Source of the DNA: Actinomycetales bacterium
GTDB taxonomy: Bacteria; Actinomycetota; Actinomycetes; S36-B12
Direction: 5' to 3'
NCBI GenBank assembly: GCA_018970025.1
Contig: JAGWXF010000004.1
Coordinates: 1-64,000, forward strand
Length of the DNA: 64,000 bases
Under the pieces are notes generated by a model. It had not been told where the DNA came from. It saw nothing but the letters and a program-made list of their open reading frames with translations, and did not search any database. Position numbers and translations under genes: made by a program. Below, piece by piece: positions 1 through 64,000 of the stretch; positions within the stretch are counted from its first letter, which is position 1, and the number at the start of each line of letters is the position of its first letter.

Positions 1-206
1 GAGTCCTTGACCACGACCTGGACCGTCGCGCCCTGGAACCCGCCGGCGAACTCCCGCTGCAGAACGGAAGCCCGGATCGGATCGGCCCAGACGATGATCA
101 CCTCGCCCGCCGCCTGCGCAGGGGAGGCAGGGAGCATGGCCGCAGCCAGGGCGACCGCCCCCAGGACTGCCCCCGCCCGTGCCGCCAGCCGCATGCGCAC
201 CCGCAT
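1..206 (-). CDS. Extracellular sugar-binding protein of an ABC transporter, N-terminal fragment
   Basis: The reading frame starts at ATG 206 behind a GGAGG ribosome site and runs off the left edge, so only about 68 residues are visible. It opens with Arg residues and a long Ala/Leu/Val signal segment ending near PAQA, then a mature start reading VIIVWADPIRASVL. That IWAD-x-x-R pattern is typical of MalE-type maltose/oligosaccharide-binding proteins. The protein would be exported and would capture substrate for a sugar ABC importer encoded beyond the window. No lipobox Cys is seen, so it looks secreted rather than lipidated. Substrate cannot be judged from this fragment. Confidence 0.6.
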   Translation of the reverse strand, partial: MRVRMRLAARAGAVLGAVALAAAMLPASPAQAAGEVIIVWADPIRASVLQREFAGGFQGATVQVVVKD

Positions 207-260
207 CACGCCTCCACCGGGACCACTACGTGCGTGCGCTCAGCGCATCGCCGAGATCGG

Positions 261-659
261 TCATGGCTCCACGCCCAGCCGCCGGGCGGATCGGGCCCGC
301 TGGCGGGCGGCCCGCATGCGGCGCAGTCGCTTGACCAGCATCGGGTCGAAGGCGAGTGCCTCAGGGGTGTCGATCAGGCCGTTCACGATCTGGTAGTAGC
401 GAGTCGCACTCATGTCGAACAGCTCGCGGATGGCCTGCTCCTTGGCACCCGCGTACTTCCACCACTGGCGCTCGAACTCCAGGATGGCGCGATCGCGATC
501 CGTCAGCATGGCGGCAGCAGCCTCGGAGTCGAGGGGCTGGCGCGCTGCATGCATGGCTGATTCCTCCGGCTGCTCGGTCGATGGCGCTGCAGGGGCTGGA
601 TCCAGGTGCGGATCCTCCTGCGCGCCGTCATCGTAGACGGGAAATCCCATCGCTGTCAT
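261..659 (-). CDS. DUF3263 family protein
   Basis: 132 residues, function unknown. After about 50 poorly conserved acidic residues comes the block LTDRDRAILEFERQWWKY, followed by AGAKEQAIRELFDMSATRYYQ and a C-terminal run of Arg residues; this is the actinobacterial DUF3263 signature, which looks like a small helical, HTH-like DNA- or RNA-binding fold (inference). Two starts are possible, ATG 659 (GAGGA 3 nt away) and the internal ATG 650. A TATGCT hexamer on the minus strand near 692-697 is a plausible -10 element. It lies downstream of the CPBP protease gene on the same strand, with about 105 nt between. Confidence 0.75.
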   Translation of the reverse strand: MTAMGFPVYDDGAQEDPHLDPAPAAPSTEQPEESAMHAARQPLDSEAAAAMLTDRDRAILEFERQWWKYAGAKEQAIRELFDMSATRYYQIVNGLIDTPEALAFDPMLVKRLRRMRAARQRARSARRLGVEP

Positions 660-765
660 TTATCCTCGCACGCCCGCCGTGTCACGGTTGAGCATAGTTC
701 AGGGACGTCCGCTTCAACCCTTCTCAGCAGTGACTGGCGCACCCAGCGGGCCTGGGCCGGGCCGA

Positions 766-1530
766 TCACCGGCGACGGTCTCGCAGCCGGATCAGGGCCC
801 AGCCGAAGGCATAGCCGAGGCCGTTGGTCGCCCAGTGCAGGCCCATCGGGGCCAGGACACTGCCGGAGACCAGCCGCAGCCCGGCGAACAGCACCCCCGC
901 GACGGTCGTGGTCAGCACGCTGAGCGCCACCGCCAGCACATTGCCCCGCCGGCCCTCCCCCACCACGGAGCCCAGGGCTGGGTTCTGCTCGTGGGTGCCG
1001 ATGGACGGCAGCACATGCCACAGGCCGAACAGGATCGACGAGATCACGATGGCCCAGCCAACGCCGAACCGGCGCGCCAGCATGGAGAACAGCACCGCGC
1101 GGAAGGCGATCTCCTCCAGCAGGACCGTCCCGAGCGGCACCTCGAGCAGCGCCTGGAAGGCCAGCCGGCCTCCGGTGAGCTCAGCCATCCGCTCGTCCTG
1201 GAAGGCCGCCCTGGTTCGCCTGATCGAGGCCCCGACGAGGTACACGGCCGTGACGGCGCCAATGCACCCGACAGCCCAGAGCAGGCCCGGGATGAGGTAC
1301 CCCCAGCCCAGGCCCATGTCGCTCCAGGAGTTGCCATCGAGCAGCCCGAGCGCGATGAGGACGACCGCGCTGACGAACGACCACAGCAGGTAGTGCGACT
1401 GGGGGGCCACCCGATTGTTGACCACATTGATGACCAGGAGGGCCAGGATCACTAGCACCGGCGGCCACCAGGACAGGCCGGCGACCTGAGCGGGCGCGAT
1501 GATCTCGAACATCGCCTGGCATGCTGCCAT
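766..1530 (-). CDS. CPBP family intramembrane metalloprotease
   Basis: Polytopic membrane protein with the CPBP/Rce1-like abortive-infection signature: EEIAFR, then FGLWHVL and a last HWATN, which supply the Glu and His residues of the metal site. About seven hydrophobic segments are visible. Family members cleave or modify membrane-bound substrates; the bacterial substrate is generally unknown. The frame is open to ATG 1668, but the extra 46 residues are Arg-rich and lie opposite the well-supported hydrolase start at 1576, so I place the start at ATG 1530, giving 254 residues. No clear ribosome site supports that start; treat the N-terminus as uncertain. Confidence 0.7.
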   Translation of the reverse strand: MAACQAMFEIIAPAQVAGLSWWPPVLVILALLVINVVNNRVAPQSHYLLWSFVSAVVLIALGLLDGNSWSDMGLGWGYLIPGLLWAVGCIGAVTAVYLVGASIRRTRAAFQDERMAELTGGRLAFQALLEVPLGTVLLEEIAFRAVLFSMLARRFGVGWAIVISSILFGLWHVLPSIGTHEQNPALGSVVGEGRRGNVLAVALSVLTTTVAGVLFAGLRLVSGSVLAPMGLHWATNGLGYAFGWALIRLRDRRR

Positions 1531-1575
1531 ACCAATGAGCGCGATGAGCCCGCTCAGGACGGGAGGCCGGCGGCG

Positions 1576-2313
1576 ATGGCCGAGGATCGCAGCGTGCTCA
1601 GCCGGACGGCACCGCCGCCGGATCGCGCCTGGGCGTACGACCAGCACCCGGATCACGTGGTCGAGCACTACCGCGGATCACGCGGCCAGGTGCCGGCACT
1701 GGTCCTCGTCCACGGCGGCTACTGGCGACCGGAGTACGACCGTGTGCACCTGCGGCCGATGGCCGCAGGGCTTGCCGTGGCAGGCTGGGACGCGTACCTC
1801 ATCGAGTACCGCCGAGTTCCGGGTCTTCCGGGTCAGGCGACGAGGGACGTGCAGGCGGCCATCACCTCGGTCATCGCGGAGCACGGCGATGCCGGTGTCA
1901 TCCTCATCGGGCACTCAGCGGGCGGTCACCTGGCACTCCATGCGGCATCCGAGGGGATCTCGGGGGTGGTGGCGGTCATCGCGCTGGGCCCGGTCGCCGA
2001 CCTGGGCGAGGCACTCGAGCGGGACCTCGATGCGGGCGCTGCACGGGCATTCCTGGGCCAGGAGCGGCTCGACGACTACTGCCCCCGACTCCGCACCCGG
2101 CCCGCCGTGCCCGTGACGATCCTGCACGGCGACGCCGATGAGCTCGTCCCCGTCGACCTCTCGCGCGCGTACGCCCGCACCCACCCACAGACCCATCTGG
2201 TCGAGCTCGCCGACGCCGGTCACTTCGCCCTGATCGATCCGCAATCCCCGGCGTGGGCAGAGGTCCTGACGGCGATCGAGAATGCCGCTGACCTGGCAAA
2301 TGGTGGCCCCTGA
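1576..2313 (+). CDS. Kynurenine formamidase-like alpha/beta hydrolase
   Basis: 245 residues with an alpha/beta-hydrolase fold. HGGYW near residue 49 (oxyanion region) is the hallmark of arylformamidase-like enzymes; the nucleophile Ser is in GHSAGGH, the acid is the Asp of HGDADELVP and the base the His of DAGHFAL. It should hydrolyse N-formylkynurenine to kynurenine and formate in the cytosol. GGGAGG at 1561-1566 is correctly spaced for ATG 1576. It is the first gene of a run of seven that together encode tryptophan breakdown to 2-aminomuconate derivatives, and this context is the main reason for the substrate call; by sequence alone it could be a general esterase. Confidence 0.75.
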   Translation: MAEDRSVLSRTAPPPDRAWAYDQHPDHVVEHYRGSRGQVPALVLVHGGYWRPEYDRVHLRPMAAGLAVAGWDAYLIEYRRVPGLPGQATRDVQAAITSVIAEHGDAGVILIGHSAGGHLALHAASEGISGVVAVIALGPVADLGEALERDLDAGAARAFLGQERLDDYCPRLRTRPAVPVTILHGDADELVPVDLSRAYARTHPQTHLVELADAGHFALIDPQSPAWAEVLTAIENAADLANGGP

Positions 2314-2356
2314 TACGGCCGAAGGTCCCTTCCGCAGGACCGATCGGCCCGACATC

Positions 2357-3187
2357 ATGTCCACCGTGGAGCGCGCCGACCAGCCCCTGACCGCCTTCGC
2401 TGGCCTGACGCCGTACGACGAGTACGTGCGCACGATGGAACTGCACCGGATGCAGCAGACCCTGACCGACCAGGAGGCGGAGGTTGCCTTCCTGTATGTC
2501 TCGCAGGTGATGGAGCTGTACTTCGGCCTGATCCGGGCTGAGTGGGAGTTCGCCATGGGCCACCTGCGCCGCGACGCCATCATCCCGGCCGTCGTCGCCC
2601 TCCGGCGATCGACCTTCCACTTCGAGGCGCTCAATGCCAGCTGGGCATCGCTGCGCTGGCTGACCCCGATGGAGTTCAGCCGGTTCCGCAGCGAGCTCGG
2701 GGTCGCGTCCGGCTTCCAGTCGTGGGCCTATCGCCACGTGGAGTTCCTGGTCGGGCTGAAGTCCCGGACGCTCACCCGCGCATACGCGGGCAACCCTGAG
2801 GTGTACGTGCCGCTGATGCTGACCCTCGAGAGCCCCAGCCTGTACGACGAGGCCGTGGCCGTCCTGGCCCGGGCCGGCCTGGGCATTGACCCCGAGCGAC
2901 TGGAACGGGACGCCTCCGTGTCGGTCGAGCCCGACGCCAGTGTCGAGCGAGCGTGGGCGCAGGTCTTCACCGCCAGGCAGGTCGACGACCCGCTGCGCAT
3001 GCTGGCCGATGTCCTGTCGGATCTCGCCGAGGCCTTCCAGCAGTGGCGCCAGCTGCACCTGGCAGCGGTGCGCCGATCCCTGGGGGCCAAGGCGGGCAGC
3101 GGTGGCTCATCCGGTATCGACTGGCTGACCACGAGCCTTGCCCGACCGGTGTTCCCGGACCTGTGGTCGGCAAGGACGATGGTCTAG
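2357..3187 (+). CDS. kynA: Tryptophan 2,3-dioxygenase (divergent)
   Basis: Heme enzyme that opens the indole ring of L-tryptophan to N-formylkynurenine. Conserved TDO blocks are SGFQSWAYRHVEF (substrate carboxylate Arg about residue 126), WRQLH with the proximal heme His about 234, GSGGSSG (about 247-253) and FPDLWSARTMV at the end. The distal-pocket His of the usual HQxxELW motif is replaced: the protein reads SQVMELYF with Ser at about 49, as in indoleamine dioxygenase, and the Thr of GTGG is Ser. Starts at 2282 and 2300 inside the previous gene are possible; none has a good ribosome site, and I prefer ATG 2357, which follows the upstream stop. 276 residues, normal for the family. Confidence 0.83.
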   Translation: MSTVERADQPLTAFAGLTPYDEYVRTMELHRMQQTLTDQEAEVAFLYVSQVMELYFGLIRAEWEFAMGHLRRDAIIPAVVALRRSTFHFEALNASWASLRWLTPMEFSRFRSELGVASGFQSWAYRHVEFLVGLKSRTLTRAYAGNPEVYVPLMLTLESPSLYDEAVAVLARAGLGIDPERLERDASVSVEPDASVERAWAQVFTARQVDDPLRMLADVLSDLAEAFQQWRQLHLAAVRRSLGAKAGSGGSSGIDWLTTSLARPVFPDLWSARTMV

Positions 3188-3203
3188 GTCGCTTGGCAAT
3201 GCG

Positions 3204-4532
3204 ATGACGGACGTGAACACTGGGCACATGACCATCGACCGGAGCGAGGCTGCCGCCCTGGCGCTCGACGCCCAGCCCGACCCGGCCTCGCGCCGAGCGC
3301 TGTTCCGCATCCCCGCGGCCCAGTCCGGCGCGCATCCGCAGGTTGCCTACTTCGCCGGCAACTCCCTCGGCCTGCAGCCCCGGGCAACCCGGGAGGAACT
3401 CCTCGCCGACCTCGACGACTGGGCCGACCTGGCCGTCCACGGCCATGTGGAGTCAGCGCGCCCCTGGCTGCCGTACCACGCCGAGCTCACCGAGCCCGCT
3501 GCCCGGCTGGTCGGCGCGCTGCCCAGCGAGGTCGTCGTCATGAACTCGCTCACCGTCAACCTGCACCTGCTGATGGCCTCCTTCTATCGCCCGACCCCGC
3601 AGCGCCACCGGATCGTGGTGGAGGACCACTGCTTCTCCTCCGACTCCTATGCCGTGCGCAGCCAGGCGGCCTTCCATGGATTCGACCCCGATACCGCCGT
3701 GCTGCGGCTGCGGCCGCGTCCCGGCGAGGACACCCTGCGCACCGAGGATGTCCTGCACGTGCTGGGCGACGAGGGCGCATCGATCGCGCTCGTGCTGCTC
3801 GGCGGGGTCAATTACCTGACGGGTGAGTTCATGGACATCCCGGCCATCACGCGGGCAGGCCACGCGGCCGGCGCGATGGTGGGGTGGGATCTCGCGCACG
3901 CAGCCGGCAATGTCGTGCTGCGCCTGCATGAGTGGGACGTCGACTTCGCGGCCTGGTGCTCCTACAAGTACCTCAACAGCGGGCCCGGCTCCCTGGCCGG
4001 GGCGTTCATCCACGAGCGGCACGTGACCAACCGGTCGATCCCGCGGCTGGAGGGCTGGTGGAGCACTCGGGAGGCAACCCGATTCGCGATGGCGCCGGTC
4101 AGTGACCCCCCGCCGACCGCCGACTCCTGGGCCATGTCGAATCCGCCGATCTTCGCGATGGGCCCGGTGCGAACCTCGCTGGCGATCTTCGACGAGGTCG
4201 GGATGGAGGCGCTGCGCACCCGCAGCCTGGCCCTGAGCGACTATCTGTGGGGGCTGCTCGAGCCACTCGCGACGGCTGGTGCGCTGCGCATCGTCACGCC
4301 GCGCGAGCATGACCGGCGCGGGACCCAGATCTCCGTCCGCGTGCCCGGGGACGCCGCCGAGCTGACCGACCGGCTCCGGGTGAACTGGGAGGTCATCGCG
4401 GACGAGCGCAAGCCGGATATCGTCCGACTCGCCCCGGCGGCGCTGTACTGCACCTACCACGACTGCTGGCGCGCTGCGGATGCCATGGCACGCGAGCTCG
4501 TCGGCACGCCCATCACGGAGGTATGCGCATGA
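3204..4532 (+). CDS. kynU: Kynureninase
   Basis: PLP-dependent fold-type I hydrolase converting kynurenine or 3-hydroxykynurenine to (3-hydroxy)anthranilate and alanine. Diagnostic pieces are YFAGNSLGLQP near the N-terminus, GWDLAHAAGN containing the PLP-binding Asp, and SYKYLNSGPGS with the Schiff-base Lys. The C-terminal half carries the RLAPAALY block common in this family. Length about 442 residues fits. The open frame extends to 3138, within the dioxygenase gene, but ATG 3204 lies just after that gene ends; ATG 3228 is an alternative. Its stop overlaps the start of the monooxygenase gene in ATGA, so the two are probably translationally coupled. Confidence 0.92.
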   Translation: MTDVNTGHMTIDRSEAAALALDAQPDPASRRALFRIPAAQSGAHPQVAYFAGNSLGLQPRATREELLADLDDWADLAVHGHVESARPWLPYHAELTEPAARLVGALPSEVVVMNSLTVNLHLLMASFYRPTPQRHRIVVEDHCFSSDSYAVRSQAAFHGFDPDTAVLRLRPRPGEDTLRTEDVLHVLGDEGASIALVLLGGVNYLTGEFMDIPAITRAGHAAGAMVGWDLAHAAGNVVLRLHEWDVDFAAWCSYKYLNSGPGSLAGAFIHERHVTNRSIPRLEGWWSTREATRFAMAPVSDPPPTADSWAMSNPPIFAMGPVRTSLAIFDEVGMEALRTRSLALSDYLWGLLEPLATAGALRIVTPREHDRRGTQISVRVPGDAAELTDRLRVNWEVIADERKPDIVRLAPAALYCTYHDCWRAADAMARELVGTPITEVCA

Positions 4533-5890
4533 ACGCGCAGCAGGCAGGCGAGCACGCGCCCACCACAGGCGAGAACAAGGTCGTCATCGTCGGCGCCGGG
4601 CTGGTCGGCTCGCTGCTGGCCTGCTCCCTCGGCCGCCGCGGCTACCAGGTCGATGTCTACGAGCGTCGGCCCGATCCCCGGGTGGCATCAGCCGAGCGCG
4701 GCAGGTCGATCAACCTGGCCCTGTCCGAGCGCGGACTGGACGCCCTGCGCCGCTTCGACCTCGCCGACGAGGTCATGGCACCGGCCCTGCCGATGCATGG
4801 CCGCTTGATGCATGGCCGGGACGGCTCGCTCACCTTCCAGTCGTACTCGGCTGACGGCAGGCGGGCCATCAACTCGATCAGCCGGGGCTCGCTGAATGCG
4901 ACCCTGCTCGATGCCGCCGAGCGCACTGCGGGGGTGCGCGTGCGCTTCGATGCCCGGCTGGCGGGGATCGACCTCCAGGCGAGCCAGGCATCATTCGAGA
5001 TCGACGGCAGGCCCGAGACCGTCCGGTACCACGCCTTGCTCGGGGCCGATGGCGGCGGCAGTGCCGTCCGGAAGGCCCTGGTCGATGCCGGGATCACCAC
5101 GGTGACCGAGGACATCCAGCAGACCGGCTACAAGGAGCTCACGATCCCGGCCGTCGACGGGGAGTTCGCCCTAGACCCGGATGCCCTGCATATCTGGCCG
5201 CGCGGCGGCTCGATGATGATCGCCCTGCCGAACCCGGACCGCACCTTCACCTGCACCCTGTTCTGGCCCAAGGACGAACTCGCGGCGCTGGCGACACCGG
5301 AGCAGATCATCGATCACTTCCAGGCGGAGTACCCCGATGCGGTGCCGCTGATGCCGACGCTGGTGGACGACTACCAGCACAACCCCATCGGCATGCTTGG
5401 GACGATCCATGCCGAGCCCTGGCATGCGATGGGCAATGTCGGGCTGATCGGCGATGCCGCGCATGCGATCCTGCCCTTCTTCGGCCAGGGTGCGAACTGC
5501 GGCTTCGAGGACATCGTCGAGCTCGATCGCTGCCTGGACGAGGCCGGCGATGACTGGGCGCGGGCCCTGCCGATGTACCAGGAGCGGCGCCGGGTGAACG
5601 CCGAGGCCATCGCGTGGCTGGCGAAGGAGAACTTCGTCGAGATGCGCGACAAGGTCGGCTCAAGGGCCTTCCTGGTCACCAAGCAGCTCGAGCACGCCCT
5701 CGAGCGCGTGCTCCCCGGCACCTACCTGTCGCGCTATGAGATGGTCTCGTTCACCACGATTCCGTACGCCGAGGTCATCGAGCGCGATGCCCGCCAGCGC
5801 CGCATGGTGCTCGCGGGGGTTGCGGCCATTGGATTAACGGCCCTGACGCTCGCCGTTGGCGCTGCCCGTCGAGTCGGCCGGCGATCATGA
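4529..5890 (+). CDS. kmo: Kynurenine 3-monooxygenase
   Basis: FAD- and NADPH-dependent aromatic hydroxylase making 3-hydroxykynurenine. The N-terminal dinucleotide fold reads VVIVGAGLVGSLLA, followed by ERRPDPR and the Arg-rich GRSINLALSERG; later come GADGGGSAVR and the second FAD motif GLIGDAAHAILPFFGQG. FGQGANCGFED is typical of KMO. The last 25 residues form a hydrophobic helix followed by RRVGRRS, a likely C-terminal membrane anchor like that of eukaryotic KMO. ATG 4529 is preferred over 4523 because GGAGG (4516-4520) is better spaced and it forms an ATGA overlap with kynU. It overlaps the next gene the same way. Confidence 0.93.
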   Translation: MNAQQAGEHAPTTGENKVVIVGAGLVGSLLACSLGRRGYQVDVYERRPDPRVASAERGRSINLALSERGLDALRRFDLADEVMAPALPMHGRLMHGRDGSLTFQSYSADGRRAINSISRGSLNATLLDAAERTAGVRVRFDARLAGIDLQASQASFEIDGRPETVRYHALLGADGGGSAVRKALVDAGITTVTEDIQQTGYKELTIPAVDGEFALDPDALHIWPRGGSMMIALPNPDRTFTCTLFWPKDELAALATPEQIIDHFQAEYPDAVPLMPTLVDDYQHNPIGMLGTIHAEPWHAMGNVGLIGDAAHAILPFFGQGANCGFEDIVELDRCLDEAGDDWARALPMYQERRRVNAEAIAWLAKENFVEMRDKVGSRAFLVTKQLEHALERVLPGTYLSRYEMVSFTTIPYAEVIERDARQRRMVLAGVAAIGLTALTLAVGAARRVGRRS

Positions 5891-6318
5891 GCACGCTGCC
5901 GGGAGCCCGCAGCGAGGTGGTGGCGGGCAAGGCCACCCCGCGTGGCGCCTATCCCCACGTCAAGGTCGTCGGCGGCCTTGCCTTCGTGTCGGGGACCAGC
6001 AGCCGGCGGCCGGACGACACCATCGCCGGTGCTGAGCTCGTCGACGGGCACCGGGTGCTCGACGTAGCCGTCCAGACCAGGGCCGTTATCGAGAACATCC
6101 GCGACATCCTCGGTGCGGTCGGCGCCAGCCTGGCCGACCTGGTGCAGGTCACCTGCTACCTGGTGGACATGGCGGACTTTCCCGCCTACAACGCCGCCTA
6201 CGCGGAATACTTCGATGCGGCCAGCGGACCGACGCGGACGACCGTCGCAGTCCGAGCGCTCCCGCATCCGGACCTGCTGATCGAGATCCAGGGCATTGCT
6301 GTCCTGCCCGCGAACTGA
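5887..6318 (+). CDS. 2-Aminomuconate deaminase (RidA/YjgF family)
   Basis: 143 residues of the RidA/YER057c family. The stretch VSGTSSRRPDD, then AVIENIRDILGAVGASLADLV and SGPTRTTVAV near the C-terminus, closely resemble the 2-aminomuconate deaminases of the modified meta-cleavage pathways of 2-aminophenol and 2-nitrobenzoate/anthranilate catabolism. It would deaminate 2-aminomuconate to 4-oxalocrotonate with release of ammonia. It starts inside the KMO stop (ATGA) and is followed after 14 nt by the 3-hydroxyanthranilate dioxygenase gene with a GGGAGC ribosome site. The pathway location supports a deaminase rather than a general imine hydrolase. Confidence 0.85.
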   Translation: MSTLPGARSEVVAGKATPRGAYPHVKVVGGLAFVSGTSSRRPDDTIAGAELVDGHRVLDVAVQTRAVIENIRDILGAVGASLADLVQVTCYLVDMADFPAYNAAYAEYFDAASGPTRTTVAVRALPHPDLLIEIQGIAVLPAN

Positions 6319-6332
6319 AAGGGAGCAACGCC

Positions 6333-6866
6333 ATGACCCAGCCACCAGCCAGCCTGAGCGCACTGGACTTCAACGCGTGGGTTGCCGAGCACGGACCGAA
6401 CCTGAAGCCACCGGTGGGCAACAAGGAGGTCTTCCCCGGGCAGTCGGACTTCATCGTCATGGTGGTGGGCGGGCCGAACCAGCGCACCGACTACCACGTC
6501 GATCCGTACGAGGAGGTCTTCTACCAACTCAAGGGCACCATGCACGTGAACGTGATGACCGCCGATGGCCCGCACCAGGTGGGGATCAGCGAGGGTCAGA
6601 TGTGGGTGCTGCCGCGCAACATGCCCCACTCCCCCCAGCGACCCGAGGCAGGATCGATCGGACTGGTCTTCGAGCGCGTCCGCGAGCCGGGCACCCTGGA
6701 GCGATTCCAGTGGTACTGCCCGAACTGCCATGCCCTGATCCACGACGTTGAACTGCAGGTGAGCGACATCGTCGTCGACCTGCCGCCGGTCTTCGAGGGG
6801 TTCTACGGCAGCATCGAGGCACGGACCTGCGACTCCTGCGGGACGATCCACCCAGGCAAGGGCTGA
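6333..6866 (+). CDS. nbaC: 3-Hydroxyanthranilate 3,4-dioxygenase
   Basis: Cupin-fold Fe(II) extradiol dioxygenase opening 3-hydroxyanthranilate to 2-amino-3-carboxymuconate semialdehyde. Metal ligands are visible as His and Glu of YHVDPYEEVFYQ and His of MPHSPQRP; the active-site Arg residues of QRTDYH and SPQRP are also present. The C-terminal extension has two CxxC pairs (CPNC and CDSC), the rubredoxin-like metal site of bacterial-type enzymes. 177 residues is the usual bacterial length. The gene sits fifth of six after the formamidase in one transcription unit. The symbol follows the 2-nitrobenzoate pathway name; haaO or kynHAO is used elsewhere. Confidence 0.93.
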   Translation: MTQPPASLSALDFNAWVAEHGPNLKPPVGNKEVFPGQSDFIVMVVGGPNQRTDYHVDPYEEVFYQLKGTMHVNVMTADGPHQVGISEGQMWVLPRNMPHSPQRPEAGSIGLVFERVREPGTLERFQWYCPNCHALIHDVELQVSDIVVDLPPVFEGFYGSIEARTCDSCGTIHPGKG

Positions 6867-6925
6867 CGAGGCGCGGCACTGTCGATGCGCACGCAAGACG
6901 CCATGGCTGGCGGCGAGGATCAGTC

Positions 6926-7927
6926 GTGACTTCGGCTACGGCACCCGTGGTGGACGTCCACTCCCATGTGGTGCCGGCCGGCTGGCCTGACCTCGGCCGC
7001 CTCGGCCCGGGCCCCTGGCACTGGCTGCGGGTCGACTCCGCACGCGAGGCGACCATCATGCTGGGCGAGTCCGAGTTCCGGCGCATCACCGACGCCTGCT
7101 GGCAGGCAGACACCCGACTGGCCGACATGGACGCCGATGGGGTCGACATCCAGGTGGCATCACCGACGCCCGTGTTCTTCTGCTACGAGCGAGCGCCGTC
7201 AGCGGCCGCCGAGGTCGCGTCCATCTTCAATGACCTCGCCCTGGAGATCACCGCGCAGGCGCCGGACCGGCTGCTGCCCTTCTGCCAGGTGCCACTGCAG
7301 GATGCCGATGCCGCCTGCGCCGAGCTCGATCGCTCGATCGCCAACGGCCACCGGGGGGTGGAGATCGGCAATCACGTCGGCGACCGGGACCTCGACCACG
7401 CCGGGGTGCTGACCTTCCTGCAGCACTGCGCCGCGACCGGGGTGCCGGTGTTCGTCCATCCCTGGGACATGCCCAGCACGCCGAGGATGGACCGCTGGAT
7501 GGGGCAGTGGCTGGTGGGCATGCCGGCCGAGACCCACCTGTCGATCCTGGCCCTGTGCCTGTCGGGCGCCTTCGACCGGCTCCCGCCGAGCCTGCGCATC
7601 GCATTCGCCCACGGCGGAGGGTCCTTCGCATTCTGGCTGGGCCGGGCGGACAACGCCTGGCGTCAGCGCCGCGACCTGGTCGGCGCGATCAGCGAGCACC
7701 CGCCCAGTCACTATCTCGGACGCTTCTGGGTCGACAGCGTCGTCTTCGAGCCGGCGGCCCTGCGGCTGCTCGTCGAGGTGATCGGGGCCGATCGGGTGCT
7801 GATGGGCAGCGACTACCCGTATCCGCTGGGCGAGCGCCCGGCGGGCCAGGTGATCCGTGCTGCTGGCCTGGACGACGCCACGCAGGCAGCGCTGCTCTCC
7901 AGGAATGCTCGCGCCTTCCTCGGATGA
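6926..7927 (+). CDS. nbaD: 2-Amino-3-carboxymuconate-6-semialdehyde decarboxylase (ACMSD)
   Basis: Amidohydrolase-superfamily metal enzyme. VDVHSHVVP near residue 10 supplies the HxH zinc ligands, HPWDM a further His, and MGSDYPYPLGE the late Asp. The enzyme decarboxylates ACMS to 2-aminomuconate semialdehyde, diverting carbon from quinolinate/NAD synthesis toward oxidation. The start is GTG 6926 with GAGGA at 6914-6918. No 2-aminomuconate semialdehyde dehydrogenase is encoded in this operon, although the pathway needs one between this step and the deaminase; other aldehyde dehydrogenases in the window belong to other clusters. The 3-prime end, stop included, is duplicated in tandem downstream. 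Confidence 0.92.
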   Translation: MTSATAPVVDVHSHVVPAGWPDLGRLGPGPWHWLRVDSAREATIMLGESEFRRITDACWQADTRLADMDADGVDIQVASPTPVFFCYERAPSAAAEVASIFNDLALEITAQAPDRLLPFCQVPLQDADAACAELDRSIANGHRGVEIGNHVGDRDLDHAGVLTFLQHCAATGVPVFVHPWDMPSTPRMDRWMGQWLVGMPAETHLSILALCLSGAFDRLPPSLRIAFAHGGGSFAFWLGRADNAWRQRRDLVGAISEHPPSHYLGRFWVDSVVFEPAALRLLVEVIGADRVLMGSDYPYPLGERPAGQVIRAAGLDDATQAALLSRNARAFLG

Positions 7928-7970
7928 GCCGCGCCTTCCTCGGATGAACTCGCCTTCCTCGGATGAACTC
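7911..7970 (+). repeat. Three tandem copies of a 20-bp unit including the ACMSD stop codon
   Basis: Copies at 7911-7930, 7931-7950 and 7951-7970 share CGCCTTCCTCGGATGA. The first is the last codons and stop of the ACMSD gene; the other two repeat that end beyond the stop. The third copy is one base short. It looks like local slippage or tandem duplication. Confidence 0.85.
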
Positions 7971-7993
7971 GTCGTGCCGCGCGACGGCTGGAC

Positions 7994-7999
7994 TAGCCT
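7994..7999 (+). promoter_or_regulatory. Putative -10 element for a leaderless mRNA (gene at 8006)
   Basis: TAGCCT followed by 6 nt and GTG 8006. There is no ribosome site before this start, so transcription probably begins at or next to the start codon. No clear -35. Confidence 0.5.
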
Positions 8000-8005
8000 T
8001 GCCCG

Positions 8006-10090
8006 GTGACGACCGCCGCGACACCTGCTCCGACCACGGCTCCCTACCGACGCGTGCTGACCGGCCGCTGGCGCCTCATCGTTGCCAGCTCGCTCATGCT
8101 GTTCGTGCAACTGGCATTGATCCGGTGGTCCGGCGCGAACCTGGTCAATCTCAGCTACTTCTCCAACCTGATCCTGCTGGCGAGCTTCCTGGGCATCGGC
8201 CTGGGCTTCCTGCGCTCCCGCAAGCCCCGCGACATCGGGCCCTATACGCCGGTCGGCCTGCTCATCCTGGTGGCCTTCATCATGGCGTTCCCGGCCCGGA
8301 TCGAGGGCTCGAGCACCCAGCTGATCTTCTTCAACGACGTCAGCCCGACCGGCCTGCCCGGCTGGGTGTCACTGCCGCTGGTGTTCATCGTCGTGGCCAC
8401 CACGATGACCGGCTTCGGCGAGATCACCGGCCGGGCCTTCCGCGAGTTCACCGCCCTCAATGCCTACCGCTGGGACATCATCGGCTCGATCGCCGGCACC
8501 CTGATCTTCACCTTCGTGTCCTTCATGCGAGCCCCATCCTGGGTGTGGCCGCTGGTCACGCTGGTGGCGCTGTGGGCGCTGTACGGCTTCTCCCTGCCCT
8601 GGATCTCCCGGCTGGCCATGATCGCGGTGATCGGCCTGCTTGTATGGGAGTCCCTTGCCGCAGGCGTCTCCTGGTCGCCCTACTACAAGGTCCACACCGC
8701 GAGCTACGTCGACAAGACGGTCGGGGCGTTCACCACGATCCAGGTCAACGGCATCCCGCATCAGAACGTGATGGACGCCGAGCAGCGGCTCAAGGCGGAG
8801 CCGATGTACGAGCGGCCCTATCAGCGAGCCGTCGGCAATCCGCTGGACGATGTGCTGATCGTCGGCGCCGGCACGGGCACCGACGTCGCGCTCTCCCTGG
8901 TCAAGGGCGCCAAGCACGTCGATGCCGTCGAGATCGATCCGCGCATCCAGCAGATCGGCCAGCAGATCAACCCGAACAAGCCGTACTCCGATCCGCGGGT
9001 CGACGTCCACATCAATGACGGACGTGCCTACCTCTCGAGCACCGACAAGAAGTACGACCTGATCCTGTTCGCCCTGCCCGACTCGCTGACCCTGGTGTCA
9101 TCGGGTGCCAGCCAGCTGCGCCTGGAGTCCTACCTGTTCACCAGGGAGTCGATCACCTCGGTGCGCGATCACCTCAAGGACGACGGCGTCTTCGCGATGT
9201 ACAACTACTACCGCGAGCCCTGGCTGGTGAACCGGCTGGCCGGCACCCTGGAGGAGGTCTTCGGCCACGACCCATGCCTGGACACCTTCACCGCGGTGCA
9301 GTCCCTCGCCGTCATCTCGATCGGCAAGCAGCAGCAGAACGCGGCGTGCGCCGATGGCGCGGTCTGGGATCGCGCCGCAGTAGCCGCCGCCGGACAGGCG
9401 ACCCCGGCCCCGGCCTATGACGATCGGCCCTTCCTGTATCTGAAGGATCGGACGATCCCGCCGCTCTACCTCATCGTCATCGCCCTGATCCTGATCGTCT
9501 CGGCCCTCGGTATCCGCTTCCTCGGCGGGCCGTTCCGATCGATGGCGGGCTACGGCGACCTGTTCTTCATGGGCGTGGCATTCCTGCTGCTGGAGACACG
9601 CTCCATCACCACGTTCGCGCTGCTGTTCGGCACCACCTGGCTGGTGAACGCCTTCGTCTTCGCCGGGGTGCTGCTCGCAGTGCTGCTGGCCATCGAGACC
9701 ACGGCGCGGTTCGGCAGGAGGATCCCGCGGCCGGCCATCATCATCGCCCTGTTCGCCAGCCTGCTCGTGGCCTTCCTGATCCCCAACCACGCACTGCTCG
9801 GGCTGCCCTTCCCAGTGCGACTGGTCAGCGCGATTGCCCTGGCCTTCGCACCCGTCTACTGCGCGAACCTGCTGTTCACCTCACGGTTCAAGGATGCGGC
9901 CAACCCGACCGCTGCCTTCGCGGCGAACCTGTTCGGCGCCATGATCGGCGGCTGCCTGGAGTACCTGTCGCTCGTGCTGGGCTACCAGTACCTGCTCATC
10001 GTGGCTGCCCTCATGTACGCCATCGCCGTGGTGGTGGGCCAGCGGGCCATCCGCGCCAGGGCGGCAGCTGCACCCCTGCCGACCAGCTGA
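8006..10090 (+). CDS. Membrane protein with spermidine-synthase-like methyltransferase fold
   Basis: 694 residues in three parts. The first roughly 225 hold several membrane helices; residues about 230-450 form a Rossmann domain with VLIVGAGTGTD, an acidic VEIDPRI loop and DGRAYLSS, resembling polyamine aminopropyltransferases; the rest is another set of about six or seven helices. Such proteins are annotated as spermidine synthase-like. Whether this one transfers an aminopropyl group is unknown; the hydrophobic flanks suggest action on a membrane-associated substrate or a transport role. GTG 8006 is chosen because of the leaderless promoter pattern and lack of upstream starts. It stands alone between the kynurenine operon and an opposing gene. 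Confidence 0.75.
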   Translation: MTTAATPAPTTAPYRRVLTGRWRLIVASSLMLFVQLALIRWSGANLVNLSYFSNLILLASFLGIGLGFLRSRKPRDIGPYTPVGLLILVAFIMAFPARIEGSSTQLIFFNDVSPTGLPGWVSLPLVFIVVATTMTGFGEITGRAFREFTALNAYRWDIIGSIAGTLIFTFVSFMRAPSWVWPLVTLVALWALYGFSLPWISRLAMIAVIGLLVWESLAAGVSWSPYYKVHTASYVDKTVGAFTTIQVNGIPHQNVMDAEQRLKAEPMYERPYQRAVGNPLDDVLIVGAGTGTDVALSLVKGAKHVDAVEIDPRIQQIGQQINPNKPYSDPRVDVHINDGRAYLSSTDKKYDLILFALPDSLTLVSSGASQLRLESYLFTRESITSVRDHLKDDGVFAMYNYYREPWLVNRLAGTLEEVFGHDPCLDTFTAVQSLAVISIGKQQQNAACADGAVWDRAAVAAAGQATPAPAYDDRPFLYLKDRTIPPLYLIVIALILIVSALGIRFLGGPFRSMAGYGDLFFMGVAFLLLETRSITTFALLFGTTWLVNAFVFAGVLLAVLLAIETTARFGRRIPRPAIIIALFASLLVAFLIPNHALLGLPFPVRLVSAIALAFAPVYCANLLFTSRFKDAANPTAAFAANLFGAMIGGCLEYLSLVLGYQYLLIVAALMYAIAVVVGQRAIRARAAAAPLPTS

Positions 10091-10374
10091 ACGCGAGCGC
10101 ATCATGATGCGGGCAGGCGAGGCCAAGTCCATAGCTTCCAGCAATCCGCCGACGCTTCCACGCCACCAGTCCGGAGGCCTGCACGCGGGGATCAACCTCG
10201 ACGACATGTCCGCGGTACGCGAACTCCTTGACGACGGGCTCAGCCTCGACCTCGTGCGTTGACGTCAACGTCTGGGTCTCGGCATACGTATCGGATCTCC
10301 CGCGCAGTGGCCGACCGGGGCTTCGCCCGATTCCAGGATCTTGCCTTGATCAACCCCGCTCGTGCGTAGTGGTG
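10091..10374. other. Intergenic stretch between convergent genes, with a 14-bp palindrome
   Basis: No confident gene. CGCATCATGATGCG at 10098-10111 is a perfect palindrome just after the upstream stop and could be a weak terminator or an operator. TTGACGTCAACG at about 10259-10270 is a second dyad. A minus-strand frame from TTG 10268 encodes a plausible-looking start (EPVVKEFAYRGHVVEVDP), but it runs into the preceding gene in antisense; I do not call it. Confidence 0.4.
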
Positions 10375-10905
10375 TCACGAGTTGTCGGTCGTCGACCCAT
10401 CCGAGGCAGATGCGCTGGAGGTGGTGGTCGTCCGCGCCTGGAACTGGAAGCCGATGAACTCCGGGTTGTCGCCGTCGGTCAGGTAGCCCACCCGATAGCC
10501 CCACAGGCCCACCCGAGCCAGCCTCGCGACCAGGGTGAACCTGCGATTGGCGTCGACCGTGGCGGTGATGAGGTCAAGGTCCTGGAAGGTGCCATCACCC
10601 TTCTTGTTGCTGGGCAGGAAGCGCTGCATCATCAGCACCGTGCCGGGCTTGATCGACTTCGGTGCCGTGCCGGTGATGGTGATCGGATCATCCGGGCCTG
10701 CCTTGTGCGGGCTCACCTGGGCCGTCCCCTTGCCCCAGGCGGTGGTGTTGGGCCTGCGGGGGAAGCCTGCGTCCTTCAACTCCTGGCGGGTGAGGCTGAC
10801 AATGCGGTCGGACGCCGCCACGGCATGGGCCGCCGGTGCCAGTGCCGCGACCGGCAGCAACGACAGCGAGATACCGAGCACAGCGGCGCCAGCGATCATC
10901 TTCAT
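10375..10905 (-). CDS. Secreted protein of unknown function
   Basis: I do not recognise the family. From ATG 10905 it has 176 residues: MKM, a hydrophobic signal segment ending near AAHAVA, then a small beta-rich domain with ITITGTAPKSIKPGTV and RFTLVARLARVGLWGYRVGYL, and a Thr/Ser-rich tail. The middle suggests an Ig-like or carboxypeptidase-regulatory-like sandwich (inference). The frame is open to 10953, but the added residues are Arg-rich and ATG 10905 has a TACCGT hexamer 6 nt upstream, fitting a leaderless transcript. It is probably exported by Sec and attached or released outside the cell. Confidence 0.65.
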   Translation of the reverse strand: MKMIAGAAVLGISLSLLPVAALAPAAHAVAASDRIVSLTRQELKDAGFPRRPNTTAWGKGTAQVSPHKAGPDDPITITGTAPKSIKPGTVLMMQRFLPSNKKGDGTFQDLDLITATVDANRRFTLVARLARVGLWGYRVGYLTDGDNPEFIGFQFQARTTTTSSASASDGSTTDNS

Positions 10906-10911
10906 AGGTGC

Positions 10912-10917
10912 ACGGTA
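10912..10917 (-). promoter_or_regulatory. Putative -10 element for a leaderless mRNA (gene at 10905)
   Basis: On the minus strand TACCGT, then 6 nt, then ATG 10905. No ribosome site is present. Confidence 0.5.
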
Positions 10918-10952
10918 TGGGATCGAGCGTCGCAGGCGCCACTCACCGCGCA

Positions 10953-10958
10953 TACAAT
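10953..10958 (+). promoter_or_regulatory. -10 element of the tRNA-Thr gene
   Basis: TACAAT lies 10 nt before the mature tRNA 5-prime end, a good match to the housekeeping -10 hexamer. The -35 region is weak. Confidence 0.5.
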
Positions 10959-10968
10959 TCGGCCACCC

Positions 10969-11040
10969 GCCCCTGTAGCTCAGTGGTAGAGCAACCGCCT
11001 TGTAAGCGGTAGGTCGTCAGTTCAATCCTGACCGGGGGCT
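10969..11040 (+). tRNA. tRNA-Thr (anticodon TGT)
   Basis: A full cloverleaf can be drawn: 7-bp acceptor stem GCCCCTG/CGGGGGC with one G-U pair, D arm GCTC...GAGC, anticodon stem CCGCC/GGCGG-type with loop CTTGTAA giving anticodon TGT, and T arm GTCAG-TTCAATC-CTGAC. The discriminator is T and no CCA is encoded. It reads ACA codons. A TACAAT box lies 10 nt upstream; the next gene is convergent and begins its 3-prime end 6 nt later. Confidence 0.95.
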
Positions 11041-11046
11041 CGGCTG

Positions 11047-11925
11047 TCAGCCATCTCCGGTGACGAAGTCGATCAGCTCCTCGACCCGGCCCAGGAAGGC
11101 CGGCTCGAGGTCGGCGTAGGTGCGCACGGCCGAGAGGATGCGGCGCCAGGCACGGCCGGTGTCGACCGGCCAGCCCAGCCTGCGGCAGACCCCCTCCTTC
11201 CACGGCTGGCCCCTGGGGACGCTCGGCCATTCGTCGATACCCAGGGATGTCGGCTTGATGGCCTGCCAGACGTCCACATACGGGTGGCCCACGACGAGGG
11301 CGACGCCTGGGAATGCGGCCATCGCGTCATCGGCGATGCGCGACTCCTTGGACCCGTCAACACGATGATCCACCAGCACGCCGACCCGGCGGCCCGGGCC
11401 GGGTCGGAACTGCGCGAGGCGCTGCTGCAGGTCATCGACGCCGCCAAGCGGCTCGACCACCACGCCCTCCACGCGGAGGTCATCGCCCCAGACGCGCTCG
11501 ACGAGCTCGGCATCCTGGGTCCCCTCGACCCAGATCCGCGAGTCCCGTGCCACCCGGGCGCGCGGGCTGGGGACGGCCACCGATCCAGACGCCGTTCGTG
11601 CGACGGGAGCTTGAACCCCCGCTGCCGCGCGCCTGAGCGTGACGACCTCGCCGTCGAGCAGGAAGGCCGCCGGCTCGAGCGGGAAGGGTCGGCGCCGGCC
11701 GTGTCGATCCTCCAGCACGACGGACCAGCCCGTTGCTCCCTTCTCCACGCTGACCACCGCCCCGCACCAGCCCGAGGATGCGCACTCCACGACCATCTCC
11801 GGCTCGATGTCGACGACTGGGACGACATGACGCCCACGGGATCCGCGCGGGTCGTGGGCGAGGACGTCTGATCCGTAGCGATCCCCGGCACGGGACGCAT
11901 CGCTGGGGGAAACCGAGCCTGCCAC
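11047..11925 (-). CDS. DUF3097 family protein
   Basis: 292 residues, an actinobacterial family of unknown function. Recognisable blocks are YGSDVLAHD near the N-terminus, EGTQDAELVERVWGDDLR and VLVDHRVDGSKESRIA in the middle, and VGHPYVDVWQAIKP. The central part has a TOPRIM-like flavour (EGxxDxELVE, then a DxxxDGxKE acidic cluster), suggesting nucleic-acid cleavage or a primase-like metal site; that is inference. The GTG start at 11925 follows GAAGGGA with 5 nt spacing. It is convergent with the tRNA and divergent from the META lipoprotein gene. Confidence 0.8.
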   Translation of the reverse strand: MAGSVSPSDASRAGDRYGSDVLAHDPRGSRGRHVVPVVDIEPEMVVECASSGWCGAVVSVEKGATGWSVVLEDRHGRRRPFPLEPAAFLLDGEVVTLRRAAAGVQAPVARTASGSVAVPSPRARVARDSRIWVEGTQDAELVERVWGDDLRVEGVVVEPLGGVDDLQQRLAQFRPGPGRRVGVLVDHRVDGSKESRIADDAMAAFPGVALVVGHPYVDVWQAIKPTSLGIDEWPSVPRGQPWKEGVCRRLGWPVDTGRAWRRILSAVRTYADLEPAFLGRVEELIDFVTGDG

Positions 11926-12027
11926 GTCATTCCCTTCCCTTCGTTCTGACAGATCAGCATGGCCGGTGCGCGGGGAACTTGCTGACAGGACGCGCTGGGA
12001 CGGGGCTCATCATGCGTCGGGCAGACG

Positions 12028-12033
12028 TACGAT
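12028..12033 (+). promoter_or_regulatory. Putative -10 element for a leaderless mRNA (gene at 12040)
   Basis: TACGAT, 6 nt, then GTG 12040, with no ribosome site. Confidence 0.5.
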
Positions 12034-12039
12034 ACCGGG

Positions 12040-12462
12040 GTGATACGAGTCATGAGCGCCTTGATCCTCGCGGCTGCCCTGCCCCTGGGCCTTGCCGGCT
12101 GCAGCAGCCCGACCCCCGACCTGTCGAACCAGGCGTTCGCCACCCAGCGGGCGACGATCGCGGGCGTCGAGCAGGATCTCGCCCTCGGCAGCACCCTGAC
12201 CCTGACATTCACCTCCGATGGCATCTCGGCGAAGGCCGGGTGCAACACCATGTTCGGCCAGGCCAGCCTCGATGACGGCAGGATCACCATGACGACGCCG
12301 TTGGGGATGACGATGATGGCCTGCGAGCCGGCACTGATGGATCAGGATCAGTGGATCAGCGACTTCCTGTCATCGGGCCCCCGGTGGAGCCTGGATGGGC
12401 CCCTCCTCACGCTCACCTCCGGTGATGATGTCATCGTGCTGCGCAGTACGACGAGCGCCTGA
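12040..12462 (+). CDS. META domain lipoprotein (HslJ-like)
   Basis: 140 residues. The N-terminus has a hydrophobic segment ending in LAGC, a lipobox, so the protein should be a membrane-anchored lipoprotein. The rest is one META domain: GCNTMFGQASLDDGRI and, further on, TMMACEPALMDQD, the two most conserved patches of HslJ-type proteins (often linked to heat or novobiocin tolerance in E. coli; role here unknown). GTG 12040 fits the leaderless promoter; ATG 12052 is an alternative that would keep the lipobox. It is followed after about 30 nt by another exported protein gene. Confidence 0.8.
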   Translation: MIRVMSALILAAALPLGLAGCSSPTPDLSNQAFATQRATIAGVEQDLALGSTLTLTFTSDGISAKAGCNTMFGQASLDDGRITMTTPLGMTMMACEPALMDQDQWISDFLSSGPRWSLDGPLLTLTSGDDVIVLRSTTSA

Positions 12463-12493
12463 CCCGCACCTGCGACCAGACACGGGAGTTCCC

Positions 12494-13846
12494 ATGCGCG
12501 GCGTATCACGATGCCCTCGAGCCGGCATCGCCATCCGGGGCAGGGCCATCATCGGGCCGGTGCTCGCCATCGGCCTGTCCATCACCGCGGCGCCGCTCAT
12601 CGGGCACTCCTCGGCGCTGGCCGCTAAGCCGGCAACCCGAACGATCACGACCTTCGTGACGATCGAGCAGCGGTCGGTCGTGCCGCTCGGTGCCAGCCCC
12701 GGCGGCGCGGGGGACCTGACCTCTGCACGGGGTGTCGCCGCATGGACCGACAGCGGTCCGGCCGTCGGGGGCTTCGCCAGCAAGGTCATGTCCATCGTCC
12801 CGGGGGTCGATGGTCGCGAGCGACGCAACACCACCGTGAACGTCTCCCTGCCGGAGGGTGCCCTCTTCGCCCAGCAGATCCAGGACGGGCCGATCGGCCG
12901 GCCACCGGATGGGCCATCGACACTGGTCATCCTCGGCGGGACGGGCGCCTACCGCAATGCGCGCGGGGTGGTCTCGCTGGTACCGGTGCGCACATCGGTG
13001 CTGAAGTACGTCTGGACGCTCCTGCCGAGCACCGGCATCAACCCCGAGCACGCCACCACCCTGGCCTTCCAGCGAGTGGTCGACGCCACGGTGCTGGGGC
13101 AGGCAGACGACAACAGCAGCCGACTCACGGTCGATGGAACCGAGGGCGTGCTGCGCTTGCGCGGCCAGGACGGGAGGTTCACCTGCGGCGACACCACCTT
13201 CGCCCAGGCCAGGCCAGGCGGGATCGGCGTGGACTCCTGGATCTGCCGCTGCGGCCTGCCACGCGGCTCGGTGCTCGTCTCCACCCTCTCGCAGGTTCGC
13301 AACGGGATGCAGTCGCCGACGACGGTCGAGGACATCATCCTCGGCGGGACCGGTGCCTACGCCGGTGCCCGGGGGGTCGCGGTGACCACGCGCACCTCCG
13401 ATACGACGGCTGATGTGACGCTGCGACTGCTCGACCCGACCGGGAGCCCTGCGGTGCCGGTGCGCTTCACCCAGGAGCGCAGCTATCGGACCTTCGGGGT
13501 CATGCAACTCGGGGGCGGGACCCGACTCCTGGCCGGCTCGACCGGATCCCAGCGGGCGCCTGGCTCCGACCGCCCGATCGGGACGTCACAGGGCCTGTAT
13601 GTCTCGTCCTTCGATGGGCCCGCAACCGACGGCCAGCGGGTGAGCTTCGGCGTGACCTCGCTCAACCTGAAGGGCGGGTCGATCCGAGCCGTCGCCTTCG
13701 ACACCGGCCTGGAAGCCCAGGAGGACGCAACGCGAACCCTGGTCGTCACCGGGGGGACGGGGATCTACGTCGGCGTGACCGGCACCATCGGCGTGGTGCC
13801 GCAGCGAGGCCCGAGCGACCGGATGGTCGCCCGCCTGGCGCAATGA
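12494..13846 (+). CDS. Secreted protein with repeated dirigent/allene-oxide-cyclase-like barrels
   Basis: 450 residues from ATG 12494, which has GGGAG suitably spaced; an in-frame start at 12395 would overlap the META gene and is disfavoured. A signal peptide ends near SSALAAKP. The motif GGTGxYxxxxG occurs three times: GGTGAYRNARG, GGTGAYAGARG and GGTGIYVGVTG. This motif closes the beta-barrel of the AOC/dirigent-like superfamily, so the protein seems to contain two or three related barrels from internal duplication. Catalytic function is unknown. It may be co-transcribed with the META lipoprotein. Confidence 0.6.
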   Translation: MRGVSRCPRAGIAIRGRAIIGPVLAIGLSITAAPLIGHSSALAAKPATRTITTFVTIEQRSVVPLGASPGGAGDLTSARGVAAWTDSGPAVGGFASKVMSIVPGVDGRERRNTTVNVSLPEGALFAQQIQDGPIGRPPDGPSTLVILGGTGAYRNARGVVSLVPVRTSVLKYVWTLLPSTGINPEHATTLAFQRVVDATVLGQADDNSSRLTVDGTEGVLRLRGQDGRFTCGDTTFAQARPGGIGVDSWICRCGLPRGSVLVSTLSQVRNGMQSPTTVEDIILGGTGAYAGARGVAVTTRTSDTTADVTLRLLDPTGSPAVPVRFTQERSYRTFGVMQLGGGTRLLAGSTGSQRAPGSDRPIGTSQGLYVSSFDGPATDGQRVSFGVTSLNLKGGSIRAVAFDTGLEAQEDATRTLVVTGGTGIYVGVTGTIGVVPQRGPSDRMVARLAQ

Positions 13847-13874
13847 GGCGGGTGAGATTCAGGCGAGTCGCGGG

Positions 13875-15380
13875 GTGAGTTCAACGAACCCAAGGCCACG
13901 CCTGACCTTCCCCGAACATGCACCCGGCATGCTCGGGGTCGTGCGCGCACCCACCCTGGATCGGACATCCATGCAGCCTGGCCTCACCAAGCCCGCACCT
14001 CGGGGCGAGGATCCCGCTCGGATGCCAACGGGCCAGCGACCCAGGCCGATCGCAGCCGTGCGTCCCAGGCCCAGTCGGCGCGCCGGCGACCTCGCAGCCA
14101 TCGCGGCCGGGATCGGCGGCGGGCTGACCCTGGCGATCAGCCTGCCGGTCGTGGTGACCGGCTGGGCGAACCCCGGCGGCATCGCCAATGGCCTGGGCAT
14201 CCTCACCGCGATGGCCGGCACCTACCTTGCCCTCCTGGGGTGCCTGCTGATGGCACGACTGCCGTGGATCGAGCGGGAGGTCGGCCAGGATCGCCTCACC
14301 GCGTGGCACCGAGTCCTGGGCCCATACGCGCTGGTGCTCATCAGCCTGCACGTGGCGCTCACGACGGTCGGCTACGCCCAGTCGATCGGGGTGAATCCAC
14401 TACGCGAGCTCGTCACCATCACCTTCACCATGGCGTGGATGCTGCCCGCGTTGGCTGCCTTCTGCCTCATGGTGGCACTTGGGGTGATCTCCTGGCGGCG
14501 CATCCGCTCACGGATGCGGTACGAGACCTGGCTGATGGCCCACCTGTACTTCTACCTCGCCATCGCCCTGGCCTTCGGTCACCAGATCGAGGCCGGATCG
14601 ATCTTCGTCGGACATCCGATCGCGGAGGCGTACTGGATCGGCCTGACCGTCAGCGTCCTACTCGCCCTGCTCATCTGGCGCATCGGCCTGCCCCTGGCCC
14701 GCACGCTCCGGCATGGCGCACGCGTGCAGGCAGTCGTCCCGATCGACGATGAGACCGCGCACGTCTATGTCTCCGGTCGCCGAATCGATGCCCTCGGGGC
14801 GCAGGGCGGCCAGTGGCTGAGCTGGCGCTTCGGCACTCGTCAGTGGTGGTGGCAGGGTCACCCCTACTCCCTGTCGGCCCGCCCGCAGTCGACCCAGATG
14901 CGCATCACCGTCAAGGATCTCGGCGACCAGTCCGGGTCACTGCTGTCGCTGAAGGCGGGCACGCGCGTGTTCTTCGAGGGCCCGTACGGCGCCTTCCGAG
15001 TGGATCGGCGGGAGACCGATCGCCTGGTGCTGATCGGGGCCGGGGTCGGTATCACGCCCATCAGGGCCCTGCTGGACGAGCTCCCCGCCCACGTGAGCGC
15101 GACGGTGATCTACCGGGTCCATGCGGAGCCCTCGCCGCTGGCCGACGAGCTCCGGTGGATCGAGTCGAGCTCCGGGGGCCGGATCCGGGTATTCGTGGTG
15201 GCCGGTACCCGACGCCAGTTCCCGATGACCCCGGGCCAGCTGCGGCAGGCGGCGCCGCTCATCGGCGAATCAGATGTGTACGTCTGCGGGCCCACGGGAT
15301 TCATCGATGCCGTCACGGCATCCGCCGTCGAGCTCGGCGTCCCATCACGCCGCATCCATCACGAGCTGTTCGAGTTCTAG
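13875..15380 (+). CDS. Ferric-reductase-like membrane flavoprotein
   Basis: 501 residues. After about 70 Pro/Arg-rich residues come roughly six membrane helices with paired His residues (AWHRVLGPYALVLISLHVAL and LMAHLYFYLAIALAFGHQ) able to hold hemes, as in ferric reductase/NOX/YedZ cores. The C-terminal half is an FNR-type module: HPYSLSARP for FAD, LIGAGVGITPIRALL for NAD(P)H, and VYVCGPTGF. It should move electrons from NAD(P)H across the membrane. GTG 13875 is the first start; the non-conserved N-terminus makes it uncertain. It is followed after 9 nt by an FMN-binding protein and then ApbE, forming a redox operon. Confidence 0.85.
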   Translation: MSSTNPRPRLTFPEHAPGMLGVVRAPTLDRTSMQPGLTKPAPRGEDPARMPTGQRPRPIAAVRPRPSRRAGDLAAIAAGIGGGLTLAISLPVVVTGWANPGGIANGLGILTAMAGTYLALLGCLLMARLPWIEREVGQDRLTAWHRVLGPYALVLISLHVALTTVGYAQSIGVNPLRELVTITFTMAWMLPALAAFCLMVALGVISWRRIRSRMRYETWLMAHLYFYLAIALAFGHQIEAGSIFVGHPIAEAYWIGLTVSVLLALLIWRIGLPLARTLRHGARVQAVVPIDDETAHVYVSGRRIDALGAQGGQWLSWRFGTRQWWWQGHPYSLSARPQSTQMRITVKDLGDQSGSLLSLKAGTRVFFEGPYGAFRVDRRETDRLVLIGAGVGITPIRALLDELPAHVSATVIYRVHAEPSPLADELRWIESSSGGRIRVFVVAGTRRQFPMTPGQLRQAAPLIGESDVYVCGPTGFIDAVTASAVELGVPSRRIHHELFEF

Positions 15381-15389
15381 GAGCCTGGA

Positions 15390-15785
15390 ATGAAGCGCGC
15401 CATCCTGATCTCCCTGGGCACCGTCGCGGGCACTGCCGCAGTGCTGGGGTACCACCCGGGCACCTGGTTCGCCTCGGCATCGCCGAGTTCCACCGACGCC
15501 GCGCCCTCGGCGCAGACCTTCACCGGTGATGCCGTCGAGAGCGGCTACGGCCCGGTGCAGGTGCAGATCACGGTGGAGGCCGGCCGGATCACCGATGCCG
15601 TCGGGACGCAGCAGGCCACCGATGGCAGGTCCCAGCAGATCGCCTCGTACGCCCTGCCACAGCTCGAGCAGCAGGCGGTCACGTCCCAGGGCGCCGGCAT
15701 CGACGGGGTCTCGGGGGCCTCCTACACCTCGGCCGGATTCCAGCAGAGCCTGCAGTCCGCCCTCGCACAGGCCGGTCTCGGCTAG
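15390..15785 (+). CDS. Exported FMN-binding domain protein
   Basis: 131 residues: an N-terminal hydrophobic export or anchor segment, a short Ser/Ala linker, then one FMN-binding domain. The GVSGASYTS motif at about residues 110-118 is the site where ApbE attaches FMN through a phosphoester to Thr/Ser, as in NqrC, RnfG and NosR-type proteins. It would carry electrons outside the membrane, received from the ferric-reductase-like protein just upstream. The ApbE transferase gene follows directly, a neighbour that strongly supports covalent flavinylation. GGAGCC before ATG 15390 gives a usable ribosome site. Confidence 0.87.
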   Translation: MKRAILISLGTVAGTAAVLGYHPGTWFASASPSSTDAAPSAQTFTGDAVESGYGPVQVQITVEAGRITDAVGTQQATDGRSQQIASYALPQLEQQAVTSQGAGIDGVSGASYTSAGFQQSLQSALAQAGLG

Positions 15786-15801
15786 CCGGACGCGCGCCAC
15801 G

Positions 15802-16572
15802 ATGACGCGTCGCCATATCCACCCGGTGCATGCCTGGGGCACTGTGATCGTCCTCGACCTGCGCGGCAAGCACCTCGATGAGGCACGCGCGGACGCAGCC
15901 TGCCGGGCCGCCGCGGCTGAGCTGCTGCGTATCGACGCCTGGCTCTCCCCGTTTCGGGCCGACTCCGCGGTGTCTGCCATGCGTCGCGGCGACGCAGCGC
16001 TCAGCGAGGTACCCGAGGAGGTGCGCGAGGTGATCGACGGCTGCACCCGGGTCACCGAGTTGACGGGCGGCGCCTTCGACCCGTGGCGAGCGCCGGGTGG
16101 CTTCGATCCGAGCGGATTCGTCAAGGGCTGGGGTGCTGATCGCGCCGCTGATCTCCTGGTCGAGCATGGATTCCCGAACGTGTCGGTCAACGCCGCCGGG
16201 GATGTCACCTGCCGCGGCGAGGCTGCACCGGGCCTTGGTGGCTGGCGCATCGGCATCGCGGATCCGCGCGACCGCGCGCAGGTCCTCAGCAGCGTCCTGG
16301 TCACCGATGCTCACCTGGCAACCTCCGGGCGATACGAGCAGGGCGACCACATCATCGATCCCGCAACGGGCATGCCTGCGGCGGCCATGCGATCGGCGAG
16401 CGTGCTGAGCAGGCACGGGGGTGAGGCCGATGCACTCGCAACCGCCCTGATGGTGCAGGGCCCGGCCGGGCTGCCGGCACTGGCCAAGGCTGGGGCCGAG
16501 GGCCTGCTGGTCAGCCATGATCGCATCTGGAGCACGAGCACGGCCTTCGAGCGAGCACCCATCACTGCCTGA
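15802..16572 (+). CDS. apbE: FAD:protein FMN transferase
   Basis: 256 residues. ApbE hydrolyses FAD and transfers FMN to a Thr/Ser on partner proteins in the cell envelope. Visible family motifs: GGAFDPWRAPGGFDPSGFVKGW, VNAAGDVTCRG, GWRIGIADPRD, ATSGRYEQGDHIIDPATGMPA and a late DALATALMV. The usual lipoprotein signal is absent from the chosen start; the enzyme begins close to its HVWGT-like strand (HAWGTVIVLD), as in other actinobacterial forms. The frame is open further upstream, but only inside the preceding gene. Its target is almost surely the adjacent FMN-binding protein. Confidence 0.9.
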   Translation: MTRRHIHPVHAWGTVIVLDLRGKHLDEARADAACRAAAAELLRIDAWLSPFRADSAVSAMRRGDAALSEVPEEVREVIDGCTRVTELTGGAFDPWRAPGGFDPSGFVKGWGADRAADLLVEHGFPNVSVNAAGDVTCRGEAAPGLGGWRIGIADPRDRAQVLSSVLVTDAHLATSGRYEQGDHIIDPATGMPAAAMRSASVLSRHGGEADALATALMVQGPAGLPALAKAGAEGLLVSHDRIWSTSTAFERAPITA

Positions 16573-16607
16573 CAGGGGCGGTTCCTCGGTGATCGGAAGG
16601 CGCGGGC

Positions 16608-17405
16608 CTACGGCTGGACCAGCTCCACGACGCGACCGCGCAGTCGGGGCTTCTCCGACTCGTCCGAACCCTTGGCCTTCACCACGATCCGGGTGCGATC
16701 GGCGCGGAACAGGTCGTGGGAGTACTCGAATGCCGTGCCGTGCGCATCGCGGGTGGTGCGCGTGATCGACAGCAGCGGCTGACCCGGCGCAATGCCCAGG
16801 ATGGACGCCTCGTGCGGGGTGGCCTGGACGACCTCGATCCGCTCGATGGCCTCTCCCGGCCGGATCCCGAACTCGCGCTCGAGCAGTTCGTACAGGGAGC
16901 CGACAAGCTCGCGCTCCGGCAGGCCCGGCACCAGCTCGGCCGGGAACACCGCGCGCTCCAGTGAGATCGGGGTGCCGTCGGCAAGCCGGATGCGGACGAG
17001 GTCGACGACGAAGTCATCCTCCCCGATCCCGAGGGCCTCTGCCGCATCGACGCCGGCGGTCGTCACGGCAACGCTCAGCACCCGTGAGCCCGCGGTGAAT
17101 CCCTGCTCGCGCAGCAGGGTCGGCACGCCAACGATCGACGACAGGTCGCGCTCGACCTTGGCCGAGGCAATGAAGGTGCCCCCGCCCCGGCCGGGCACGC
17201 GGCGGATCACGCCAGCCTCCTCCAGGGCGGCGAGTGCCTGCCGCAGGGTGGAGCGGCTCACTCCCAGCTTGATGGCCAGGTCGCGCTCGGCACCGAGCTT
17301 CTGGCCAGGCTGCAGGGCACCTCGCTCGACCATGCCGATCAGCCGGCGGTGGACGTCCTCGCCGGTCGGGCCGAGGCCGCCTTCGGCTGCAGTGGGCTCG
17401 GTCAT
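16608..17405 (-). CDS. GntR/HutC-family transcription regulator
   Basis: 265 residues. A winged-helix domain covers about residues 17-85 (LGVSRSTLRQALAALEEAGVIRRVPGRGG), followed by a UTRA ligand domain typical of HutC types (ISLERAVFP, SITRTTRDAHGTAFEYS). It is the last gene of the minus-strand microcompartment operon, 11 nt after the SDR gene, so it probably senses the substrate or an intermediate and controls the operon and the divergent permease. Candidate half-sites are the inverted TATGAGTA sequences in the promoter region near 24650-24710. The ligand is unknown. Confidence 0.85.
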   Translation of the reverse strand: MTEPTAAEGGLGPTGEDVHRRLIGMVERGALQPGQKLGAERDLAIKLGVSRSTLRQALAALEEAGVIRRVPGRGGGTFIASAKVERDLSSIVGVPTLLREQGFTAGSRVLSVAVTTAGVDAAEALGIGEDDFVVDLVRIRLADGTPISLERAVFPAELVPGLPERELVGSLYELLEREFGIRPGEAIERIEVVQATPHEASILGIAPGQPLLSITRTTRDAHGTAFEYSHDLFRADRTRIVVKAKGSDESEKPRLRGRVVELVQP

Positions 17406-17416
17406 CCAGTCGACCG

Positions 17417-18199
17417 CTACATGGCCTCGAGTGCCGCGAGCGACTCGGGAAGGATCTGCCCGCCGTCGACCACCAGGGCCTGGCCGGTCACGTAGGCGGC
17501 CTCATCACTGGCGAAGAACAGCGCTGCATTGCCGATGTCATCAACCTCGCCGAGCCGACGCTGCGGGATCGACATCTCCATCGCCTTGCGGTACTCCGGG
17601 CCGAGATCCGCCAGTCCCTCGGTGGCGATATTGCCGGGCAGGACGGCATTGACGGTGATGCCCATGGGCGCGAGCTCGATCGCAGCGGTGCGCATGAAGC
17701 CCAGCTGGGCCGCCTTGCTGGCACCGTAGTGCGACCAGCCGGGGAAGCCCGTGATGGGCCCGGTGATCGACGAGGTGAGGATCACCCTGCCGTGGCCGGA
17801 GCGCTGCAGTGCCGGGATGCACGCCTGCACCGTCAGCAGCGTCCCCTTGACATTGGTGTCCAGGACGACGTCCATGTCAGCCTCGCTCATCGTGGCAAGC
17901 TTGGCATCGGGAAAGATCCCGGCATTCGCGCACACGATGTCGATGCCGCCGTACACCTCGACCGCTGTGGCTGCCATCTGCTCGCACGACGCCTTGGTGG
18001 CGACATCCCCGAGGACGAACGCCGCGGCCCCGCCGCCGAGCGCGGAGAGCTCCTCGCAGGTGCGTCGCGCATCCTGCTCATTGCGCCCGGTGATCAGGAC
18101 GTTGACACCTGCCTTGACGAAGACCCGGGCAATGCCCTTGCCGATGCCCTTGGTGCCACCTGTGACGATGGCGGACCTGCCTGCGATGGACGCGAACAT
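17417..18199 (-). CDS. SDR dehydrogenase, probable amino-alcohol dehydrogenase of the BMC
   Basis: 260-residue classical short-chain dehydrogenase: [12 protein letters not shown] for NAD(P) binding, CANAG, the catalytic Ser of SSITG, and YGASK. It ends with VDGGQ as usual. In the RMM loci of mycobacteria the equivalent gene encodes a 1-amino-2-propanol dehydrogenase producing aminoacetone; position between kinase and regulator genes suggests the same here. GAGGAGGTGCG precedes ATG 18199, a strong ribosome site. By sequence alone it cannot be told from other SDRs, so the substrate rests on synteny. Confidence 0.75.
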
Positions 18200-18222
18200 C
18201 GCACCTCCTCTGCGCTGTTGAT

Positions 18223-18237
18223 GAACGAACGTCGTTC
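18223..18237. promoter_or_regulatory. Dyad between kinase and SDR genes
   Basis: GAACGA-ACG-TCGTTC is a perfect 6-bp inverted repeat in the 38-nt gap between the kinase stop and the SDR start. It could be an operator or small hairpin. Function unproven. Confidence 0.3.
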
Positions 18238-19221
18238 CTAATCGACGAACGACCGGCTCAGGTACTCCTCGGCGAGCCGGCAGCTGTCGACGGTGTACTG
18301 CAGGCCCATGGCCTGCGCTGTCTCCGTCATGGCATGGCTGCCGATCCAGGCGACCAGCAGCAGTCGGCGTAGCATGATGAACGTTGCCAGCTCCTGCACG
18401 TCGGCACCGCTCAGCGGGGTCACCCGCTGGTAGCCGGTCACCCAGGCATCCACCAGGTCGGGGACGTACGGCTCATGCTCGATGAAGGACAGCGATGACC
18501 CGAGGTCGTAGAGGTACCAGCTGAGCCCGCAGTCGTCGAAGTCGATGACGGTGACCTCGTCCTGACGGACGAGCAGGTTGGCCAGGCGCATGTCGGCATG
18601 GACCAGGCCGAAGCGATCGCTGCCCTTGCCCCAGCGGTCCAGGCGCTCGCCGACTCGCTCGGCGCACCGGCCGAGGATCTCCTCCTCCTGCGGCCCGACC
18701 TCCATGCCGTCCTGCCAGCGGCCCCAGTGGCCATTCGATCCCAGGGCGGTGTCGAAGTCCCAGGTGAAGCGGGTGAAGGCCGCCGGGCGCTGCCACTGCC
18801 GGGCATGCCCGTGCAGGCGGGCGGTGATCTCGCCGAGCTGCACGAAATCCTGGGCGAGCCGGTCCTCCGTCGGCTCGGCGCCCTCGACCCAGGCGAATCG
18901 CACGACGTAGCGCTCATCGCCACTGCTGAGCCGGCTCGTGACGATGGCCTCCCCGTTCGGGGCAGGTAGGTAGGCCGGCGTCACGACGACAGCGTCCTGC
19001 CGCAGGGCGGTGATCCAGTCCAGCTCGCTGCGGATGGCCTGCTTGGTGTGATAGCCGCTGCGGTGGACGCGCAGTACGGAGCGAGTTCCGTCCGGCTCGT
19101 CGATCCGGAAGGTCCCGTTCTCCGAGACGTTGAGCAGGGTGAGCCGGGTTTCCGGGCTGAGGTCGTACGCCGGCAAGGCCGCCGTGGCGAACTCCCAGAA
19201 GACCTCCCCGGCCTCAGCCAC
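18238..19221 (-). CDS. APH-fold kinase, probable amino-alcohol kinase of the BMC
   Basis: 327 residues of the aminoglycoside/choline kinase superfamily. The Brenner-like catalytic motif is [13 protein letters not shown] and the metal Asp is in [17 protein letters not shown]. The RMM loci of mycobacteria contain a kinase at this place, proposed to phosphorylate 1-amino-2-propanol so that the class-III aminotransferase homologue can eliminate phosphate and ammonia, giving propionaldehyde. GTG 19221 is chosen because AAGGAGGAG lies 6-8 nt upstream and the start overlaps the BMC-T stop; the frame is open to 19338 but that part is antisense-like and inside the shell gene's tail. No encapsulation helix is evident. 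Confidence 0.8.
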
Positions 19222-19981
19222 TTCGCTCCTCCTTCGCGGCCGGCTTGGCGGCAACATCCTTGGCGGCACCATCCTTGGCCGCCGGCTTGGGCCCGCCATC
19301 CTTGGCTGCCGCCTGCTGCCGCTCGGTCGACTGGTCACGGCCCTTGACCGCCATCATGGCGCGTCCGATCGCCTCGCGTGCGCGGTTCACCGCATCAGTC
19401 GTGCCGCCTATATATACGCGACCGGCAGCCCCGATCATCTGGACGTCAACCAGGGTGATCTCCGGGGCCGCCTTCTCCGCCTCGTTGGCAGCCATTGCCG
19501 CGAACAGGGCCGGGGTCATCTCGTAGACCAGCAGGCTGTCGCCCGGCAGCAGCATGGATGCCTGGCGATTGCGGTTGATGATGACGGCGTGCTGATCGGT
19601 GACGTCCTCGATCACATCGTGATAGAGGATCGTCGGACGCAGCTGATCCTGCGGCTTGGCGCGCAGCCCGGCCAGGATCGCGCGGCCGGCCTGATCCACG
19701 TCAGCCTGGGTGTCGGCATGCACCTCCAGGACGCCGAACTGCCGCTCGACGAACAGGATCCCCGGCTCGATGCCGGGGACTGACCGCAACGCCAGATCGG
19801 TCACCCGCTCGATCGCCAGCCCCGGTGCCACCTCGACGATCAGGGCATGCTGCCCGGCGTACGGGGGGTAGCCGCGAGCGCGCGTCGGCGTGCCGAGATA
19901 CGCGGCGAACTGGGGCTGGAGATCCTCCAGCATGAGGTAGACGCGCAGCTCAGGCGGCGCCGAGGCCGTCAGTGCCGCCAT
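19214..19981 (-). CDS. BMC-T shell protein with basic tail (tandem BMC domains)
   Basis: 255 residues. Two BMC domains in tandem: about 10-105 (LRVYLMLEDLQPQFAAYLG, ending in FGVLEVHAD) and about 115-210 (INRNRQASMLLPGDSLLVYEM, ending with GRVYIGGT). Trimers of such proteins form pseudo-hexameric facets. After the second domain about 42 residues follow rich in Ala and Lys, with AAKDG repeated, a flexible basic tail not needed for the fold. It is a distant paralogue of the second BMC-T at 21053-21655. It lies 5 nt after the BMC-H gene on the same strand and overlaps the kinase start. Confidence 0.92.
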   Translation of the reverse strand: MAALTASAPPELRVYLMLEDLQPQFAAYLGTPTRARGYPPYAGQHALIVEVAPGLAIERVTDLALRSVPGIEPGILFVERQFGVLEVHADTQADVDQAGRAILAGLRAKPQDQLRPTILYHDVIEDVTDQHAVIINRNRQASMLLPGDSLLVYEMTPALFAAMAANEAEKAAPEITLVDVQMIGAAGRVYIGGTTDAVNRAREAIGRAMMAVKGRDQSTERQQAAAKDGGPKPAAKDGAAKDVAAKPAAKEERSG

Positions 19982-19986
19982 GGCGA

Positions 19987-20265
19987 CTAGGCCGAGACGG
20001 TGAAGTGCTTGGCCAGCTCGCCGTGCGGCCGCGGGATGACGTGCACGCTGACGAGCTCGCCGACCGCGCTGGCTGCCTCCGAGCCGGCCTCGGTCGCCGC
20101 CTTCACCGCGCCGACGTCGCCGACGATGGTGACGGCGACGAGGCCCGCGCCGACCTGCTCACGGCTGACGATGACGACGTTGGCTGCCTTGACCATGGCG
20201 TCCGCAGCGGCGAGCGCGGCGACGTAGCCCTTGGTCTCGATCATGCCGATCGCGTTATTGGACAT
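19987..20265 (-). CDS. BMC-H hexameric shell protein
   Basis: 92 residues, one BMC domain: [26 protein letters not shown] is the standard opening, then [19 protein letters not shown] and a short C-terminus [15 protein letters not shown]. Hexamers form the bulk facet of the compartment, with a pore lined by the residues near GDVG. ATG 20265 follows AAAGGAAG; a start at 20283 is less likely. A small hairpin CCCGC/GCGGG at 20286-20301 precedes it, perhaps helping uneven expression of the shell genes. This is the only BMC-H in the locus. Confidence 0.96.
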
Positions 20266-20331
20266 GGAACTTCCTTTCATCACGTCCCGCTGCGTTGCGG
20301 GGTCGTCGGGTGTGCTGGCGGTGGTCGTGCG

Positions 20332-20577
20332 CTAGGAGACCTCGTCGATGGAGCCGATGATGAGGGCATCGATGGGCGGCGCATCGCCCGGGAACCAGGA
20401 GGCCGCGACTGATCCGGTCGAGACCAGCACGGCCTCTCCGATGCCGGAGCCGAGGACATCGAAGGCGATCAGGCGGGCGCCTCCTGGCTCGACCTCGACC
20501 TCGAGGAATGCACCGCTGGGGATCGACGAGACCTTCTTCGTCGACCAGACGCTTGCGACGACGCGCGCACGCAACAT
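20332..20577 (-). CDS. BMC-P (EutN/CcmL) pentameric vertex protein
   Basis: 81 residues. MLRARVVASVWSTKK, LIAFDVLGSGIGEAVLVSTGS and the last IDALIIGSIDEV are the hallmarks of EutN/CcmL proteins, which form pentamers capping the twelve vertices of the shell. The usual WATRK-like segment is WSTKK. It follows the 156-residue accessory protein by 8 nt and precedes BMC-H by 66 nt. As the only BMC-P, it should be enough to close the shell. GGAG lies upstream of ATG 20577. Confidence 0.95.
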   Translation of the reverse strand: MLRARVVASVWSTKKVSSIPSGAFLEVEVEPGGARLIAFDVLGSGIGEAVLVSTGSVAASWFPGDAPPIDALIIGSIDEVS

Positions 20578-20585
20578 GGCTGCTC

Positions 20586-21056
20586 CTAGCCTTCCTTGAC
20601 GATGGTGACGCCCATGGCCCGGGCCCGATCCTTGGCCAGGGGGGTCACCACGACCCGCCCGGTGATGGTGATGCTGACGCCTGCCTGCGCCGCGGCGCGC
20701 ACATGGCGCTCGGTGAGCGCACCGCGCTCGAATCGATGTTCCTGCGGCTGGCCAGCTCCCGGGCTCGCTGCCGATGACCGGGTAGCGGACGACCCCAGGA
20801 CGAAGCGCACCTTGCCTGACTGCAGCGCGGTCCGCCGCGCCGGATGGCTCGCATCCGCCAGGATCCGTCGGACCGCCGCATCGAGCTCGGCCTGCGTGGT
20901 GATCGTCACGACCTCGCCACCTGCAGCGGCGGCCGGCCCCGTGGACCGGGCCTGGGCGACCGCCGCACCGACCTCGCCGGCGATCACCTCCTGGAGGACC
21001 TCGCGGATCACCGCGCGCATCAGGTCAGCGGGTACCTGCTGGGACATCGCGCTCAC
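20586..21056 (-). CDS. Microcompartment accessory protein of unknown function
   Basis: 156 residues, not assignable to a characterised family. Residues 10-28 (ADLMRAVIREVLQEVIAGE) form an amphipathic helix like the encapsulation peptides that draw proteins into BMC lumens. A linker rich in Ala, Gly and Ser follows. The C-terminal half ends with SITITGRVVVTPLAKDRARAMGV, which recalls the start of EutQ-like proteins (a VTPxA element). It is flanked on both sides by shell genes and starts in a GTGA overlap with the BMC-T stop. A scaffold or cargo role in the shell is the most likely reading. Confidence 0.7.
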   Translation of the reverse strand: MSAMSQQVPADLMRAVIREVLQEVIAGEVGAAVAQARSTGPAAAAGGEVVTITTQAELDAAVRRILADASHPARRTALQSGKVRFVLGSSATRSSAASPGAGQPQEHRFERGALTERHVRAAAQAGVSITITGRVVVTPLAKDRARAMGVTIVKEG

Positions 21057-21655
21057 CCCACCCGTCGCAGGGCCTGCTCAGCGGCGTCAGCCGCCGCCCG
21101 TACCTCGGATTCGGTACCGCTGAGGTAGACCCGGCCAGTTGCCCCGACCATCCGGTAGTCGACCACCTTGATCCGCGCAGCCTTCTCTGCCTCATTCGTC
21201 GCCAGGATCGCGTAGCTCGCCGGCTGCATCTCCAGCACGAAGAGCGACTCGCCCGGCAGGGCCATGGAGCCGATCTTGTTGCGGTTGATCAGGAAGGCAT
21301 GCTGCCGATCGATGCGTGGCACGATCCGGGAGGCAAGGATGCTCGGCTTGGTCGCCGCCTGCTGGCTCACGTCGAGTTGATCGAGGACGGCACTGGCGGC
21401 GCTGGTCACCTCGCTGGGGGATCCATGGATCTCCAGGTAGCCGAACTGCCGCTCCACCAGCAGGATGCCCGCGGCTACGTTCGAGTGCTTGAGCGCGACG
21501 TCGGTGAGCGGCTCGATGTCCAGGCCCGGCGCTACCTCGATGATCTGCGCGGCATCATCCGCGCGCGGCAGGGCTCCGCGAATCCAGGTGCCCAGATAGC
21601 ACATCGTCTGCGGCTGCAGCCGGTCGAGGAAGATGAAGGAGCGCAGCTCAGCCAT
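21053..21655 (-). CDS. BMC-T shell protein (tandem BMC domains), second paralogue
   Basis: 200 residues with two fused BMC domains: LRSFIFLDRLQPQTMCYLGT...FGYLEIHGS and INRNKIGSMALPGESLFVLEM...GRVYLSGT. Domain order and key motifs match the other BMC-T of the locus, but it lacks the Lys/Ala tail. Two BMC-T with one BMC-H and one BMC-P is the shell set I recall for the RMM of Mycobacterium smegmatis. Its ATG 21655 follows the aldehyde dehydrogenase stop by 2 nt. Confidence 0.93.
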   Translation of the reverse strand: MAELRSFIFLDRLQPQTMCYLGTWIRGALPRADDAAQIIEVAPGLDIEPLTDVALKHSNVAAGILLVERQFGYLEIHGSPSEVTSAASAVLDQLDVSQQAATKPSILASRIVPRIDRQHAFLINRNKIGSMALPGESLFVLEMQPASYAILATNEAEKAARIKVVDYRMVGATGRVYLSGTESEVRAAADAAEQALRRVG

Positions 21656-21657
21656 GG

Positions 21658-23238
21658 TCAGCCCTTGATGATCTGTCGAAGTTCTTCGATGACCATGCGC
21701 CGGATCTCATCGCGCAGCTCATCGGTGCCGTCGCCGGCCATGGTCGCCGCATCGCCGCGGCCGTTCGTGCGCGGCTCGATCGCGGGTGCCCCCGCCGCAT
21801 TGGATGCCAGCGGATAGGCCGGCACCGCCCCCTGCGGGGCCTGCCACGCATCCAGTCCGCTGAAGTCGGGCATCGGCATGCGGGCATCGGCATTGCACGC
21901 AATGCGCGTGCGATTGACCAGGTGGGCCGGCTGCAGGTTCTCCCCCACCGATGACCTGCCGAAGAAGCCGGTGCCGATCGTCATCGTCGGGGCCAGGTTC
22001 GTCTCGATGCCGGCACTGCCGAGGCTGTTGCCCACGTTCACCGCGACGCGCAGCACGCGTACCCGCGAGGCGTACTCCATGATGGTGCCGGGATCCTCGC
22101 TGTGGATCGCAGCGCTGTGGCCGGCCCCGGTGATGCGGAGCACGGCCATCGCAGCGCTGATGCCTCGCGCCGCATTGGGCACCGTCACCCAGCCAAGCAC
22201 CGGGCAGAGCTTCTCGTGCGCCAGGACCTGCTCGGGAACCACCAGGTCGAATGGCGCGACCAGGATGAGCGTGCCCTTGGGCACCTTGATCCCGGCGGCC
22301 TCGGCGATCTGGGCGGCCGACTTGCCGACCCAGGCGGTATTGAAGTGCCCCTGCTCGAAGATCACGCCGCAGACCCTGGCCACTTGCTCCTCGTCGAGGA
22401 AGGATGCCCCCTCGCGCTTCATCGCCTGCTGCAGCCGCTCGGCGATCGCCTCCTCGGCAATGAGGACGCTTTCATTGGTGCACAGGATCGAGTTGTCAAA
22501 TGACTTGCTGGCGACGATGCGGGCCGCCGCCGCCGGGATGTCGGCCGTGGCATCGACGAGCACCGGGACGTTCCCCGGGCCGACCCCGATCGCCGGGTTG
22601 CCGGATCGATAGGCGGAGCGGACCATGGGCGTGCCGCCGGTGGCGACGATGACATCGACTCGCTCGTCGGTCATCAGCGCATTGATGAGCGGGATGGACG
22701 GCTCCTCGAGGACTTGAATGCACCCATCGGGGGCACCGGCCGCAATGGCCGCATCGCGCATCACCCGGGCGGCCTCGGCACTGCACCGCTTGGCATAGGG
22801 ATGCGGCGAGACGATGATGGCGTTGCGGGTGAGCAGGCACAGCATGATCTTGAACATCACGGTCGCAACCGGGTTCGTGCTGGGCGTCAGGGCGAACACC
22901 ACGCCGGCCGGCCGCGGGATCTCGACGATCTTGCGCGCCTGGTCGATCACGGGCGACACGTAGTCGTCGTCCGCATAGGTATTCCAGATCCCGATCGAAC
23001 AGGCGACGTTCTTCAGGAACTTGTGCTCGGCAACCCCGAACCCGGTCTCGGCGACCGCGGCGTCGGCGAGCTGCCGGGCATGAGCCTCGCCCGCCTGCGC
23101 GGCCGCCATCGCGATGCGCCGCACGGACGCGATGTCGTACGTGGCGAAGGCGCGGGCCGCCCACTCGGCCCGCTCGACCATCGCCCGGCCATGGGGCACA
23201 CCGGCCGGCTCGAGCGGAATGTCGACGAAGGCGCTCAT
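21658..23238 (-). CDS. CoA-acylating aldehyde dehydrogenase of the BMC with C-terminal encapsulation-like helix
   Basis: 526 residues. Related to EutE/PduP: TPSTNPVATVMFKIMLCLLTRN near 118-139, GGTPMVRSAY about 201-210, GPGNVPVLVD, and the catalytic Cys about residue 253 in NSILCTNES. It should oxidise an aldehyde (propionaldehyde or acetaldehyde) to acyl-CoA inside the shell. After the catalytic part comes a Gly/Ala/Pro-rich linker and then a final amphipathic helix, DELRDEIRRMVIEELRQIIKG, which looks like an encapsulation peptide at the C-terminus. The gene is joined to the aminotransferase gene by an ATGA overlap. In RMM loci a homologue holds the same place. Confidence 0.92.
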   Translation of the reverse strand: MSAFVDIPLEPAGVPHGRAMVERAEWAARAFATYDIASVRRIAMAAAQAGEAHARQLADAAVAETGFGVAEHKFLKNVACSIGIWNTYADDDYVSPVIDQARKIVEIPRPAGVVFALTPSTNPVATVMFKIMLCLLTRNAIIVSPHPYAKRCSAEAARVMRDAAIAAGAPDGCIQVLEEPSIPLINALMTDERVDVIVATGGTPMVRSAYRSGNPAIGVGPGNVPVLVDATADIPAAAARIVASKSFDNSILCTNESVLIAEEAIAERLQQAMKREGASFLDEEQVARVCGVIFEQGHFNTAWVGKSAAQIAEAAGIKVPKGTLILVAPFDLVVPEQVLAHEKLCPVLGWVTVPNAARGISAAMAVLRITGAGHSAAIHSEDPGTIMEYASRVRVLRVAVNVGNSLGSAGIETNLAPTMTIGTGFFGRSSVGENLQPAHLVNRTRIACNADARMPMPDFSGLDAWQAPQGAVPAYPLASNAAGAPAIEPRTNGRGDAATMAGDGTDELRDEIRRMVIEELRQIIKG

Positions 23239-24581
23239 CGGCTCCCCCGCAGGCCGCGGACCTCGCGATACGCCTTGCCGATCGCGACCTCGGTGCGATC
23301 GAGCAGCTCCTCGGCGATCTCGGGCTTCAGCAGGATGCCCGGCTTGTACTGCAGCACCCGCGGATCCAGGGTCGAGAAGATCGCCCAGACCCCGTTCTCG
23401 TACAGGTGCTTCATGACGTACTTGGCGCCCTGCGGGTCATCGAACTCCAGGCCCATGACCACGCCGTTCTGCCGGATGCCGATGAACCAGTCCGGGTACG
23501 TCGCCTGGATCTGCCGCAGGCCCCGGCCGATGAAGTCGGAGATGTAGTGCACCATCGACCGGGTCTCGGTCCGCGAGCAGATCTCCAGTGCCTTGATCGC
23601 GGCGATGCACCCGAGCTCGGCGCCGCCGAAGGTGGAGATGTGGCCGAATCCGTCCTCGGTGAGCCAGCCGGCGCACCGCTCGCTGACCAGCACACAGGCG
23701 ATCGGGTAGATCCCCCCGGAGATGCCCTTGCCGGTCACCATGATGTCGGGGGTGATCCCCTCCTTGGTGATCGCCCATAGCTCGCCGGTTCGCATCAGGC
23801 CGGTCTGCACCTCGTCCGCGATGTAGAGGGCGTCGTACTTCTCGCACAGGGCCTTGACCGCCCTGAGGTACCCGGGCTCCGGCAGCGGGAATCCGTACGT
23901 GGCCGGGATGGTCTCCATGATGACCGCGGCGATGTCACGGCCCTGCAGCGCCTCCTCCATCGCGGCGAGGTCATTGAAGGGGACGTGCGGGAAGTCCTCC
24001 GGATTGTCCGACAGGAAGAGCTTGGAGAAGCGCTCGTCTCCCGTGCCGACCGCCAGGCCGGTGTGACCGTGGTAGGCCTTGACGATCGACAGGATGCGGC
24101 GCTTGCCGGTGGCGTGGCGGGCCGTCTTGAGCGCGATGTCGATGGCCTCGCCGCCGCCGGACCCGTAGATCACCTTGGTCAGCCCCGCGGGGGCGGACGC
24201 CACCAATGCCTCCGCCAGGGCCGTCCGGGCAAGGGAGGGGAAGTGGTGATTGCCGACGTCGAAGTGCTGCATGGCGACCGTGACCGCCTGGACGACCTCC
24301 GGGTTGCGATGGCCGAGGTTGTAGGTGCCGCCATTGAGATGGACGTCGATCAGGCGCTTGCCTGACATGTCGTAGATGAAGTACTCCTCGCGCCGGTCGA
24401 TGACCAGCGGGACGCCCGAGTCGATCCAGAACTGGGTCTTGCCCGGATTCCAGTACTCCTTGGACTTCTCGAGGACCTCGGCCTTGGAGGCGAAGGAGAA
24501 GACGCCGTAGTCATAGCGCGGGTGGTCATCCGCGGGGGACTGCTCCGGCGATGCCACGTCAGGATCGTACCGAATGGCCAT
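23235..24581 (-). CDS. Class-III aminotransferase, probable amino-alcohol-phosphate phospho-lyase
   Basis: 448 residues, PLP fold type I. VIYGSGGGEAIDIALKTAR, ADEVQTGLMRTG (PLP ring Asp) and VTGKGISGGIYP (Schiff-base Lys) are clear. Class-III members include ethanolamine-phosphate phospho-lyase; with the adjacent kinase and CoA-acylating dehydrogenase it most likely eliminates phosphate and ammonia from a phosphorylated amino alcohol, giving an aldehyde. A true transaminase role is the alternative. It is the first gene of the minus-strand BMC operon. The start ATG 24581 has no strong ribosome site, and the promoter must lie in the 293-nt divergent region. Confidence 0.83.
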   Translation of the reverse strand: MAIRYDPDVASPEQSPADDHPRYDYGVFSFASKAEVLEKSKEYWNPGKTQFWIDSGVPLVIDRREEYFIYDMSGKRLIDVHLNGGTYNLGHRNPEVVQAVTVAMQHFDVGNHHFPSLARTALAEALVASAPAGLTKVIYGSGGGEAIDIALKTARHATGKRRILSIVKAYHGHTGLAVGTGDERFSKLFLSDNPEDFPHVPFNDLAAMEEALQGRDIAAVIMETIPATYGFPLPEPGYLRAVKALCEKYDALYIADEVQTGLMRTGELWAITKEGITPDIMVTGKGISGGIYPIACVLVSERCAGWLTEDGFGHISTFGGAELGCIAAIKALEICSRTETRSMVHYISDFIGRGLRQIQATYPDWFIGIRQNGVVMGLEFDDPQGAKYVMKHLYENGVWAIFSTLDPRVLQYKPGILLKPEIAEELLDRTEVAIGKAYREVRGLRGSR

Positions 24582-24874
24582 ACCAAATCAAGCCTTTTGA
24601 CCACCTGGGTGCTTGCCGGCAGACCAAACGAGTGTGCTTTGCCGGATATGAGTAGTTTGCTCCGAACCAATGTGGGTCCTGTGCCGTGTGAACACCGCGT
24701 TACTCATACCGGAATTTGGCCGAAATGCTTGAAGCGGTCGATGGGTGCCGACATACTCCCCGGCAAGCCCTGCGACCGCAGTGGCTTACGTCACAGGCGC
24801 CCCCTGTGCGCGAACGCCCGACTGAAGCAGCAGGTTCCACTGAGCGCGCCCCCGGGCGCAAGGATGGATGTCAC
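24582..24874. promoter_or_regulatory. Divergent promoter region of the BMC operon and its permease
   Basis: 293 nt and clearly more AT-rich than its flanks. It must hold promoters for the shell operon (minus) and the permease (plus). TATGAGTA at 24647-24654 and its complement TACTCATA at 24701-24708 face each other, both with CCGG on the outer side, and look like half-sites of an operator, perhaps for the GntR protein encoded at the operon end. GCTTGCCGG at about 24611-24619 recurs inverted as CCGGCAAGC at about 24760-24768. GCGCCCCCGGGCGC near 24845-24860 is a further dyad next to the permease start. Confidence 0.55.
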
Positions 24875-26470
24875 ATGAGCGTCGAGAGTCCGAGCGGGCC
24901 GAACGCCCTCCCCGGAGACCACCAGATCAGTACGAAGGAGCAGGCGAAGCTCAAGGCTGGTGCCGTCGGCCTGGCCGGCGTGCTCTTCATGGCCGTGGCG
25001 AACGCCGCGCCGATCACCGCCATGACCTTCAACGTGCCGATTGCCATCGGATACGGCAACGGCATCGGCGTGTCCGGCGGGTACCTCTTCGCCGCCATCG
25101 TGCTGGCCATCTTCACCATCGGCTTCATCGCGATGGCGAAGTACATCACCACCGCCGGCGCGTTCTACGGATTCATCTCCCAGGGCCTGGGCCAGGTCTG
25201 GGGCATGGCCACCGGCCTGCTGGCTGCCGTCGCCTACATCATCTTCGAGGGCTCGCTCATCGGAGCCTTCGCCTACTTCGGCTCCGAGTACGTGCTCAAG
25301 CCCATGGGCCTCAATGTCAACTGGCTCATCCTGGCAATCATCGCCTGCCTCGTCATCGCCCTGCTCACCTACTACTCGGTGACCCTCGCAGCCGGCATCC
25401 TCAGCGTGACCCTCGTCTGCGAGGTACTCCTGCTGCTCGCTCTCGGCATCAGCGTCCTGCTCAAGGGCGGGCCTGACGGCTTCATGGCCGCCGACACGGT
25501 CAACCCGATTGCGGCGTTCAATGCGCTGCCCGAGGGTGCCTACGGCACCGGCGTGGCAGCAGGGGCAGCCGCCATCGGCATCTTCTTCGCCTTCTGGTCC
25601 TGGGTCGGGTACGAGACCACCGCGGTCTACGGCGAGGAGTCCAAGAACCCCAAGCGCAACGTCCCCCTCGCGACCATCATCGCGGTCGTCGGGCTCGGCG
25701 CCTTCTACACCTTCATCTCGTGGATGGTCGTCGTGGGCAACGGCGCCAAGCAGTCGGTGGAGCTCTCGGCCGGGGCCAGCCCCATTGACCTGTGGATCGG
25801 CCTGGTGGACGCAAGCTTCGGCAGCATCCTGGTGGTCGTCTACAAGGTGCTGGTCGTCGTCGGCTCCTTCGCCTGCGCGATGGCCTTCCACAATGCAGCG
25901 TCGCGCTACATCTACGCCATGGGCCGGGAGAGCGTGACGCCGTTCGTCCGAAGGACCCTCGGCGCCGTCAACGCCAAGCATGGCTCGCCGGCGATCGCCT
26001 CGTTCGTCCAGACCGCGATCACCATCATCCTGTGCGTGCTGTTCGCCCTCTTCACGAACGTGTACGTGGAGGGTGCTGCGACACCGGACCTGATCCCGTA
26101 CGTGAACCTCTACGGCCTGCTCGCCCTCATCGGCACCGCGATGATCCTGATCGTGCAGACCATCGTGTCAATTGCCGTCATCTGGTACTTCTGGGTCAAG
26201 AAGGTGCACAAGGGCAATGTGCTCACCACGCTCATCGCACCGATCATCGGCGCACTGGGGATGCTGTACGCCCTGTACCTGCTGTGGGTGAACCAGGAGT
26301 TCGCCGCCGGCCTGGCCGCCGACAGCCTGGTGTTCAAGGGCATGCCCTACTACGTGATCGGCGTGCTCGTGATCGGCATCGTGTACGCAGTCTTCGTCCG
26401 AATCGCGAAGCCCCAGGTATATGCGGAGATCGGCCGAACAACCCTCGAAGAAGCCCACGAGCGCGTCTAG
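24875..26470 (+). CDS. APC-family amine/amino acid permease of the BMC locus
   Basis: 531 residues with about 12 membrane helices. The opening LKAGAVGLAGVLFMAVANAAPITAM is the usual first helix of APC transporters, with the GSxxx-like substrate loop and later FWSWVGYETTAVYGEES in helix 6. It would import the amino alcohol or amine processed by the microcompartment. AAGGA upstream of ATG 24875 sets the start; an in-frame ATG at 24716 is in the promoter region and rejected. It is transcribed divergently from the shell operon, and such permeases are common in RMM loci. A strong hairpin follows its stop by 7 nt. Confidence 0.88.
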   Translation: MSVESPSGPNALPGDHQISTKEQAKLKAGAVGLAGVLFMAVANAAPITAMTFNVPIAIGYGNGIGVSGGYLFAAIVLAIFTIGFIAMAKYITTAGAFYGFISQGLGQVWGMATGLLAAVAYIIFEGSLIGAFAYFGSEYVLKPMGLNVNWLILAIIACLVIALLTYYSVTLAAGILSVTLVCEVLLLLALGISVLLKGGPDGFMAADTVNPIAAFNALPEGAYGTGVAAGAAAIGIFFAFWSWVGYETTAVYGEESKNPKRNVPLATIIAVVGLGAFYTFISWMVVVGNGAKQSVELSAGASPIDLWIGLVDASFGSILVVVYKVLVVVGSFACAMAFHNAASRYIYAMGRESVTPFVRRTLGAVNAKHGSPAIASFVQTAITIILCVLFALFTNVYVEGAATPDLIPYVNLYGLLALIGTAMILIVQTIVSIAVIWYFWVKKVHKGNVLTTLIAPIIGALGMLYALYLLWVNQEFAAGLAADSLVFKGMPYYVIGVLVIGIVYAVFVRIAKPQVYAEIGRTTLEEAHERV

Positions 26471-26477
26471 GCGTGCT

Positions 26478-26520
26478 GCATGAAGGGGTGCACGCCAGCA
26501 CGGCGTGCACCCCTTCATGC
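26478..26520 (+). terminator. 19-bp perfect hairpin after the permease gene
   Basis: Arms 26478-26496 and 26502-26520 are perfect complements around a 5-nt loop, GCATGAAGGGGTGCACGCC against its reverse complement. No U tract follows, so it is either a GC-rich terminator of the actinobacterial type or an mRNA-stabilising hairpin. The right arm runs into the direct repeats. Confidence 0.75.
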
Positions 26521-26609
26521 TTCACCGATGCACGCCGGCACGACGCGCATCGGAAACGATGCTTCACCGATGCACGCCGGTACGGCGCGCACGGAAACGA
26601 TGCTTCACC
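26517..26609 (+). repeat. Tandem ~42-bp direct repeats before the amidase gene
   Basis: Copy A 26517-26558 (42 bp) and copy B 26559-26599 (41 bp) both start ATGCTTCACCGATGCACGCC and end GGAAACG; a third partial copy ATGCTTCACC covers 26600-26609. Copy A also folds on itself (CCGATGC...GCATCGG). They share TGCACGCC with the hairpin just upstream, suggesting the whole block arose by duplication of that element. Confidence 0.8.
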
Positions 26610-26630
26610 AGTCAAGGCCTGGAGGATGAC

Positions 26631-27659
26631 ATGACCCCACCACCGGGCACCCTGGACTGGGCGCCTGACCCCTCGGCCGACCCGACGACCTATGCCTACA
26701 CATTCGGCGGGGTCGCCCCGGTCGCATCGGTGCGGCCTGGAACCGTGGTGCGGACCTGGACCATGGATTGCTTCGGCGGCCGGGTCCGCAAGACGTCTGA
26801 CCTCGCCAGCGAGGTCTGCGATCCGCGCCTGCTCAACCCGCAGTCCGGCCCGTTCTTCGTCGAGGGTGCCCGGCCCGGCGACACCCTGGCCGTGCACTTC
26901 ATCTCGATCGAGCCGCGCGAGGCCTGGGGCGTGAGCTCGACCGTGCCCTTCTTCGGCTCGCTGACCGCCACCCCGACCACCGCGATGCTGCATCCCGCGC
27001 TGCTGGAGCGCACCTGGATCTACCAGATCGACCGCGCCGAGCGCGTCGTGCGCTACGTCGCAGCCGACACCGACTTCACCGCCGCCCTGCCGCTGGATCC
27101 GATGCACGGGACCGTCGGAGTCGCGCCAGCCCTCGGCGAGGTGCGCTCATCGCTGGCACCGGGTGACTGGGGCGGGAATATGGATACGCCGGAGATGCGC
27201 GCCGGGGTCACCTGCTACCTCGGGGTCAATGTCGAGGGCGGCCTGTTCAGCCTCGGTGATGGGCATGCCCGCCAGGGCGAGGGGGAGACCTGCGGGGTCG
27301 CGGTCGAGTGCGCCATGGACACCACCCTCATCCTCGATGTCATCAGCGGCTCCCCGACGGCTTGGCCGCGGCTGGAGAGCGACGACTACCTGATGACGAC
27401 CGGCTCAGCCAGGCCGCTGGAGGATGCCTTCCGGATCGCCCATCAGCAGATGGTGCTGTGGGTTGCCGAGCTGACCGGGATGAGCACGATCGACGCGTAT
27501 CAATACGTCTCGCAGGCAGCACTGACGCCGATCGCCAACGTCGTTGACACGAACTACACGGTGGTGTGCAAGATCCCGAAGTCGCTGCTGAAGGGCGTGG
27601 TCGCCATGGGCGGGATGCACGACCGGATGCGAAGGGCTGCAGCCGCATGGCGCGGGTGA
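26631..27659 (+). CDS. Acetamidase/formamidase family protein
   Basis: 342 residues of the FmdA/AmdA family, which hydrolyses formamide or short amides to ammonia and the acid. Seen: RTWTMDCFGGRV near 40, PFFVEGARPGDTLAVHF, a long glycine-rich stretch NVEGGLFSLGDGHARQGEGE in which the metal/active-site Asp-His pair falls, and a late YQYVSQAA. ATG 26631 has GGAGG 5 nt upstream; the frame is open through the repeats to 26505 but that part is not protein-like. Its 3-prime end overlaps the next gene. Why it heads a dehydratase operon is not clear; it may release nitrogen from an amide form of the substrate. Confidence 0.85.
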   Translation: MTPPPGTLDWAPDPSADPTTYAYTFGGVAPVASVRPGTVVRTWTMDCFGGRVRKTSDLASEVCDPRLLNPQSGPFFVEGARPGDTLAVHFISIEPREAWGVSSTVPFFGSLTATPTTAMLHPALLERTWIYQIDRAERVVRYVAADTDFTAALPLDPMHGTVGVAPALGEVRSSLAPGDWGGNMDTPEMRAGVTCYLGVNVEGGLFSLGDGHARQGEGETCGVAVECAMDTTLILDVISGSPTAWPRLESDDYLMTTGSARPLEDAFRIAHQQMVLWVAELTGMSTIDAYQYVSQAALTPIANVVDTNYTVVCKIPKSLLKGVVAMGGMHDRMRRAAAAWRG

Positions 27660-28093
27660 CGCGATTCGAGGTCGATCTCGACCTCGCCCAGCGCATGGCC
27701 GCCGCAGCCCGAGGCTGTGCCCAGGCCGATGGGGCCCTGGTCTCGGTCGCCATCGTGGATGCCGGAGGGAATCTGCTGGTCTTCGAGCGGATGGACGGCG
27801 CGGAGATCGCCGGCCCGGTCCTGGCACGCGACAAGGCCTACACCGCAGTCGCCCACCGCATCGGCACCCACGAACTGACCGCGCTCGTCGCGCCGGGCGC
27901 GCCCCTTGCCGGCATGTACGCCCAGGACGCCGGCCGCTATGTGGCCTTCCCCGGCGGCCTGCCGCTATGGGACGCTGACCGGGTGATCGGCGGCATCGGC
28001 GTCAGCGGCGGGAGCGCAGAGCAGGATCGCCGTGCTGCCGAGGCAGCCCATGAGATCTACCGGATTGCCAGCGGGATCCAGGAGGCACCATGA
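27647..28093 (+). CDS. GlcG/HbpS heme-binding family protein (PduO C-terminal-like)
   Basis: 148 residues, a single DUF336-type domain: VAIVDAGGNLLVFERMDGA, ARDKAYTAVAHR and GGLPLWDADRVIGGIGVSGGSAEQD are standard. The same domain forms the C-terminal half of PduO, the adenosyltransferase of diol-utilisation loci, where it binds heme. Here the adenosyltransferase half is missing. It overlaps the amidase gene by 13 nt and the dehydratase start by 4 nt (ATGA), so it belongs to the dehydratase operon and may support B12 handling or redox state. Confidence 0.85.
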   Translation: MARVTRFEVDLDLAQRMAAAARGCAQADGALVSVAIVDAGGNLLVFERMDGAEIAGPVLARDKAYTAVAHRIGTHELTALVAPGAPLAGMYAQDAGRYVAFPGGLPLWDADRVIGGIGVSGGSAEQDRRAAEAAHEIYRIASGIQEAP

Positions 28094-30336
28094 CCGAGCC
28101 GGTCATCGGCCGCTTCCGCTTCATGGATGCCCAGCGGGTCAACCTCGATGGGTTCGCGGTCGAGGACCCATCCCTGGGCCTGGTGGCGTTCGATGCACCG
28201 ACGGACCCGATGCCCTGCCTGGTCATCCGCGATGGCGTGGTCGAGGAGATGGACGGCAAGGAGCGGGCCGAGTTCGACCTCATCGATCAGTTCATCGCCG
28301 ACCACGGCCTGGACCTCTCGGCCGCCGACGAGGCGATGGCCCTCGATGAGCTCGACTTCGCCCGGATGATCGTCGATCTCGGCGTGAGCCGCGCTGAGCT
28401 CATCCGGCTGGCCGCGGGGATGACGCCCGCGAAGCTGGCCCGGTGCCTGTCGCACCTGCGTCCAGCAGAGCTGACGCTCGCCCTGACCAAGTGCCGAGCC
28501 CGCCGGACCCCCAGCAATCAGGCCCACGTGACGAACCGCTCCGATGACCCGCTGCTGCTGGCCGCTGACGCCGCCACCGCCGCCGCATTCGGATTCCGCG
28601 AGATCGAGACCACCGTCCCCGTCCTGGGTGACGCGCCATCCAATGCCATCGCCGTCAGCGTCGGTGCCGCCGTCGGCTCGCCGGGCATCCTGGTGCAGTG
28701 CTCCGTCGAGGAGGCCCTCGAGCTGCAGATGGGCATGCGCGGCCTGGTCTCCTACGCCGAGACCGTCTCGCTCTACGGCACCGAGCAGATCTTCATCGAC
28801 GGAGACGACACGCCATGGTCGAAGGCCTTCCTCACCTCGGCCTATGCCAGTCGCGGGATCAAGATGCGGGTGACCTCCGGTGGCGGGGCCGAAGCGCTGA
28901 TGGGCAGTGCCGAGGGCAAGTCGATGTTCTACCTCGAGGCACGATGCGTGGCATTGGCCCGGGCGATCGGGGCCCAGGGAGTGCAGAACGGCGGCATCGA
29001 CTCCGCATCGGTGGCCGGTGCCGTGCCCAGCGGCGTCCGCAGCCTGATGGCCGAGAACCTCATGGTGATGCTGCGCAACCTGGAGTCCTGCACCGGCAAC
29101 GATGCGCTGATGAGCGAGTCGGACGTGCGGCGTACCTCGCGCACCCACCCGATCTTCATCGGCGGCACCGACTTCATCTGCAGCGGCTTCGGCTCGATCC
29201 AGCGGTACGACAACATGTTCGGCCCCAGTCAGTGGAATGCCGAGGACATCGACGACTACCTGGCCATGCAGCGGGACTGGGGGGTCGACGGCGGCCTGCG
29301 CACCGCGAGCGAGCCGGAGGTCGCGCGGCTGCGCGAGCGCGCCGTGGCCGCCGTCCGCGCGGTCTACGACGCACTCGGCCTGGCTGACTTCGACGACGCC
29401 TGGGCGGCGCAGGCGATCGACGCGGCCGGCTCGAAGGATGTCCCGGCCGCCGACCTCATGACTCCCCTGGGCGCATCGCGCATCATCATGGACGCCGGCA
29501 TCACCATGCTCGATGTCGTCGCGGCGCTCGATGAGGCAGGCTTCGAGGCCGAGGCCGAGCGACTGCTCGACATGCTGCGGGTGCGGGTGGCGGGCGACTA
29601 CCTGCAGACCGCCGCGATCTACACCGAGGACATGCGGGTGCTCTCCCTGGTGACTGATCCCAATGACTATGCCGGCCCGGGCACCGGGTACGCCCCCTCC
29701 GCTGCGCGGCAGCAGCAGATCGACGGCATCCGCCAGGCACGCTCGGTCGATGACCTGCGCCATGAGCAGCAGGCCTTCGTCCGGGACGATCTCATCGTCG
29801 TCGGCCCGGCGCAGGCGAGCACCGACCCGCGTGACGTCGTCATCGGCGTCTCTCCGGCGACAGGGCTCGCGATCGGGCGGACCCTGTGCGGGCTGACCAC
29901 CGTCGAGGCCATCGAGGAGCTACTCGCCGGGCTGGAGGAGGAGGGGTGCGTCGGCAGGATCGTCCGCATCAACGACACCATCGACCTCGGACTCATCGGC
30001 CTCACGGCGGCCCGGATGGCCGGGTCCGGCATCGGCATCGGCCTGCAGGCGAAGGGAACGGCCTTGATCCACCGACGTGACCTCACGCCATTGGCAAACC
30101 TCGAGCTCTACAGCGTTGCCCCCACGCTCACTCGCGCCGCCTATCGGCAGTTGGGCATCAATGCCGGACGCCATGCCAAGGGATCCACGCCAGAGCCCCA
30201 GCGGAATCCCTATTCGGACGAGGCCATCGAGGCGAGGTACCACACGACTGTCGTCTCCCTGGTGGCGATCGAGCGGCAGTGCTGCCGCCCCCGATCCGAG
30301 CCCGAGCAGCTGCTCCTCCACGGCAGGCCGGCATGA
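28090..30336 (+). CDS. B12-dependent diol/glycerol dehydratase, fused large and medium subunits
   Basis: 748 residues, where PduC/DhaB1 alone is about 555. Residues 1-555 match the large subunit, with FMDAQRVNLDGF at the start, VQCSVEEALELQMGMRGL, and TSGGGAEALMG...MFYLEARC; from about residue 570 (DDLIVVGPAQASTDPRDVVIGVSPA...GLQAKGTALIHRRDLTPLANLELY) the sequence is the medium subunit. The enzyme dehydrates 1,2-propanediol to propionaldehyde or glycerol to 3-hydroxypropionaldehyde using adenosylcobalamin. The N-terminal helix that targets PduD-type medium subunits to microcompartments is lost in the fusion, and no other encapsulation peptide is seen, so the enzyme may be cytosolic. It overlaps both neighbours by ATGA. 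Confidence 0.93.
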   Translation: MTEPVIGRFRFMDAQRVNLDGFAVEDPSLGLVAFDAPTDPMPCLVIRDGVVEEMDGKERAEFDLIDQFIADHGLDLSAADEAMALDELDFARMIVDLGVSRAELIRLAAGMTPAKLARCLSHLRPAELTLALTKCRARRTPSNQAHVTNRSDDPLLLAADAATAAAFGFREIETTVPVLGDAPSNAIAVSVGAAVGSPGILVQCSVEEALELQMGMRGLVSYAETVSLYGTEQIFIDGDDTPWSKAFLTSAYASRGIKMRVTSGGGAEALMGSAEGKSMFYLEARCVALARAIGAQGVQNGGIDSASVAGAVPSGVRSLMAENLMVMLRNLESCTGNDALMSESDVRRTSRTHPIFIGGTDFICSGFGSIQRYDNMFGPSQWNAEDIDDYLAMQRDWGVDGGLRTASEPEVARLRERAVAAVRAVYDALGLADFDDAWAAQAIDAAGSKDVPAADLMTPLGASRIIMDAGITMLDVVAALDEAGFEAEAERLLDMLRVRVAGDYLQTAAIYTEDMRVLSLVTDPNDYAGPGTGYAPSAARQQQIDGIRQARSVDDLRHEQQAFVRDDLIVVGPAQASTDPRDVVIGVSPATGLAIGRTLCGLTTVEAIEELLAGLEEEGCVGRIVRINDTIDLGLIGLTAARMAGSGIGIGLQAKGTALIHRRDLTPLANLELYSVAPTLTRAAYRQLGINAGRHAKGSTPEPQRNPYSDEAIEARYHTTVVSLVAIERQCCRPRSEPEQLLLHGRPA

Positions 30337-30689
30337 CCCAGGCGCGCTCCGGCAGGCAGGTCGACGAGGTCACCCTGGACGCGGTTCGGCGCGGTGAGGT
30401 GGCGGCCGATGACGTCCGCATCCATCCCCACACCCTGCTGCACCAGGCCCAGGTCGCGCAGGATCACGCCAATCCGCAGCTCGCAGCGAACTTCCGACGT
30501 GCCGCCGAGCTGGCCCTGCTGGATGACGCGCAGGTGATGGCCACCTACGAGGCCCTCCGCCCGGGTCGCTCGGCCTACGCCGACCTCGTTGCCATCGCCG
30601 ACGACCTGCAGCACCGGGGGGCCGTGCTCAATGCCGCACTCGTCCGCGAGGCGGCCGATGCCTACCGCGCCCGGGGCCTGCTGACGTGA
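30333..30689 (+). CDS. Diol/glycerol dehydratase small subunit
   Basis: 118 residues. LTLDAVRRGEVAADDVRIHPHTLLHQAQVA-like text (here starting EVTLDAVRRGE) and LRPGRSAYADLVAIADDL are the conserved parts of PduE/DhaB3. The protein starts close to the conserved core with only about ten extra residues, so the N-terminal targeting helix of PduE is missing. It begins in an ATGA overlap with the fused subunit and ends overlapping the reactivase GTG. Together with the upstream protein it would form the complete enzyme. Confidence 0.9.
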   Translation: MTQARSGRQVDEVTLDAVRRGEVAADDVRIHPHTLLHQAQVAQDHANPQLAANFRRAAELALLDDAQVMATYEALRPGRSAYADLVAIADDLQHRGAVLNAALVREAADAYRARGLLT

Positions 30690-32401
30690 CCCTCGTGGCC
30701 GGCGTGGATATCGGCAACGCCACCACCGAGATCGTGCTCGTCGACCTGCCCTCCATGCGCCCGGTCGCCTGGGATCGAGCCCGGACGATCGGCCTGAAGG
30801 GATCTGCCGAGGCCTCACGTGCGGCCGGGCGGTTGCTGAGCCGCATCGAGGCACGTCTTGGCCAGCGGGCCGAGACCGCGATCCGCACCCACCAGTATCC
30901 CGTCCTCACCCGACGCATCGACCTGCCCCTGCAGCCGCCGAGCACCGGCCGACTGCGGCGGGTAGCCGAGCCGAGCGCGACTCCCGGAGGCACCGGCTTC
31001 GCGGTGGGCCGACCGATCGACCTCGACACCCCAGTCACCGAGCGGGACCGGGGTGCAGCCGGGCCGCTCATTGCCGTGAGCCGCGACCCGCTCGGCTACC
31101 GTCACACGATCGACGTGCTCGATCGCTGGCGTGACCTCGGCCTGGACGTTCGCGGTGTCCTGCTCGCCGGCGATGAGGCAACCCTGGTCTCGCGCCGCCT
31201 TTGCACGGCGTTGCCCATCGTCGACGGGGCCGATGCCGACCTGGCTCTGCAGGCCCGGCTCATCGCGATCGAGGTCGCGCCTGCTGGCCACGCCTGCCGC
31301 GAGCTCAGCGACCCCCTGCGCCTGGCCGCGAGCCTGGGCGGCGACGGACCTGACGCCCATGCCCATGCGGTCGCGATGGCGGCCGCGGTCACCGGCCATC
31401 GCTGCGCCGCCATTGCCCTGCTGGCCGACCTCCCGGATGGCCTGCCCCCTGACGATCACGCGCCGGCCGCCTCGACAGCCATGGCCCTGTTCGGTGACGG
31501 CAGCAGCGTCCCCCTGACCCAGGCAGGCAGCGTCCTGAAGACCGGTGTCCCCACGATCGTGGGCTACCGAGAGCCGGACGGCACCGACGTACCCGCCACG
31601 GACCTATGGCTGGTCGATCCGATGACCCTCGACCGCATCCCCGGCCTTCGCCAGGACCACGCACGCATGTCCAGGCTGGCCGTCAGCTCCATCGCAGCGA
31701 CGACAGAGGCAACCAGCATGACCCCCAACCTCGGGGGTGGCTGGGCCGGCGAGATCCGGGTCATCGGCACGGAGGCCGACGCCGCCCGATGGGGCGCCTG
31801 CAGTACGCCGGGCGTGGCCACCGACGCCATGGTGGTCGACCTCGGCGGTGGCACCATCGACGTGATCGTCGGCGATGAGGCGTGGACGGGCGCCGGGTGC
31901 GGCGACCTGATGACCCTGGCGACAGCGATTGCGACGGACACCTCCCGGGCCACGGCCGAGTGGGTCAAGCGCGGGCCAGCCTGGCGGGTCGAGACCCCGC
32001 ACCTGGTCGTCGACGAATCCGGTGATCGTCGATTCCTGGACGCGGCTGCCGCGCATGGCTCGGTGGGCTGGCTGGTGACCGGCGGCCCAAGCGGAGCCCT
32101 GCCGTTCACCCGAACGCTGACCGCGGACCAGTGGCGCACCATCCGACTGGCGCTCAAGCAGGAGGTCTTCGGCCGGAACCTCATGCGCGGGCTCACCCGC
32201 CTCCGGGCGGCCCAGGCACGCGACATCGTCCTGGTCGGCGGCCCGGCCGGCGACGAGGAGATCCTCGAGGCCGCGCATGGCGCGATCCCCCAGGCTCGGA
32301 TCGGCCGGGCGAATGTCGCCGGCGTCCTCGGTCATCGCTGGGCCGTGGCGTACGGCCTGGTCCTGCTCCATCACGCGGACGCGACCTCGCCGCATCCCTG
32401 A
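30686..32401 (+). CDS. Diol dehydratase reactivase, large ATPase subunit
   Basis: 571 residues, slightly shorter than PduG/DdrA (about 610). The actin/HSP70-like ATPase motifs are visible: VAGVDIGNATTEIVLVD at the start and MVVDLGGGTIDVIVGD about residue 390. It swaps damaged cobalamin out of the inactivated dehydratase at the cost of ATP. The small reactivase subunit (PduH/DdrB) normally paired with it is not found nearby. GTG 30686 overlaps the small-subunit stop (GTGA). It ends the operon 29 nt before an unrelated exporter gene. Confidence 0.9.
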   Translation: MTLVAGVDIGNATTEIVLVDLPSMRPVAWDRARTIGLKGSAEASRAAGRLLSRIEARLGQRAETAIRTHQYPVLTRRIDLPLQPPSTGRLRRVAEPSATPGGTGFAVGRPIDLDTPVTERDRGAAGPLIAVSRDPLGYRHTIDVLDRWRDLGLDVRGVLLAGDEATLVSRRLCTALPIVDGADADLALQARLIAIEVAPAGHACRELSDPLRLAASLGGDGPDAHAHAVAMAAAVTGHRCAAIALLADLPDGLPPDDHAPAASTAMALFGDGSSVPLTQAGSVLKTGVPTIVGYREPDGTDVPATDLWLVDPMTLDRIPGLRQDHARMSRLAVSSIAATTEATSMTPNLGGGWAGEIRVIGTEADAARWGACSTPGVATDAMVVDLGGGTIDVIVGDEAWTGAGCGDLMTLATAIATDTSRATAEWVKRGPAWRVETPHLVVDESGDRRFLDAAAAHGSVGWLVTGGPSGALPFTRTLTADQWRTIRLALKQEVFGRNLMRGLTRLRAAQARDIVLVGGPAGDEEILEAAHGAIPQARIGRANVAGVLGHRWAVAYGLVLLHHADATSPHP

Positions 32402-32418
32402 CATCCGCCTGCGGCCAC

Positions 32419-32424
32419 TACCCT
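32419..32424 (+). promoter_or_regulatory. Putative -10 element for a leaderless mRNA (gene at 32431)
   Basis: TACCCT, 6 nt, ATG 32431; no ribosome site. Confidence 0.5.
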
Positions 32425-32430
32425 GACCGG

Positions 32431-33954
32431 ATGCCCAATGATCGCCGCTGGTTGGTCCTGGCCGTGCTCTCCGGCTCCCTGCTGCTGGTCTCCCTCGACA
32501 ACACCATCGTCAACGTCGCACTGCCTCGACTGCAGGAGGATCTCGCCGCCACGACCAGCCAGCTGCAATGGGTCATCGACGCCTACTCCGTGCTCTTCGC
32601 CGGCACTCTGCTGCTCGCCGGCAGCCTGGGCGACCGCTTCGGCAGGCGGCGGATGCTGCTCACCGGCCTGGGCATCTTCATCATCGGCTCCCTCGGTGCC
32701 GTCATCTCACCGAGTGCTGATGCCCTCACCGCCTGCCGGGCGCTCATGGGCGTCGGCGGGGCCTTCATCATGCCCTCGACGCTCAGCATCCTGGTCCAGG
32801 TCTTCCCGGACCGAAAGGAGCGGGCCCAGGCCATCGGCATCTGGGCCGCCGTCGCCGGCGTCGGCATCGCCCTGGGCCCGATCCTCGGCGGCGTCCTGCT
32901 CGAGCACTTCAGCTGGCACGCCATCTTCTGGGTGAACCCCCCGATCGCCGTTGCGGCGATCATCGCGGTGCTCGCGATCGTCCCGGAGTCCAGGGACGCA
33001 TCCCGACCCGCGCTCGACCCGATCGGCGCCGTGCTGTCGACCCTCGGATTGGTCGCCCTGGTGATGACCGTCATCGGGCTGCCGGAGTCGGGGCTCGATG
33101 CCTTCACCATCACCCTGGCCGTGGGTGCCATCGCCCTGCTCTGCGGGTTCGTCTGGTGGGAGCGGCGGGCAGCGCGGCCCATGCTGCCGATGGAGCTCTT
33201 CGGCAACCGCCTGTTCAGCACCGCGATCATCTGCGTGGGGCTGGTCTACTTCGCCCTGATGGGCGCGATGTTCTTCCTGCCGCAGTTCCTGCAGCTGGTG
33301 CAGGGCATGACCCCGCTGCAGTCGGGGCTGAGCATGCTGCCGGCCGCCCTCGGGCTGCTCATCACCTCGACGATCAGCCCGCGACTGGCCCAGCGATTCG
33401 GCACCCGGCGGATCGTCGCCCTCGGCCTGCTCATCGTGATGATCGGCCTCGCCTCGTTCAGCACCTTCGTGCCGACCACCCCGACCTGGGCCATCGGCAT
33501 CGCACTGGCCTTCATGGCAGGCGGGCTGGGCATGACCCTGCCGCAGGCGACGAACGGGGTGCTCGCATCGGTGCCCAGCGAGCGCGCCGGGATGGGATCG
33601 GCCGTCAATGACGCCATCGCCGAGCTCGGCGGCTCCTTCGGGGTGGCCATCCTCGGCACCGCGATGTCCATCACCTATCGGCAGAACATCGAGGCGGCCA
33701 TCGACGCAGCACCCGATGCCGTCAGCCGCATCCCGGCCTCGGCGATCGATGCGGCCCGTGAATCGCTGGCCTCTGCCTCGATCGCCGCTGGGGCAGTCCC
33801 GAGCGACCTGGCCGAGGCCTACGGCGCCGTCGTCGGCCGTGCCTTCGTCTCCGGCATGGGCTGGGCGCTGTTCATCGGCGCTGGCATCGTCCTCATCGGC
33901 GCGCTCATCGCCTGGCGATTCTTCCCCGAGCGAGTCGAGCAGGCTGCTGAGTGA
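32431..33954 (+). CDS. MFS exporter, DHA2 (EmrB/QacA) family
   Basis: 507 residues, 14 predicted membrane helices as in DHA2 drug:H+ antiporters. Helix 1 ends LDNTIVNVALPRL (motif D1), followed by WVIDAYSVLFAG, the loop GDRFGRRR (motif A) and GPILGGVLLEHFSWHAIFWVNPP (motif C). It likely exports a toxic or amphipathic compound; substrate unknown. The frame stays open upstream to 32131 inside the reactivase gene, but ATG 32431 sits exactly 6 nt after a TACCCT hexamer. No regulator is adjacent. An open in-frame extension follows the stop. Confidence 0.88.
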   Translation: MPNDRRWLVLAVLSGSLLLVSLDNTIVNVALPRLQEDLAATTSQLQWVIDAYSVLFAGTLLLAGSLGDRFGRRRMLLTGLGIFIIGSLGAVISPSADALTACRALMGVGGAFIMPSTLSILVQVFPDRKERAQAIGIWAAVAGVGIALGPILGGVLLEHFSWHAIFWVNPPIAVAAIIAVLAIVPESRDASRPALDPIGAVLSTLGLVALVMTVIGLPESGLDAFTITLAVGAIALLCGFVWWERRAARPMLPMELFGNRLFSTAIICVGLVYFALMGAMFFLPQFLQLVQGMTPLQSGLSMLPAALGLLITSTISPRLAQRFGTRRIVALGLLIVMIGLASFSTFVPTTPTWAIGIALAFMAGGLGMTLPQATNGVLASVPSERAGMGSAVNDAIAELGGSFGVAILGTAMSITYRQNIEAAIDAAPDAVSRIPASAIDAARESLASASIAAGAVPSDLAEAYGAVVGRAFVSGMGWALFIGAGIVLIGALIAWRFFPERVEQAAE

Positions 33955-34065
33955 AGCAGGGTCTATGCCACTCACCGCTCCGCGCGCATTGCCGACATCG
34001 TGCCGGAGCCGGGACTGCCCGGCGAGACCGCGCTCGAGAGCCTGCTCATCATGCGAGGCGAGTGA
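33955..34065 (+). other. In-frame open stretch after the exporter stop
   Basis: Directly after TGA 33952-33954 the same frame stays open for 36 codons, ending at TGA 34063-34065, and reads protein-like text such as RIADIVPEPGLPGETALESLL. It could be a lost C-terminal part, readthrough extension or a chance frame. The remaining intergenic DNA to 34147 shows nothing else. Confidence 0.25.
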
Positions 34066-34125
34066 TGATTGCACACCTGAATGCCTCACTCGCTGACGCC
34101 CGCGAAGCGCATGACCTACCCGTGC

Positions 34126-34153
34126 TTGCCCTACCGTCATCGTGACCTAGGGT
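34126..34153 (+). promoter_or_regulatory. Promoter of a leaderless mRNA (gene at 34160)
   Basis: TTGCCC (34126-34131), 16 nt, TAGGGT (34148-34153), then 6 nt to ATG 34160. Both hexamers fit the housekeeping consensus reasonably. Confidence 0.55.
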
Positions 34154-34159
34154 CGGGCC

Positions 34160-36604
34160 ATGGCCGATCGCGCGCAGGTCGTCATCATCGGCGGCGGCAT
34201 CGTCGGAGCGAGCGTCGCGTACCACCTCACCACGCTCGGGATGACGGATGTGCTGCTTATCGAGCAGGGTCAGCTCTCGTCCGGAACCACCTGGCATGCC
34301 GCCGGCCTGGTCGGCCAGCTGCGGGCAACGGAGGCCGGCACCCGGCTCGTGCAGTACTCCGCGCGCCTGTACCAGTCGCTGGAGGCCGAGACCGGCCTGG
34401 CAACTGGGTACAAGCAGTGCGGGGGCGTCACCGTCGCGCGCACCCCGGAGCGGATGGTCCAGTTGCTGCGCACGGCCGCGGCCGCCGAGGCCTTCAACCT
34501 CGAGTGCGAGATCTGGACGCCTGCGCAGGCCAAGGCCAAGGTCCCGATCCTGGAGACCTCGGACCTCCAGGGCGCGATCTGGCTGCCGCTGGACGGAACG
34601 GCCAATCCCACCGACGTCACGCAGTCGCTCGCCAGGGGTGCGCGGATGCGCGGTGCCCGCATCATGGAGCGCACTCGGGTCATCGGGATCACCACCGATC
34701 GCGGGGTCGTCACCGGCGTGCAGACCGACGCCGGGGAGATCGAGGCCGAGATTGTGGTCAACTGCGCCGGCCAGTGGGCCAAGGCCGTCGGCGCCATGGC
34801 CGGGGTGACCGTCCCGCTCCACTCGGCGGAGCACTTCTACGTGGTCACCGACCAGATCAAGGGGGTCGATCGCATGCTGCCGATCCTGCGCGACCCGGAC
34901 GGCTACACCTACATGAAGGAGGAGGTGGGCGGCCTGGTCGTCGGCGGGTTCGAGCCTGTCGCCAAGCCCTGGGTCGCTCCCGACCAGCTGCCGTACCCAT
35001 TCGAGTTCCAGCTGCTGGACGAGGACTGGGACCATTTCGCGATCCTGATGGACAGTGCCCTGCATCGGGTTCCGGTGCTGCAGGAGACCGGGATCCGGAA
35101 GTTCTACAACGGCCCGGAGAGCTTCACCCCGGATAACCAGTTCATCCTCGGCCAGGCGCCATCCCTGCGGAACTTCTTCGTCGCCGCCGGGTTCAACTCG
35201 GTTGGCATCGCCTCAGCAGGAGGGGCCGGCAATGCACTGGCCCAGTGGATCGTCGCCGGCGAGCCGCAGTCGGACCTGATGAGCGTCGACATCCGCCGCT
35301 TCGCCGGCTTCAACGGGAACAACGCCTGGCTGCATGACCGGGTCGGCGAGGTCCTCGGCCTGCACTACGCCGTCCCGTGGCCGAACCGGGAGTTCCTCAC
35401 CGCCCGGCCCTTCCGCCGCTCCCCCGTCCACCAGCGCCTCGAGCAGGCCGGCGCCTGCTTCGGGTCGCGGATGGGCTGGGAGCGTCCCAACTTCTTCGCA
35501 CCCCCCGGAAACGACCCGGTCATCGAGTACGCCTGGGGCAAGCAGAACTGGATCGGCTGGGTCGATGCCGAGCAGCGTGCCGCCCGCGAGGCGGTGGCCC
35601 TGTTCGACCAGACCTCCTTCGGCAAGCTGCTGATCACCGGGGCCGATGCGCACGTCCTGCTGCAGTGGCTGTGCACTGCCAACGTCGACGTCCCGGTCGG
35701 GCGCACGGTCTACACCGGCGTGCTCAACGAGCGGGGCACCTACGAGGCCGACGTCACCCTGACCAGGATCGCCCATGACGAGTACCTGTGGGTGACCAGC
35801 GCGGGGTCGCCGGTTCGTGATCGCGACTGGATCCTGCGCCATATCACGCCGGGGCAGCAGGTCAACGTCGTCGACGTCAGCAATGCCCTGGCCGTCTTCG
35901 GGGTCATGGGGCCGCGCTCGCGCGAACTGCTGCAGTCCCTGACCCGATGCGACCTCGGCAACGAGGCGTTCGGCTTCGGCACCAGCCGGGAGATCGACCT
36001 GGGCTACTCGACCGTGCGCGCCACCCGGATCACCTACGTCGGCGAGCTCGGCTGGGAGCTGTACGTCCCGGTGGAGTTCGCCGTCGGGGTCTACGACCTG
36101 CTCGTGCAGGCCGGTGAGCCGCTCGGCCTGGCCCAGGCGGGCTACTACGCCATCAATGCCCTGCGGCTGGAGAAGGGCTACCGCGCCTTCGGCGCCGAGC
36201 TGACGCCTGACTACGGCCCGGTGGAGGCCGGGCTGCTCTTCGCCACCAAGCTGCGCACCGACATCCCCTTCATCGGCAGGACGGCGGTGGAGTCCGCTCG
36301 GGAGCACGGGGTCCGGCGACGGCTGGTGAGCTTCGTGCTGGACGACCCGGATGCCATGATGTGGGGCGGGGAGCTGCTGCTACGGGATGGCATCGGCACC
36401 GGGCAGGTGACGTCAGCGGCCTACGCGACGACCACGGGCGCCTGCGTGGGGCTTGCCTACGCCTGGCATCCCGATGGGGAGCTCATCACGGATGACGACC
36501 TGACGACAGGTGCCTGGCAGGTCAATGTCAGCGGCACGCTGATACCGGCCCGGATCAGCCTGCGGGCTCCCTACGACCCCGCGAACGCACGCATCCGCGC
36601 CTAG
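34160..36604 (+). CDS. Dimethylglycine/sarcosine dehydrogenase-like flavoenzyme (DAO + GcvT domains)
   Basis: 814 residues. The N-terminal half is an FAD-dependent DAO domain (VVIIGGGIVGASVAYHL), with SSGTTWHAAGL; the His there is the covalent FAD site of DMGDH and SDH. Then comes the FAO_M linker (ANNAWLHDRVGEVLG), and from about 440 a GcvT-like folate domain with VPVGRTVYTGVLNERG, TYVGELGWELYVP and ALRLEKGYRAFGAELT. It should demethylate an N-methylated glycine derivative with transfer of the one-carbon unit to tetrahydrofolate. Neighbouring amine-catabolic genes fit, but which methylamine is used is unclear. Confidence 0.88.
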   Translation: MADRAQVVIIGGGIVGASVAYHLTTLGMTDVLLIEQGQLSSGTTWHAAGLVGQLRATEAGTRLVQYSARLYQSLEAETGLATGYKQCGGVTVARTPERMVQLLRTAAAAEAFNLECEIWTPAQAKAKVPILETSDLQGAIWLPLDGTANPTDVTQSLARGARMRGARIMERTRVIGITTDRGVVTGVQTDAGEIEAEIVVNCAGQWAKAVGAMAGVTVPLHSAEHFYVVTDQIKGVDRMLPILRDPDGYTYMKEEVGGLVVGGFEPVAKPWVAPDQLPYPFEFQLLDEDWDHFAILMDSALHRVPVLQETGIRKFYNGPESFTPDNQFILGQAPSLRNFFVAAGFNSVGIASAGGAGNALAQWIVAGEPQSDLMSVDIRRFAGFNGNNAWLHDRVGEVLGLHYAVPWPNREFLTARPFRRSPVHQRLEQAGACFGSRMGWERPNFFAPPGNDPVIEYAWGKQNWIGWVDAEQRAAREAVALFDQTSFGKLLITGADAHVLLQWLCTANVDVPVGRTVYTGVLNERGTYEADVTLTRIAHDEYLWVTSAGSPVRDRDWILRHITPGQQVNVVDVSNALAVFGVMGPRSRELLQSLTRCDLGNEAFGFGTSREIDLGYSTVRATRITYVGELGWELYVPVEFAVGVYDLLVQAGEPLGLAQAGYYAINALRLEKGYRAFGAELTPDYGPVEAGLLFATKLRTDIPFIGRTAVESAREHGVRRRLVSFVLDDPDAMMWGGELLLRDGIGTGQVTSAAYATTTGACVGLAYAWHPDGELITDDDLTTGAWQVNVSGTLIPARISLRAPYDPANARIRA

Positions 36605-36617
36605 TGCACGCAACGGA

Positions 36618-36658
36618 TCGGGCCGGGCCAGGAGCGCGAACCTCCCGACCCGGCCCGA
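36618..36658. terminator. Hairpin between convergent genes
   Basis: TCGGGCCGGG (36618-36627) and CCCGGCCCGA (36649-36658) can pair over a 21-nt loop between two genes ending at 36604 and 36675. Probably a bidirectional terminator. Confidence 0.55.
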
Positions 36659-36674
36659 ACCGGTGCGAACTGCC

Positions 36675-38363
36675 CTAGACGCTCTGGGTTCCCGGAGGCT
36701 GGTGGATGCCCTTGCCCTCATGCTCCAGGGCAATCTCATCCGCTGAGCTCATGCCGGCCGGCAGGTCGATCGTCGTCTTCGGGCCGGTGAACCACTTCTT
36801 CGCCGACAGGTGCCAGCCGATCCACAGGGCAATCAGCAGCGCGCCGAGCACGATGGGCGCGTAGTTGACGAACTTCCAGTCGAAGGCAACCTCCGCCTCG
36901 CTCGGCGAGCCGAGCAGGCCTCGCATGAACCCAGGCGCACCCGCCGGGTAGAGCGGCAGGATGAAGAACACCGAGGTGATGACGATCTCCAGGACTGCCA
37001 GCGGTGCCATCCACTTCCACTTGCTGCCGAGGTTCCAGGAGCCCTGCTTGAAGGCCGAGCCGACCTTCCAGCGGTAGAAGATCGGGATGGCGAATGCCAG
37101 GTACAGCCCGATCACGCCGATCGACACGATGGCGAAGAACGCGGTCACGCTGTAGATGGGCGCATCATCCGTCCCGATGTTCACCTTCCACAGGGCCGGC
37201 AGCGTCAGGATGAAGCCGACCACCGCCACGGCGATCACCGCCATGACCGGGGTCTTGCTCCTGTTCAGCCGCGACCAGTACTTCGCTCCCGGGACGGCGC
37301 CGTCGCGGCTGAACGCGAACAGCATCCGGGAGGCGGAGGTCAGGCAGGCGGTCGTGCAGAACAGCTGGCCGATGGTCGCGACCATGAGCACGGTGCCGGA
37401 CATCGCCGGCGTCAGCGCCTGGTCGAAGATCACCTGCACGCCACCCCCGCCGGCCGAGACAGCCTGGGGATCCTGGACGGCGAACAGGAAGGCAAGCAGC
37501 AGGATCCAGCCGCCGATGGCCGAGTAGAAGATCGACCGCCAGATGCCCTTCGCCGCGCCGTTGGCCGCACCCTGGGTCTCCTCCGACAGGTGGGCGGAGG
37601 CGTCATAGCCGGTGATCGTGTACTGGGTCAGCAGGAAGCCCAGGGGCAGCACGTAGAACCAGAAGCCCGGCCCCCCGGTCTCGCCGCCGTACAGGCCACC
37701 GGTGTTGTTGACCTCGCCGAAGAAGACATTGCCGATATCCCAGTGGGTGGCACCTTCCTTGAGGAAGAACACCAGGACGATTACCACGAAGGACGCTCCG
37801 GCCACATGCCACCACACCGAGATGTTGTTGAAGATGGCCAGCAGCTGGCTGGAGAAGATGTTGACGACCGAGACGAAGACCAGGATCACCACGAAGATGA
37901 CGAAGACCCGCTCCAGTGAGTAGCCAGCCGCCCATGACTCGCTGAACCGGCTCATCGCATAGTCGAAGAAGGTCGCGGCACCGTAGGCAACCGAGGCGAC
38001 GATCGCGACCAGGCCGGCAAGATTGAGCCAGCCGGTGTAGTAGCCGGCCTTCACGCCGCCGAGCTTGGATGCCCACCAGTAGATGCCGCCGCTGGTCGGG
38101 TAGGCCGAGACGAGCTCGGACATGCAGAAGCCAATGAGCAGGATGAAGATCGCGATGACCGGCCACCCGATCGCGATGGCAATGGGGCCGCCGTTGTTCC
38201 AGCCGAAGTAGAACGTGGTGAAGCAGCCGGCAAGGATCGAGATGATCGAGAAGGAGATCGCGAAGTTGGAGAATCCGCTCCACGTCCGACTGAGTTCCTG
38301 CTTGTAGCCGAGCTCGGCGAGTTTCGCCTCATCGTCATTGAGCTTGGTTGCTTCAGACACCAT
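36675..38363 (-). CDS. APC-family amino acid/polyamine permease
   Basis: 562 residues, about 12-14 membrane helices. LAELGYKQELSRTWSGFSNFAISFSIISILAG is the typical cytoplasmic start and first helix of amino-acid/choline-like permeases (AAT family near BAT1 and GABA permeases). Later: GYDASAHLSEET and SRDGAVPGAKYWSRLNR. It would import an amine, choline or amino acid. Three starts compete (38384, 38363, GTG 38360); AGGAGG just before 38363 favours one of the last two. It is next to a kinase of choline-kinase type on the same strand, with 69 nt between, suggesting joint expression. Confidence 0.85.
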   Translation of the reverse strand: MVSEATKLNDDEAKLAELGYKQELSRTWSGFSNFAISFSIISILAGCFTTFYFGWNNGGPIAIAIGWPVIAIFILLIGFCMSELVSAYPTSGGIYWWASKLGGVKAGYYTGWLNLAGLVAIVASVAYGAATFFDYAMSRFSESWAAGYSLERVFVIFVVILVFVSVVNIFSSQLLAIFNNISVWWHVAGASFVVIVLVFFLKEGATHWDIGNVFFGEVNNTGGLYGGETGGPGFWFYVLPLGFLLTQYTITGYDASAHLSEETQGAANGAAKGIWRSIFYSAIGGWILLLAFLFAVQDPQAVSAGGGGVQVIFDQALTPAMSGTVLMVATIGQLFCTTACLTSASRMLFAFSRDGAVPGAKYWSRLNRSKTPVMAVIAVAVVGFILTLPALWKVNIGTDDAPIYSVTAFFAIVSIGVIGLYLAFAIPIFYRWKVGSAFKQGSWNLGSKWKWMAPLAVLEIVITSVFFILPLYPAGAPGFMRGLLGSPSEAEVAFDWKFVNYAPIVLGALLIALWIGWHLSAKKWFTGPKTTIDLPAGMSSADEIALEHEGKGIHQPPGTQSV

Positions 38364-38432
38364 GCCTCCTGTTGAGATGGACACCGCCTTGCGGCGAGGC
38401 CTTCAGGCGGACGATAGCGGCGCAGGGCACCC

Positions 38433-39404
38433 TCAGGCAGGGTTTCCGGGCAAGTCACCGGAGGAGGCCGAGCCCGTCGCTTCCGCCGTGCCGACCGCGT
38501 CGAGCCAGCTATCGAAGTCCATACTGTCGAACTCGGCCACTGCCCGCTCGTACTTCTCCATCCCCCAGGACCAGTAGTCGAAGTCGATCGAGCTGGTTGC
38601 CTGCTGGATCGATGCCCACAGCGTCCACCCGTACTTCGACATCAGCGCCCACAGGCGGGCGCGAGCGATGCGGGCTGGGGTCGCCTGGCCCCAGTAGGCC
38701 TCCACCAAGGGCTCGAGCTGATCCAGCGGCAGCGTGGACTCGCTCCAGATGTTGCCGATCTCGAAGCTGGCCTCGTTCATCCCGGAGTACTCGTAGTCGA
38801 TGATCCAGATGCGCTCGCCGTCATCGATCAGGTTCGCTGCCAGCAGGTCGTTATTGCACGGGACGAGCCGCTCCCGGACGCCCTGCATGGCCGCTCGCAC
38901 CCGGGCGACCTGCGGGGCGAACTCCTCATAGCGATCAGGCAGGCGGTATCCCCGCTCGCGCACCAGGGCCAGGTAGCGGGCCTGGATATCGAACATGTCG
39001 AAGGACTGGGCGAAGGCCGGCCCGGCATGCAGGATCCGGCAGGCCTGCGCGATGCGAGGCAGGTTGGCGGGGCTGCGGACGTCCGCCTCGGTGAAGGTCC
39101 TGCCCCGGACCCAGGCCACGACCAGGGCGCCGGCACCCGGCTGGTACTCGATCACGGCCGGTGCCGCTCCGGAGGCCGCTGCCGCGACCGAGTTCAGGTA
39201 CTCGTTCTCCCGGTCGATCGCGAGGTCCGATCCCTGCGGATCGGACAGGCGCACCACGACCGAGTGATCATCGAGGTCAACCCGGTAGTTGCGGTTGGTG
39301 ATCCCGCCCTCCAGGGACGTGACGCGTCGGGCGCCCGCCAGGCAGCCGACCTGCCGCAGCCGACTGGCATCGGCGGCATCGACCCCTGCCAGCACCTCGT
39401 CCAC
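38433..39404 (-). CDS. Choline/ethanolamine-kinase-like phosphotransferase
   Basis: 323 residues. LEGGITNRNYRVDL is the nucleotide loop, PCNNDLLAANLID the catalytic loop and WIIDYEYSGMNEASFEIGN the metal-binding loop of LicA/choline kinases. It probably phosphorylates choline, ethanolamine or a related amino alcohol imported by the adjacent permease. The frame stays open far upstream to 40430, but that is antisense to the ligase gene; GTG 39404 has TAGCCT 7 nt upstream, a leaderless pattern. It is divergent from the glutamine-synthetase-like gene. It is not closely alike to the BMC kinase at 18238. Confidence 0.83.
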   Translation of the reverse strand: MDEVLAGVDAADASRLRQVGCLAGARRVTSLEGGITNRNYRVDLDDHSVVVRLSDPQGSDLAIDRENEYLNSVAAAASGAAPAVIEYQPGAGALVVAWVRGRTFTEADVRSPANLPRIAQACRILHAGPAFAQSFDMFDIQARYLALVRERGYRLPDRYEEFAPQVARVRAAMQGVRERLVPCNNDLLAANLIDDGERIWIIDYEYSGMNEASFEIGNIWSESTLPLDQLEPLVEAYWGQATPARIARARLWALMSKYGWTLWASIQQATSSIDFDYWSWGMEKYERAVAEFDSMDFDSWLDAVGTAEATGSASSGDLPGNPA

Positions 39405-39411
39405 CAGCCGA

Positions 39412-39417
39412 AGGCTA
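39412..39417 (-). promoter_or_regulatory. Putative -10 element for a leaderless mRNA (gene at 39404)
   Basis: TAGCCT on the minus strand, 7 nt, GTG 39404. Confidence 0.45.
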
Positions 39418-39530
39418 GGCCCCCGGCTTGGCCCGAGTGGCGAATTGCCGGTTCCCGGTGACGGATTCGAGCGGGTACGGCAGGGTGTGCATGATGGGGT
39501 GACCGATCCCGGACGCGTGAGGGAGCACTG

Positions 39531-40895
39531 ATGGAGCGCAGGCCGCCGCTGGACCTGGAGACCGTTCGGCGCGAGATCGAGGCCGGGGAGATCGACACGG
39601 TGGCGGTATCGATCACCGACATGCAGGGCAGGCTGCAGGGCAAGCGCATCCACGCCCGGTACTTCCTCGATGAGGTCATCGGCCATGGCACCGAGGGCTG
39701 CAACTACCTGTTCGCCGTCGATGTCGACATGAACACGGTCGGCGGCTACGCGATGTCCTCCTGGGATACCGGCTACGGCGACATGGTCATGCGGCCGGAC
39801 TTCACCACCCTGCACCGGATTCCGTGGCAGCCCGGGACGGTCGGGGTGCTCTGCGACACCCTCCACGAGGACGGCTCCCCGGTGAGCGCCTCCCCCCGGC
39901 AGGTCCTGCGCCGTCAGCTCGACCGGCTCGATGCCGCGGGCATGCGGGCGTTCTGCGGCACCGAGCTGGAGTTCATCGTCTTCCGGGACTCCTACGAGCA
40001 GGCCTGGCAGACCGGCTATCGGGACCTCACCCCGGCGAACCTCTACAACGTCGACTACTCGATGCTCGGCACGGCCCGGGTCGAGCCGCTGCTGCGTCGC
40101 ATCCGCAATGAAATGTACGCGGCCGGAATGACGGTCGAGAGCGCCAAGGGCGAGTGCAACCTCGGCCAGCATGAGATCGCCTTCCTGTATCGCGATGCCC
40201 TCGGCACCTGCGACAACCACGTCATCTACAAGACGGGTGCCAAGGAGATCGCCAGCCAGGAGGGCATGGCGCTGACGTTCATGGCGAAGTTCAACGAGCG
40301 CGAGGGCAACTCCTGCCACGTCCACCTGTCCTTCCGCGGCACGGACGGCTCGCTGGTGATGGCGGACGACTCCGACGACAACGGCCTGTCGCCGCTCGGC
40401 AAGGCCTTCATCGCCGGTCAGCTCGCCCACTCCGCCGAGCTGACCTTGCTACTGGCCCCGAATATCAACTCCTATAAGCGATACGTTCCCGGCTCATTCG
40501 CCCCGACCGCCCTGCGCTGGGGCCGGGACAACCGCACGGTGGGCTTCCGGCTCGTCGGCCATGGGCCCTCGCTGCGGCTGGAGAACCGCGTCCCGGGCGG
40601 TGACGTGAACCCGTACCTTGCCGTGGCGGGCATCGTGGCGGCCGGCCTCGACGGCATCGAGCGCAGCCTGCCGCTCGAGCCGGAGTTCATCGGCAACGGA
40701 TACGCATCGGAGTCGGCCCGCGTGCCGGCGACCATGGCCGATGCCCTGCGCCTATGGGAGTCATCGACGTGGATCCGGGATACCTTCGGCAGTGACGTCC
40801 AGGAGCACTACGCCAACATGGCGCGGGTCGAGCTCGATGCCTTCGGCCGGGCCGTCACCGACTGGGAGCGCTACCGGTCCTTCGAGCGCATGTAG
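39531..40895 (+). CDS. Glutamine-synthetase-family gamma-glutamyl-amine ligase
   Basis: 454 residues. The GS fold is clear: GTELEFIVFRDSYE (metal Glu residues), ESAKGECNLGQHEIAF, NEREGNSCHVHLSF (metal and ATP residues), PNINSYKRYVPGSFAPTALRWGRDNRTVGFR and LENRVPGGDVNPYLAVA. The length, C-terminus and absence of the adenylylation Tyr region point to the GlnA3/GlnA4/PuuA branch, which ligates glutamate to polyamines or to ethanolamine. With the next genes (aldehyde dehydrogenase, SDR, gamma-glutamyl hydrolase) it suggests breakdown of an amine or amino alcohol through gamma-glutamyl intermediates. GAGGGAG precedes ATG 39531. Confidence 0.87.
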   Translation: MERRPPLDLETVRREIEAGEIDTVAVSITDMQGRLQGKRIHARYFLDEVIGHGTEGCNYLFAVDVDMNTVGGYAMSSWDTGYGDMVMRPDFTTLHRIPWQPGTVGVLCDTLHEDGSPVSASPRQVLRRQLDRLDAAGMRAFCGTELEFIVFRDSYEQAWQTGYRDLTPANLYNVDYSMLGTARVEPLLRRIRNEMYAAGMTVESAKGECNLGQHEIAFLYRDALGTCDNHVIYKTGAKEIASQEGMALTFMAKFNEREGNSCHVHLSFRGTDGSLVMADDSDDNGLSPLGKAFIAGQLAHSAELTLLLAPNINSYKRYVPGSFAPTALRWGRDNRTVGFRLVGHGPSLRLENRVPGGDVNPYLAVAGIVAAGLDGIERSLPLEPEFIGNGYASESARVPATMADALRLWESSTWIRDTFGSDVQEHYANMARVELDAFGRAVTDWERYRSFERM

Positions 40896-40963
40896 GTTCC
40901 TTCCACCGCCGTCCGCGGCCTCCCTGGCGTACCGGGGAGCGCGCATCACCCGTCAGGAGCACC

Positions 40964-42331
40964 ATGCACGACACCATGCACGACGTCATCAATCCCGCCA
41001 ATGAGCAGGTCATCGCAACGGTCCCGTCCACCTCGGCCGAGCAGACCGACGAGGCGATTGCCCGCGCGCGGGCCGCGCTGGCGTCATGGCGGGCCGTCGC
41101 ACCCGGTGACCGCGCTGACCTGCTGCGCCAGCTCTCCAGCATCGTCCGCGAGCGCAATGAGGAGCTTGCCCAGCTCGAGGTCGCCAATGCCGGGCACACC
41201 ATCGGCAACGCCCGATGGGAGGCGAACAACGTCGCGAACGTCCTGAACTACTACGCCGGCGCTCCCGAGCGCCTCTTCGGCCGCCAGATCCCGGTGCCCG
41301 GCGGCATCGACGTGACGTTCAAGGAGCCCGTGGGAGTCGTCGGCATCATCGTCCCGTGGAACTTCCCGATGCCGATCGCGGGCTGGGGCTTCGCACCTGC
41401 CCTTGCGGCCGGATGCACGGTGGTGATGAAGCCGGCCGAGCTCACGCCGCTCACCGCGATCCGGCTCGGCGAGCTGGCCCTGGAGGCAGGCATTCCCGAG
41501 GGCGTGTTCACCGTGCTGCCCGGGAAGGGCTCGGTCGTCGGCCAGCGACTGGTCGACCACCCCGACGTGCGCAAGATCGTCTTCACCGGCTCCACCTCGA
41601 TCGGGGAGAAGGTGATGGCCGACTGTGCCAAGCACATCAAAGCCGTCACCCTGGAGCTCGGCGGCAAGAGCGCGAACATCGTGTTCGCGGACGCCGACCT
41701 GGAGCGCGCTGCGGCAACCGCGCCCTACGGCGTCTTCGACAATGCCGGCCAGGACTGCTGTGCCCGATCGCGGATCCTGGTGCAGCGCAGCGCGTACGAC
41801 CGCTTCATGGAGCTGCTCGAGCCAGCCGTGCAGGGCGTGCGGGTCGGCGACCCGTCAGCCGAGTCGACCGAGATGGGTCCGCTCATCTCCGCCGGGCAGC
41901 TGCAGACCGTGCGGTCCTTCGTCCCCGATGACGCCTCCATCGCCTTCCAGGGCGGCTGCCCGGATGGCCCCGGCTACTGGTTCCCGCCGACCGTGCTGAC
42001 GGGGACGGAGTCCGATCGCGCTTATCGAGAGGAGATCTTCGGACCAGTGGTCGTGGTCGTCCCCTTCGAGGACGAGGCTGATGCGATCCGGATGGCCAAT
42101 GACTCCGAATATGGCCTGTCCGGATCGATCTGGACGCGGGATATCGGCCGTGGCCTGCGAGTCGCCCGCGGCGTGGAGACCGGCAATCTGTCGGTGAACT
42201 CGCACTCCTCGGTTCGCTACTGGACCCCCTTCGGCGGTTTCAAGAAGTCAGGCCTGGGCCGTGAGCTCGGGCCTGATGCGCTCGATGCGTTCACCGAGAC
42301 CAAGAACGTCTTCATCAATACCGAGGATTGA
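40964..42331 (+). CDS. NAD(P)-dependent aldehyde dehydrogenase
   Basis: 455 residues of the ALDH superfamily: VPWNFPMPIAGWGFAPALAAGCTVVMKPAE, FTGSTSIGEKV, LELGGKSANIVFADADL with the general-base Glu, and GQDCCARSRILVQ with the catalytic Cys. It is shorter than most by about 25 N-terminal residues, but all catalytic elements are present. In this cluster it likely oxidises a gamma-glutamylamino aldehyde (PuuC-like role). It could also serve as the missing 2-aminomuconate semialdehyde dehydrogenase of the kynurenine route, though that is less likely by position. CAGGAG lies before ATG 40964. Confidence 0.87.
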   Translation: MHDTMHDVINPANEQVIATVPSTSAEQTDEAIARARAALASWRAVAPGDRADLLRQLSSIVRERNEELAQLEVANAGHTIGNARWEANNVANVLNYYAGAPERLFGRQIPVPGGIDVTFKEPVGVVGIIVPWNFPMPIAGWGFAPALAAGCTVVMKPAELTPLTAIRLGELALEAGIPEGVFTVLPGKGSVVGQRLVDHPDVRKIVFTGSTSIGEKVMADCAKHIKAVTLELGGKSANIVFADADLERAAATAPYGVFDNAGQDCCARSRILVQRSAYDRFMELLEPAVQGVRVGDPSAESTEMGPLISAGQLQTVRSFVPDDASIAFQGGCPDGPGYWFPPTVLTGTESDRAYREEIFGPVVVVVPFEDEADAIRMANDSEYGLSGSIWTRDIGRGLRVARGVETGNLSVNSHSSVRYWTPFGGFKKSGLGRELGPDALDAFTETKNVFINTED

Positions 42332-42339
42332 GAGGGAGT

Positions 42340-43119
42340 ATGAGCGACAGCAAGTGCCGCCGGCTTGAGGGCCGCGTCGCCGTCGTCACCGGTGGCGGCA
42401 GCGGCATCGGCCTGGCGACGGTGCGCAGGTTCGCCGACGAGGGCGCCCGGGTCGTCATCGGCGACCTGGACGCCACGGCGGGTGAGGCCATCGCTGCCGA
42501 GGTCGATGGACTGTTCGTGCGGACGGATGTCACCAGCGCCGATGACGTTGCGGCGATGTTCCGTGCCGCCAAGCAGGCCTACGGCAGCATCGACATCGCC
42601 TTCAACAACGCCGGCATCTCGCCCCCCGACGACGACTCCATCCTCGACACCGGCATCGATGCCTGGCGCCGGGTCCAGGAGGTGAACCTCACCTCGGTGT
42701 ACCTGTGCTGCAAGGAGGTCCTGCCCTACATGCTCGACCAGGGCAAGGGCTCGATCATCAACACGGCGTCATTCGTCGCCACGATGGCTGCGGCAACATC
42801 GCAGATCTCGTACACCGCGTCCAAGGGCGGCGTGCTGGCCATGACCCGCGAGCTCGGCGTGCAGTTCGCCCGCTCGGGCGTGCGGGTCAATGCCCTATCG
42901 CCGGGCCCGGTCAATACGCCCCTGCTCATCGAGCTGTTCGCCAAGGATCCCGAGCGTGCCGCCCGCCGCCTGGTGCATATCCCGCTGGGCCGGTTCGGCG
43001 AGGCCCATGAGATCGCCGCTGCCGTGGCCTTCCTGGCCAGTGACGACTCCTCGTTCATCACCGCATCGAACTTCCTCGTGGACGGCGGCATCTCCGGGGC
43101 CTACGTCACCCCCCTGTAA
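42340..43119 (+). CDS. SDR family oxidoreductase
   Basis: 259 residues. TGGGSGIGLATVRRFADEGARVVIGD binds NAD (Asp at the end of beta-2 favours NAD+ over NADP+), then NNAGIS, the Ser of NTASF and YTASKGG. Its place after the ligase and aldehyde dehydrogenase suggests oxidation of a gamma-glutamylated amino alcohol to the aldehyde, the step before the dehydrogenase. ATG 42340 is preferred over 42328 because of GAGAGGGAG upstream. A large hairpin follows its end. Confidence 0.83.
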   Translation: MSDSKCRRLEGRVAVVTGGGSGIGLATVRRFADEGARVVIGDLDATAGEAIAAEVDGLFVRTDVTSADDVAAMFRAAKQAYGSIDIAFNNAGISPPDDDSILDTGIDAWRRVQEVNLTSVYLCCKEVLPYMLDQGKGSIINTASFVATMAAATSQISYTASKGGVLAMTRELGVQFARSGVRVNALSPGPVNTPLLIELFAKDPERAARRLVHIPLGRFGEAHEIAAAVAFLASDDSSFITASNFLVDGGISGAYVTPL

Positions 43120-43140
43120 CCCTCTGCCGACCCCACCCCT

Positions 43141-43203
43141 GCGCGAGTGGCCAGTTGTCGTCGGTTTTCGACTGAAAACTCGACGACAACTGGCCACTCG
43201 CGC
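43141..43203. terminator. Long near-perfect hairpin between convergent genes
   Basis: Arms 43141-43163 and 43181-43203 pair perfectly over 23 bp (GCGCGAGTGGCCAGTTGTCG start). Inside, GTTTTC and GAAAAC (43164-43169, 43174-43179) add 6 more pairs around GACT. It likely acts as a bidirectional terminator, but its length and inner T/A runs also fit a dispersed intergenic repeat. Confidence 0.8.
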
Positions 43204-43221
43204 GGGGAAAGAGGGGCGGGG

Positions 43222-43941
43222 TCAGTGGGTACTGCGGTAGCGGGTGGCCGCGTCGATGAGGGCACCGAAGATGCCGGCGTCGGCAGTCCGGCGATCCGGG
43301 TGCTCCGGATGCCACTGCACCCCGAGGACGAATGCCCTATCATCATCCTCGCAGGCCTCAATCGTTCCATCGGCCGCTGTCCCGGTCACCTGCAGGCTGC
43401 CGGGGTCGGCGACCGCCTGATGATGCGAAGAGTTGACGATCGTGTCCGTCGTGCCCATGACCGTGGCGATCAGCGAGCCTGGCTCGAACCGGGCCTCGTG
43501 CTCTACGAATGCGCCCGGCACAACGCGATGGACCAGCTCCGAGACGTCCGGCAGGTGCTGATGCAGCGACCCGCCATGAGCGACCGCCATGATCTGCAAC
43601 CCCCGGCAGATCCCCAGCACCGGCAGGTCGCGTTCCCGGGCACCGCGATACAGCTGCAGCTCGGAGGAGTCCCGGGCAACCCGCGGCTCATCGGCCGTCT
43701 CGTGCGATGACTGACGATAGTGACGCGCATCGACATCCGCGCCCCCGACGATGACGAGCGCGTCGAGTCGATCGAGGACGTCGACATCTCCGTCCTCATC
43801 CGGGGGAACCAGCACCACTCGCCCGCCCGCGGCCTGAATCGCATCCACGTACCAGTGCGGCAGGAGCGCAGCTGGCAGCTCCCAGGCACCCCAGCGGGCC
43901 GGCTCGAGGTAGCACGTCAACCCGATCACCGGTCTGCTCAT
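43222..43941 (-). CDS. Gamma-glutamyl-amine hydrolase (class I glutamine amidotransferase fold, PuuD-like)
   Basis: 239 residues. The nucleophile is Cys in GICRGLQIM, and QWHPEH with His and Glu completes the triad. The family cleaves gamma-glutamyl-GABA and similar amides to release glutamate. The gene is opposite to the ligase operon but next to it, and the combination ligase-dehydrogenase-hydrolase supports this role. A ribosome site (GGGAG) precedes ATG 43941. It shares its orientation with the LacI regulator 50 nt upstream, so the two may form an operon. Confidence 0.88.
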   Translation of the reverse strand: MSRPVIGLTCYLEPARWGAWELPAALLPHWYVDAIQAAGGRVVLVPPDEDGDVDVLDRLDALVIVGGADVDARHYRQSSHETADEPRVARDSSELQLYRGARERDLPVLGICRGLQIMAVAHGGSLHQHLPDVSELVHRVVPGAFVEHEARFEPGSLIATVMGTTDTIVNSSHHQAVADPGSLQVTGTAADGTIEACEDDDRAFVLGVQWHPEHPDRRTADAGIFGALIDAATRYRSTH

Positions 43942-43991
43942 CTGCCTGCTCCCGTCATCTCATCCACCCCAGTCCTCATCCAACAGAGCCC

Positions 43992-45035
43992 TCATCCAAC
44001 AGAGCCCTCATCCAACCGAACCGGCGCCGTTGATGCGCGCACGATGAGCTCGGGCCGGAAGATGAACTCATCACGGGGCGCCGGCGTGCCATTGATCTCA
44101 TCGATCAGGGCCTGGACCGCCGACGTCCCCATGGCCACGACTGCCTGGCGGACGGTGGTCAGCGGCGGGTCCGTGAACGCGATCAGCGGGGAGTCGTCGT
44201 AGCCGATGACCGAGGTATCGCCGGGGCAGGACAGGCCTCGCTGGCGAATGGTCCGGATCGCCCCCAGTGCCATGAGGTCGGATCCGCACACGATGGCAGT
44301 GGCCCCGGCCGACAGCAGGTGATGGGCTGCCGCTTGGCCGCCCTCCACGGTGAACAGCGAATGCGAGATCAGCTCCTCCGCGTCCGCGGCCCCCATGCCG
44401 ACGTGCGCCTGCATCGCTGCCAGGTAGCCGGCCCGCTTGCGCACCACGGGTACGAATCGTCCCGGGCCGACCGCCAGGCCAATGCGCACATGGCCCATGG
44501 AGGCCAGGTGCCGGATGGCCAGATCCATCGCGGCCGAGTCGTCGTCGGAGATGAACGGGGCATCGATGCCCTCCGCATAGCCATTCACCAGGACGATGGG
44601 CAGGCCGCGGTCGACGAGGGCTCGATAGCGAGCATGATCGGCCGTGGCATCTGCGTGCATCCCGCTGACGAAGATGATCCCGGCGACTCCGCGCTCCAGC
44701 AGCATCGCGACGTAGTCGTCCTCGTCGACCCCGCCGGGTGTCTGCGTGCACAGCACCGGAGTCAGGCCATGCTGGGCGAGCAGCGGCTCCATCACCTGGG
44801 CGAATGCGGGGAAGATCGGATTGCTCAGCTCCGGGGTGATCAGCCCCACCAGGGCCGACTGCCCGCGCAGCCGGGTCGGCCGCTCGTAGCCCAGGACATC
44901 GAGTGCCGTGAGCACCGACTGACGGGTCGTCGCCGACACCCCCGGCCGGTCATTGAGCACCCGCGACACGGTGGCCTCGCTCACGCCTGCCTGCAGTGCG
45001 ATGCTCGCCAGTGTGGCGCGCGAGGGCTCGGTCAT
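43992..45035 (-). CDS. LacI-family transcription regulator
   Basis: 347 residues. Residues 8-53 are the HTH and hinge: LASIALQAGVSEATVSRVLNDRPGVSATTRQ. The remainder is a periplasmic-binding-protein-like domain (GLITPELSNPIFPAFAQVME, GYAEGIDAPFISDDD, VIGYDDSPLIAFTDPPLTTV). It probably represses the amine/amino-alcohol genes beside it; LacI proteins usually sense sugars, so a nucleoside or sugar ligand is also possible. ATG 45035 is 6 nt after TACAGT, so the transcript is probably leaderless; the open frame to 45179 is not protein-like. Confidence 0.88.
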   Translation of the reverse strand: MTEPSRATLASIALQAGVSEATVSRVLNDRPGVSATTRQSVLTALDVLGYERPTRLRGQSALVGLITPELSNPIFPAFAQVMEPLLAQHGLTPVLCTQTPGGVDEDDYVAMLLERGVAGIIFVSGMHADATADHARYRALVDRGLPIVLVNGYAEGIDAPFISDDDSAAMDLAIRHLASMGHVRIGLAVGPGRFVPVVRKRAGYLAAMQAHVGMGAADAEELISHSLFTVEGGQAAAHHLLSAGATAIVCGSDLMALGAIRTIRQRGLSCPGDTSVIGYDDSPLIAFTDPPLTTVRQAVVAMGTSAVQALIDEINGTPAPRDEFIFRPELIVRASTAPVRLDEGSVG

Positions 45036-45041
45036 CGGTCC

Positions 45042-45047
45042 ACTGTA
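45042..45047 (-). promoter_or_regulatory. Putative -10 element for a leaderless mRNA (gene at 45035)
   Basis: TACAGT on the minus strand, 6 nt, ATG 45035. Confidence 0.5.
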
Positions 45048-45187
45048 GGTGGTGGACGACCCAAAGAGGCCTAGCCTTCGGCTCCCTGGACGGCACCTGC
45101 GGGAGCGGGCTTGCCGGGGGCTTGAGGGATGGGTCATGCTGCCCGCCGACCGATGGCCAGGATCGTCCGCAGCCTGCAAGGAGTGCC

Positions 45188-46411
45188 GTGAGCGCGCAAC
45201 TCGTCTCCCTCCTGGCGATCTGCGCGGTCGCTGGGCTGGTGCCGCTGGTCGTGGGCCTGCTGCGCTGGCGGGTCGCCGAGGCAGTGCTGCTGATCGCCGG
45301 CGGGGTCGTCCTCGGCCCGCAGGTCCTCGGTGTCATCACCGTTGACGAGTCAATCGGCCTGCTGTCCGAGCTTGGGCTGGGGCTGCTGTTCTTCATGGCC
45401 GGGCTGGAGCTCGATCAGCGGTCAGTCCGCGGACGCAGCGGCGCCCTGGCGGCCACCGGGTGGATCGCCTCGATGGCCATTGCACTGGGGCTCACCGGAC
45501 TGCTGGTTGCCAGCGGGGTGGTGCAGGACTGGTTCGGGGTCGCCCTGGCGCTGACGTCGACGGCCCTGGGCACCCTGCTACCGGTGCTGCGCGACGCAGG
45601 CGAGCTCAGGACCCCCTTCGGGACCCTGTTCATGGGCGCGGGCGCCTGGGGCGAGTTCGGGCCGATCCTTGCGATGGCCCTGCTCCTGGGATCGCGCAGC
45701 CACTTCGCCGCGATCGCCAGCCTGCTCGGCTTCGCGCTGATCGCCGCTGTCGTCGCCACGCTGCCACGCCGCTTGATGAACGACGAGGTGCGGCGGCTCC
45801 TGGAGGTCGGTCATCACACCAGTGCCCAGACGGCCTTGCGGCTGACGATGCTCATGATCGTGCTGCTGCTGACCGTCTCCTCGGGATTCGGCCTCGATGC
45901 GGTGCTCGGTGCCTTCATCGCTGGCATCATCGTCGGGCGGTACCTGCCGGACGATGGCGACGCCACCTTGATGTCGAAGGTAGAGGCGATCGCCTTCGGC
46001 TTCTTCATCCCGCTGTTCTTCGTCGTCTCCGGCGCGAAACTCGATGTGCGGTCGATCGCCGCGAATCCCCTGCCCATGCTCGCGTTCTTCGGCCTGCTCC
46101 TGCTCGCCCGCGGCCTGCCCCAGTTCCTGCTCTACCGCAAGGCGATCCCAGGTCTTCGGCAGCGAGCCCGGTTCTCCCTGCTGGTCGCAACCGGGCTGCC
46201 GATCATCGTGGCAGTGACGTCCCTGCAGGTCGACGAGGGGGTGATGCGGCCGACGAATGCGGCTGCGCTCGTCGGAGCCGGCGCACTCTCCGTCCTGGTG
46301 TTCCCGCTGCTGGGGTCGGCGCTGCATCGCCGGCCGAAGCGACCGGCCGTGGACCTGCCGTCAGCGTCGGGCGACGTACGCGGCGTTCAGGGCAATACCG
46401 GCGGCAACTGA
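45188..46411 (+). CDS. Cation:proton antiporter (CPA2/Kef-type)
   Basis: 407 residues with about 12 helices. GLLSELGLGLLFFMAGLELDQR and STALGTLLPVLRD are CPA2 marks; the tail region after GALSVLVFPLLGSAL is short, and no TrkA-N regulatory domain is present. It would exchange Na+ or K+ for protons. GTG 45188 has AAGGAG 5 nt upstream; the open frame further upstream overlaps the LacI gene and is rejected. Its last 17 codons overlap the 3-prime end of rlmB on the other strand by 51 nt, an unusually long convergent overlap. Confidence 0.85.
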   Translation: MSAQLVSLLAICAVAGLVPLVVGLLRWRVAEAVLLIAGGVVLGPQVLGVITVDESIGLLSELGLGLLFFMAGLELDQRSVRGRSGALAATGWIASMAIALGLTGLLVASGVVQDWFGVALALTSTALGTLLPVLRDAGELRTPFGTLFMGAGAWGEFGPILAMALLLGSRSHFAAIASLLGFALIAAVVATLPRRLMNDEVRRLLEVGHHTSAQTALRLTMLMIVLLLTVSSGFGLDAVLGAFIAGIIVGRYLPDDGDATLMSKVEAIAFGFFIPLFFVVSGAKLDVRSIAANPLPMLAFFGLLLLARGLPQFLLYRKAIPGLRQRARFSLLVATGLPIIVAVTSLQVDEGVMRPTNAAALVGAGALSVLVFPLLGSALHRRPKRPAVDLPSASGDVRGVQGNTGGN

Positions 46412-47308
46412 CGCGTTCAGCGACTCGTTGCCGTCGCGCATCGCGATGCGTGCCACCCAGTCGCAGGTCTCGCGCACTAGGCGCGACAGGCCATCGCCCT
46501 CGGAGCCGACCACGATCGCCAGGCGACCGCTGAGAGTGCCCGGCGGCAACTCATCGATCGACTGCCGCCCGTCCGCAGCCAGGCCGACGACCGTGAAGCC
46601 CTCCCGCTGCAATGCCTGGATGCTGCGGGTGAGATTGGTGACCTGCGCTACCCGGACCCGGGAGAGCGCCCCGGCGGATGACTTCCAGGCACCTGCGGTC
46701 ACGCCCGCCGACCGGCGCACCGGGATGACCACGGCATCGGCACCGAAGGCAGCAGCGGAGCGAACCACGGCTCCCAGATTCCGGGGATCGGTGACCCCGT
46801 CGAGAAGGACCAGCAGGCTGCTGTCGGTGACATCAGCCAGATCGGCGTATTCGTAGGCGGGCATTGCCAGGGCCATTCCCTGGTGAACGGCGCCATCGGT
46901 GAGGCGGTCCAGATCGGTACGGGATACCTCCAGGATCGGGATCGACGTCGCCGCCGCGATCTTCAACGCCTCCCGCCACCGCTCATCGGCCTCGGTCCGG
47001 GCCTGGAGGTACAGCGCCTTGGCCGGGACCTTCGCACGCAGGGCCTCGACGACCGGATTGCGCCCTGCCAGGACACTGCCCTCAGCACGACTGGGCTGGC
47101 CCTCGCGTGCCGGGCGGGTCACGGCTGCCTGGCGCTTGGCGGCCGCACGCTCCCTGCGGGCAGCAGGGTGATGGGGGCGATCCTCCGCCTTCGGGGTCGG
47201 GCCCTTGCCCTGCAGGGCCTTGCGCCGCTGGCCACCGGAGCCGACCGTTGCGCCCTTCTTCGTCCCTGGATTGCGCATGGCGCCACGTCGCTGCGAGTTG
47301 CCGGCCAT
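46361..47308 (-). CDS. rlmB: 23S rRNA 2'-O-methyltransferase (TrmH/SpoU family)
   Basis: 315 residues. After a basic N-terminal tail (many Lys/Arg/Ala) come the substrate-binding domain (GRNPVVEALRAK...VHQGMALA) and the SPOUT catalytic domain with LLDGVTDPRNLGAVVRSAAAFGADAVVIP, IVVGSEGDGLSRLVRE and LNASVAAGIALN, the trefoil-knot motifs 1-3. It methylates the ribose of a guanosine in 23S rRNA (Gm2251 type). GGAGG 9 nt before ATG 47308 supports this start. It follows cysS by 4 nt, the same order as in mycobacteria. Confidence 0.9.
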   Translation of the reverse strand: MAGNSQRRGAMRNPGTKKGATVGSGGQRRKALQGKGPTPKAEDRPHHPAARRERAAAKRQAAVTRPAREGQPSRAEGSVLAGRNPVVEALRAKVPAKALYLQARTEADERWREALKIAAATSIPILEVSRTDLDRLTDGAVHQGMALAMPAYEYADLADVTDSSLLVLLDGVTDPRNLGAVVRSAAAFGADAVVIPVRRSAGVTAGAWKSSAGALSRVRVAQVTNLTRSIQALQREGFTVVGLAADGRQSIDELPPGTLSGRLAIVVGSEGDGLSRLVRETCDWVARIAMRDGNESLNASVAAGIALNAAYVARR

Positions 47309-47312
47309 CTGC

Positions 47313-48725
<1,413 letters not shown>

Positions 48726-48731
48726 GATCGA

Positions 48732-48737
48732 AGGCTA
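48732..48737 (-). promoter_or_regulatory. Putative -10 element for a leaderless cysS mRNA
   Basis: TAGCCT on the minus strand, 6 nt, ATG 48725; lies in the 23-nt ispF-cysS gap. Confidence 0.45.
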
Positions 48738-48748
48738 CCCAGGACCGG

Positions 48749-49255
48749 CTAGGAGGCGTAGACGCAGGCGATCGCGATCGCCGCGATCCCCTCGCCACGG
48801 CCCGTCAGGCCCAGCCCGTCGGTGGTCGTGCCGGAGATCCGCACGGGGGCGCCGATGGCCGCGCTCATGACGTCCTGGGCCTCCTCGCGCCGCGTGCCGA
48901 TGCGCGGCCGGTTGCCGATCACCTGCACCGAGCCGTTGCCGATCCGCAGCCCCGCCTCGCGGACCAGGGCAGCAACGTGTGCGAGCAGGCTCACCCCTGA
49001 GGCCTCCGCCCATGCCGGATCGGCCGTGCCGAAGATCGCGCCGAGATCGCCAAGGCCGGCGGCGGCGAGCAGGGCATCGCACAGGGCGTGGGCCGCGACA
49101 TCGGCATCCGAGTGCCCATCGAGACCGACCTCACCGGGCCACAGCAGGCCCCCAAGCCACAGGGCGCGCCCGGGGGCGAAGGCGTGCACGTCGGTACCGA
49201 CCCCGACCAGGGGGATACCCAGCGTTGCAGGGCCCACACCGGAGCCGCCGCTCAT
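48749..49255 (-). CDS. ispF: 2-C-methyl-D-erythritol 2,4-cyclodiphosphate synthase
   Basis: 168 residues. GVGTDVHAF with metal Asp and His, [19 protein letters not shown], and [19 protein letters not shown] are the family marks. It cyclises CDP-ME-2-phosphate in the non-mevalonate isoprenoid pathway. Its ATG overlaps the ispD stop by 4 nt, so the two successive pathway enzymes are co-translated. Confidence 0.96.
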
Positions 49256-49971
49256 CCCAGCCCGCCCGTGGCGCGACGGCGGGCCAGGACTGCCTCGGCC
49301 AGGATCAGGTCGATGGGCCGGGTGACCTTGAAGGCCTCCTCGTGTCCGGCGATGACGTGGACGGTCACGCCGTCCCGCTCGACCAGGCCCGCGTCATCGG
49401 TGGCCGGGTCGGTGTCGCCATCGGCCCGGGCGTGCGCGGCCTGCAGGACCTGCCGGCTGAAACCCTGCGGGGTCTGCACTGCTCGCAGGCGGGAGCGATC
49501 CGGGGTGCCGACGACCTCATCGTGGTCGCCCACCTGCTTGATCGTGTCGACGACCGGCACCGCCGGGACGACGGCAGCGGCGCCCCTGCGAACGGCCGAG
49601 ACGACGGACGTGATCAGCTCGGGCGGCACCAGGGGCCGAGCGGCATCGTGGACGAGGACGACGTCGACATCGCTGGGCAGGGCGAGCAGGGCACGGGCCA
49701 CGGAGTCCTGCCTGGTCTCCCCGCCGCTGACGACGCTGATATCCGATGCGAGCTCCTGCTGCCCCAGCATCGCCTTGACCTCGTCCACCTGGCTGGCAGG
49801 TGCGGCGACCACGATGAGATCGACTGACCGGGATGCCGCCAGGGCGTGCACCGCATGCACGAGCATCGGGGCGCCGCCCAGGCTGCGCAGGGCCTTCGGA
49901 GTGCCGGGGCCGAGCCGCTCGCCGCGACCGGCGGCAGGCACCAGGGCTGCCGTACGTCCCTGGGGACTCAC
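49252..49971 (-). CDS. ispD: 2-C-methyl-D-erythritol 4-phosphate cytidylyltransferase
   Basis: 239 residues. Nucleotide site [12 protein letters not shown] at the N-terminus, [18 protein letters not shown] (metal Asp) and AVQTPQGF...DDAGLVE. It transfers CMP from CTP to MEP. GTG 49971; the carD gene ends 21 nt upstream in the same direction. The order carD-ispD-ispF-cysS-rlmB is that of many actinobacteria including mycobacteria. Confidence 0.95.
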
Positions 49972-49992
49972 GTGAGCAGCCGCACCGCTCGC

Positions 49993-50475
49993 CTAGGAGG
50001 CGAGCACCTCGTCGAGGATGGCCTCGGCCTTGTCCTCGTTGGTCTTCTCGGCCAGTGCCAGCTCGCTCACCAGGATCTGGCGGGCCTTGGCAAGCATCCG
50101 CTTCTCGCCCGCCGACAGGCCCCGCTCGCGCTCCCGCCGCCACAGATCGCGGACGACCTCAGCAACCTTGATCACGTCGCCGGACGCGAGCTTCTCCAGG
50201 TTCGCCTTGTACCGGCGCGACCAGTTCGTCGGCTCCTCGGTGTAGGGCTGGCGCAGGACGTTGAAGACGCGGTCCAGGCCCTCCTGGTTGACGACGTCAC
50301 GGACGCCGACGAGGTCGACGTTGTCGGCCGGAACCCGAACCGTGAGATCCCCCTGGGCGACGCGCAGGACGAGGTACTCGCGATCGACGCCTTTGATAGT
50401 GCGGATCTCGACTGCCTCGATGAGAGCGGCCCCGTGGTGGGGATAGACGACGGTGTCACCGACGTTGAACGCCAT
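49993..50475 (-). CDS. carD: CarD-family RNA polymerase-binding regulator
   Basis: 160 residues. The N-terminal RNAP-interaction domain begins [21 protein letters not shown]; the C-terminal helical DNA-binding part has [19 protein letters not shown], with the conserved Trp that wedges into the -10 bubble, and [24 protein letters not shown]. It stabilises open complexes, notably at rRNA promoters, and is essential in mycobacteria. The frame is open far upstream but ATG 50475, with AAAGGGG before it, is where all homologues start. Confidence 0.95.
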
Positions 50476-50535
50476 AGAGAGAACCCCTTTCCAGGGCCTG
50501 AGGGTACCACGCAGAGCGACCCTGGACCGTGGGCC

Positions 50536-50543
50536 GATAATCT
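50536..50543 (+). promoter_or_regulatory. Putative -10 element of the LpqE-like gene
   Basis: GATAAT/TAATCT overlap here, 7-9 nt before GTG 50551; no ribosome site, so a leaderless transcript is likely. Confidence 0.5.
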
Positions 50544-50550
50544 GCTGCCC

Positions 50551-51129
50551 GTGACGATGAACCCCTCGCGCGCCCCGCACTCGAAGGCCATGTGGCCCGC
50601 ACGACGCAGCGGCGTCCTGATCGCGGTCACGGCCCTGGCCCTGGCCCCCGTGCTGACGGGATGCTTCAACGGCCCCCGTGCGACCACGATGGTCCAGGCG
50701 ACGCAGAACAGCGGGAACGGGATGCAGGAGTCCATCGGCGGCATCCGCATCGAGAACGCCACCGTTGTCGCCGGCCCGCAGGGGTCGACGACCGGGACCC
50801 TCATCATGAGCGTGTTCAACGACAGCCGGGAGCCCGACACCCTGGTGGGCGTGATGGTCAACGGCACGTCCGCCTACGTCAGTGGAGCGGCGGCCGTCGG
50901 CTCCGGTGTCGAGCTGGCGCCCGGTGCGGCGCTGACCTTCGGCTACCAGGACTCCGACTCGTGGGTCAACTCCTACGACCTGACCGGCACTGCCGGCTCG
51001 TACGTCCCGGTGGAGCTGCAGTTCCAGCGCTCCGGCACCGCCCGCATGAGCGTGCTGATCGTCCCGCCGACCGGCATCTACCAGGGCATCGCGCCGAGCC
51101 CGGCAACCAGGCCGCTCAACCAAGGCTGA
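50551..51129 (+). CDS. LpqE-like lipoprotein
   Basis: 192 residues. The signal segment ends VLTGC, a lipobox, so it should be anchored to the outer leaflet of the membrane. The mature part is an Ig-like sandwich with [29 protein letters not shown] and late [11 protein letters not shown], like the DUF461/PCuAC-related lipoproteins. In mycobacteria LpqE lies divergent from carD, exactly as here. Its role is unknown; related folds bind copper, but no Met/His copper motif is plain. GTG 50551 and ATG 50557 are both possible starts. Confidence 0.72.
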
Positions 51130-51146
51130 CGTCGGGCCGGCGGAGC

Positions 51147-51827
51147 TCAGCCGTCGAACTTGTAGCCCAGGCCGCGGATCGTCTGCAGGTGCACCGGGTT
51201 GCCGGGATCCTCCTCGATCTTGGCCCGCAGCCGCTTCACATGCACGTCGAGCGTCTTGGTGTCGCCCACGTAGTCGGCACCCCACACGCGGTCGATGAGC
51301 TGGGCCCGGGTCATGACCCGGCCGGCGTTGCGCACGAGCAGCTCGAGCAGGTCGAACTCCTTCAGCGGCATGGGGACGGTCTCCCCGCGCACCGTGACCA
51401 CATGCCGGTCGATATCCAGTCGAACCGGCCCGGACTCGATCACCGCGGGCAGCAGCTCCTCGACGTCACCATGACGGCGCAGCACGGCACGGATCCGGGC
51501 GAGCAGCTCCCGCGAGGAGAAGGGCTTGGTCACGTAGTCATCGGCACCGAGCTCCAGCCCGACGACCTTGTCGACCTCGCTGTCCTTGGCGGTGAGCATG
51601 ATGATCGGGACGGACGACTTCGACCGGAGCTGCTTGCAGACCTCCGTGCCGGATATCCCGGGCAGCATCAGGTCGAGCAGCACCAGATCGGCGCCGTGCC
51701 GGTCGAACTCGGCGACGGCGGCATGGCCATCCGATGCGACGGCAACCTCGTAGCCCTCCCGGGTCAGCATGAAGGAGACGGCCTCGGAGAAGGACTCCTC
51801 GTCCTCGACGACGAGGATCCTGGTCAC
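51147..51827 (-). CDS. regX3: Response regulator of the phosphate two-component system
   Basis: 226 residues. Receiver domain residues 1-120 with VVEDEES (acidic pair), phosphoacceptor Asp in [10 protein letters not shown], and TAKD...KPF with the switch Lys; C-terminal OmpR winged helix with [21 protein letters not shown] and [17 protein letters not shown]. It controls phosphate starvation genes in mycobacteria. GTG 51827 overlaps the senX3 stop by GTGA. It ends 17 nt from the converging LpqE-like gene. Confidence 0.92.
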
Positions 51828-52936
51828 TGGACGACCTCCAGGGATGGGTTGGGCGCGCCTTCGACGTAGGCCGGCAGGCGCAGTGTGAAGGTGGAGCCGA
51901 CACCGACCTCCGACCACACCCGGCACTCACCGCCGTGGTTCTGGCAGACGTGCTTGACGATCGCCAGCCCCAGGCCCGTGCCTCCGGTGACCCGGGACCG
52001 GGCTGGATCCACCCGGTAGAAGCGCTCGAAGACGCGGTCGAGGTCATTGGCCGGGATGCCGATGCCCTGGTCCTTGACCATGACCTCGACGATTCCGTCG
52101 GCCAGTCGCGCCGCCACAGCGACCCGCGTGCTGCTCGGCGAGTATGCGATCGCGTTGGTGAGCAGGTTGCGCACTGCGGTCTGCAGCTGGCTGCGGTCGC
52201 CGAGCAGGTAGGCAGTTGATGGCTGACCCACCAGGAACTCCACGTGGTGCGCCGTCGCCAGGGTGCGGACCTCATCGATGGCCCGCTCGACCATCTCGTC
52301 GACATCGACGATCTCGGCCCGGTTGGCCGGGTCATCGCCCTGCAGCCGCGACAGGTCGATGACGTCCTGGATCAGGGAGGCCAACCGCGTGGCCTCGAGC
52401 TGCATGCGCTCGGCGAAGTGGCGAACCTGATCTGCCTCGTCGCTACAGGAGAGCACAGCCTCGGCCAGCACCGACAGCGCTCCGACCGGCGTCTTCAGCT
52501 CATGGCTGACATTGGCCACGAAGTCTCGGCGCACCGCATCGACGCGCCGCTCCTCGGAGAGGTCGTCGATGAGGATCAGGACGACCCCGGTGCCCAGCAG
52601 GGCGGTTCGCGCGTGCAGCTCGAGCAGCTCGCGGCCCAGCGGCGGCCGGCGCACCCGCATCTCCCGCTCGATCGGGGCACCCGACTCGGCCACCTCGGCC
52701 GCCAGCGTCGCCAGCTCGGGCACCACCAGTCGCATCCGGTTGACCAGGCCCAGTGCCAGGGTGCGGGGGTTGGCATGCAGGACGTCGCCATCCGGGCCTA
52801 CCACCAGCGAGGCGGTCGGCAGGATCGACAGCACCTCCAGGGCTCCTGGCGGGATCTCTGGTACGCCGACGGGCAGGCTGGGGCTGCCGGCGTGCACGGC
52901 CGGAAGCCCCTCGGCCGACCGCAGTGAACGCGCCAT
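51824..52936 (-). CDS. senX3: Sensor histidine kinase SenX3-like, no membrane segment
   Basis: 370 residues. A PAS-like domain covers about 30-125 (LPTASLVVGPDGDVLHANP), the dimerisation/phospho-acceptor motif FVANVSHELKTPVG places His at about 145, and the ATPase part has NLLTNAIAYSP, DQGIGIP, FERFYRVDPARSR and GGTGLGLAIVKH. Mycobacterial SenX3 has two N-terminal membrane helices; here none is found, so the kinase should be cytosolic and must sense phosphate status through partners such as PhoU. ATG 52936 is preceded by TATCCT at 7 nt; the open frame to 53035 lacks conserved sequence. Confidence 0.9.
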   Translation of the reverse strand: MARSLRSAEGLPAVHAGSPSLPVGVPEIPPGALEVLSILPTASLVVGPDGDVLHANPRTLALGLVNRMRLVVPELATLAAEVAESGAPIEREMRVRRPPLGRELLELHARTALLGTGVVLILIDDLSEERRVDAVRRDFVANVSHELKTPVGALSVLAEAVLSCSDEADQVRHFAERMQLEATRLASLIQDVIDLSRLQGDDPANRAEIVDVDEMVERAIDEVRTLATAHHVEFLVGQPSTAYLLGDRSQLQTAVRNLLTNAIAYSPSSTRVAVAARLADGIVEVMVKDQGIGIPANDLDRVFERFYRVDPARSRVTGGTGLGLAIVKHVCQNHGGECRVWSEVGVGSTFTLRLPAYVEGAPNPSLEVVQ

Positions 52937-52943
52937 GCCATGC

Positions 52944-52949
52944 AGGATA
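52944..52949 (-). promoter_or_regulatory. Putative -10 element for a leaderless senX3-regX3 mRNA
   Basis: TATCCT on the minus strand, 7 nt, ATG 52936. It lies in the 249-nt divergent region between senX3 and phoU, which also holds TTCACCTGC and TTCACGCAG elements that might be regulator boxes. Confidence 0.45.
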
Positions 52950-53125
52950 TGGGCGGCAGGCGCATCCTGGCGCCCGCCGCCCGGCGTGGCACGAAGGCTT
53001 CCCTGACCATTCACCTGCGCCAACCAGCATGTCAACGGGGCGTTGCCCGCTGTTCACGCAGGCCGGTGCCGCAGCAGGGTGCGTCGGACCTGCCATAGCC
53101 GCACGCCGGGCCTACGCTGGACGAG

Positions 53126-53173
53126 CACAGGCAGCACCGACCGCAGGCAACATCGACCACAGGCAACATCGAC
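53126..53173 (+). repeat. Three tandem 16-bp repeats in the phoU leader
   Basis: 53126-53141, 53142-53157 and 53158-53173 read CACAGGCAGCACCGAC, CGCAGGCAACATCGAC and CACAGGCAACATCGAC. They end right before the CAGGAGG ribosome site of phoU. Confidence 0.8.
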
Positions 53174-53185
53174 CAGGAGGCACGG

Positions 53186-53848
53186 GTGCGGACCGCATAC
53201 GAGGAGGAGCTCGCAGCGGTCAATGACGACCTGGTGCAGATGACCCGCCTGGTGGGGTCCGCGATGAACCGGGCCACGCAGGCCCTGCTGGATGCCGACC
53301 TGGAGATGGCGGAGCGGGTGATCGCCTCGGACGCCCAGGTCGACGCCCTGACCGGCTCCATCGAGGAGCGGTGCTTCGACCTCGTCGCCCTGCAGCAGCC
53401 GGTCGCCAGGGATCTTCGAGTCATCATCGGCGGCCTGCGCATCGCCGCATCGCTGGAGCGCATGGGCGACCTCGCCGAGCATGTGGCCAAGCAGGCCCGG
53501 ATGCGCTACCCCCGGCCGGCGGTGCCCCAGGAGCTGCGCGGCACCTTTGCCGAGATGGGCGGCCTGGCCGAGGCCATCGTCTCCAAGACCGGTGCGGTGA
53601 TCGCGACCAAGGATGTCTCCCTCGCCGGCGACATCGCGGCCCATGACGAGGACATGGATCGCCTGCACCGTGAGCTGTTCGGCATCGTCCTGTCACCGAA
53701 GTGGAGCCATGGGGTCGAGGCGGCGATCGACGTCACCCTGCTCTCCCGCTACTACGAGCGCTACGCCGATCACGCCGTTTCGGTGACCCGGCGCGTGGTC
53801 ACCATCGTGACCGGGGAGCCCTACGTGGGCGTGACCCTGGAGGCCTGA
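53186..53848 (+). CDS. phoU: Phosphate signalling protein PhoU
   Basis: 220 residues, two three-helix repeats. Both metal-binding helices are seen: the first around [30 protein letters not shown], the second with [20 protein letters not shown]. PhoU links the Pst transporter to the histidine kinase and represses phosphate-starvation signalling. Its gene is divergent from senX3-regX3, so the kinase, regulator and modulator are together. GTG 53186 follows CAGGAGG. With a SenX3 lacking membrane helices, PhoU may be the main input. Confidence 0.93.
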
Positions 53849-53900
53849 CGCTCGAACGCGCAATTGGCTCCGCTGCAGGACTTGTGCGACCCTTGCGGCC

Positions 53901-55241
53901 GTGACCGTGCGCCCGCTGATCGGCCGTCCGCCGACCAGCCGCGCCATGGCCGGGCCGACGTCCCTGCGGCGCATCGCCGTGCTGTCGGTGCACACCTCTC
54001 CGCTGGATCAGCCGGGCACCGGGGATGCCGGCGGGATGAACGTCTACATCGCCGAGACATCGCGGCGACTGGCCGAGTCGGGGGTCGAGGTGGAGGTCTT
54101 CACCCGAGCGACGCGATCGGACCTGCCAGCCGTCGTCGAGGTCGCCCCCGGGGTGAAGGTCAGGCATGTGAGCGCTGGCCCATTCGAGGGCCTGGCGAAG
54201 GGCGACCTGCCCAGCCAGCTGTGCGCGATGACAGCCGGGGTGCTCCGCGTGGAGGCGGCGCACCAGCAGGGCTGGTTCGACCTGGTGCATTCCCACTACT
54301 GGCTCTCCGGGCAGGTGGGCTGGCTGGCAGCGGAGCGCTGGGGAGTCCCGCTCGTGCACTCCATGCACACCATGGCCAAGGTGAAGAACGCCGGCCTGGC
54401 GCAGGGCGATACCCCCGAGCCGGCGATCCGCGTCATCGGCGAGGAGCAGGTGGTCGCGGCAGCGACACGCCTGGTCGCCAATACGGCAACCGAGGCCGCT
54501 GAGCTCACCGGCCTGTATGGCGCCGATCCCGCCGAGGTCGACATCGTCCACCCCGGGGTCGACCTGGACCTCTTCCGCCCCGGGTCCCGCGCCCAGGCGC
54601 GGAACGGGCTCGGGATACGGCCCGACGCCGTCATGCTGCTCTTCGTCGGACGCATCCAGCCGCTCAAGGCGCCCGACGTGCTGCTCGGGGCGGCGGCTCG
54701 GATGCTGCAGGCACAGCCGGGGCTGCGGGACCGCCTCGTGGTGGTGGTCTGCGGCGGGCCCTCCGGCAGTGGCCTGGAGCGGCCGAGGGCGCTAGAGGAC
54801 CTCGCCGTGGCGCTCGGGATCTCCGACATCGTCCGATTCGTCCCGCCAGGAGACCGCGAGCGCCTGGCGCAGTGGTATCGGGCCGCGGATCTCACCGTCG
54901 TCCCCTCGCACTCGGAGTCATTCGGCCTGGTTGCCGTCGAGTCCCAGGCCTGCGGTACCCCGGTCGTCGCCGCCAGCGTCGGCGGGCTTCGCACCGCCGT
55001 TTCGGACGGCCGCAGCGGCCTGCTCGTCGAAGGCCATGACCCAGCCGACTATGCGCAGGCGATGCTCGGGCTGCTGGACGATCCATCGCGGCTGGCTCGC
55101 ATGTCGGTGCAGGCACGCGCCCATGCCGAGCAGTTCGGCTGGTCGGCGACCACCGCTGGGCTGGTGGCCTGCTACGGCAGGGCACTGGCCGACTACCGGG
55201 CGCGGCAGTGGGACGAGGACCGCTTCCTGGCAACCGTCTGA
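53901..55241 (+). CDS. mshA: D-inositol-3-phosphate glycosyltransferase (mycothiol synthesis)
   Basis: 446 residues, GT4/GT-B fold. [22 protein letters not shown] is the acceptor loop of Msh[14 protein letters not shown] and [11 protein letters not shown] follow, and the donor motif is [22 protein letters not shown]. It makes GlcNAc-inositol-phosphate, the first step of mycothiol, the thiol specific to actinobacteria, and so anchors the host's phylum. GTG 53901 is the assigned start; ATG 53946 is an alternative. It precedes the YbjN-like and gpmA genes as in mycobacteria. Confidence 0.93.
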
Positions 55242-55268
55242 GCGACGCGGCCAGCGCAAGCAGACGAC

Positions 55269-55787
55269 ATGGGCGAATCCGGGGCAGGGCCACAGGTGGC
55301 CGAGCGGATCCGGTCGTTCCTTGCCGACAGCGACCTGCCCTTCGAGGAGTCCCTGCCCGGGACCTTCGCGGTCGTGCTGCCCGGCACCCACAAGCTCCGC
55401 ACGACCGCCTCGCTATCGGTCGGCGCGCACGCAGTGACGATCAATGCCTTCGTCGCCCGGCGGCCGGACGAGCATGCCGAGCGCGTCCATGCCTGGCTGC
55501 TGGAGCGCAACCGACGTCTGTACGGCGTTGCGTTCAGTATCGACCAGCACGGCGACATCTACCTGACCGGCCGCGTTCCGCTGCATGCGGTGACTGACGA
55601 CGAGCTCGACCGCCTGCTGGGCTCGGTGATGCAGACCGCGGACTCGTCCTTCAACACCATCCTCGAGCTGGGGTTCGCCAGCGCCATCCGCCGCGAGTGG
55701 GCCTGGCGGGTCTCCCGCGGCGAGCCGACCACGAACCTGGAGCCGTTCGCGCACCTTGCGGCGCAGCCCGTCGACGACGCCTCGTGA
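55269..55787 (+). CDS. YbjN domain protein
   Basis: 172 residues, single YbjN/TY3-chaperone-like domain: [56 protein letters not shown] and [23 protein letters not shown] are well preserved. Function is unknown; the fold resembles type III secretion chaperones. In mycobacteria a homologue also lies between mshA and gpm1. No clear ribosome site. Confidence 0.85.
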
Positions 55788-55837
55788 CGGGGCGCGCTCC
55801 GGGACGATCCCGGGCCGCCATCCGGCAGGATGAGCAC

Positions 55838-56602
55838 ATGCCCGCTGACCATGCCTCCACCCTGATCCTGCTCCGCCACGGCGAGAGCGAGTGGAATGCG
55901 AAGAACCTGTTCACCGGCTGGGTCGATGTCGACCTCAACGACAAGGGCCGCACCGAGGCGCAGCGGGGCGGGGAGCTCCTGGCGGCCGCGGGCCTGCTCC
56001 CGGATGTCGTGCACACCTCACTGCTGCGCCGGGCCATCACGACCTCCCAGATCGCCCTCGATGCCTGCGGCCGCCACTGGATCCCGGTCGTGCGCAACTG
56101 GCGGCTCAACGAGCGCCACTACGGGGCCCTGCAGGGCAAGGACAAGAAGCAGACCCTCGAGGAGTTCGGCGAGGAGCAGTTCATGCTGTGGCGCCGCTCC
56201 TATGACGTGCCCCCGCCGCCGATCGACCCGGGCAGCCAGTGGTCGCAGTCGGACGATCCCCGCTACGCCGCCCTGCCGCCGGATGCCCGCCCGCTGACGG
56301 AGTGCCTGGCAGATGTCGTCCGTCGGCTCATCCCCTACTGGCAGGACGTCATCGTGGCCGAGCACCTGCGGGTCGGCAGGACCGTCCTGGTCGTCGCGCA
56401 CGGCAACTCGCTGCGAGCGCTGGTCAAGCACCTCGACCAGATCTCCGACACTGACATCGCTGCGCTCAATATCCCGACCGGCATCCCGCTGGTCTATCGG
56501 CTGGACGCCGACCTGCGGCCGACCGTCCCGGGCGGGGAGTACCTCGACCCGCAGGCCGCGGCGGAGGCAGCTGCCGCCGTTGCCGCCCAGGGCCGGAAGT
56601 AG
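55838..56602 (+). CDS. gpmA: 2,3-bisphosphoglycerate-dependent phosphoglycerate mutase
   Basis: 254 residues. [20 protein letters not shown] holds the phospho-His; [12 protein letters not shown] has the second catalytic part, and [15 protein letters not shown] the second His. The C-terminal tail is Ala-rich. The enzyme interconverts 3- and 2-phosphoglycerate in glycolysis. CAGGA before ATG 55838 sets the start; the frame is open upstream in the YbjN gene only by chance. Confidence 0.96.
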
Positions 56603-56608
56603 CCGGCG

Positions 56609-57364
56609 ATGGGCGAGCCGGCCACCGGGCGAACGACCCGGCTGGAGCTGCAGGATGCACGGCTGCGCGAATGGGATGCGATCGTGCTGGCCAGCGATCC
56701 CGACACCGGCATCGTGCTGGACGCCTCGGCCTTCTACCCCGGTGGCGGCGGCCAGCCGCCAGACCACGGCGTACTGCTGTGGGGTGGCGTCCAGACCCGT
56801 ATCGTCGATGTCCGCCGAGGGGACGACCTCGCCCTCGTCCCAGATCCTGAGGATCCACTGCCGCCGGTCGGTACCGCCGTTCGCGGGGCGATCGAGGATG
56901 ACCGGCGAACGGCCCTGATGCGCACCCACTCGGGTCTGCACCTGCTGTCCGGCGTGGTCTTCCGCGACTTCGGCGCGCTGGTCACCGGGTCGAACATGGA
57001 TCCGCTCAGCGGCCGGCTCGACTTCAACCTCGACGAGGTCCCGGCGGGATTCAAGGAGGCGGTCGAGGAGGCCTGCAATGCCGAGGTCAGCCGAGACCGG
57101 GCCATCACCGCCTACGAGCTGCCGCGCGCCGAGGCGCTCGCGATTCCCGACGTGATCCGCACGGCCACCAACCTGCTGCCCGAGACCATCGAGATCGTGC
57201 GCATCGTGGACATCGCCGGCCTCGACGTGCAGGCCGACGGCGGCACCCATGTGGCATCGACCTCGCAGATCGGCACCATCCGCGTGGCCAAGGTGGAGAG
57301 CAAGGGCAAGGGCTTCCGGCGCATCCGCATCACCCTGGCCTCGGCCGTCAACGGCGGCCGGTGA
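56609..57364 (+). CDS. Alanyl-tRNA editing protein (AlaX)
   Basis: 251 residues, matching the editing and SAD parts of alanyl-tRNA synthetase without the catalytic core. FYPGGGGQPPDHG and the zinc motif HSGLH (HxxxH) are present; the second zinc motif, usually CGGTH, reads DGGTH. The protein deacylates Ser- or Gly-tRNA-Ala in trans. It follows gpmA by 6 nt and its last 17 nt overlap the convergent DUF2516 gene. Confidence 0.85.
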   Translation: MGEPATGRTTRLELQDARLREWDAIVLASDPDTGIVLDASAFYPGGGGQPPDHGVLLWGGVQTRIVDVRRGDDLALVPDPEDPLPPVGTAVRGAIEDDRRTALMRTHSGLHLLSGVVFRDFGALVTGSNMDPLSGRLDFNLDEVPAGFKEAVEEACNAEVSRDRAITAYELPRAEALAIPDVIRTATNLLPETIEIVRIVDIAGLDVQADGGTHVASTSQIGTIRVAKVESKGKGFRRIRITLASAVNGGR

Positions 57365-57632
57365 TCTCCACGATGCGGGGCCGGATGTCGAACAGGTAGA
57401 TCATCGCCACGACGGTGCCCGCGATGCCGAAGATCGTCAGGGTCAGGCCGGGCAGCAGGCCGGTCAGCGCCCCCACCGCGACGAGGATCAGCCACAGGGT
57501 CTTGGTCTGCCGACCCACGGCCGGGAAGGCGGGCGCCGGCCGGCGGAAGCAGTCCACCAGGGCGAATGCCTTCACGCCGAGCAGCAGCGCCCACAGGGCA
57601 TAGATGACGAGGTCCTGCACCGCACCGAACAT
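57348..57632 (-). CDS. DUF2516 family membrane protein
   Basis: 94 residues with two or three membrane helices: IYALWALLLGVKAFALVDCFRRP, LWLILVAVGALTGL and IFGIAGTVVAMIYLFDIRPRI, matching the actinobacterial DUF2516. Function unknown. ATG 57632 stands 6 nt after TACGTT, the leaderless pattern. In mycobacteria the homologue follows hbhA; here it follows the pentapeptide-repeat-like gene in the same direction. Confidence 0.82.
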   Translation of the reverse strand: MFGAVQDLVIYALWALLLGVKAFALVDCFRRPAPAFPAVGRQTKTLWLILVAVGALTGLLPGLTLTIFGIAGTVVAMIYLFDIRPRIVEITGRR

Positions 57633-57638
57633 TCCTTC

Positions 57639-57644
57639 AACGTA
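57639..57644 (-). promoter_or_regulatory. Putative -10 element for a leaderless mRNA (gene at 57632)
   Basis: TACGTT on the minus strand, 6 nt, ATG 57632. Confidence 0.45.
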
Positions 57645-57707
57645 GCGGACGCGGCCCGATCGACAACCGGGCCGCGTCCGCGAGGCTCATGACTGGCACG
57701 CGCAGGG

Positions 57708-58307
57708 CTAGATGCCGACCGCCTCGCGCACCAGGGTGACGGTGTGCGCGACATTGGCGCGGACATCCCTGGTCACCGACTCCGCCCGCACCCGAGCAGT
57801 GGTGACCGCGGCCTGCACGTCGACCTTGCTCAGATCGACCTTGCTCAGGTCGACCTTGCTCAGATCGACCTTGCTCAAGTCGATCGTGGGCAGGTCGACC
57901 TTCGGCAGTGCCACCTTCGGCAGGCCGACCTTGGTGAGATCGATCTTGCTCAGATCGATGGTCGGCAGGTCCAGCTTCGGGAGCTCGACCTTGCTCAGAT
58001 CGACCTTGCTCAGATCGACCTTGCTCAAGTCGACCTTGCTCAAGTCGATGCCCAGGAAGGTCGGGCCAGACGCACGCTCACTGCTCGTCGCCGTAGCGGC
58101 GGCGGTGGGGTCGGCGTCAGCCGTGGGATGCGTCTGGGGTGCAGTGTCGGGGACAGTCTCGACGACACTCTCGGCCTGAGCCTGGCCCTCGCCATGCGTG
58201 GCCGATTCCTTTGCCGTGGTGGCCTTCAACGTCGCGGCCTTTGCCGCCGTGGCCTTGGCAGCCGCTGGCTTCGTCGTCCGGGTGGACGGGGTGGTGGTGC
58301 TCATCAT
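57708..58307 (-). CDS. Pentapeptide-repeat-like protein at the HbhA position
   Basis: 199 residues in three parts: 1-40 rich in Ala, Lys and Thr; an acidic linker; and residues about 87-164 made of some 15 five-residue units of the type VDLSK, with variants IDLSK, VELPK, LDLPT, VGLPK, VALPK. The period and the Leu-centred pattern fit pentapeptide repeats, which form a right-handed quadrilateral beta-helix; fifteen units would give nearly four coils. The last 30 residues look like an amphipathic helix (ARVRAESVTRDVRANV). The DNA shows matching 15-bp repeats. In mycobacteria the gene between the XRE regulator and DUF2516 is hbhA; this protein has the place but not the Lys-rich end. Start: ATGA overlap with the regulator. 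Confidence 0.65.
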   Translation of the reverse strand: MMSTTTPSTRTTKPAAAKATAAKAATLKATTAKESATHGEGQAQAESVVETVPDTAPQTHPTADADPTAAATATSSERASGPTFLGIDLSKVDLSKVDLSKVDLSKVELPKLDLPTIDLSKIDLTKVGLPKVALPKVDLPTIDLSKVDLSKVDLSKVDLSKVDVQAAVTTARVRAESVTRDVRANVAHTVTLVREAVGI

Positions 58308-58726
58308 GCTTCCTCTCGGGTGTGATCGGACGGATCGTCCGGCGCCGCATCGGCCTGGTCGCGGTTCGCGCGATTCTCGGCCTGGAAGGCGGCATAGATC
58401 TGCAGCAGCGTGGTCCGCTGCCGCTCGGTGAGCGTGGAGTCCGAGGCGATGGCCGTGGTGACGGCCTCGTCGCCCTCGCGCTCGGCGAGGATCCCGGCCT
58501 GCACGTACAGGGTCTCGGCAGAGATGCGAAGGCCCTGGGCGATGCGTGCGAGGATCTCGGCGCTCGGCTTGCGCAGGCCTCGCTCGACCTGGCTTAGGTA
58601 GGGGTTGGAGACCTCCGCTGCCCTGGCCAGCTGGCGCAGTGACATCTGCGCCTGGTCGCGCTGCTCGCGGATGTAGTCGCCGAGCCCGCTCACGTCGATT
58701 CGTGCCACCCGGGAAGGATCGCACAT
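58304..58726 (-). CDS. XRE-family transcription regulator
   Basis: 140 residues. The HTH at about 17-72 reads YIREQRDQAQMSLRQLARAAEVSNPYLSQVERGLRKPSAEILARIAQGL, as in SinR-like regulators; the rest (LTERQRTTLLQIYAAFQAENR) is helical. It lies directly upstream of, and overlaps, the pentapeptide-repeat-like gene, as the XRE gene does with hbhA in mycobacteria, so it may control it. GTG 58708 is an alternative start. Upstream, TTGCAAACGCAAGTGC-like repeats may be its own operator. Confidence 0.85.
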   Translation of the reverse strand: MCDPSRVARIDVSGLGDYIREQRDQAQMSLRQLARAAEVSNPYLSQVERGLRKPSAEILARIAQGLRISAETLYVQAGILAEREGDEAVTTAIASDSTLTERQRTTLLQIYAAFQAENRANRDQADAAPDDPSDHTREEA

Positions 58727-58768
58727 GCTGCTTGCTCTTGCAAACGCAAGTGCTAGCGGGAGTAAGCG

Positions 58769-59716
58769 CTATTCGAGGGCGGATCGGACGCAGCCGACCG
58801 GTTGGCCACCGCCCAGCAGGGTCAGCGTCCGGTTGTCGTCCAGCACCTCGCCCACGACGCCGAGCCGCTCGAGGAGGTCGACCAGGACGACCAGCCGGGC
58901 CCGCTCCGACCCGTCCAGAGCCTTGATCGCGATCGCCCGGCCATCCGGCAGGGCCGCGACGAAGACGCCCTCGGCGCCGTCCTTCACCACCAGGCCCGGG
59001 AGGCCCTCCATCAATCGCGAGACATCCCGTCGGGTGCCGCCGACCATCATCGGCCACGCCCGCATGGCCTCCACCACCTGCGCCGATGGCGACCCCGACT
59101 CCGCCTGGACGCAGGCCGACAGGCTGCGAGCAAGGCCGGCGACGGTGAGCCCCAGCACCGGGGCCCCGCAGCCGTCGACCCCGACGACCGACACCGGCTC
59201 CCCCGACAGCGCGCTGACCTCGGCGATGATCGCCTGCTGGAGCGGATGGTCGACCCTGCGGTAGTCGTCCAGCGGCCAGCCGTTGCCCGCCGCGGTGGCC
59301 AGCATGGCCGCATGCTTGCCCGAGCAGTTCATCGCGATCGGCTCGGGGGTGCGCCCCTGGACGATCCAGGCATCGCGCTCGACGGGATCGAGGGGGAAGT
59401 CCGGCGGGGTGCGCAGGGCCTCCACCGGTACCCCGGCAGCGGAGAGGATCTCCAGCGCACCGGCGAGGTGCATCGACTCCCCGCTGTGGGAGGACGTCGA
59501 CAGGGCCCGCAGCCTCGGCGGGAGATCCAGCCCGGCGCGGATCATCGCCGACGCCTGCGCGGGCTTGTTGGCCGATCGCGGCAGGATGACCGCCTGCGGA
59601 TCGCCCCAGGAGGCCACGACGGTGCCGTCCGGGTCGACGATCACGGCATGCCCGACATGGATGCCCTCGACGAATCCGCTGCGGACGACCTCGGCGAGCG
59701 GGGCGAACTCAGGCAC
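58769..59716 (-). CDS. L-asparaginase II family protein
   Basis: 315 residues. SSHSGE at about 74-79 and NCSGKHAAMLA about 128-138 are the nucleophile and basic-residue motifs of the thermolabile/Rhizobium etli-type asparaginases, unrelated to the classical AnsA/AnsB fold; GVDGCGAPVLGL with Cys residues near the metal site follows. It hydrolyses asparagine to aspartate and ammonia. Start GTG 59716. It stands apart from the XRE gene by about 40 nt in the same direction. Confidence 0.88.
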   Translation of the reverse strand: MPEFAPLAEVVRSGFVEGIHVGHAVIVDPDGTVVASWGDPQAVILPRSANKPAQASAMIRAGLDLPPRLRALSTSSHSGESMHLAGALEILSAAGVPVEALRTPPDFPLDPVERDAWIVQGRTPEPIAMNCSGKHAAMLATAAGNGWPLDDYRRVDHPLQQAIIAEVSALSGEPVSVVGVDGCGAPVLGLTVAGLARSLSACVQAESGSPSAQVVEAMRAWPMMVGGTRRDVSRLMEGLPGLVVKDGAEGVFVAALPDGRAIAIKALDGSERARLVVLVDLLERLGVVGEVLDDNRTLTLLGGGQPVGCVRSALE

Positions 59717-59783
59717 CCGGGAATGATGTCAGGTGCGCCGCATGCGTGGCGGGCATGGATCCGTCAGATGACAGGCTGTGCTC

Positions 59784-60242
59784 ATGCGTGCGGTCGTCCA
59801 GCGGGCCGATGGGGCCAGCGTCAGCGTCGGCGGCGAGATCGTCGGCAGCTTCGAGGGGCCGGGTCTGGTGATCCTCGTCGCCGTCACCCATGATGACGAC
59901 GCGGCCTCCGCCCGACGCCTGGCCGAGAAGGCCTACGGGCTGCGCATCTTCGAGCCCCGCCATGGGGCCCGCGTCGCGTCCGATGCCCGCGAGCTGTCGG
60001 CCAGCGACCTGGGCCTGCCCCTGCTGGTCATCAGCCAGTTCACGCTCTACGGCGATACCCGCAAGGGCCGCCGACCGACCTGGGATGCCGCCGCGCCCAG
60101 AGCAGTGGCCGAGCCGCTGGTGGATCAGGTCGTCGCGTCGCTGCGCGACCTCGGCGCGCAGGTGCACACGGGCAGGTTCGGTGCCGACATGGCCGTCCGG
60201 CTCACCAATGACGGGCCCTTCACGATCCTGCTGGAGACCTGA
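59784..60242 (+). CDS. dtd: D-aminoacyl-tRNA deacylase
   Basis: 152 residues. [17 protein letters not shown] and the final [11 protein letters not shown] correspond to the SQFTL and GP motifs that form the D-chirality pocket (usual NxGPVT is NDGPFT). It removes D-amino acids from tRNA. ATG 59784 is chosen over 59778; CAGGCT 6 nt upstream resembles the local leaderless -10 pattern. Its last 23 nt overlap the ygfZ gene on the other strand. Confidence 0.92.
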
Positions 60243-61218
60243 CCTCCTGCTGCGCGGCAGACCTGCTCCCGTCCGCGCTCACCACCGTGAGGGCGGCATC
60301 CGCCGGGACGTTGCGCTTCAGCATCGCCGTCGCGATCGGGCCGAGCTCATAGTGCTGCACCCCGGTGCCGATCCAGCCGACCTCTCGCTCCCCGGCCAGG
60401 ATGCGATCACCATGGCTCGCCGGCTGCTCGGCGGTGCCATCGAGGTGGAGCAGCGCCAGCCGACGCGGCGGCTGGCCGAGGTTGTGGACCTTGGCAACGG
60501 TCTCCTGACCCCGGTAGCAGCCCTTGTCGAGGTGGACGCCGCTGGCGAGCCAGCCGACCTCGTTGGGGATGGTGCGGTGGTCGGTCTCGCAGTCGATCCG
60601 CGGCATCATCGCGGCGACCCGCAGGGCCTCGACGGCCCAGCTCCCCGCGGGGGCGTCGCTGTCGCGTACCCGGGCCTGCGCCTGCTCCCTGGGCCAGACC
60701 ACCTCACGGCCCGCGAATCCGCGCCGGGCGAACTCGGACGGGACCATCCAGGTCGGGTGCCCGGGCTCTGGCTCGGCGATCGGCTCCCAGGTCACAGCCA
60801 GGTCGGCAGAGCGATCGGCCACCTCGACCCGCAGCATGAATACCATCGAGGCCAGGTACGCCCGCAGCGGCTCCGCCTGCCCCGGCTGGGTGATGATCCA
60901 GGTCGTCGTGCCGTCGTCGACCAGGTGCAGCTCGAACTCCACATGCCCGTGCGGACTCAGCAGCAGCGCCAGGGCCGATTCGCCGGCCGCCAGCCCGGTG
61001 AGGTGCTGGGTGGTCAGGCTGTGCAGCCAGCCGAGCCGATCGGCTCCGGTGACGGTGACGACCCCTCGATTGCCGAGATCGACGATGCCCCTGCCCTCGG
61101 CGAGGCGGCGCTGCTCGCGGAACGGATCGCCGTAGTGCCAGGGGATTCCCTGGTCATGGACGCCTTCGGGTGGCCACACGCCGGACGAAGCGGGCGCGGG
61201 CCCGGCGTCAGTCGACAT
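60220..61218 (-). CDS. ygfZ: Folate-binding protein YgfZ
   Basis: 332 residues of the GcvT-related family. [17 protein letters not shown] carries the K-G-C-Y-x-G-Q-E signature with the functional Cys; [20 protein letters not shown] is the usual N-terminal block. It uses tetrahydrofolate to support Fe-S cluster assembly or repair. ATG 61218 overlaps the Fur gene end by 11 nt and is preferred to the open frame up to 61311. Confidence 0.9.
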
Positions 61219-61654
61219 CCTCGATGACCTCGCGGTCGGTTCGCGACTGGCAGGTGCGGCAGAGGCCATGGATGGCGACATGGGAGACGTCGGTCGCGAA
61301 GCCATGCTCATCGCGCAGGCGCTGGACGAAGTCAGCGGCCGAGTCGGCCGGTACGCTCAGGACCGTCCCGCACCGATCGCAGACCAGGTGAATGTGGATG
61401 TCCTCGTCCACCGCGTGATAGGTCGGCGGCCCGTGGCCGATGTGGGCATGGGTGACCAGGCCGACGTCCTCGAGGACCTCCAGGGTGCGGTAGACCGTCG
61501 AGAGGTTCACGCCGGTGGCCGTGCGCTGCACCTCGATGAGGATCTCCTCCGGCGTGCCGTGCCGCAGCCGCTCGACGGCCTCCAGCACGAGCTGCCGCTG
61601 GGGGGTGATCCGAAAGCCGTGCTCGCGCAGGCGCCGATCCCAGTCGGCGGTCAT
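61208..61654 (-). CDS. Fur-family metalloregulator
   Basis: 148 residues. N-terminal winged helix with GFRITPQRQLVLEAVERL and TGVNLSTVYRTLEVLEDVGLV; the dimer domain has IHIHLVCDRCGTV and LCRTCQ, two CxxC pairs for structural zinc. It may sense iron, zinc or peroxide; Zur-like or a third type cannot be told. ATG 61654 (13 nt after the nitrobindin stop) is preferred to ATG 61696, as homologues start there. It is in one direction with ygfZ, an Fe-S gene, and a heme protein gene, which favours an iron role. Confidence 0.85.
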   Translation of the reverse strand: MTADWDRRLREHGFRITPQRQLVLEAVERLRHGTPEEILIEVQRTATGVNLSTVYRTLEVLEDVGLVTHAHIGHGPPTYHAVDEDIHIHLVCDRCGTVLSVPADSAADFVQRLRDEHGFATDVSHVAIHGLCRTCQSRTDREVIEDVD

Positions 61655-61667
61655 TGCCGCGCCCGGC

Positions 61668-62267
61668 TCATCGGGCGTCCTTCCGTGAGATCTCATCCTC
61701 GCCCGCGATCTGATCGTCAGCCGCGCGCGACAGCTGAGCCGCCAGGTGGTTCACGAGCGGCTGGCCGACGGCCTGCATGTCGAAGGTCCACAGCAGTTTG
61801 CCGTCCACCAGGCCGTAGAGCCGCTCGCCGCCCTCGTACGGCTTGGCACTGGCCGTGCTCAGCACCGCATCGGTGCGCAGGGTGGCCCTGGCGCCGGTGA
61901 TGACCGCGTTCTCCAGGCCGGTGATCTCGACGTTCCCGACCCAGATCTCCGCATAGCCCGTCGGGTGCGCCAGCTGGACCTCGACCTGATTGCCCGGCTG
62001 CGGGCGCCAGAACCCGGACTCAGTACCCAGGGGCCGCACGAGATTGCCGTCCTCGTCCAGCAGCCACGATCGGGAGTGGTAGGTCAGGAAGGGCCGGCCA
62101 TCGGTGGCAAACACCACCTCCTGGCCGAACCGGAAGCCCTCGATCGTGGGGTACTGGCCCGTCCCGACCCCGACCCACCTGCCGATGAGCCATGAGATCG
62201 GCATCAGGGCCTCGGGCAGGGCAGGTGGCTGAGCGCTGGGGATGGGCTCCGGCATTGGCACCGTCAT
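61668..62267 (-). CDS. Nitrobindin (heme-binding, peroxynitrite isomerase)
   Basis: 199 residues, about 160 forming the ten-strand barrel. LIGRWVGVGTGQYPTIEGFRFGQEV is the signature (GxWxGxG), and the proximal heme His is likely that in PLVNHLAAQL near the C-terminus. Nitrobindins convert peroxynitrite to nitrate and may scavenge nitric oxide. A polar C-terminal tail follows. It begins 2 nt after the small membrane protein stop and precedes the Fur gene. Confidence 0.88.
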   Translation of the reverse strand: MTVPMPEPIPSAQPPALPEALMPISWLIGRWVGVGTGQYPTIEGFRFGQEVVFATDGRPFLTYHSRSWLLDEDGNLVRPLGTESGFWRPQPGNQVEVQLAHPTGYAEIWVGNVEITGLENAVITGARATLRTDAVLSTASAKPYEGGERLYGLVDGKLLWTFDMQAVGQPLVNHLAAQLSRAADDQIAGEDEISRKDAR

Positions 62268-62269
62268 GA

Positions 62270-62371
62270 TCAGCCTTGGCTCCGGAACATGCTCACGAGG
62301 ACGACGACACCGGCCAGGCCGGCAATGGCAAGAGCGCCCACGAGCAAGCCCGTGTAGACGATCTCGGCCAC
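62270..62371 (-). CDS. Small single-span membrane protein
   Basis: 33 residues: VAEIVYTGLLVGALAIAGLAG and on to a short SMFRSQG end. One hydrophobic helix, no family known. The support is the start: GTG 62371 lies 7 nt after TAGGCT on the minus strand, and the stop is 2 nt from nitrobindin. Longer frames from 62890 are antisense to the DsrE gene. Confidence 0.5.
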   Translation of the reverse strand: MAEIVYTGLLVGALAIAGLAGVVVLVSMFRSQG

Positions 62372-62378
62372 GTCCGGC

Positions 62379-62384
62379 AGCCTA
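62379..62384 (-). promoter_or_regulatory. Putative -10 element for the small membrane protein-nitrobindin-fur operon
   Basis: TAGGCT, 7 nt, GTG 62371 on the minus strand. On the plus strand the same spot (CAGCCT, then 6 nt) comes before ATG 62390, so two divergent leaderless promoters may overlap. Confidence 0.45.
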
Positions 62385-62389
62385 CTGCC

Positions 62390-62782
62390 ATGACCGATCC
62401 GCAGGCTCGATCCGATAGCCCCGCGCGCACCCTGCTGATCAAGGTGACGGCGGGTGCGGACGCCCCGGAGCGGTGCTCCCAGGCGTTCACCGTGGCGGCC
62501 ACGGCGGCAGCCAGCGGGATCGAGGTCTCGCTGTGGCTGACCGGCGAATCGGCCTGGTACGCGCTGCCGGGCCGGGCTGGCCAGTTCGAGCTGCCGCATG
62601 CTGCCCCGCTGGAGGACCTGCTCGCGACCGTGCTGGCGACCGGGCAGGTCACCCTGTGCAGCCAGTGCGCCCAGCGCCGCCAGATCTCCGCCGCCGACGT
62701 CATCGAGGGCATTCGCCTGGCCGGTGCCGCAGCCTTCGTCGAGGAGGCGACGGCACCGCGGGCACAGGCGCTGGTCTACTGA
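62390..62782 (+). CDS. DsrE family protein
   Basis: 130 residues. TLLIKVTAGADAPERCSQAFTVAATAAASGIEVSLWLTGE and CSQCAQRRQISAADVIEGIRLAGAA are typical of DsrE/YchN-like sulfur-relay proteins; the Cys-x-x-Cys pair could carry sulfur. A role in thiol or persulfide transfer is possible. Start ATG 62390, with no ribosome site but a -10-like CAGCCT. It ends 22 nt before the convergent DUF4395 gene. Confidence 0.8.
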   Translation: MTDPQARSDSPARTLLIKVTAGADAPERCSQAFTVAATAAASGIEVSLWLTGESAWYALPGRAGQFELPHAAPLEDLLATVLATGQVTLCSQCAQRRQISAADVIEGIRLAGAAAFVEEATAPRAQALVY

Positions 62783-62804
62783 CCGACCAGGGCTCGCGCC
62801 TGGC

Positions 62805-63272
62805 TCATGCCGCCACGCGCTGACCGCCCGGCAGCAGGCGCCGGCCGAGCAGGTACATCTCGCAGCCCAGGCAGAACCCGAACGCGGCATTCAGGAAGGC
62901 CGCCGCCAGTGCCAGGGCCAGGGCCACGATCGCGACCGTGGTGAGGCCGAGCAGCAGGCCCGCCAGGGCGACGGCCGCGAAGGCGAAGCCCACACCCTGG
63001 GCGAAGCGGGGGGCGGCGGCATCCTCGAGATCGCGGGCAGGGGCCAGCCGCGGCTGCACGACCGAGCGGAAGACCAGCCCGTAGGGCTGGGCGTGCAGGC
63101 CGACGAAGGCTCCCAGGCCGAAGGCCAGGGCCTGCCAGGCAACCAGGACGATGCCGGCAGTGGTGCCAACCAGGAGCAGGCTGGCGGCGAGAACCACGGT
63201 GGTAATGGCGGCTCCGAATCGGGGGCCGCGGGGATCGACTTCCACTCTGGGATTGCAGGCAACAGCAGTCAT
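62805..63272 (-). CDS. DUF4395 membrane protein
   Basis: 155 residues, four membrane helices. NPRVEVDPRGPRFGAAITTVVLA at the start and the ending NAAFGFCLGCEMYLLGRRL (with CxGC) are the family marks. Members are often next to thioredoxins and sulfurtransferases, and a thioredoxin gene is just upstream here; a role in membrane thiol metabolism is likely but not shown. ATG 63272 is 6 nt after TAGCGT; an operator-like dyad covers its -35. Confidence 0.85.
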   Translation of the reverse strand: MTAVACNPRVEVDPRGPRFGAAITTVVLAASLLLVGTTAGIVLVAWQALAFGLGAFVGLHAQPYGLVFRSVVQPRLAPARDLEDAAAPRFAQGVGFAFAAVALAGLLLGLTTVAIVALALALAAAFLNAAFGFCLGCEMYLLGRRLLPGGQRVAA

Positions 63273-63278
63273 GCCGGC

Positions 63279-63322
63279 ACGCTAGCGGACGACCGTCCCA
63301 TTGTCTACATTTTTTGTAGACA
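63279..63322 (-). promoter_or_regulatory. Promoter with operator-like dyad for the DUF4395 gene
   Basis: On the minus strand TAGACA (63302-63307 on the plus axis), 17 nt, TAGCGT (63279-63284), then 6 nt to ATG 63272. TGTCTACA (63302-63309) and TGTAGACA (63315-63322) are a perfect 8-bp inverted repeat with a TTTTT spacer, covering the -35 element. A repressor bound here would block the promoter. Family of the repressor is unknown. Confidence 0.65.
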
Positions 63323-63403
63323 TTACTGATAATGCCTCGCAGATGCGAGCATCCCGCAACAGCCGACCGTCCTCAGCGGCCCAAGGCTCCCGGGCCGTCA
63401 GCC

Positions 63404-63895
63404 TCACGCGATGACCTCACCGAGGGCTGCGATGACATCGGCCTTGCGCGGCAGCCCGCTGGCCCGCTTCACGATGACGCCATCGGCATCGAGGAACAGC
63501 ACGGTCGGCGTGCGGCGCACGCCCAGTCGGCGGACGAGGTCCAGGTGGGCCTCCGCGTCGATCTCCACGTGGACGGTGCCCTCGACCATGGTCGACACCT
63601 CGTCGAGGATCCGTCGTGTCGCCCGGCACGGCTGGCAGAAGGCGGTCGAGAACTGCACCAGGGTGGCCCGCTCGCCGAGTCGCGCGCCCAGGGCAGCCTC
63701 GGTCAGCACCTCGCCCCCGTGCTCGGCCATCGTGGCAAGGTGAATGTCAGCCGGCTCAGCCGACTCCTCGACACCCGCGGCCCGACGCGATGCCTGCGCC
63801 TGCTCGCGAATGCGGCCATCGCTCCGGCGACGCCAGAGCCCGAAGGCCGTCGCCAGGGCCAGCACGGCCACCAGCACCAGCACGCCGGTCGTCAC
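63404..63895 (-). CDS. Membrane-anchored thioredoxin-like protein
   Basis: 163 residues. One N-terminal membrane helix (VTTGVLVLVAVLALATAFG) followed by a basic stretch and a thioredoxin domain: LVQFSTAFCQPCRATRRIL with active-site CQPC, and VRRTPTVLFLDADG with the cis-Pro. The orientation relative to the membrane is not clear; the basic residues after the helix suggest a cytosolic domain. GTG 63895 overlaps the stop of the upstream gene (GTGA). The 131 nt between it and DUF4395 hold a promoter and a small hairpin CTCGCA/TGCGAG at 63336-63349. Confidence 0.85.
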   Translation of the reverse strand: MTTGVLVLVAVLALATAFGLWRRRSDGRIREQAQASRRAAGVEESAEPADIHLATMAEHGGEVLTEAALGARLGERATLVQFSTAFCQPCRATRRILDEVSTMVEGTVHVEIDAEAHLDLVRRLGVRRTPTVLFLDADGVIVKRASGLPRKADVIAALGEVIA

Positions 63896-64000
63896 TGGGT
63901 CAGCCACCCCTGGCCGGGCGCGGGTCGGTCGCCGGCACACCAGGTCGCAATGGCGTCGATGACGTCCTCCCCGATCGCTGCCTCGGCGTGCCCGAAGCCG
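63892..64000 (-). CDS. C-terminal end of an unidentified protein, possibly an alpha/beta hydrolase
   Basis: Only 36 codons are in the window. The text GFGHAEAAIGEDVIDAIATW resembles the end of an alpha/beta hydrolase, where the GxGH His would be catalytic and a final helix follows. It overlaps the thioredoxin gene by GTGA, so the two are probably co-expressed. The function cannot be told. Confidence 0.4.
   Translation of the reverse strand, partial: GFGHAEAAIGEDVIDAIATWCAGDRPAPGQGWLTQ

Follow-up and report, generated by a model that had tools for sequence, protein, structure and literature searches.

A fused B12-dependent diol dehydratase of an uncultured actinobacterium and its recurrent linkage to RMM microcompartment genes

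Overview

The window analysed here, the whole 64,000-nucleotide stretch of contig JAGWXF010000004.1 (assembly GCA_018970025.1), carries what is, by its gene content, an RMM2-type microcompartment locus of an uncultured, freshwater-type actinobacterium, in which a B12-dependent diol dehydratase with fused large and medium subunits accompanies a complete RMM core. The dehydratase and the RMM probably cooperate in using a substrate, and the best explanation, held with slightly better than even confidence, is that an unencapsulated dehydratase would feed aldehyde to the RMM aldehyde dehydrogenase. Both the linkage and the fusion are already published (PMC4207490; PMC4777399; PMC7674605). Loci combining RMM genes with a diol dehydratase were described as locus type RMM2 by Axen, Erbilgin and Kerfeld in 2014, who considered the dehydratase to be probably unused by the compartment (PMC4207490), and whether RMM2 uses its own dehydratase has been a standing question since then. 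That the pairing has been retained in separate lineages, once with a transferred dehydratase and once without a shell, is an argument that it does.

Organisation of the locus

The RMM core is complete within the window and, apart from its permease, is encoded on the reverse strand. It includes a GntR-family regulator (16608..17405), an ORF with an orthologue in the equivalent place of related RMM loci; an SDR resembling 1-amino-2-propanol dehydrogenase (17417..18199; NCBIfam SDR matches); and an APH-type kinase resembling (S)-1-amino-2-propanol kinase (18238..19236; weak kinase-family matches), the latter two conserved in RMM loci. The kinase ORF may start further upstream. The shell proteins comprise a BMC-T (21053..21655; PF00936, 43 bits), a second BMC-T-type protein (19214..19981) with 49% identity to the other and no Pfam match of its own, a BMC-H (19987..20283) that is 74-91% conserved in related loci, and a BMC-P vertex protein (20332..20577) recognised by its position and conservation in related RMM loci. 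They are accompanied by a small RMM protein of no Pfam family (20586..21056), a CoA-acylating aldehyde dehydrogenase (21658..23238) whose top NCBIfam matches are acetaldehyde-CoA dehydrogenases, and a class III aminotransferase-fold enzyme, a putative phospho-lyase (23235..24581; NCBIfam class III aminotransferases), with orthologues 57-90% identical. An APC-family permease (24866..26470, forward strand; PF13520, 102 bits) completes the set.

The dehydratase genes form a tight operon on the forward strand, behind the permease and divergent from the RMM core. It begins with an FmdA/AmdA-family amidase (26634..27659, ATG near 26631; PF03069, 91 bits) and an HbpS-like (PduO-C/GlcG-like) protein (27650..28093; PF03928, 116 bits), followed by the fused large-medium subunit (28090..30336), the small subunit (30333..30689) and the reactivase large subunit (30686..32401), the ends of these last genes overlapping. 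The sequence-only reading had placed the dehydratase just behind the RMM permease; it does lie on that side, but the amidase and HbpS-like genes intervene. That reading had also singled out the PduO-C-like protein as the only accessory present. The gene is there, but HbpS-like proteins accompany ordinary split dehydratases as well.

The published RMM2 core consists of a GntR regulator, SDR, phosphotransferase, shell proteins, aldehyde dehydrogenase, aminotransferase and permease, with the diol dehydratase genes on the strand opposite the core (PMC4207490), as in the window. The two layouts differ in that here the permease leads the dehydratase strand rather than sitting with the core, an FmdA amidase has been added to the operon, and a hairpin separates the permease from the rest. 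The absence of RMM1 hydrolases from RMM2 was reported as a difference, not as a strict definition (PMC4207490); the FmdA-family amidase in the dehydratase operon may or may not correspond to an RMM1 hydrolase. The hairpin, a perfect 19-bp stem (26478..26520, forward strand; fold z = -6.4), lies directly 3' of the permease stop and 5' of the dehydratase operon, and hairpins of varying sequence occupy the same site after the permease in most related loci. A shared GntR operator was sought in the divergent aminotransferase-permease region and rejected: the palindromic Gibbs motif reached 10.5 bits, shuffled sequence gave 8.6 bits, and no site recurred consistently.

Recurrence of the linkage

The sequence-only reading had left room for the two systems being only neighbours. 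Such independence, in which the genes would have been gathered by clustering for small-alcohol catabolism and be separately regulated, is the view towards which Axen et al. inclined (PMC4207490) and is consistent with the opposite strands, the conserved hairpin after the permease, and the occurrence of fused enzymes in two genomes (G419 and G233) in which no BMC gene was found. The genome with dehydratase locus L041 also yielded no BMC gene. It is nevertheless quite unlikely in view of the repeated linkage. RMM genes lie on the same fragment in 35 of 47 related loci, most of the others ending at contig borders, and within the order an RMM shell protein is present in 33 of 34 fused-dehydratase genomes (Fisher p ~3e-29, uncorrected for kinship). 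Recurring as it does in tens of loci, the arrangement is not due to chance. Since the pairing is found in other lineages and layouts, linkage is not peculiar to this genome.

Separate lineages, among them an actinobacterial clade, keep the pairing in several gene layouts. An RMM2 locus of this kind (L052) is also present in a cultured organism, Nocardioides agariphilus. A second, pseudomonadotan dehydratase clade (clade II) occurs in five RMM loci and is collinear with the RMM genes in four of them, whereas in the window the permease and dehydratase genes are parted by the hairpin. In one genome (G561) the dehydratase is 77% identical to that of the window while the RMM aminotransferase (AT3) and BMC-T1 are 68% identical; in another (G424) the corresponding values are 68% and 81-82%. 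This contrast indicates that the G561 dehydratase was transferred and kept beside a different RMM lineage. In a shell-free locus (G840), the dehydratase accompanies an RMM-like SDR, kinase and AT3. Kinase and aminotransferase genes of Agrobacterium and Shinella were rejected as RMM orthologues, being too distant (aminotransferase 28%, SDR 32%, kinase unmatched), and were not counted.

The fused dehydratase and its encapsulation

The 748-residue fusion noted from the sequence is borne out, with Dehydratase_LU (PF02286; residues 8-554, 777 bits) and Dehydratase_MU (PF02288; residues 604-701, 84 bits) matched in a single frame and the 118-residue small subunit matched by PF02287 (124 bits). The window enzyme is about 50% identical to Klebsiella diol/glycerol dehydratase, and the predicted model of the fused subunit matches 1iwp and 1dio, with low AlphaFold confidence near residues 337-372. 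The Klebsiella enzymes (1dio, 1iwp and the alpha-beta fused chains of the 9vij series) share its fold and its metal and catalytic residues; the window enzyme differs in being naturally fused, in lacking the PduD/PduE targeting extensions and a reactivase small subunit, and in carrying Asp for Ser301 and Ala for Gln336. Fused glycerol/diol dehydratases from Mycobacterium, Mesorhizobium and Hyphomicrobium similarly combine a single alpha-beta chain with a small subunit (PMC4777399, PMC7674605), but reactivation-factor genes are reported to be absent there (PMC4777399), whereas the window has a reactivase large subunit.

The profile match to the medium subunit begins only at model position 35, and that to the small subunit at position 56 of 174; both therefore lack the N-terminal stretches on which Pdu enzymes carry their encapsulation peptides, as had been proposed. 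In an alignment, too, the small subunit has no N-terminal extension. Among about 45-50 relatives, a pattern test that missed the known PduE peptide revealed no terminus resembling an encapsulation peptide. The dehydratase, lacking Pdu-type targeting peptides, would therefore most likely be cytosolic or sit on the shell surface. That it is instead RMM cargo, drawn in through a non-canonical signal or through attachment to another cargo protein, would accord with the genomic linkage and with signals beyond PduD/PduE-type peptides being possible. Against this, when the dehydratase, HbpS, FmdA and reactivase proteins of related loci were put through the same pattern test, of limited sensitivity, none showed an amphipathic peptide at a terminus, and the cargo alternative is considered improbable. 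The small RMM protein of the core has an N-terminus resembling an encapsulation peptide: the window copy and 14 of 26 orthologues display the amphipathic pattern there.

Active site and candidate substrates

By alignment, the metal and catalytic residues Q141, H143, E170, E221, Q296, D335 and S362 are kept in the window enzyme, and all these positions are invariant across the aligned dehydratases. The specificity residues Ser301 and Gln336 of characterised diol/glycerol dehydratases are not: window D304 and A339 align with Ser301 and Gln336 of the K. oxytoca enzyme, in which Ser301 points at the glycerol C3-OH (PMC7674605). These substitutions were absent from the sequence-only reading. Asp301 and Ala336 are present in every RMM-linked enzyme examined; they occur in 47/47 clade-I rows and in 6/6 clade-II enzymes having the RMM-like SDR-kinase-AT3 module, as against Ser301/Gln336 in 8/8 split enzymes. 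The standalone enzyme of G419 (61% identical) has Asn at 336 where the window has Ala, and one locus (L174, G1106) without alignment over the pocket was left out. The association of pocket with context is given as a pattern only, since the tree offers just two independent contrasts (sign test p = 0.5).

As both changes fall in the C3 pocket, propanediol may not be the substrate; candidate diols are 1,2-propanediol itself and those whose C3 group is polar or cationic. It is conceivable, if doubtful, that the enzyme belongs to the amino-alcohol pathway as an amino-diol dehydratase, acting on a C3-polar or cationic diol such as 3-amino-1,2-propanediol. The distribution of Asp301/Ala336, the position of Ser301 and the survival of the link to amino-alcohol enzymes without a shell (G840) speak for such a substrate, whereas the two contrasts, the low model confidence around 337-372, a literature search that gave no paper on such a substrate, and the use of propylene glycol by Paracoccus yeei TT13 speak against it. 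This RMM2 bacterium was isolated on propylene glycol, a point in favour of a dehydratase that feeds the RMM, but its authors credit lactate dehydrogenases with that use (PMC8156839, PMC5773746). The fuller proposal, that Asp301/Ala336 adapt the RMM-linked fused enzyme to a vicinal diol with an amino or other polar group at C3 and that RMM2 takes amino alcohols and amino diols, not propanediol, by two parallel routes, is rather unlikely. The Asp301/Ala336 signature provides a two-residue handle on the dehydratase substrate. 3-Amino-1,2-propanediol is the hydroxylated analogue of 1-amino-2-propanol, and Asp301 would hold its C3 group.

Proposed function and reactivation

Under the favoured explanation of an unencapsulated dehydratase supplying the RMM, two routes would converge on a single aldehyde dehydrogenase within the shell. 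In the first, an amino alcohol would be converted to aldehyde by the kinase and then the class III phospho-lyase; in the second, a vicinal diol would yield aldehyde through the B12 dehydratase, a single large-medium chain with its small subunit. In the Pdu microcompartment, too, a B12 diol dehydratase and an acylating aldehyde dehydrogenase are encoded close together, but the window dehydratase lacks targeting peptides, and an RMM shell set with amino-alcohol enzymes replaces the Pdu set. The earlier suggestion, in which propionaldehyde made by a cytosolic dehydratase enters the compartment, fits the missing peptides and the linkage, but propionaldehyde itself is in doubt, and the pocket differs from those of propanediol/glycerol dehydratases.

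The adenosyltransferase, noted earlier as missing, is lacking only from this neighbourhood: a clear PF01923 gene (207 bits; C28:53015-53521) lies on another contig of the genome and would support the dehydratase. No cobalamin riboswitch was found in the window. The reactivase large subunit (PF08841, PF18427; DDR 142 bits, swiveling domain 58 bits) stands alone: the reported lack of a small subunit holds throughout the 2.64-Mb, 89%-complete genome, which has no second PF02288 gene, and the DdrAB pair of large and small subunits is not found there. A second PF02288 gene is absent from 19 of 20 fused-dehydratase genomes and present in 4 of 5 split ones. An absolute rule that fusion excludes a small reactivase was rejected, one genome (G266) having a weak second PF02288 match adjoining the reactivase. 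In four genomes with fused Asp301 enzymes (G840, G897, G657 and G574), no reactivase was found genome-wide.

These losses are consistent with a pocket change that mainly cuts mechanism-based inactivation and so allows the reactivase to erode, small subunit first and then entirely, the substrate still being 1,2-propanediol or glycerol. In the K. oxytoca enzyme, S301A and Q336A do make inactivation by glycerol less pronounced (PMC7674605, Table 1), but with propanediol they give a higher Km and a lower kcat (PMC7674605), and Asp could bind the 3-OH by a stronger hydrogen bond, which is thought to favour inactivation; this account is held to be unlikely. In the favoured explanation, the reactivase large subunit alone would keep the unencapsulated dehydratase active by docking to the tethered medium domain, the subunit-swap partner being missing. 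A reactivase large subunit without its partner, next to a medium domain that is tethered, constitutes a natural test of the subunit-swap reactivation model.

Gene organization of the window locus

The window, contig C24 of a 2.64 Mb genome of 39 contigs judged 89% complete, carries on its plus strand an APC permease (24866-26470) followed by an FmdA-family amidase (26634-27659), an HbpS-like protein (27650-28093), a fused dehydratase (28090-30336), the dehydratase small subunit (30333-30689) and a reactivase large subunit (30686-32401). From the amidase onward each gene overlaps the next, and the RMM core is encoded on the minus strand (16608-24581). The sequence-only reading had placed the dehydratase genes just behind the RMM permease, which holds for the strand but not for the immediate order, as the amidase and HbpS-like genes intervene. 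The large-medium fusion it described was confirmed, with the full Dehydratase_LU profile and a Dehydratase_MU match in the single protein. Among other genes of the window are consecutive ferric-reductase-like, FMN-binding-like and ApbE-like ORFs (13875-16572, named by the look of their translations only) and further genes of amine type (34160-40895). One of the latter encodes a dimethylglycine/sarcosine dehydrogenase-like protein in which Pfam finds GCV_T domains; the other three, identified by sequence resemblance only, are a second APC permease, another APH-type kinase and a gene resembling glutamine synthetase.

RMM1 and RMM2 loci were separated by Axen et al. on the absence or presence, respectively, of diol dehydratase genes, whose opposite-strand placement was already remarked upon, and it was proposed that the dehydratase is not used by the compartment or that the compartment is bifunctional (PMC4207490). 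Large-medium fusions are known from Mycobacterium, Mesorhizobium and Hyphomicrobium (PMC4777399; PMC7674605), and the window locus is an arrangement variant of the known RMM2 and fused-dehydratase types. The fused protein also closely matches 754-residue PDB chains titled alpha and beta subunit (9vij series), which, from their length and sequence, we read as probable engineered K. pneumoniae fusions, in line with the engineering of dehydratase fusions reported in PMC7674605.

Directly after the permease stop, the region 26478-26609 contains a perfect 19-bp hairpin and then two AAACGATGCTTCACC copies 41 bases apart. Of 28 loci measured, 24 have a hairpin with a 12-20 bp stem 7-42 bases past the permease stop, three have 10-bp stems and L040 has none; the hairpins vary in sequence between loci, with T runs after some. 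As only 13 bases separate the hairpin from FmdA in locus L018, a separate promoter past the hairpin is unlikely there, and the element may act as a processing site or partial terminator. No operator common to the related loci was found in the divergent AT3-permease region.

Association of fused dehydratases with RMM genes

The linkage is not confined to the window: across 47 loci from one scan of genome contigs, RMM core genes were found on the same fragment in 35, in several layouts. Eleven of the other 12 lie on short contigs or run out on the RMM side; the last, L041, lacks RMM genes in ~10 kb upstream. Within the window's order, 34 of 166 genomes have the fused gene, 37 an RMM-type BMC-T (39 including two distant ones) and 33 both (Fisher p ~3e-29, uncorrected for kinship). 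The single fused-gene genome without BMC-T, G014, has its gene truncated by a contig end, and on what is apparently this contig (L057) AldDH, AT3 and permease genes adjoin it. Some dehydratase operons are divergent and lie behind the permease, others are directly divergent; those of the Nocardioides type are convergent and sit on the GntR side, and collinear ones either follow GntR (G424 and L079) or accompany an ABC transporter (pseudomonadotan genomes). No BMC gene was found in genomes G419 and G233, which carry fused dehydratases. G052 carries, immediately behind its dehydratase operon, another aminotransferase and kinase pair (L087:14034-16823), which resembles the Agrobacterium pair at 35% and 32%.

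In genomes sampled from the phylum or class of the pseudomonadotan relatives, a second dehydratase clade occurs with SDR, kinase, AT3, AldDH and shell genes (G574, G1108, G1268, G1198 and G1235), the G574 enzyme being ~50% identical to that of the window. The first four have one strand running from dehydratase through small subunit and ABC genes to RMM genes, and in G1235 the dehydratase lies beyond the shell genes on their other side, on the same strand. Isochorismatase-family and glutamine-amidotransferase-family proteins are encoded between small subunit and ABC genes in G574 (L151:11780-13389); with the window FmdA, this pair makes amidase-like genes recurrent companions. G561 (L138, L139) has a window-type dehydratase (77%) before ABC genes and a divergent core (AT3 68%, BMC-T1 68%), whereas G424 has a 68% dehydratase and a closer core (AT3 82%, BMC-T1 81%). 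Since these identities run in opposite directions, the G561 dehydratase and core differ in history yet have stayed together, and sequence comparison suggests that the dehydratase was transferred to another RMM lineage. Taken together, the evidence favours functional coupling over mere adjacency. G840 has a dehydratase with permease, SDR (61%), kinase (50%) and AT3 (57%) genes and no shell gene match in ~58 kb examined. Fused dehydratases on Agrobacterium and Shinella plasmids lie beside SDR, phosphotransferase, class III aminotransferase and GntR genes, which proved distant from their RMM counterparts.

Reactivation and targeting

A second PF02288 gene, the marker expected for the small reactivase subunit, was absent from 19 of 20 fused genomes, the exception G266 having a weak one, and was found in 4 of 5 split genomes, supporting the earlier view that this subunit is missing; 16 of the 20 share one order, so the fused genomes do not count as independent cases. 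A reactivase gene of any kind is lacking in G233 and in four pseudomonadotan fused genomes. The adenosyltransferase, also thought missing, is absent from the locus but encoded on contig C28 of the same genome. Across 42 rows of the solo large subunit, two Asp residues never vary (Kp 168 and 185 in the sequence used); we take these to be Mg ligands of the small-subunit interface, so docking onto the tethered medium domain of the fused dehydratase may be possible.

Pdu-type encapsulation peptides are missing from the fused and small subunits, as first read: profile matches begin late (medium-subunit model from position 35, small-subunit model from position 56), and alignment found no PduD- or PduE-like extension at the N-terminus, linker or C-terminus of the fused protein or in the actinobacterial-type small subunit. 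A simple amphipathic pattern gave no terminal match in the dehydratase, small subunit, reactivase, HbpS or FmdA proteins of the loci, and one linker match, against terminal matches in 14 of 26 small RMM proteins; it is supporting evidence only, because it detects PduD and misses PduE and every AldDH terminus. In the window, the small RMM protein (20586-21056) has an encapsulation-peptide-like N-terminus and no Pfam family.

Substrate and active-site pocket

P. yeei TT13, an isolate obtained on propylene glycol (PMC5773746), is reported to carry RMM2 (PMC8156839); the authors who isolated it proposed a lactate route and reported no pdu operon (PMC5773746). This favours propanediol as the substrate, though weakly.

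The AlphaFold2 model of the fused protein (mean pLDDT 76, pTM 0.71, low confidence at 337-372) resembles solved large (target TM-score 0.88-0.89) and medium (0.89-0.94) subunits. Residues Q141, H143, E170, T172, E221, T222, Q296, D335, S362 and F374 (K. oxytoca numbering) are invariant in 47 clade-I (actinobacterial, window-type) rows, in all of which Asp replaces S301 and Ala replaces Q336; all eight split enzymes have Ser301 and Gln336. In other fused enzymes Asp301 is paired with Thr, Asn or Cys at position 336 (L077, L078, L064, L065, L149, L150) or Ser301 with Ala336 (L076, L173), and Asp301 with Ala336 recurs in the six clade-II enzymes with RMM-like modules. Pocket residues track gene context, with L041 an exception as judged from the available part of its genome, but the tree gives just two independent contrasts (p = 0.5). 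Ser301 adjoins the C3-OH of glycerol bound in pro-S orientation, and S301A and Q336A change inactivation and kinetics (PMC7674605). We infer that Asp at 301 favours a cationic C3 group on the substrate. Of the features described, the acidic C3 pocket most deserves a test.
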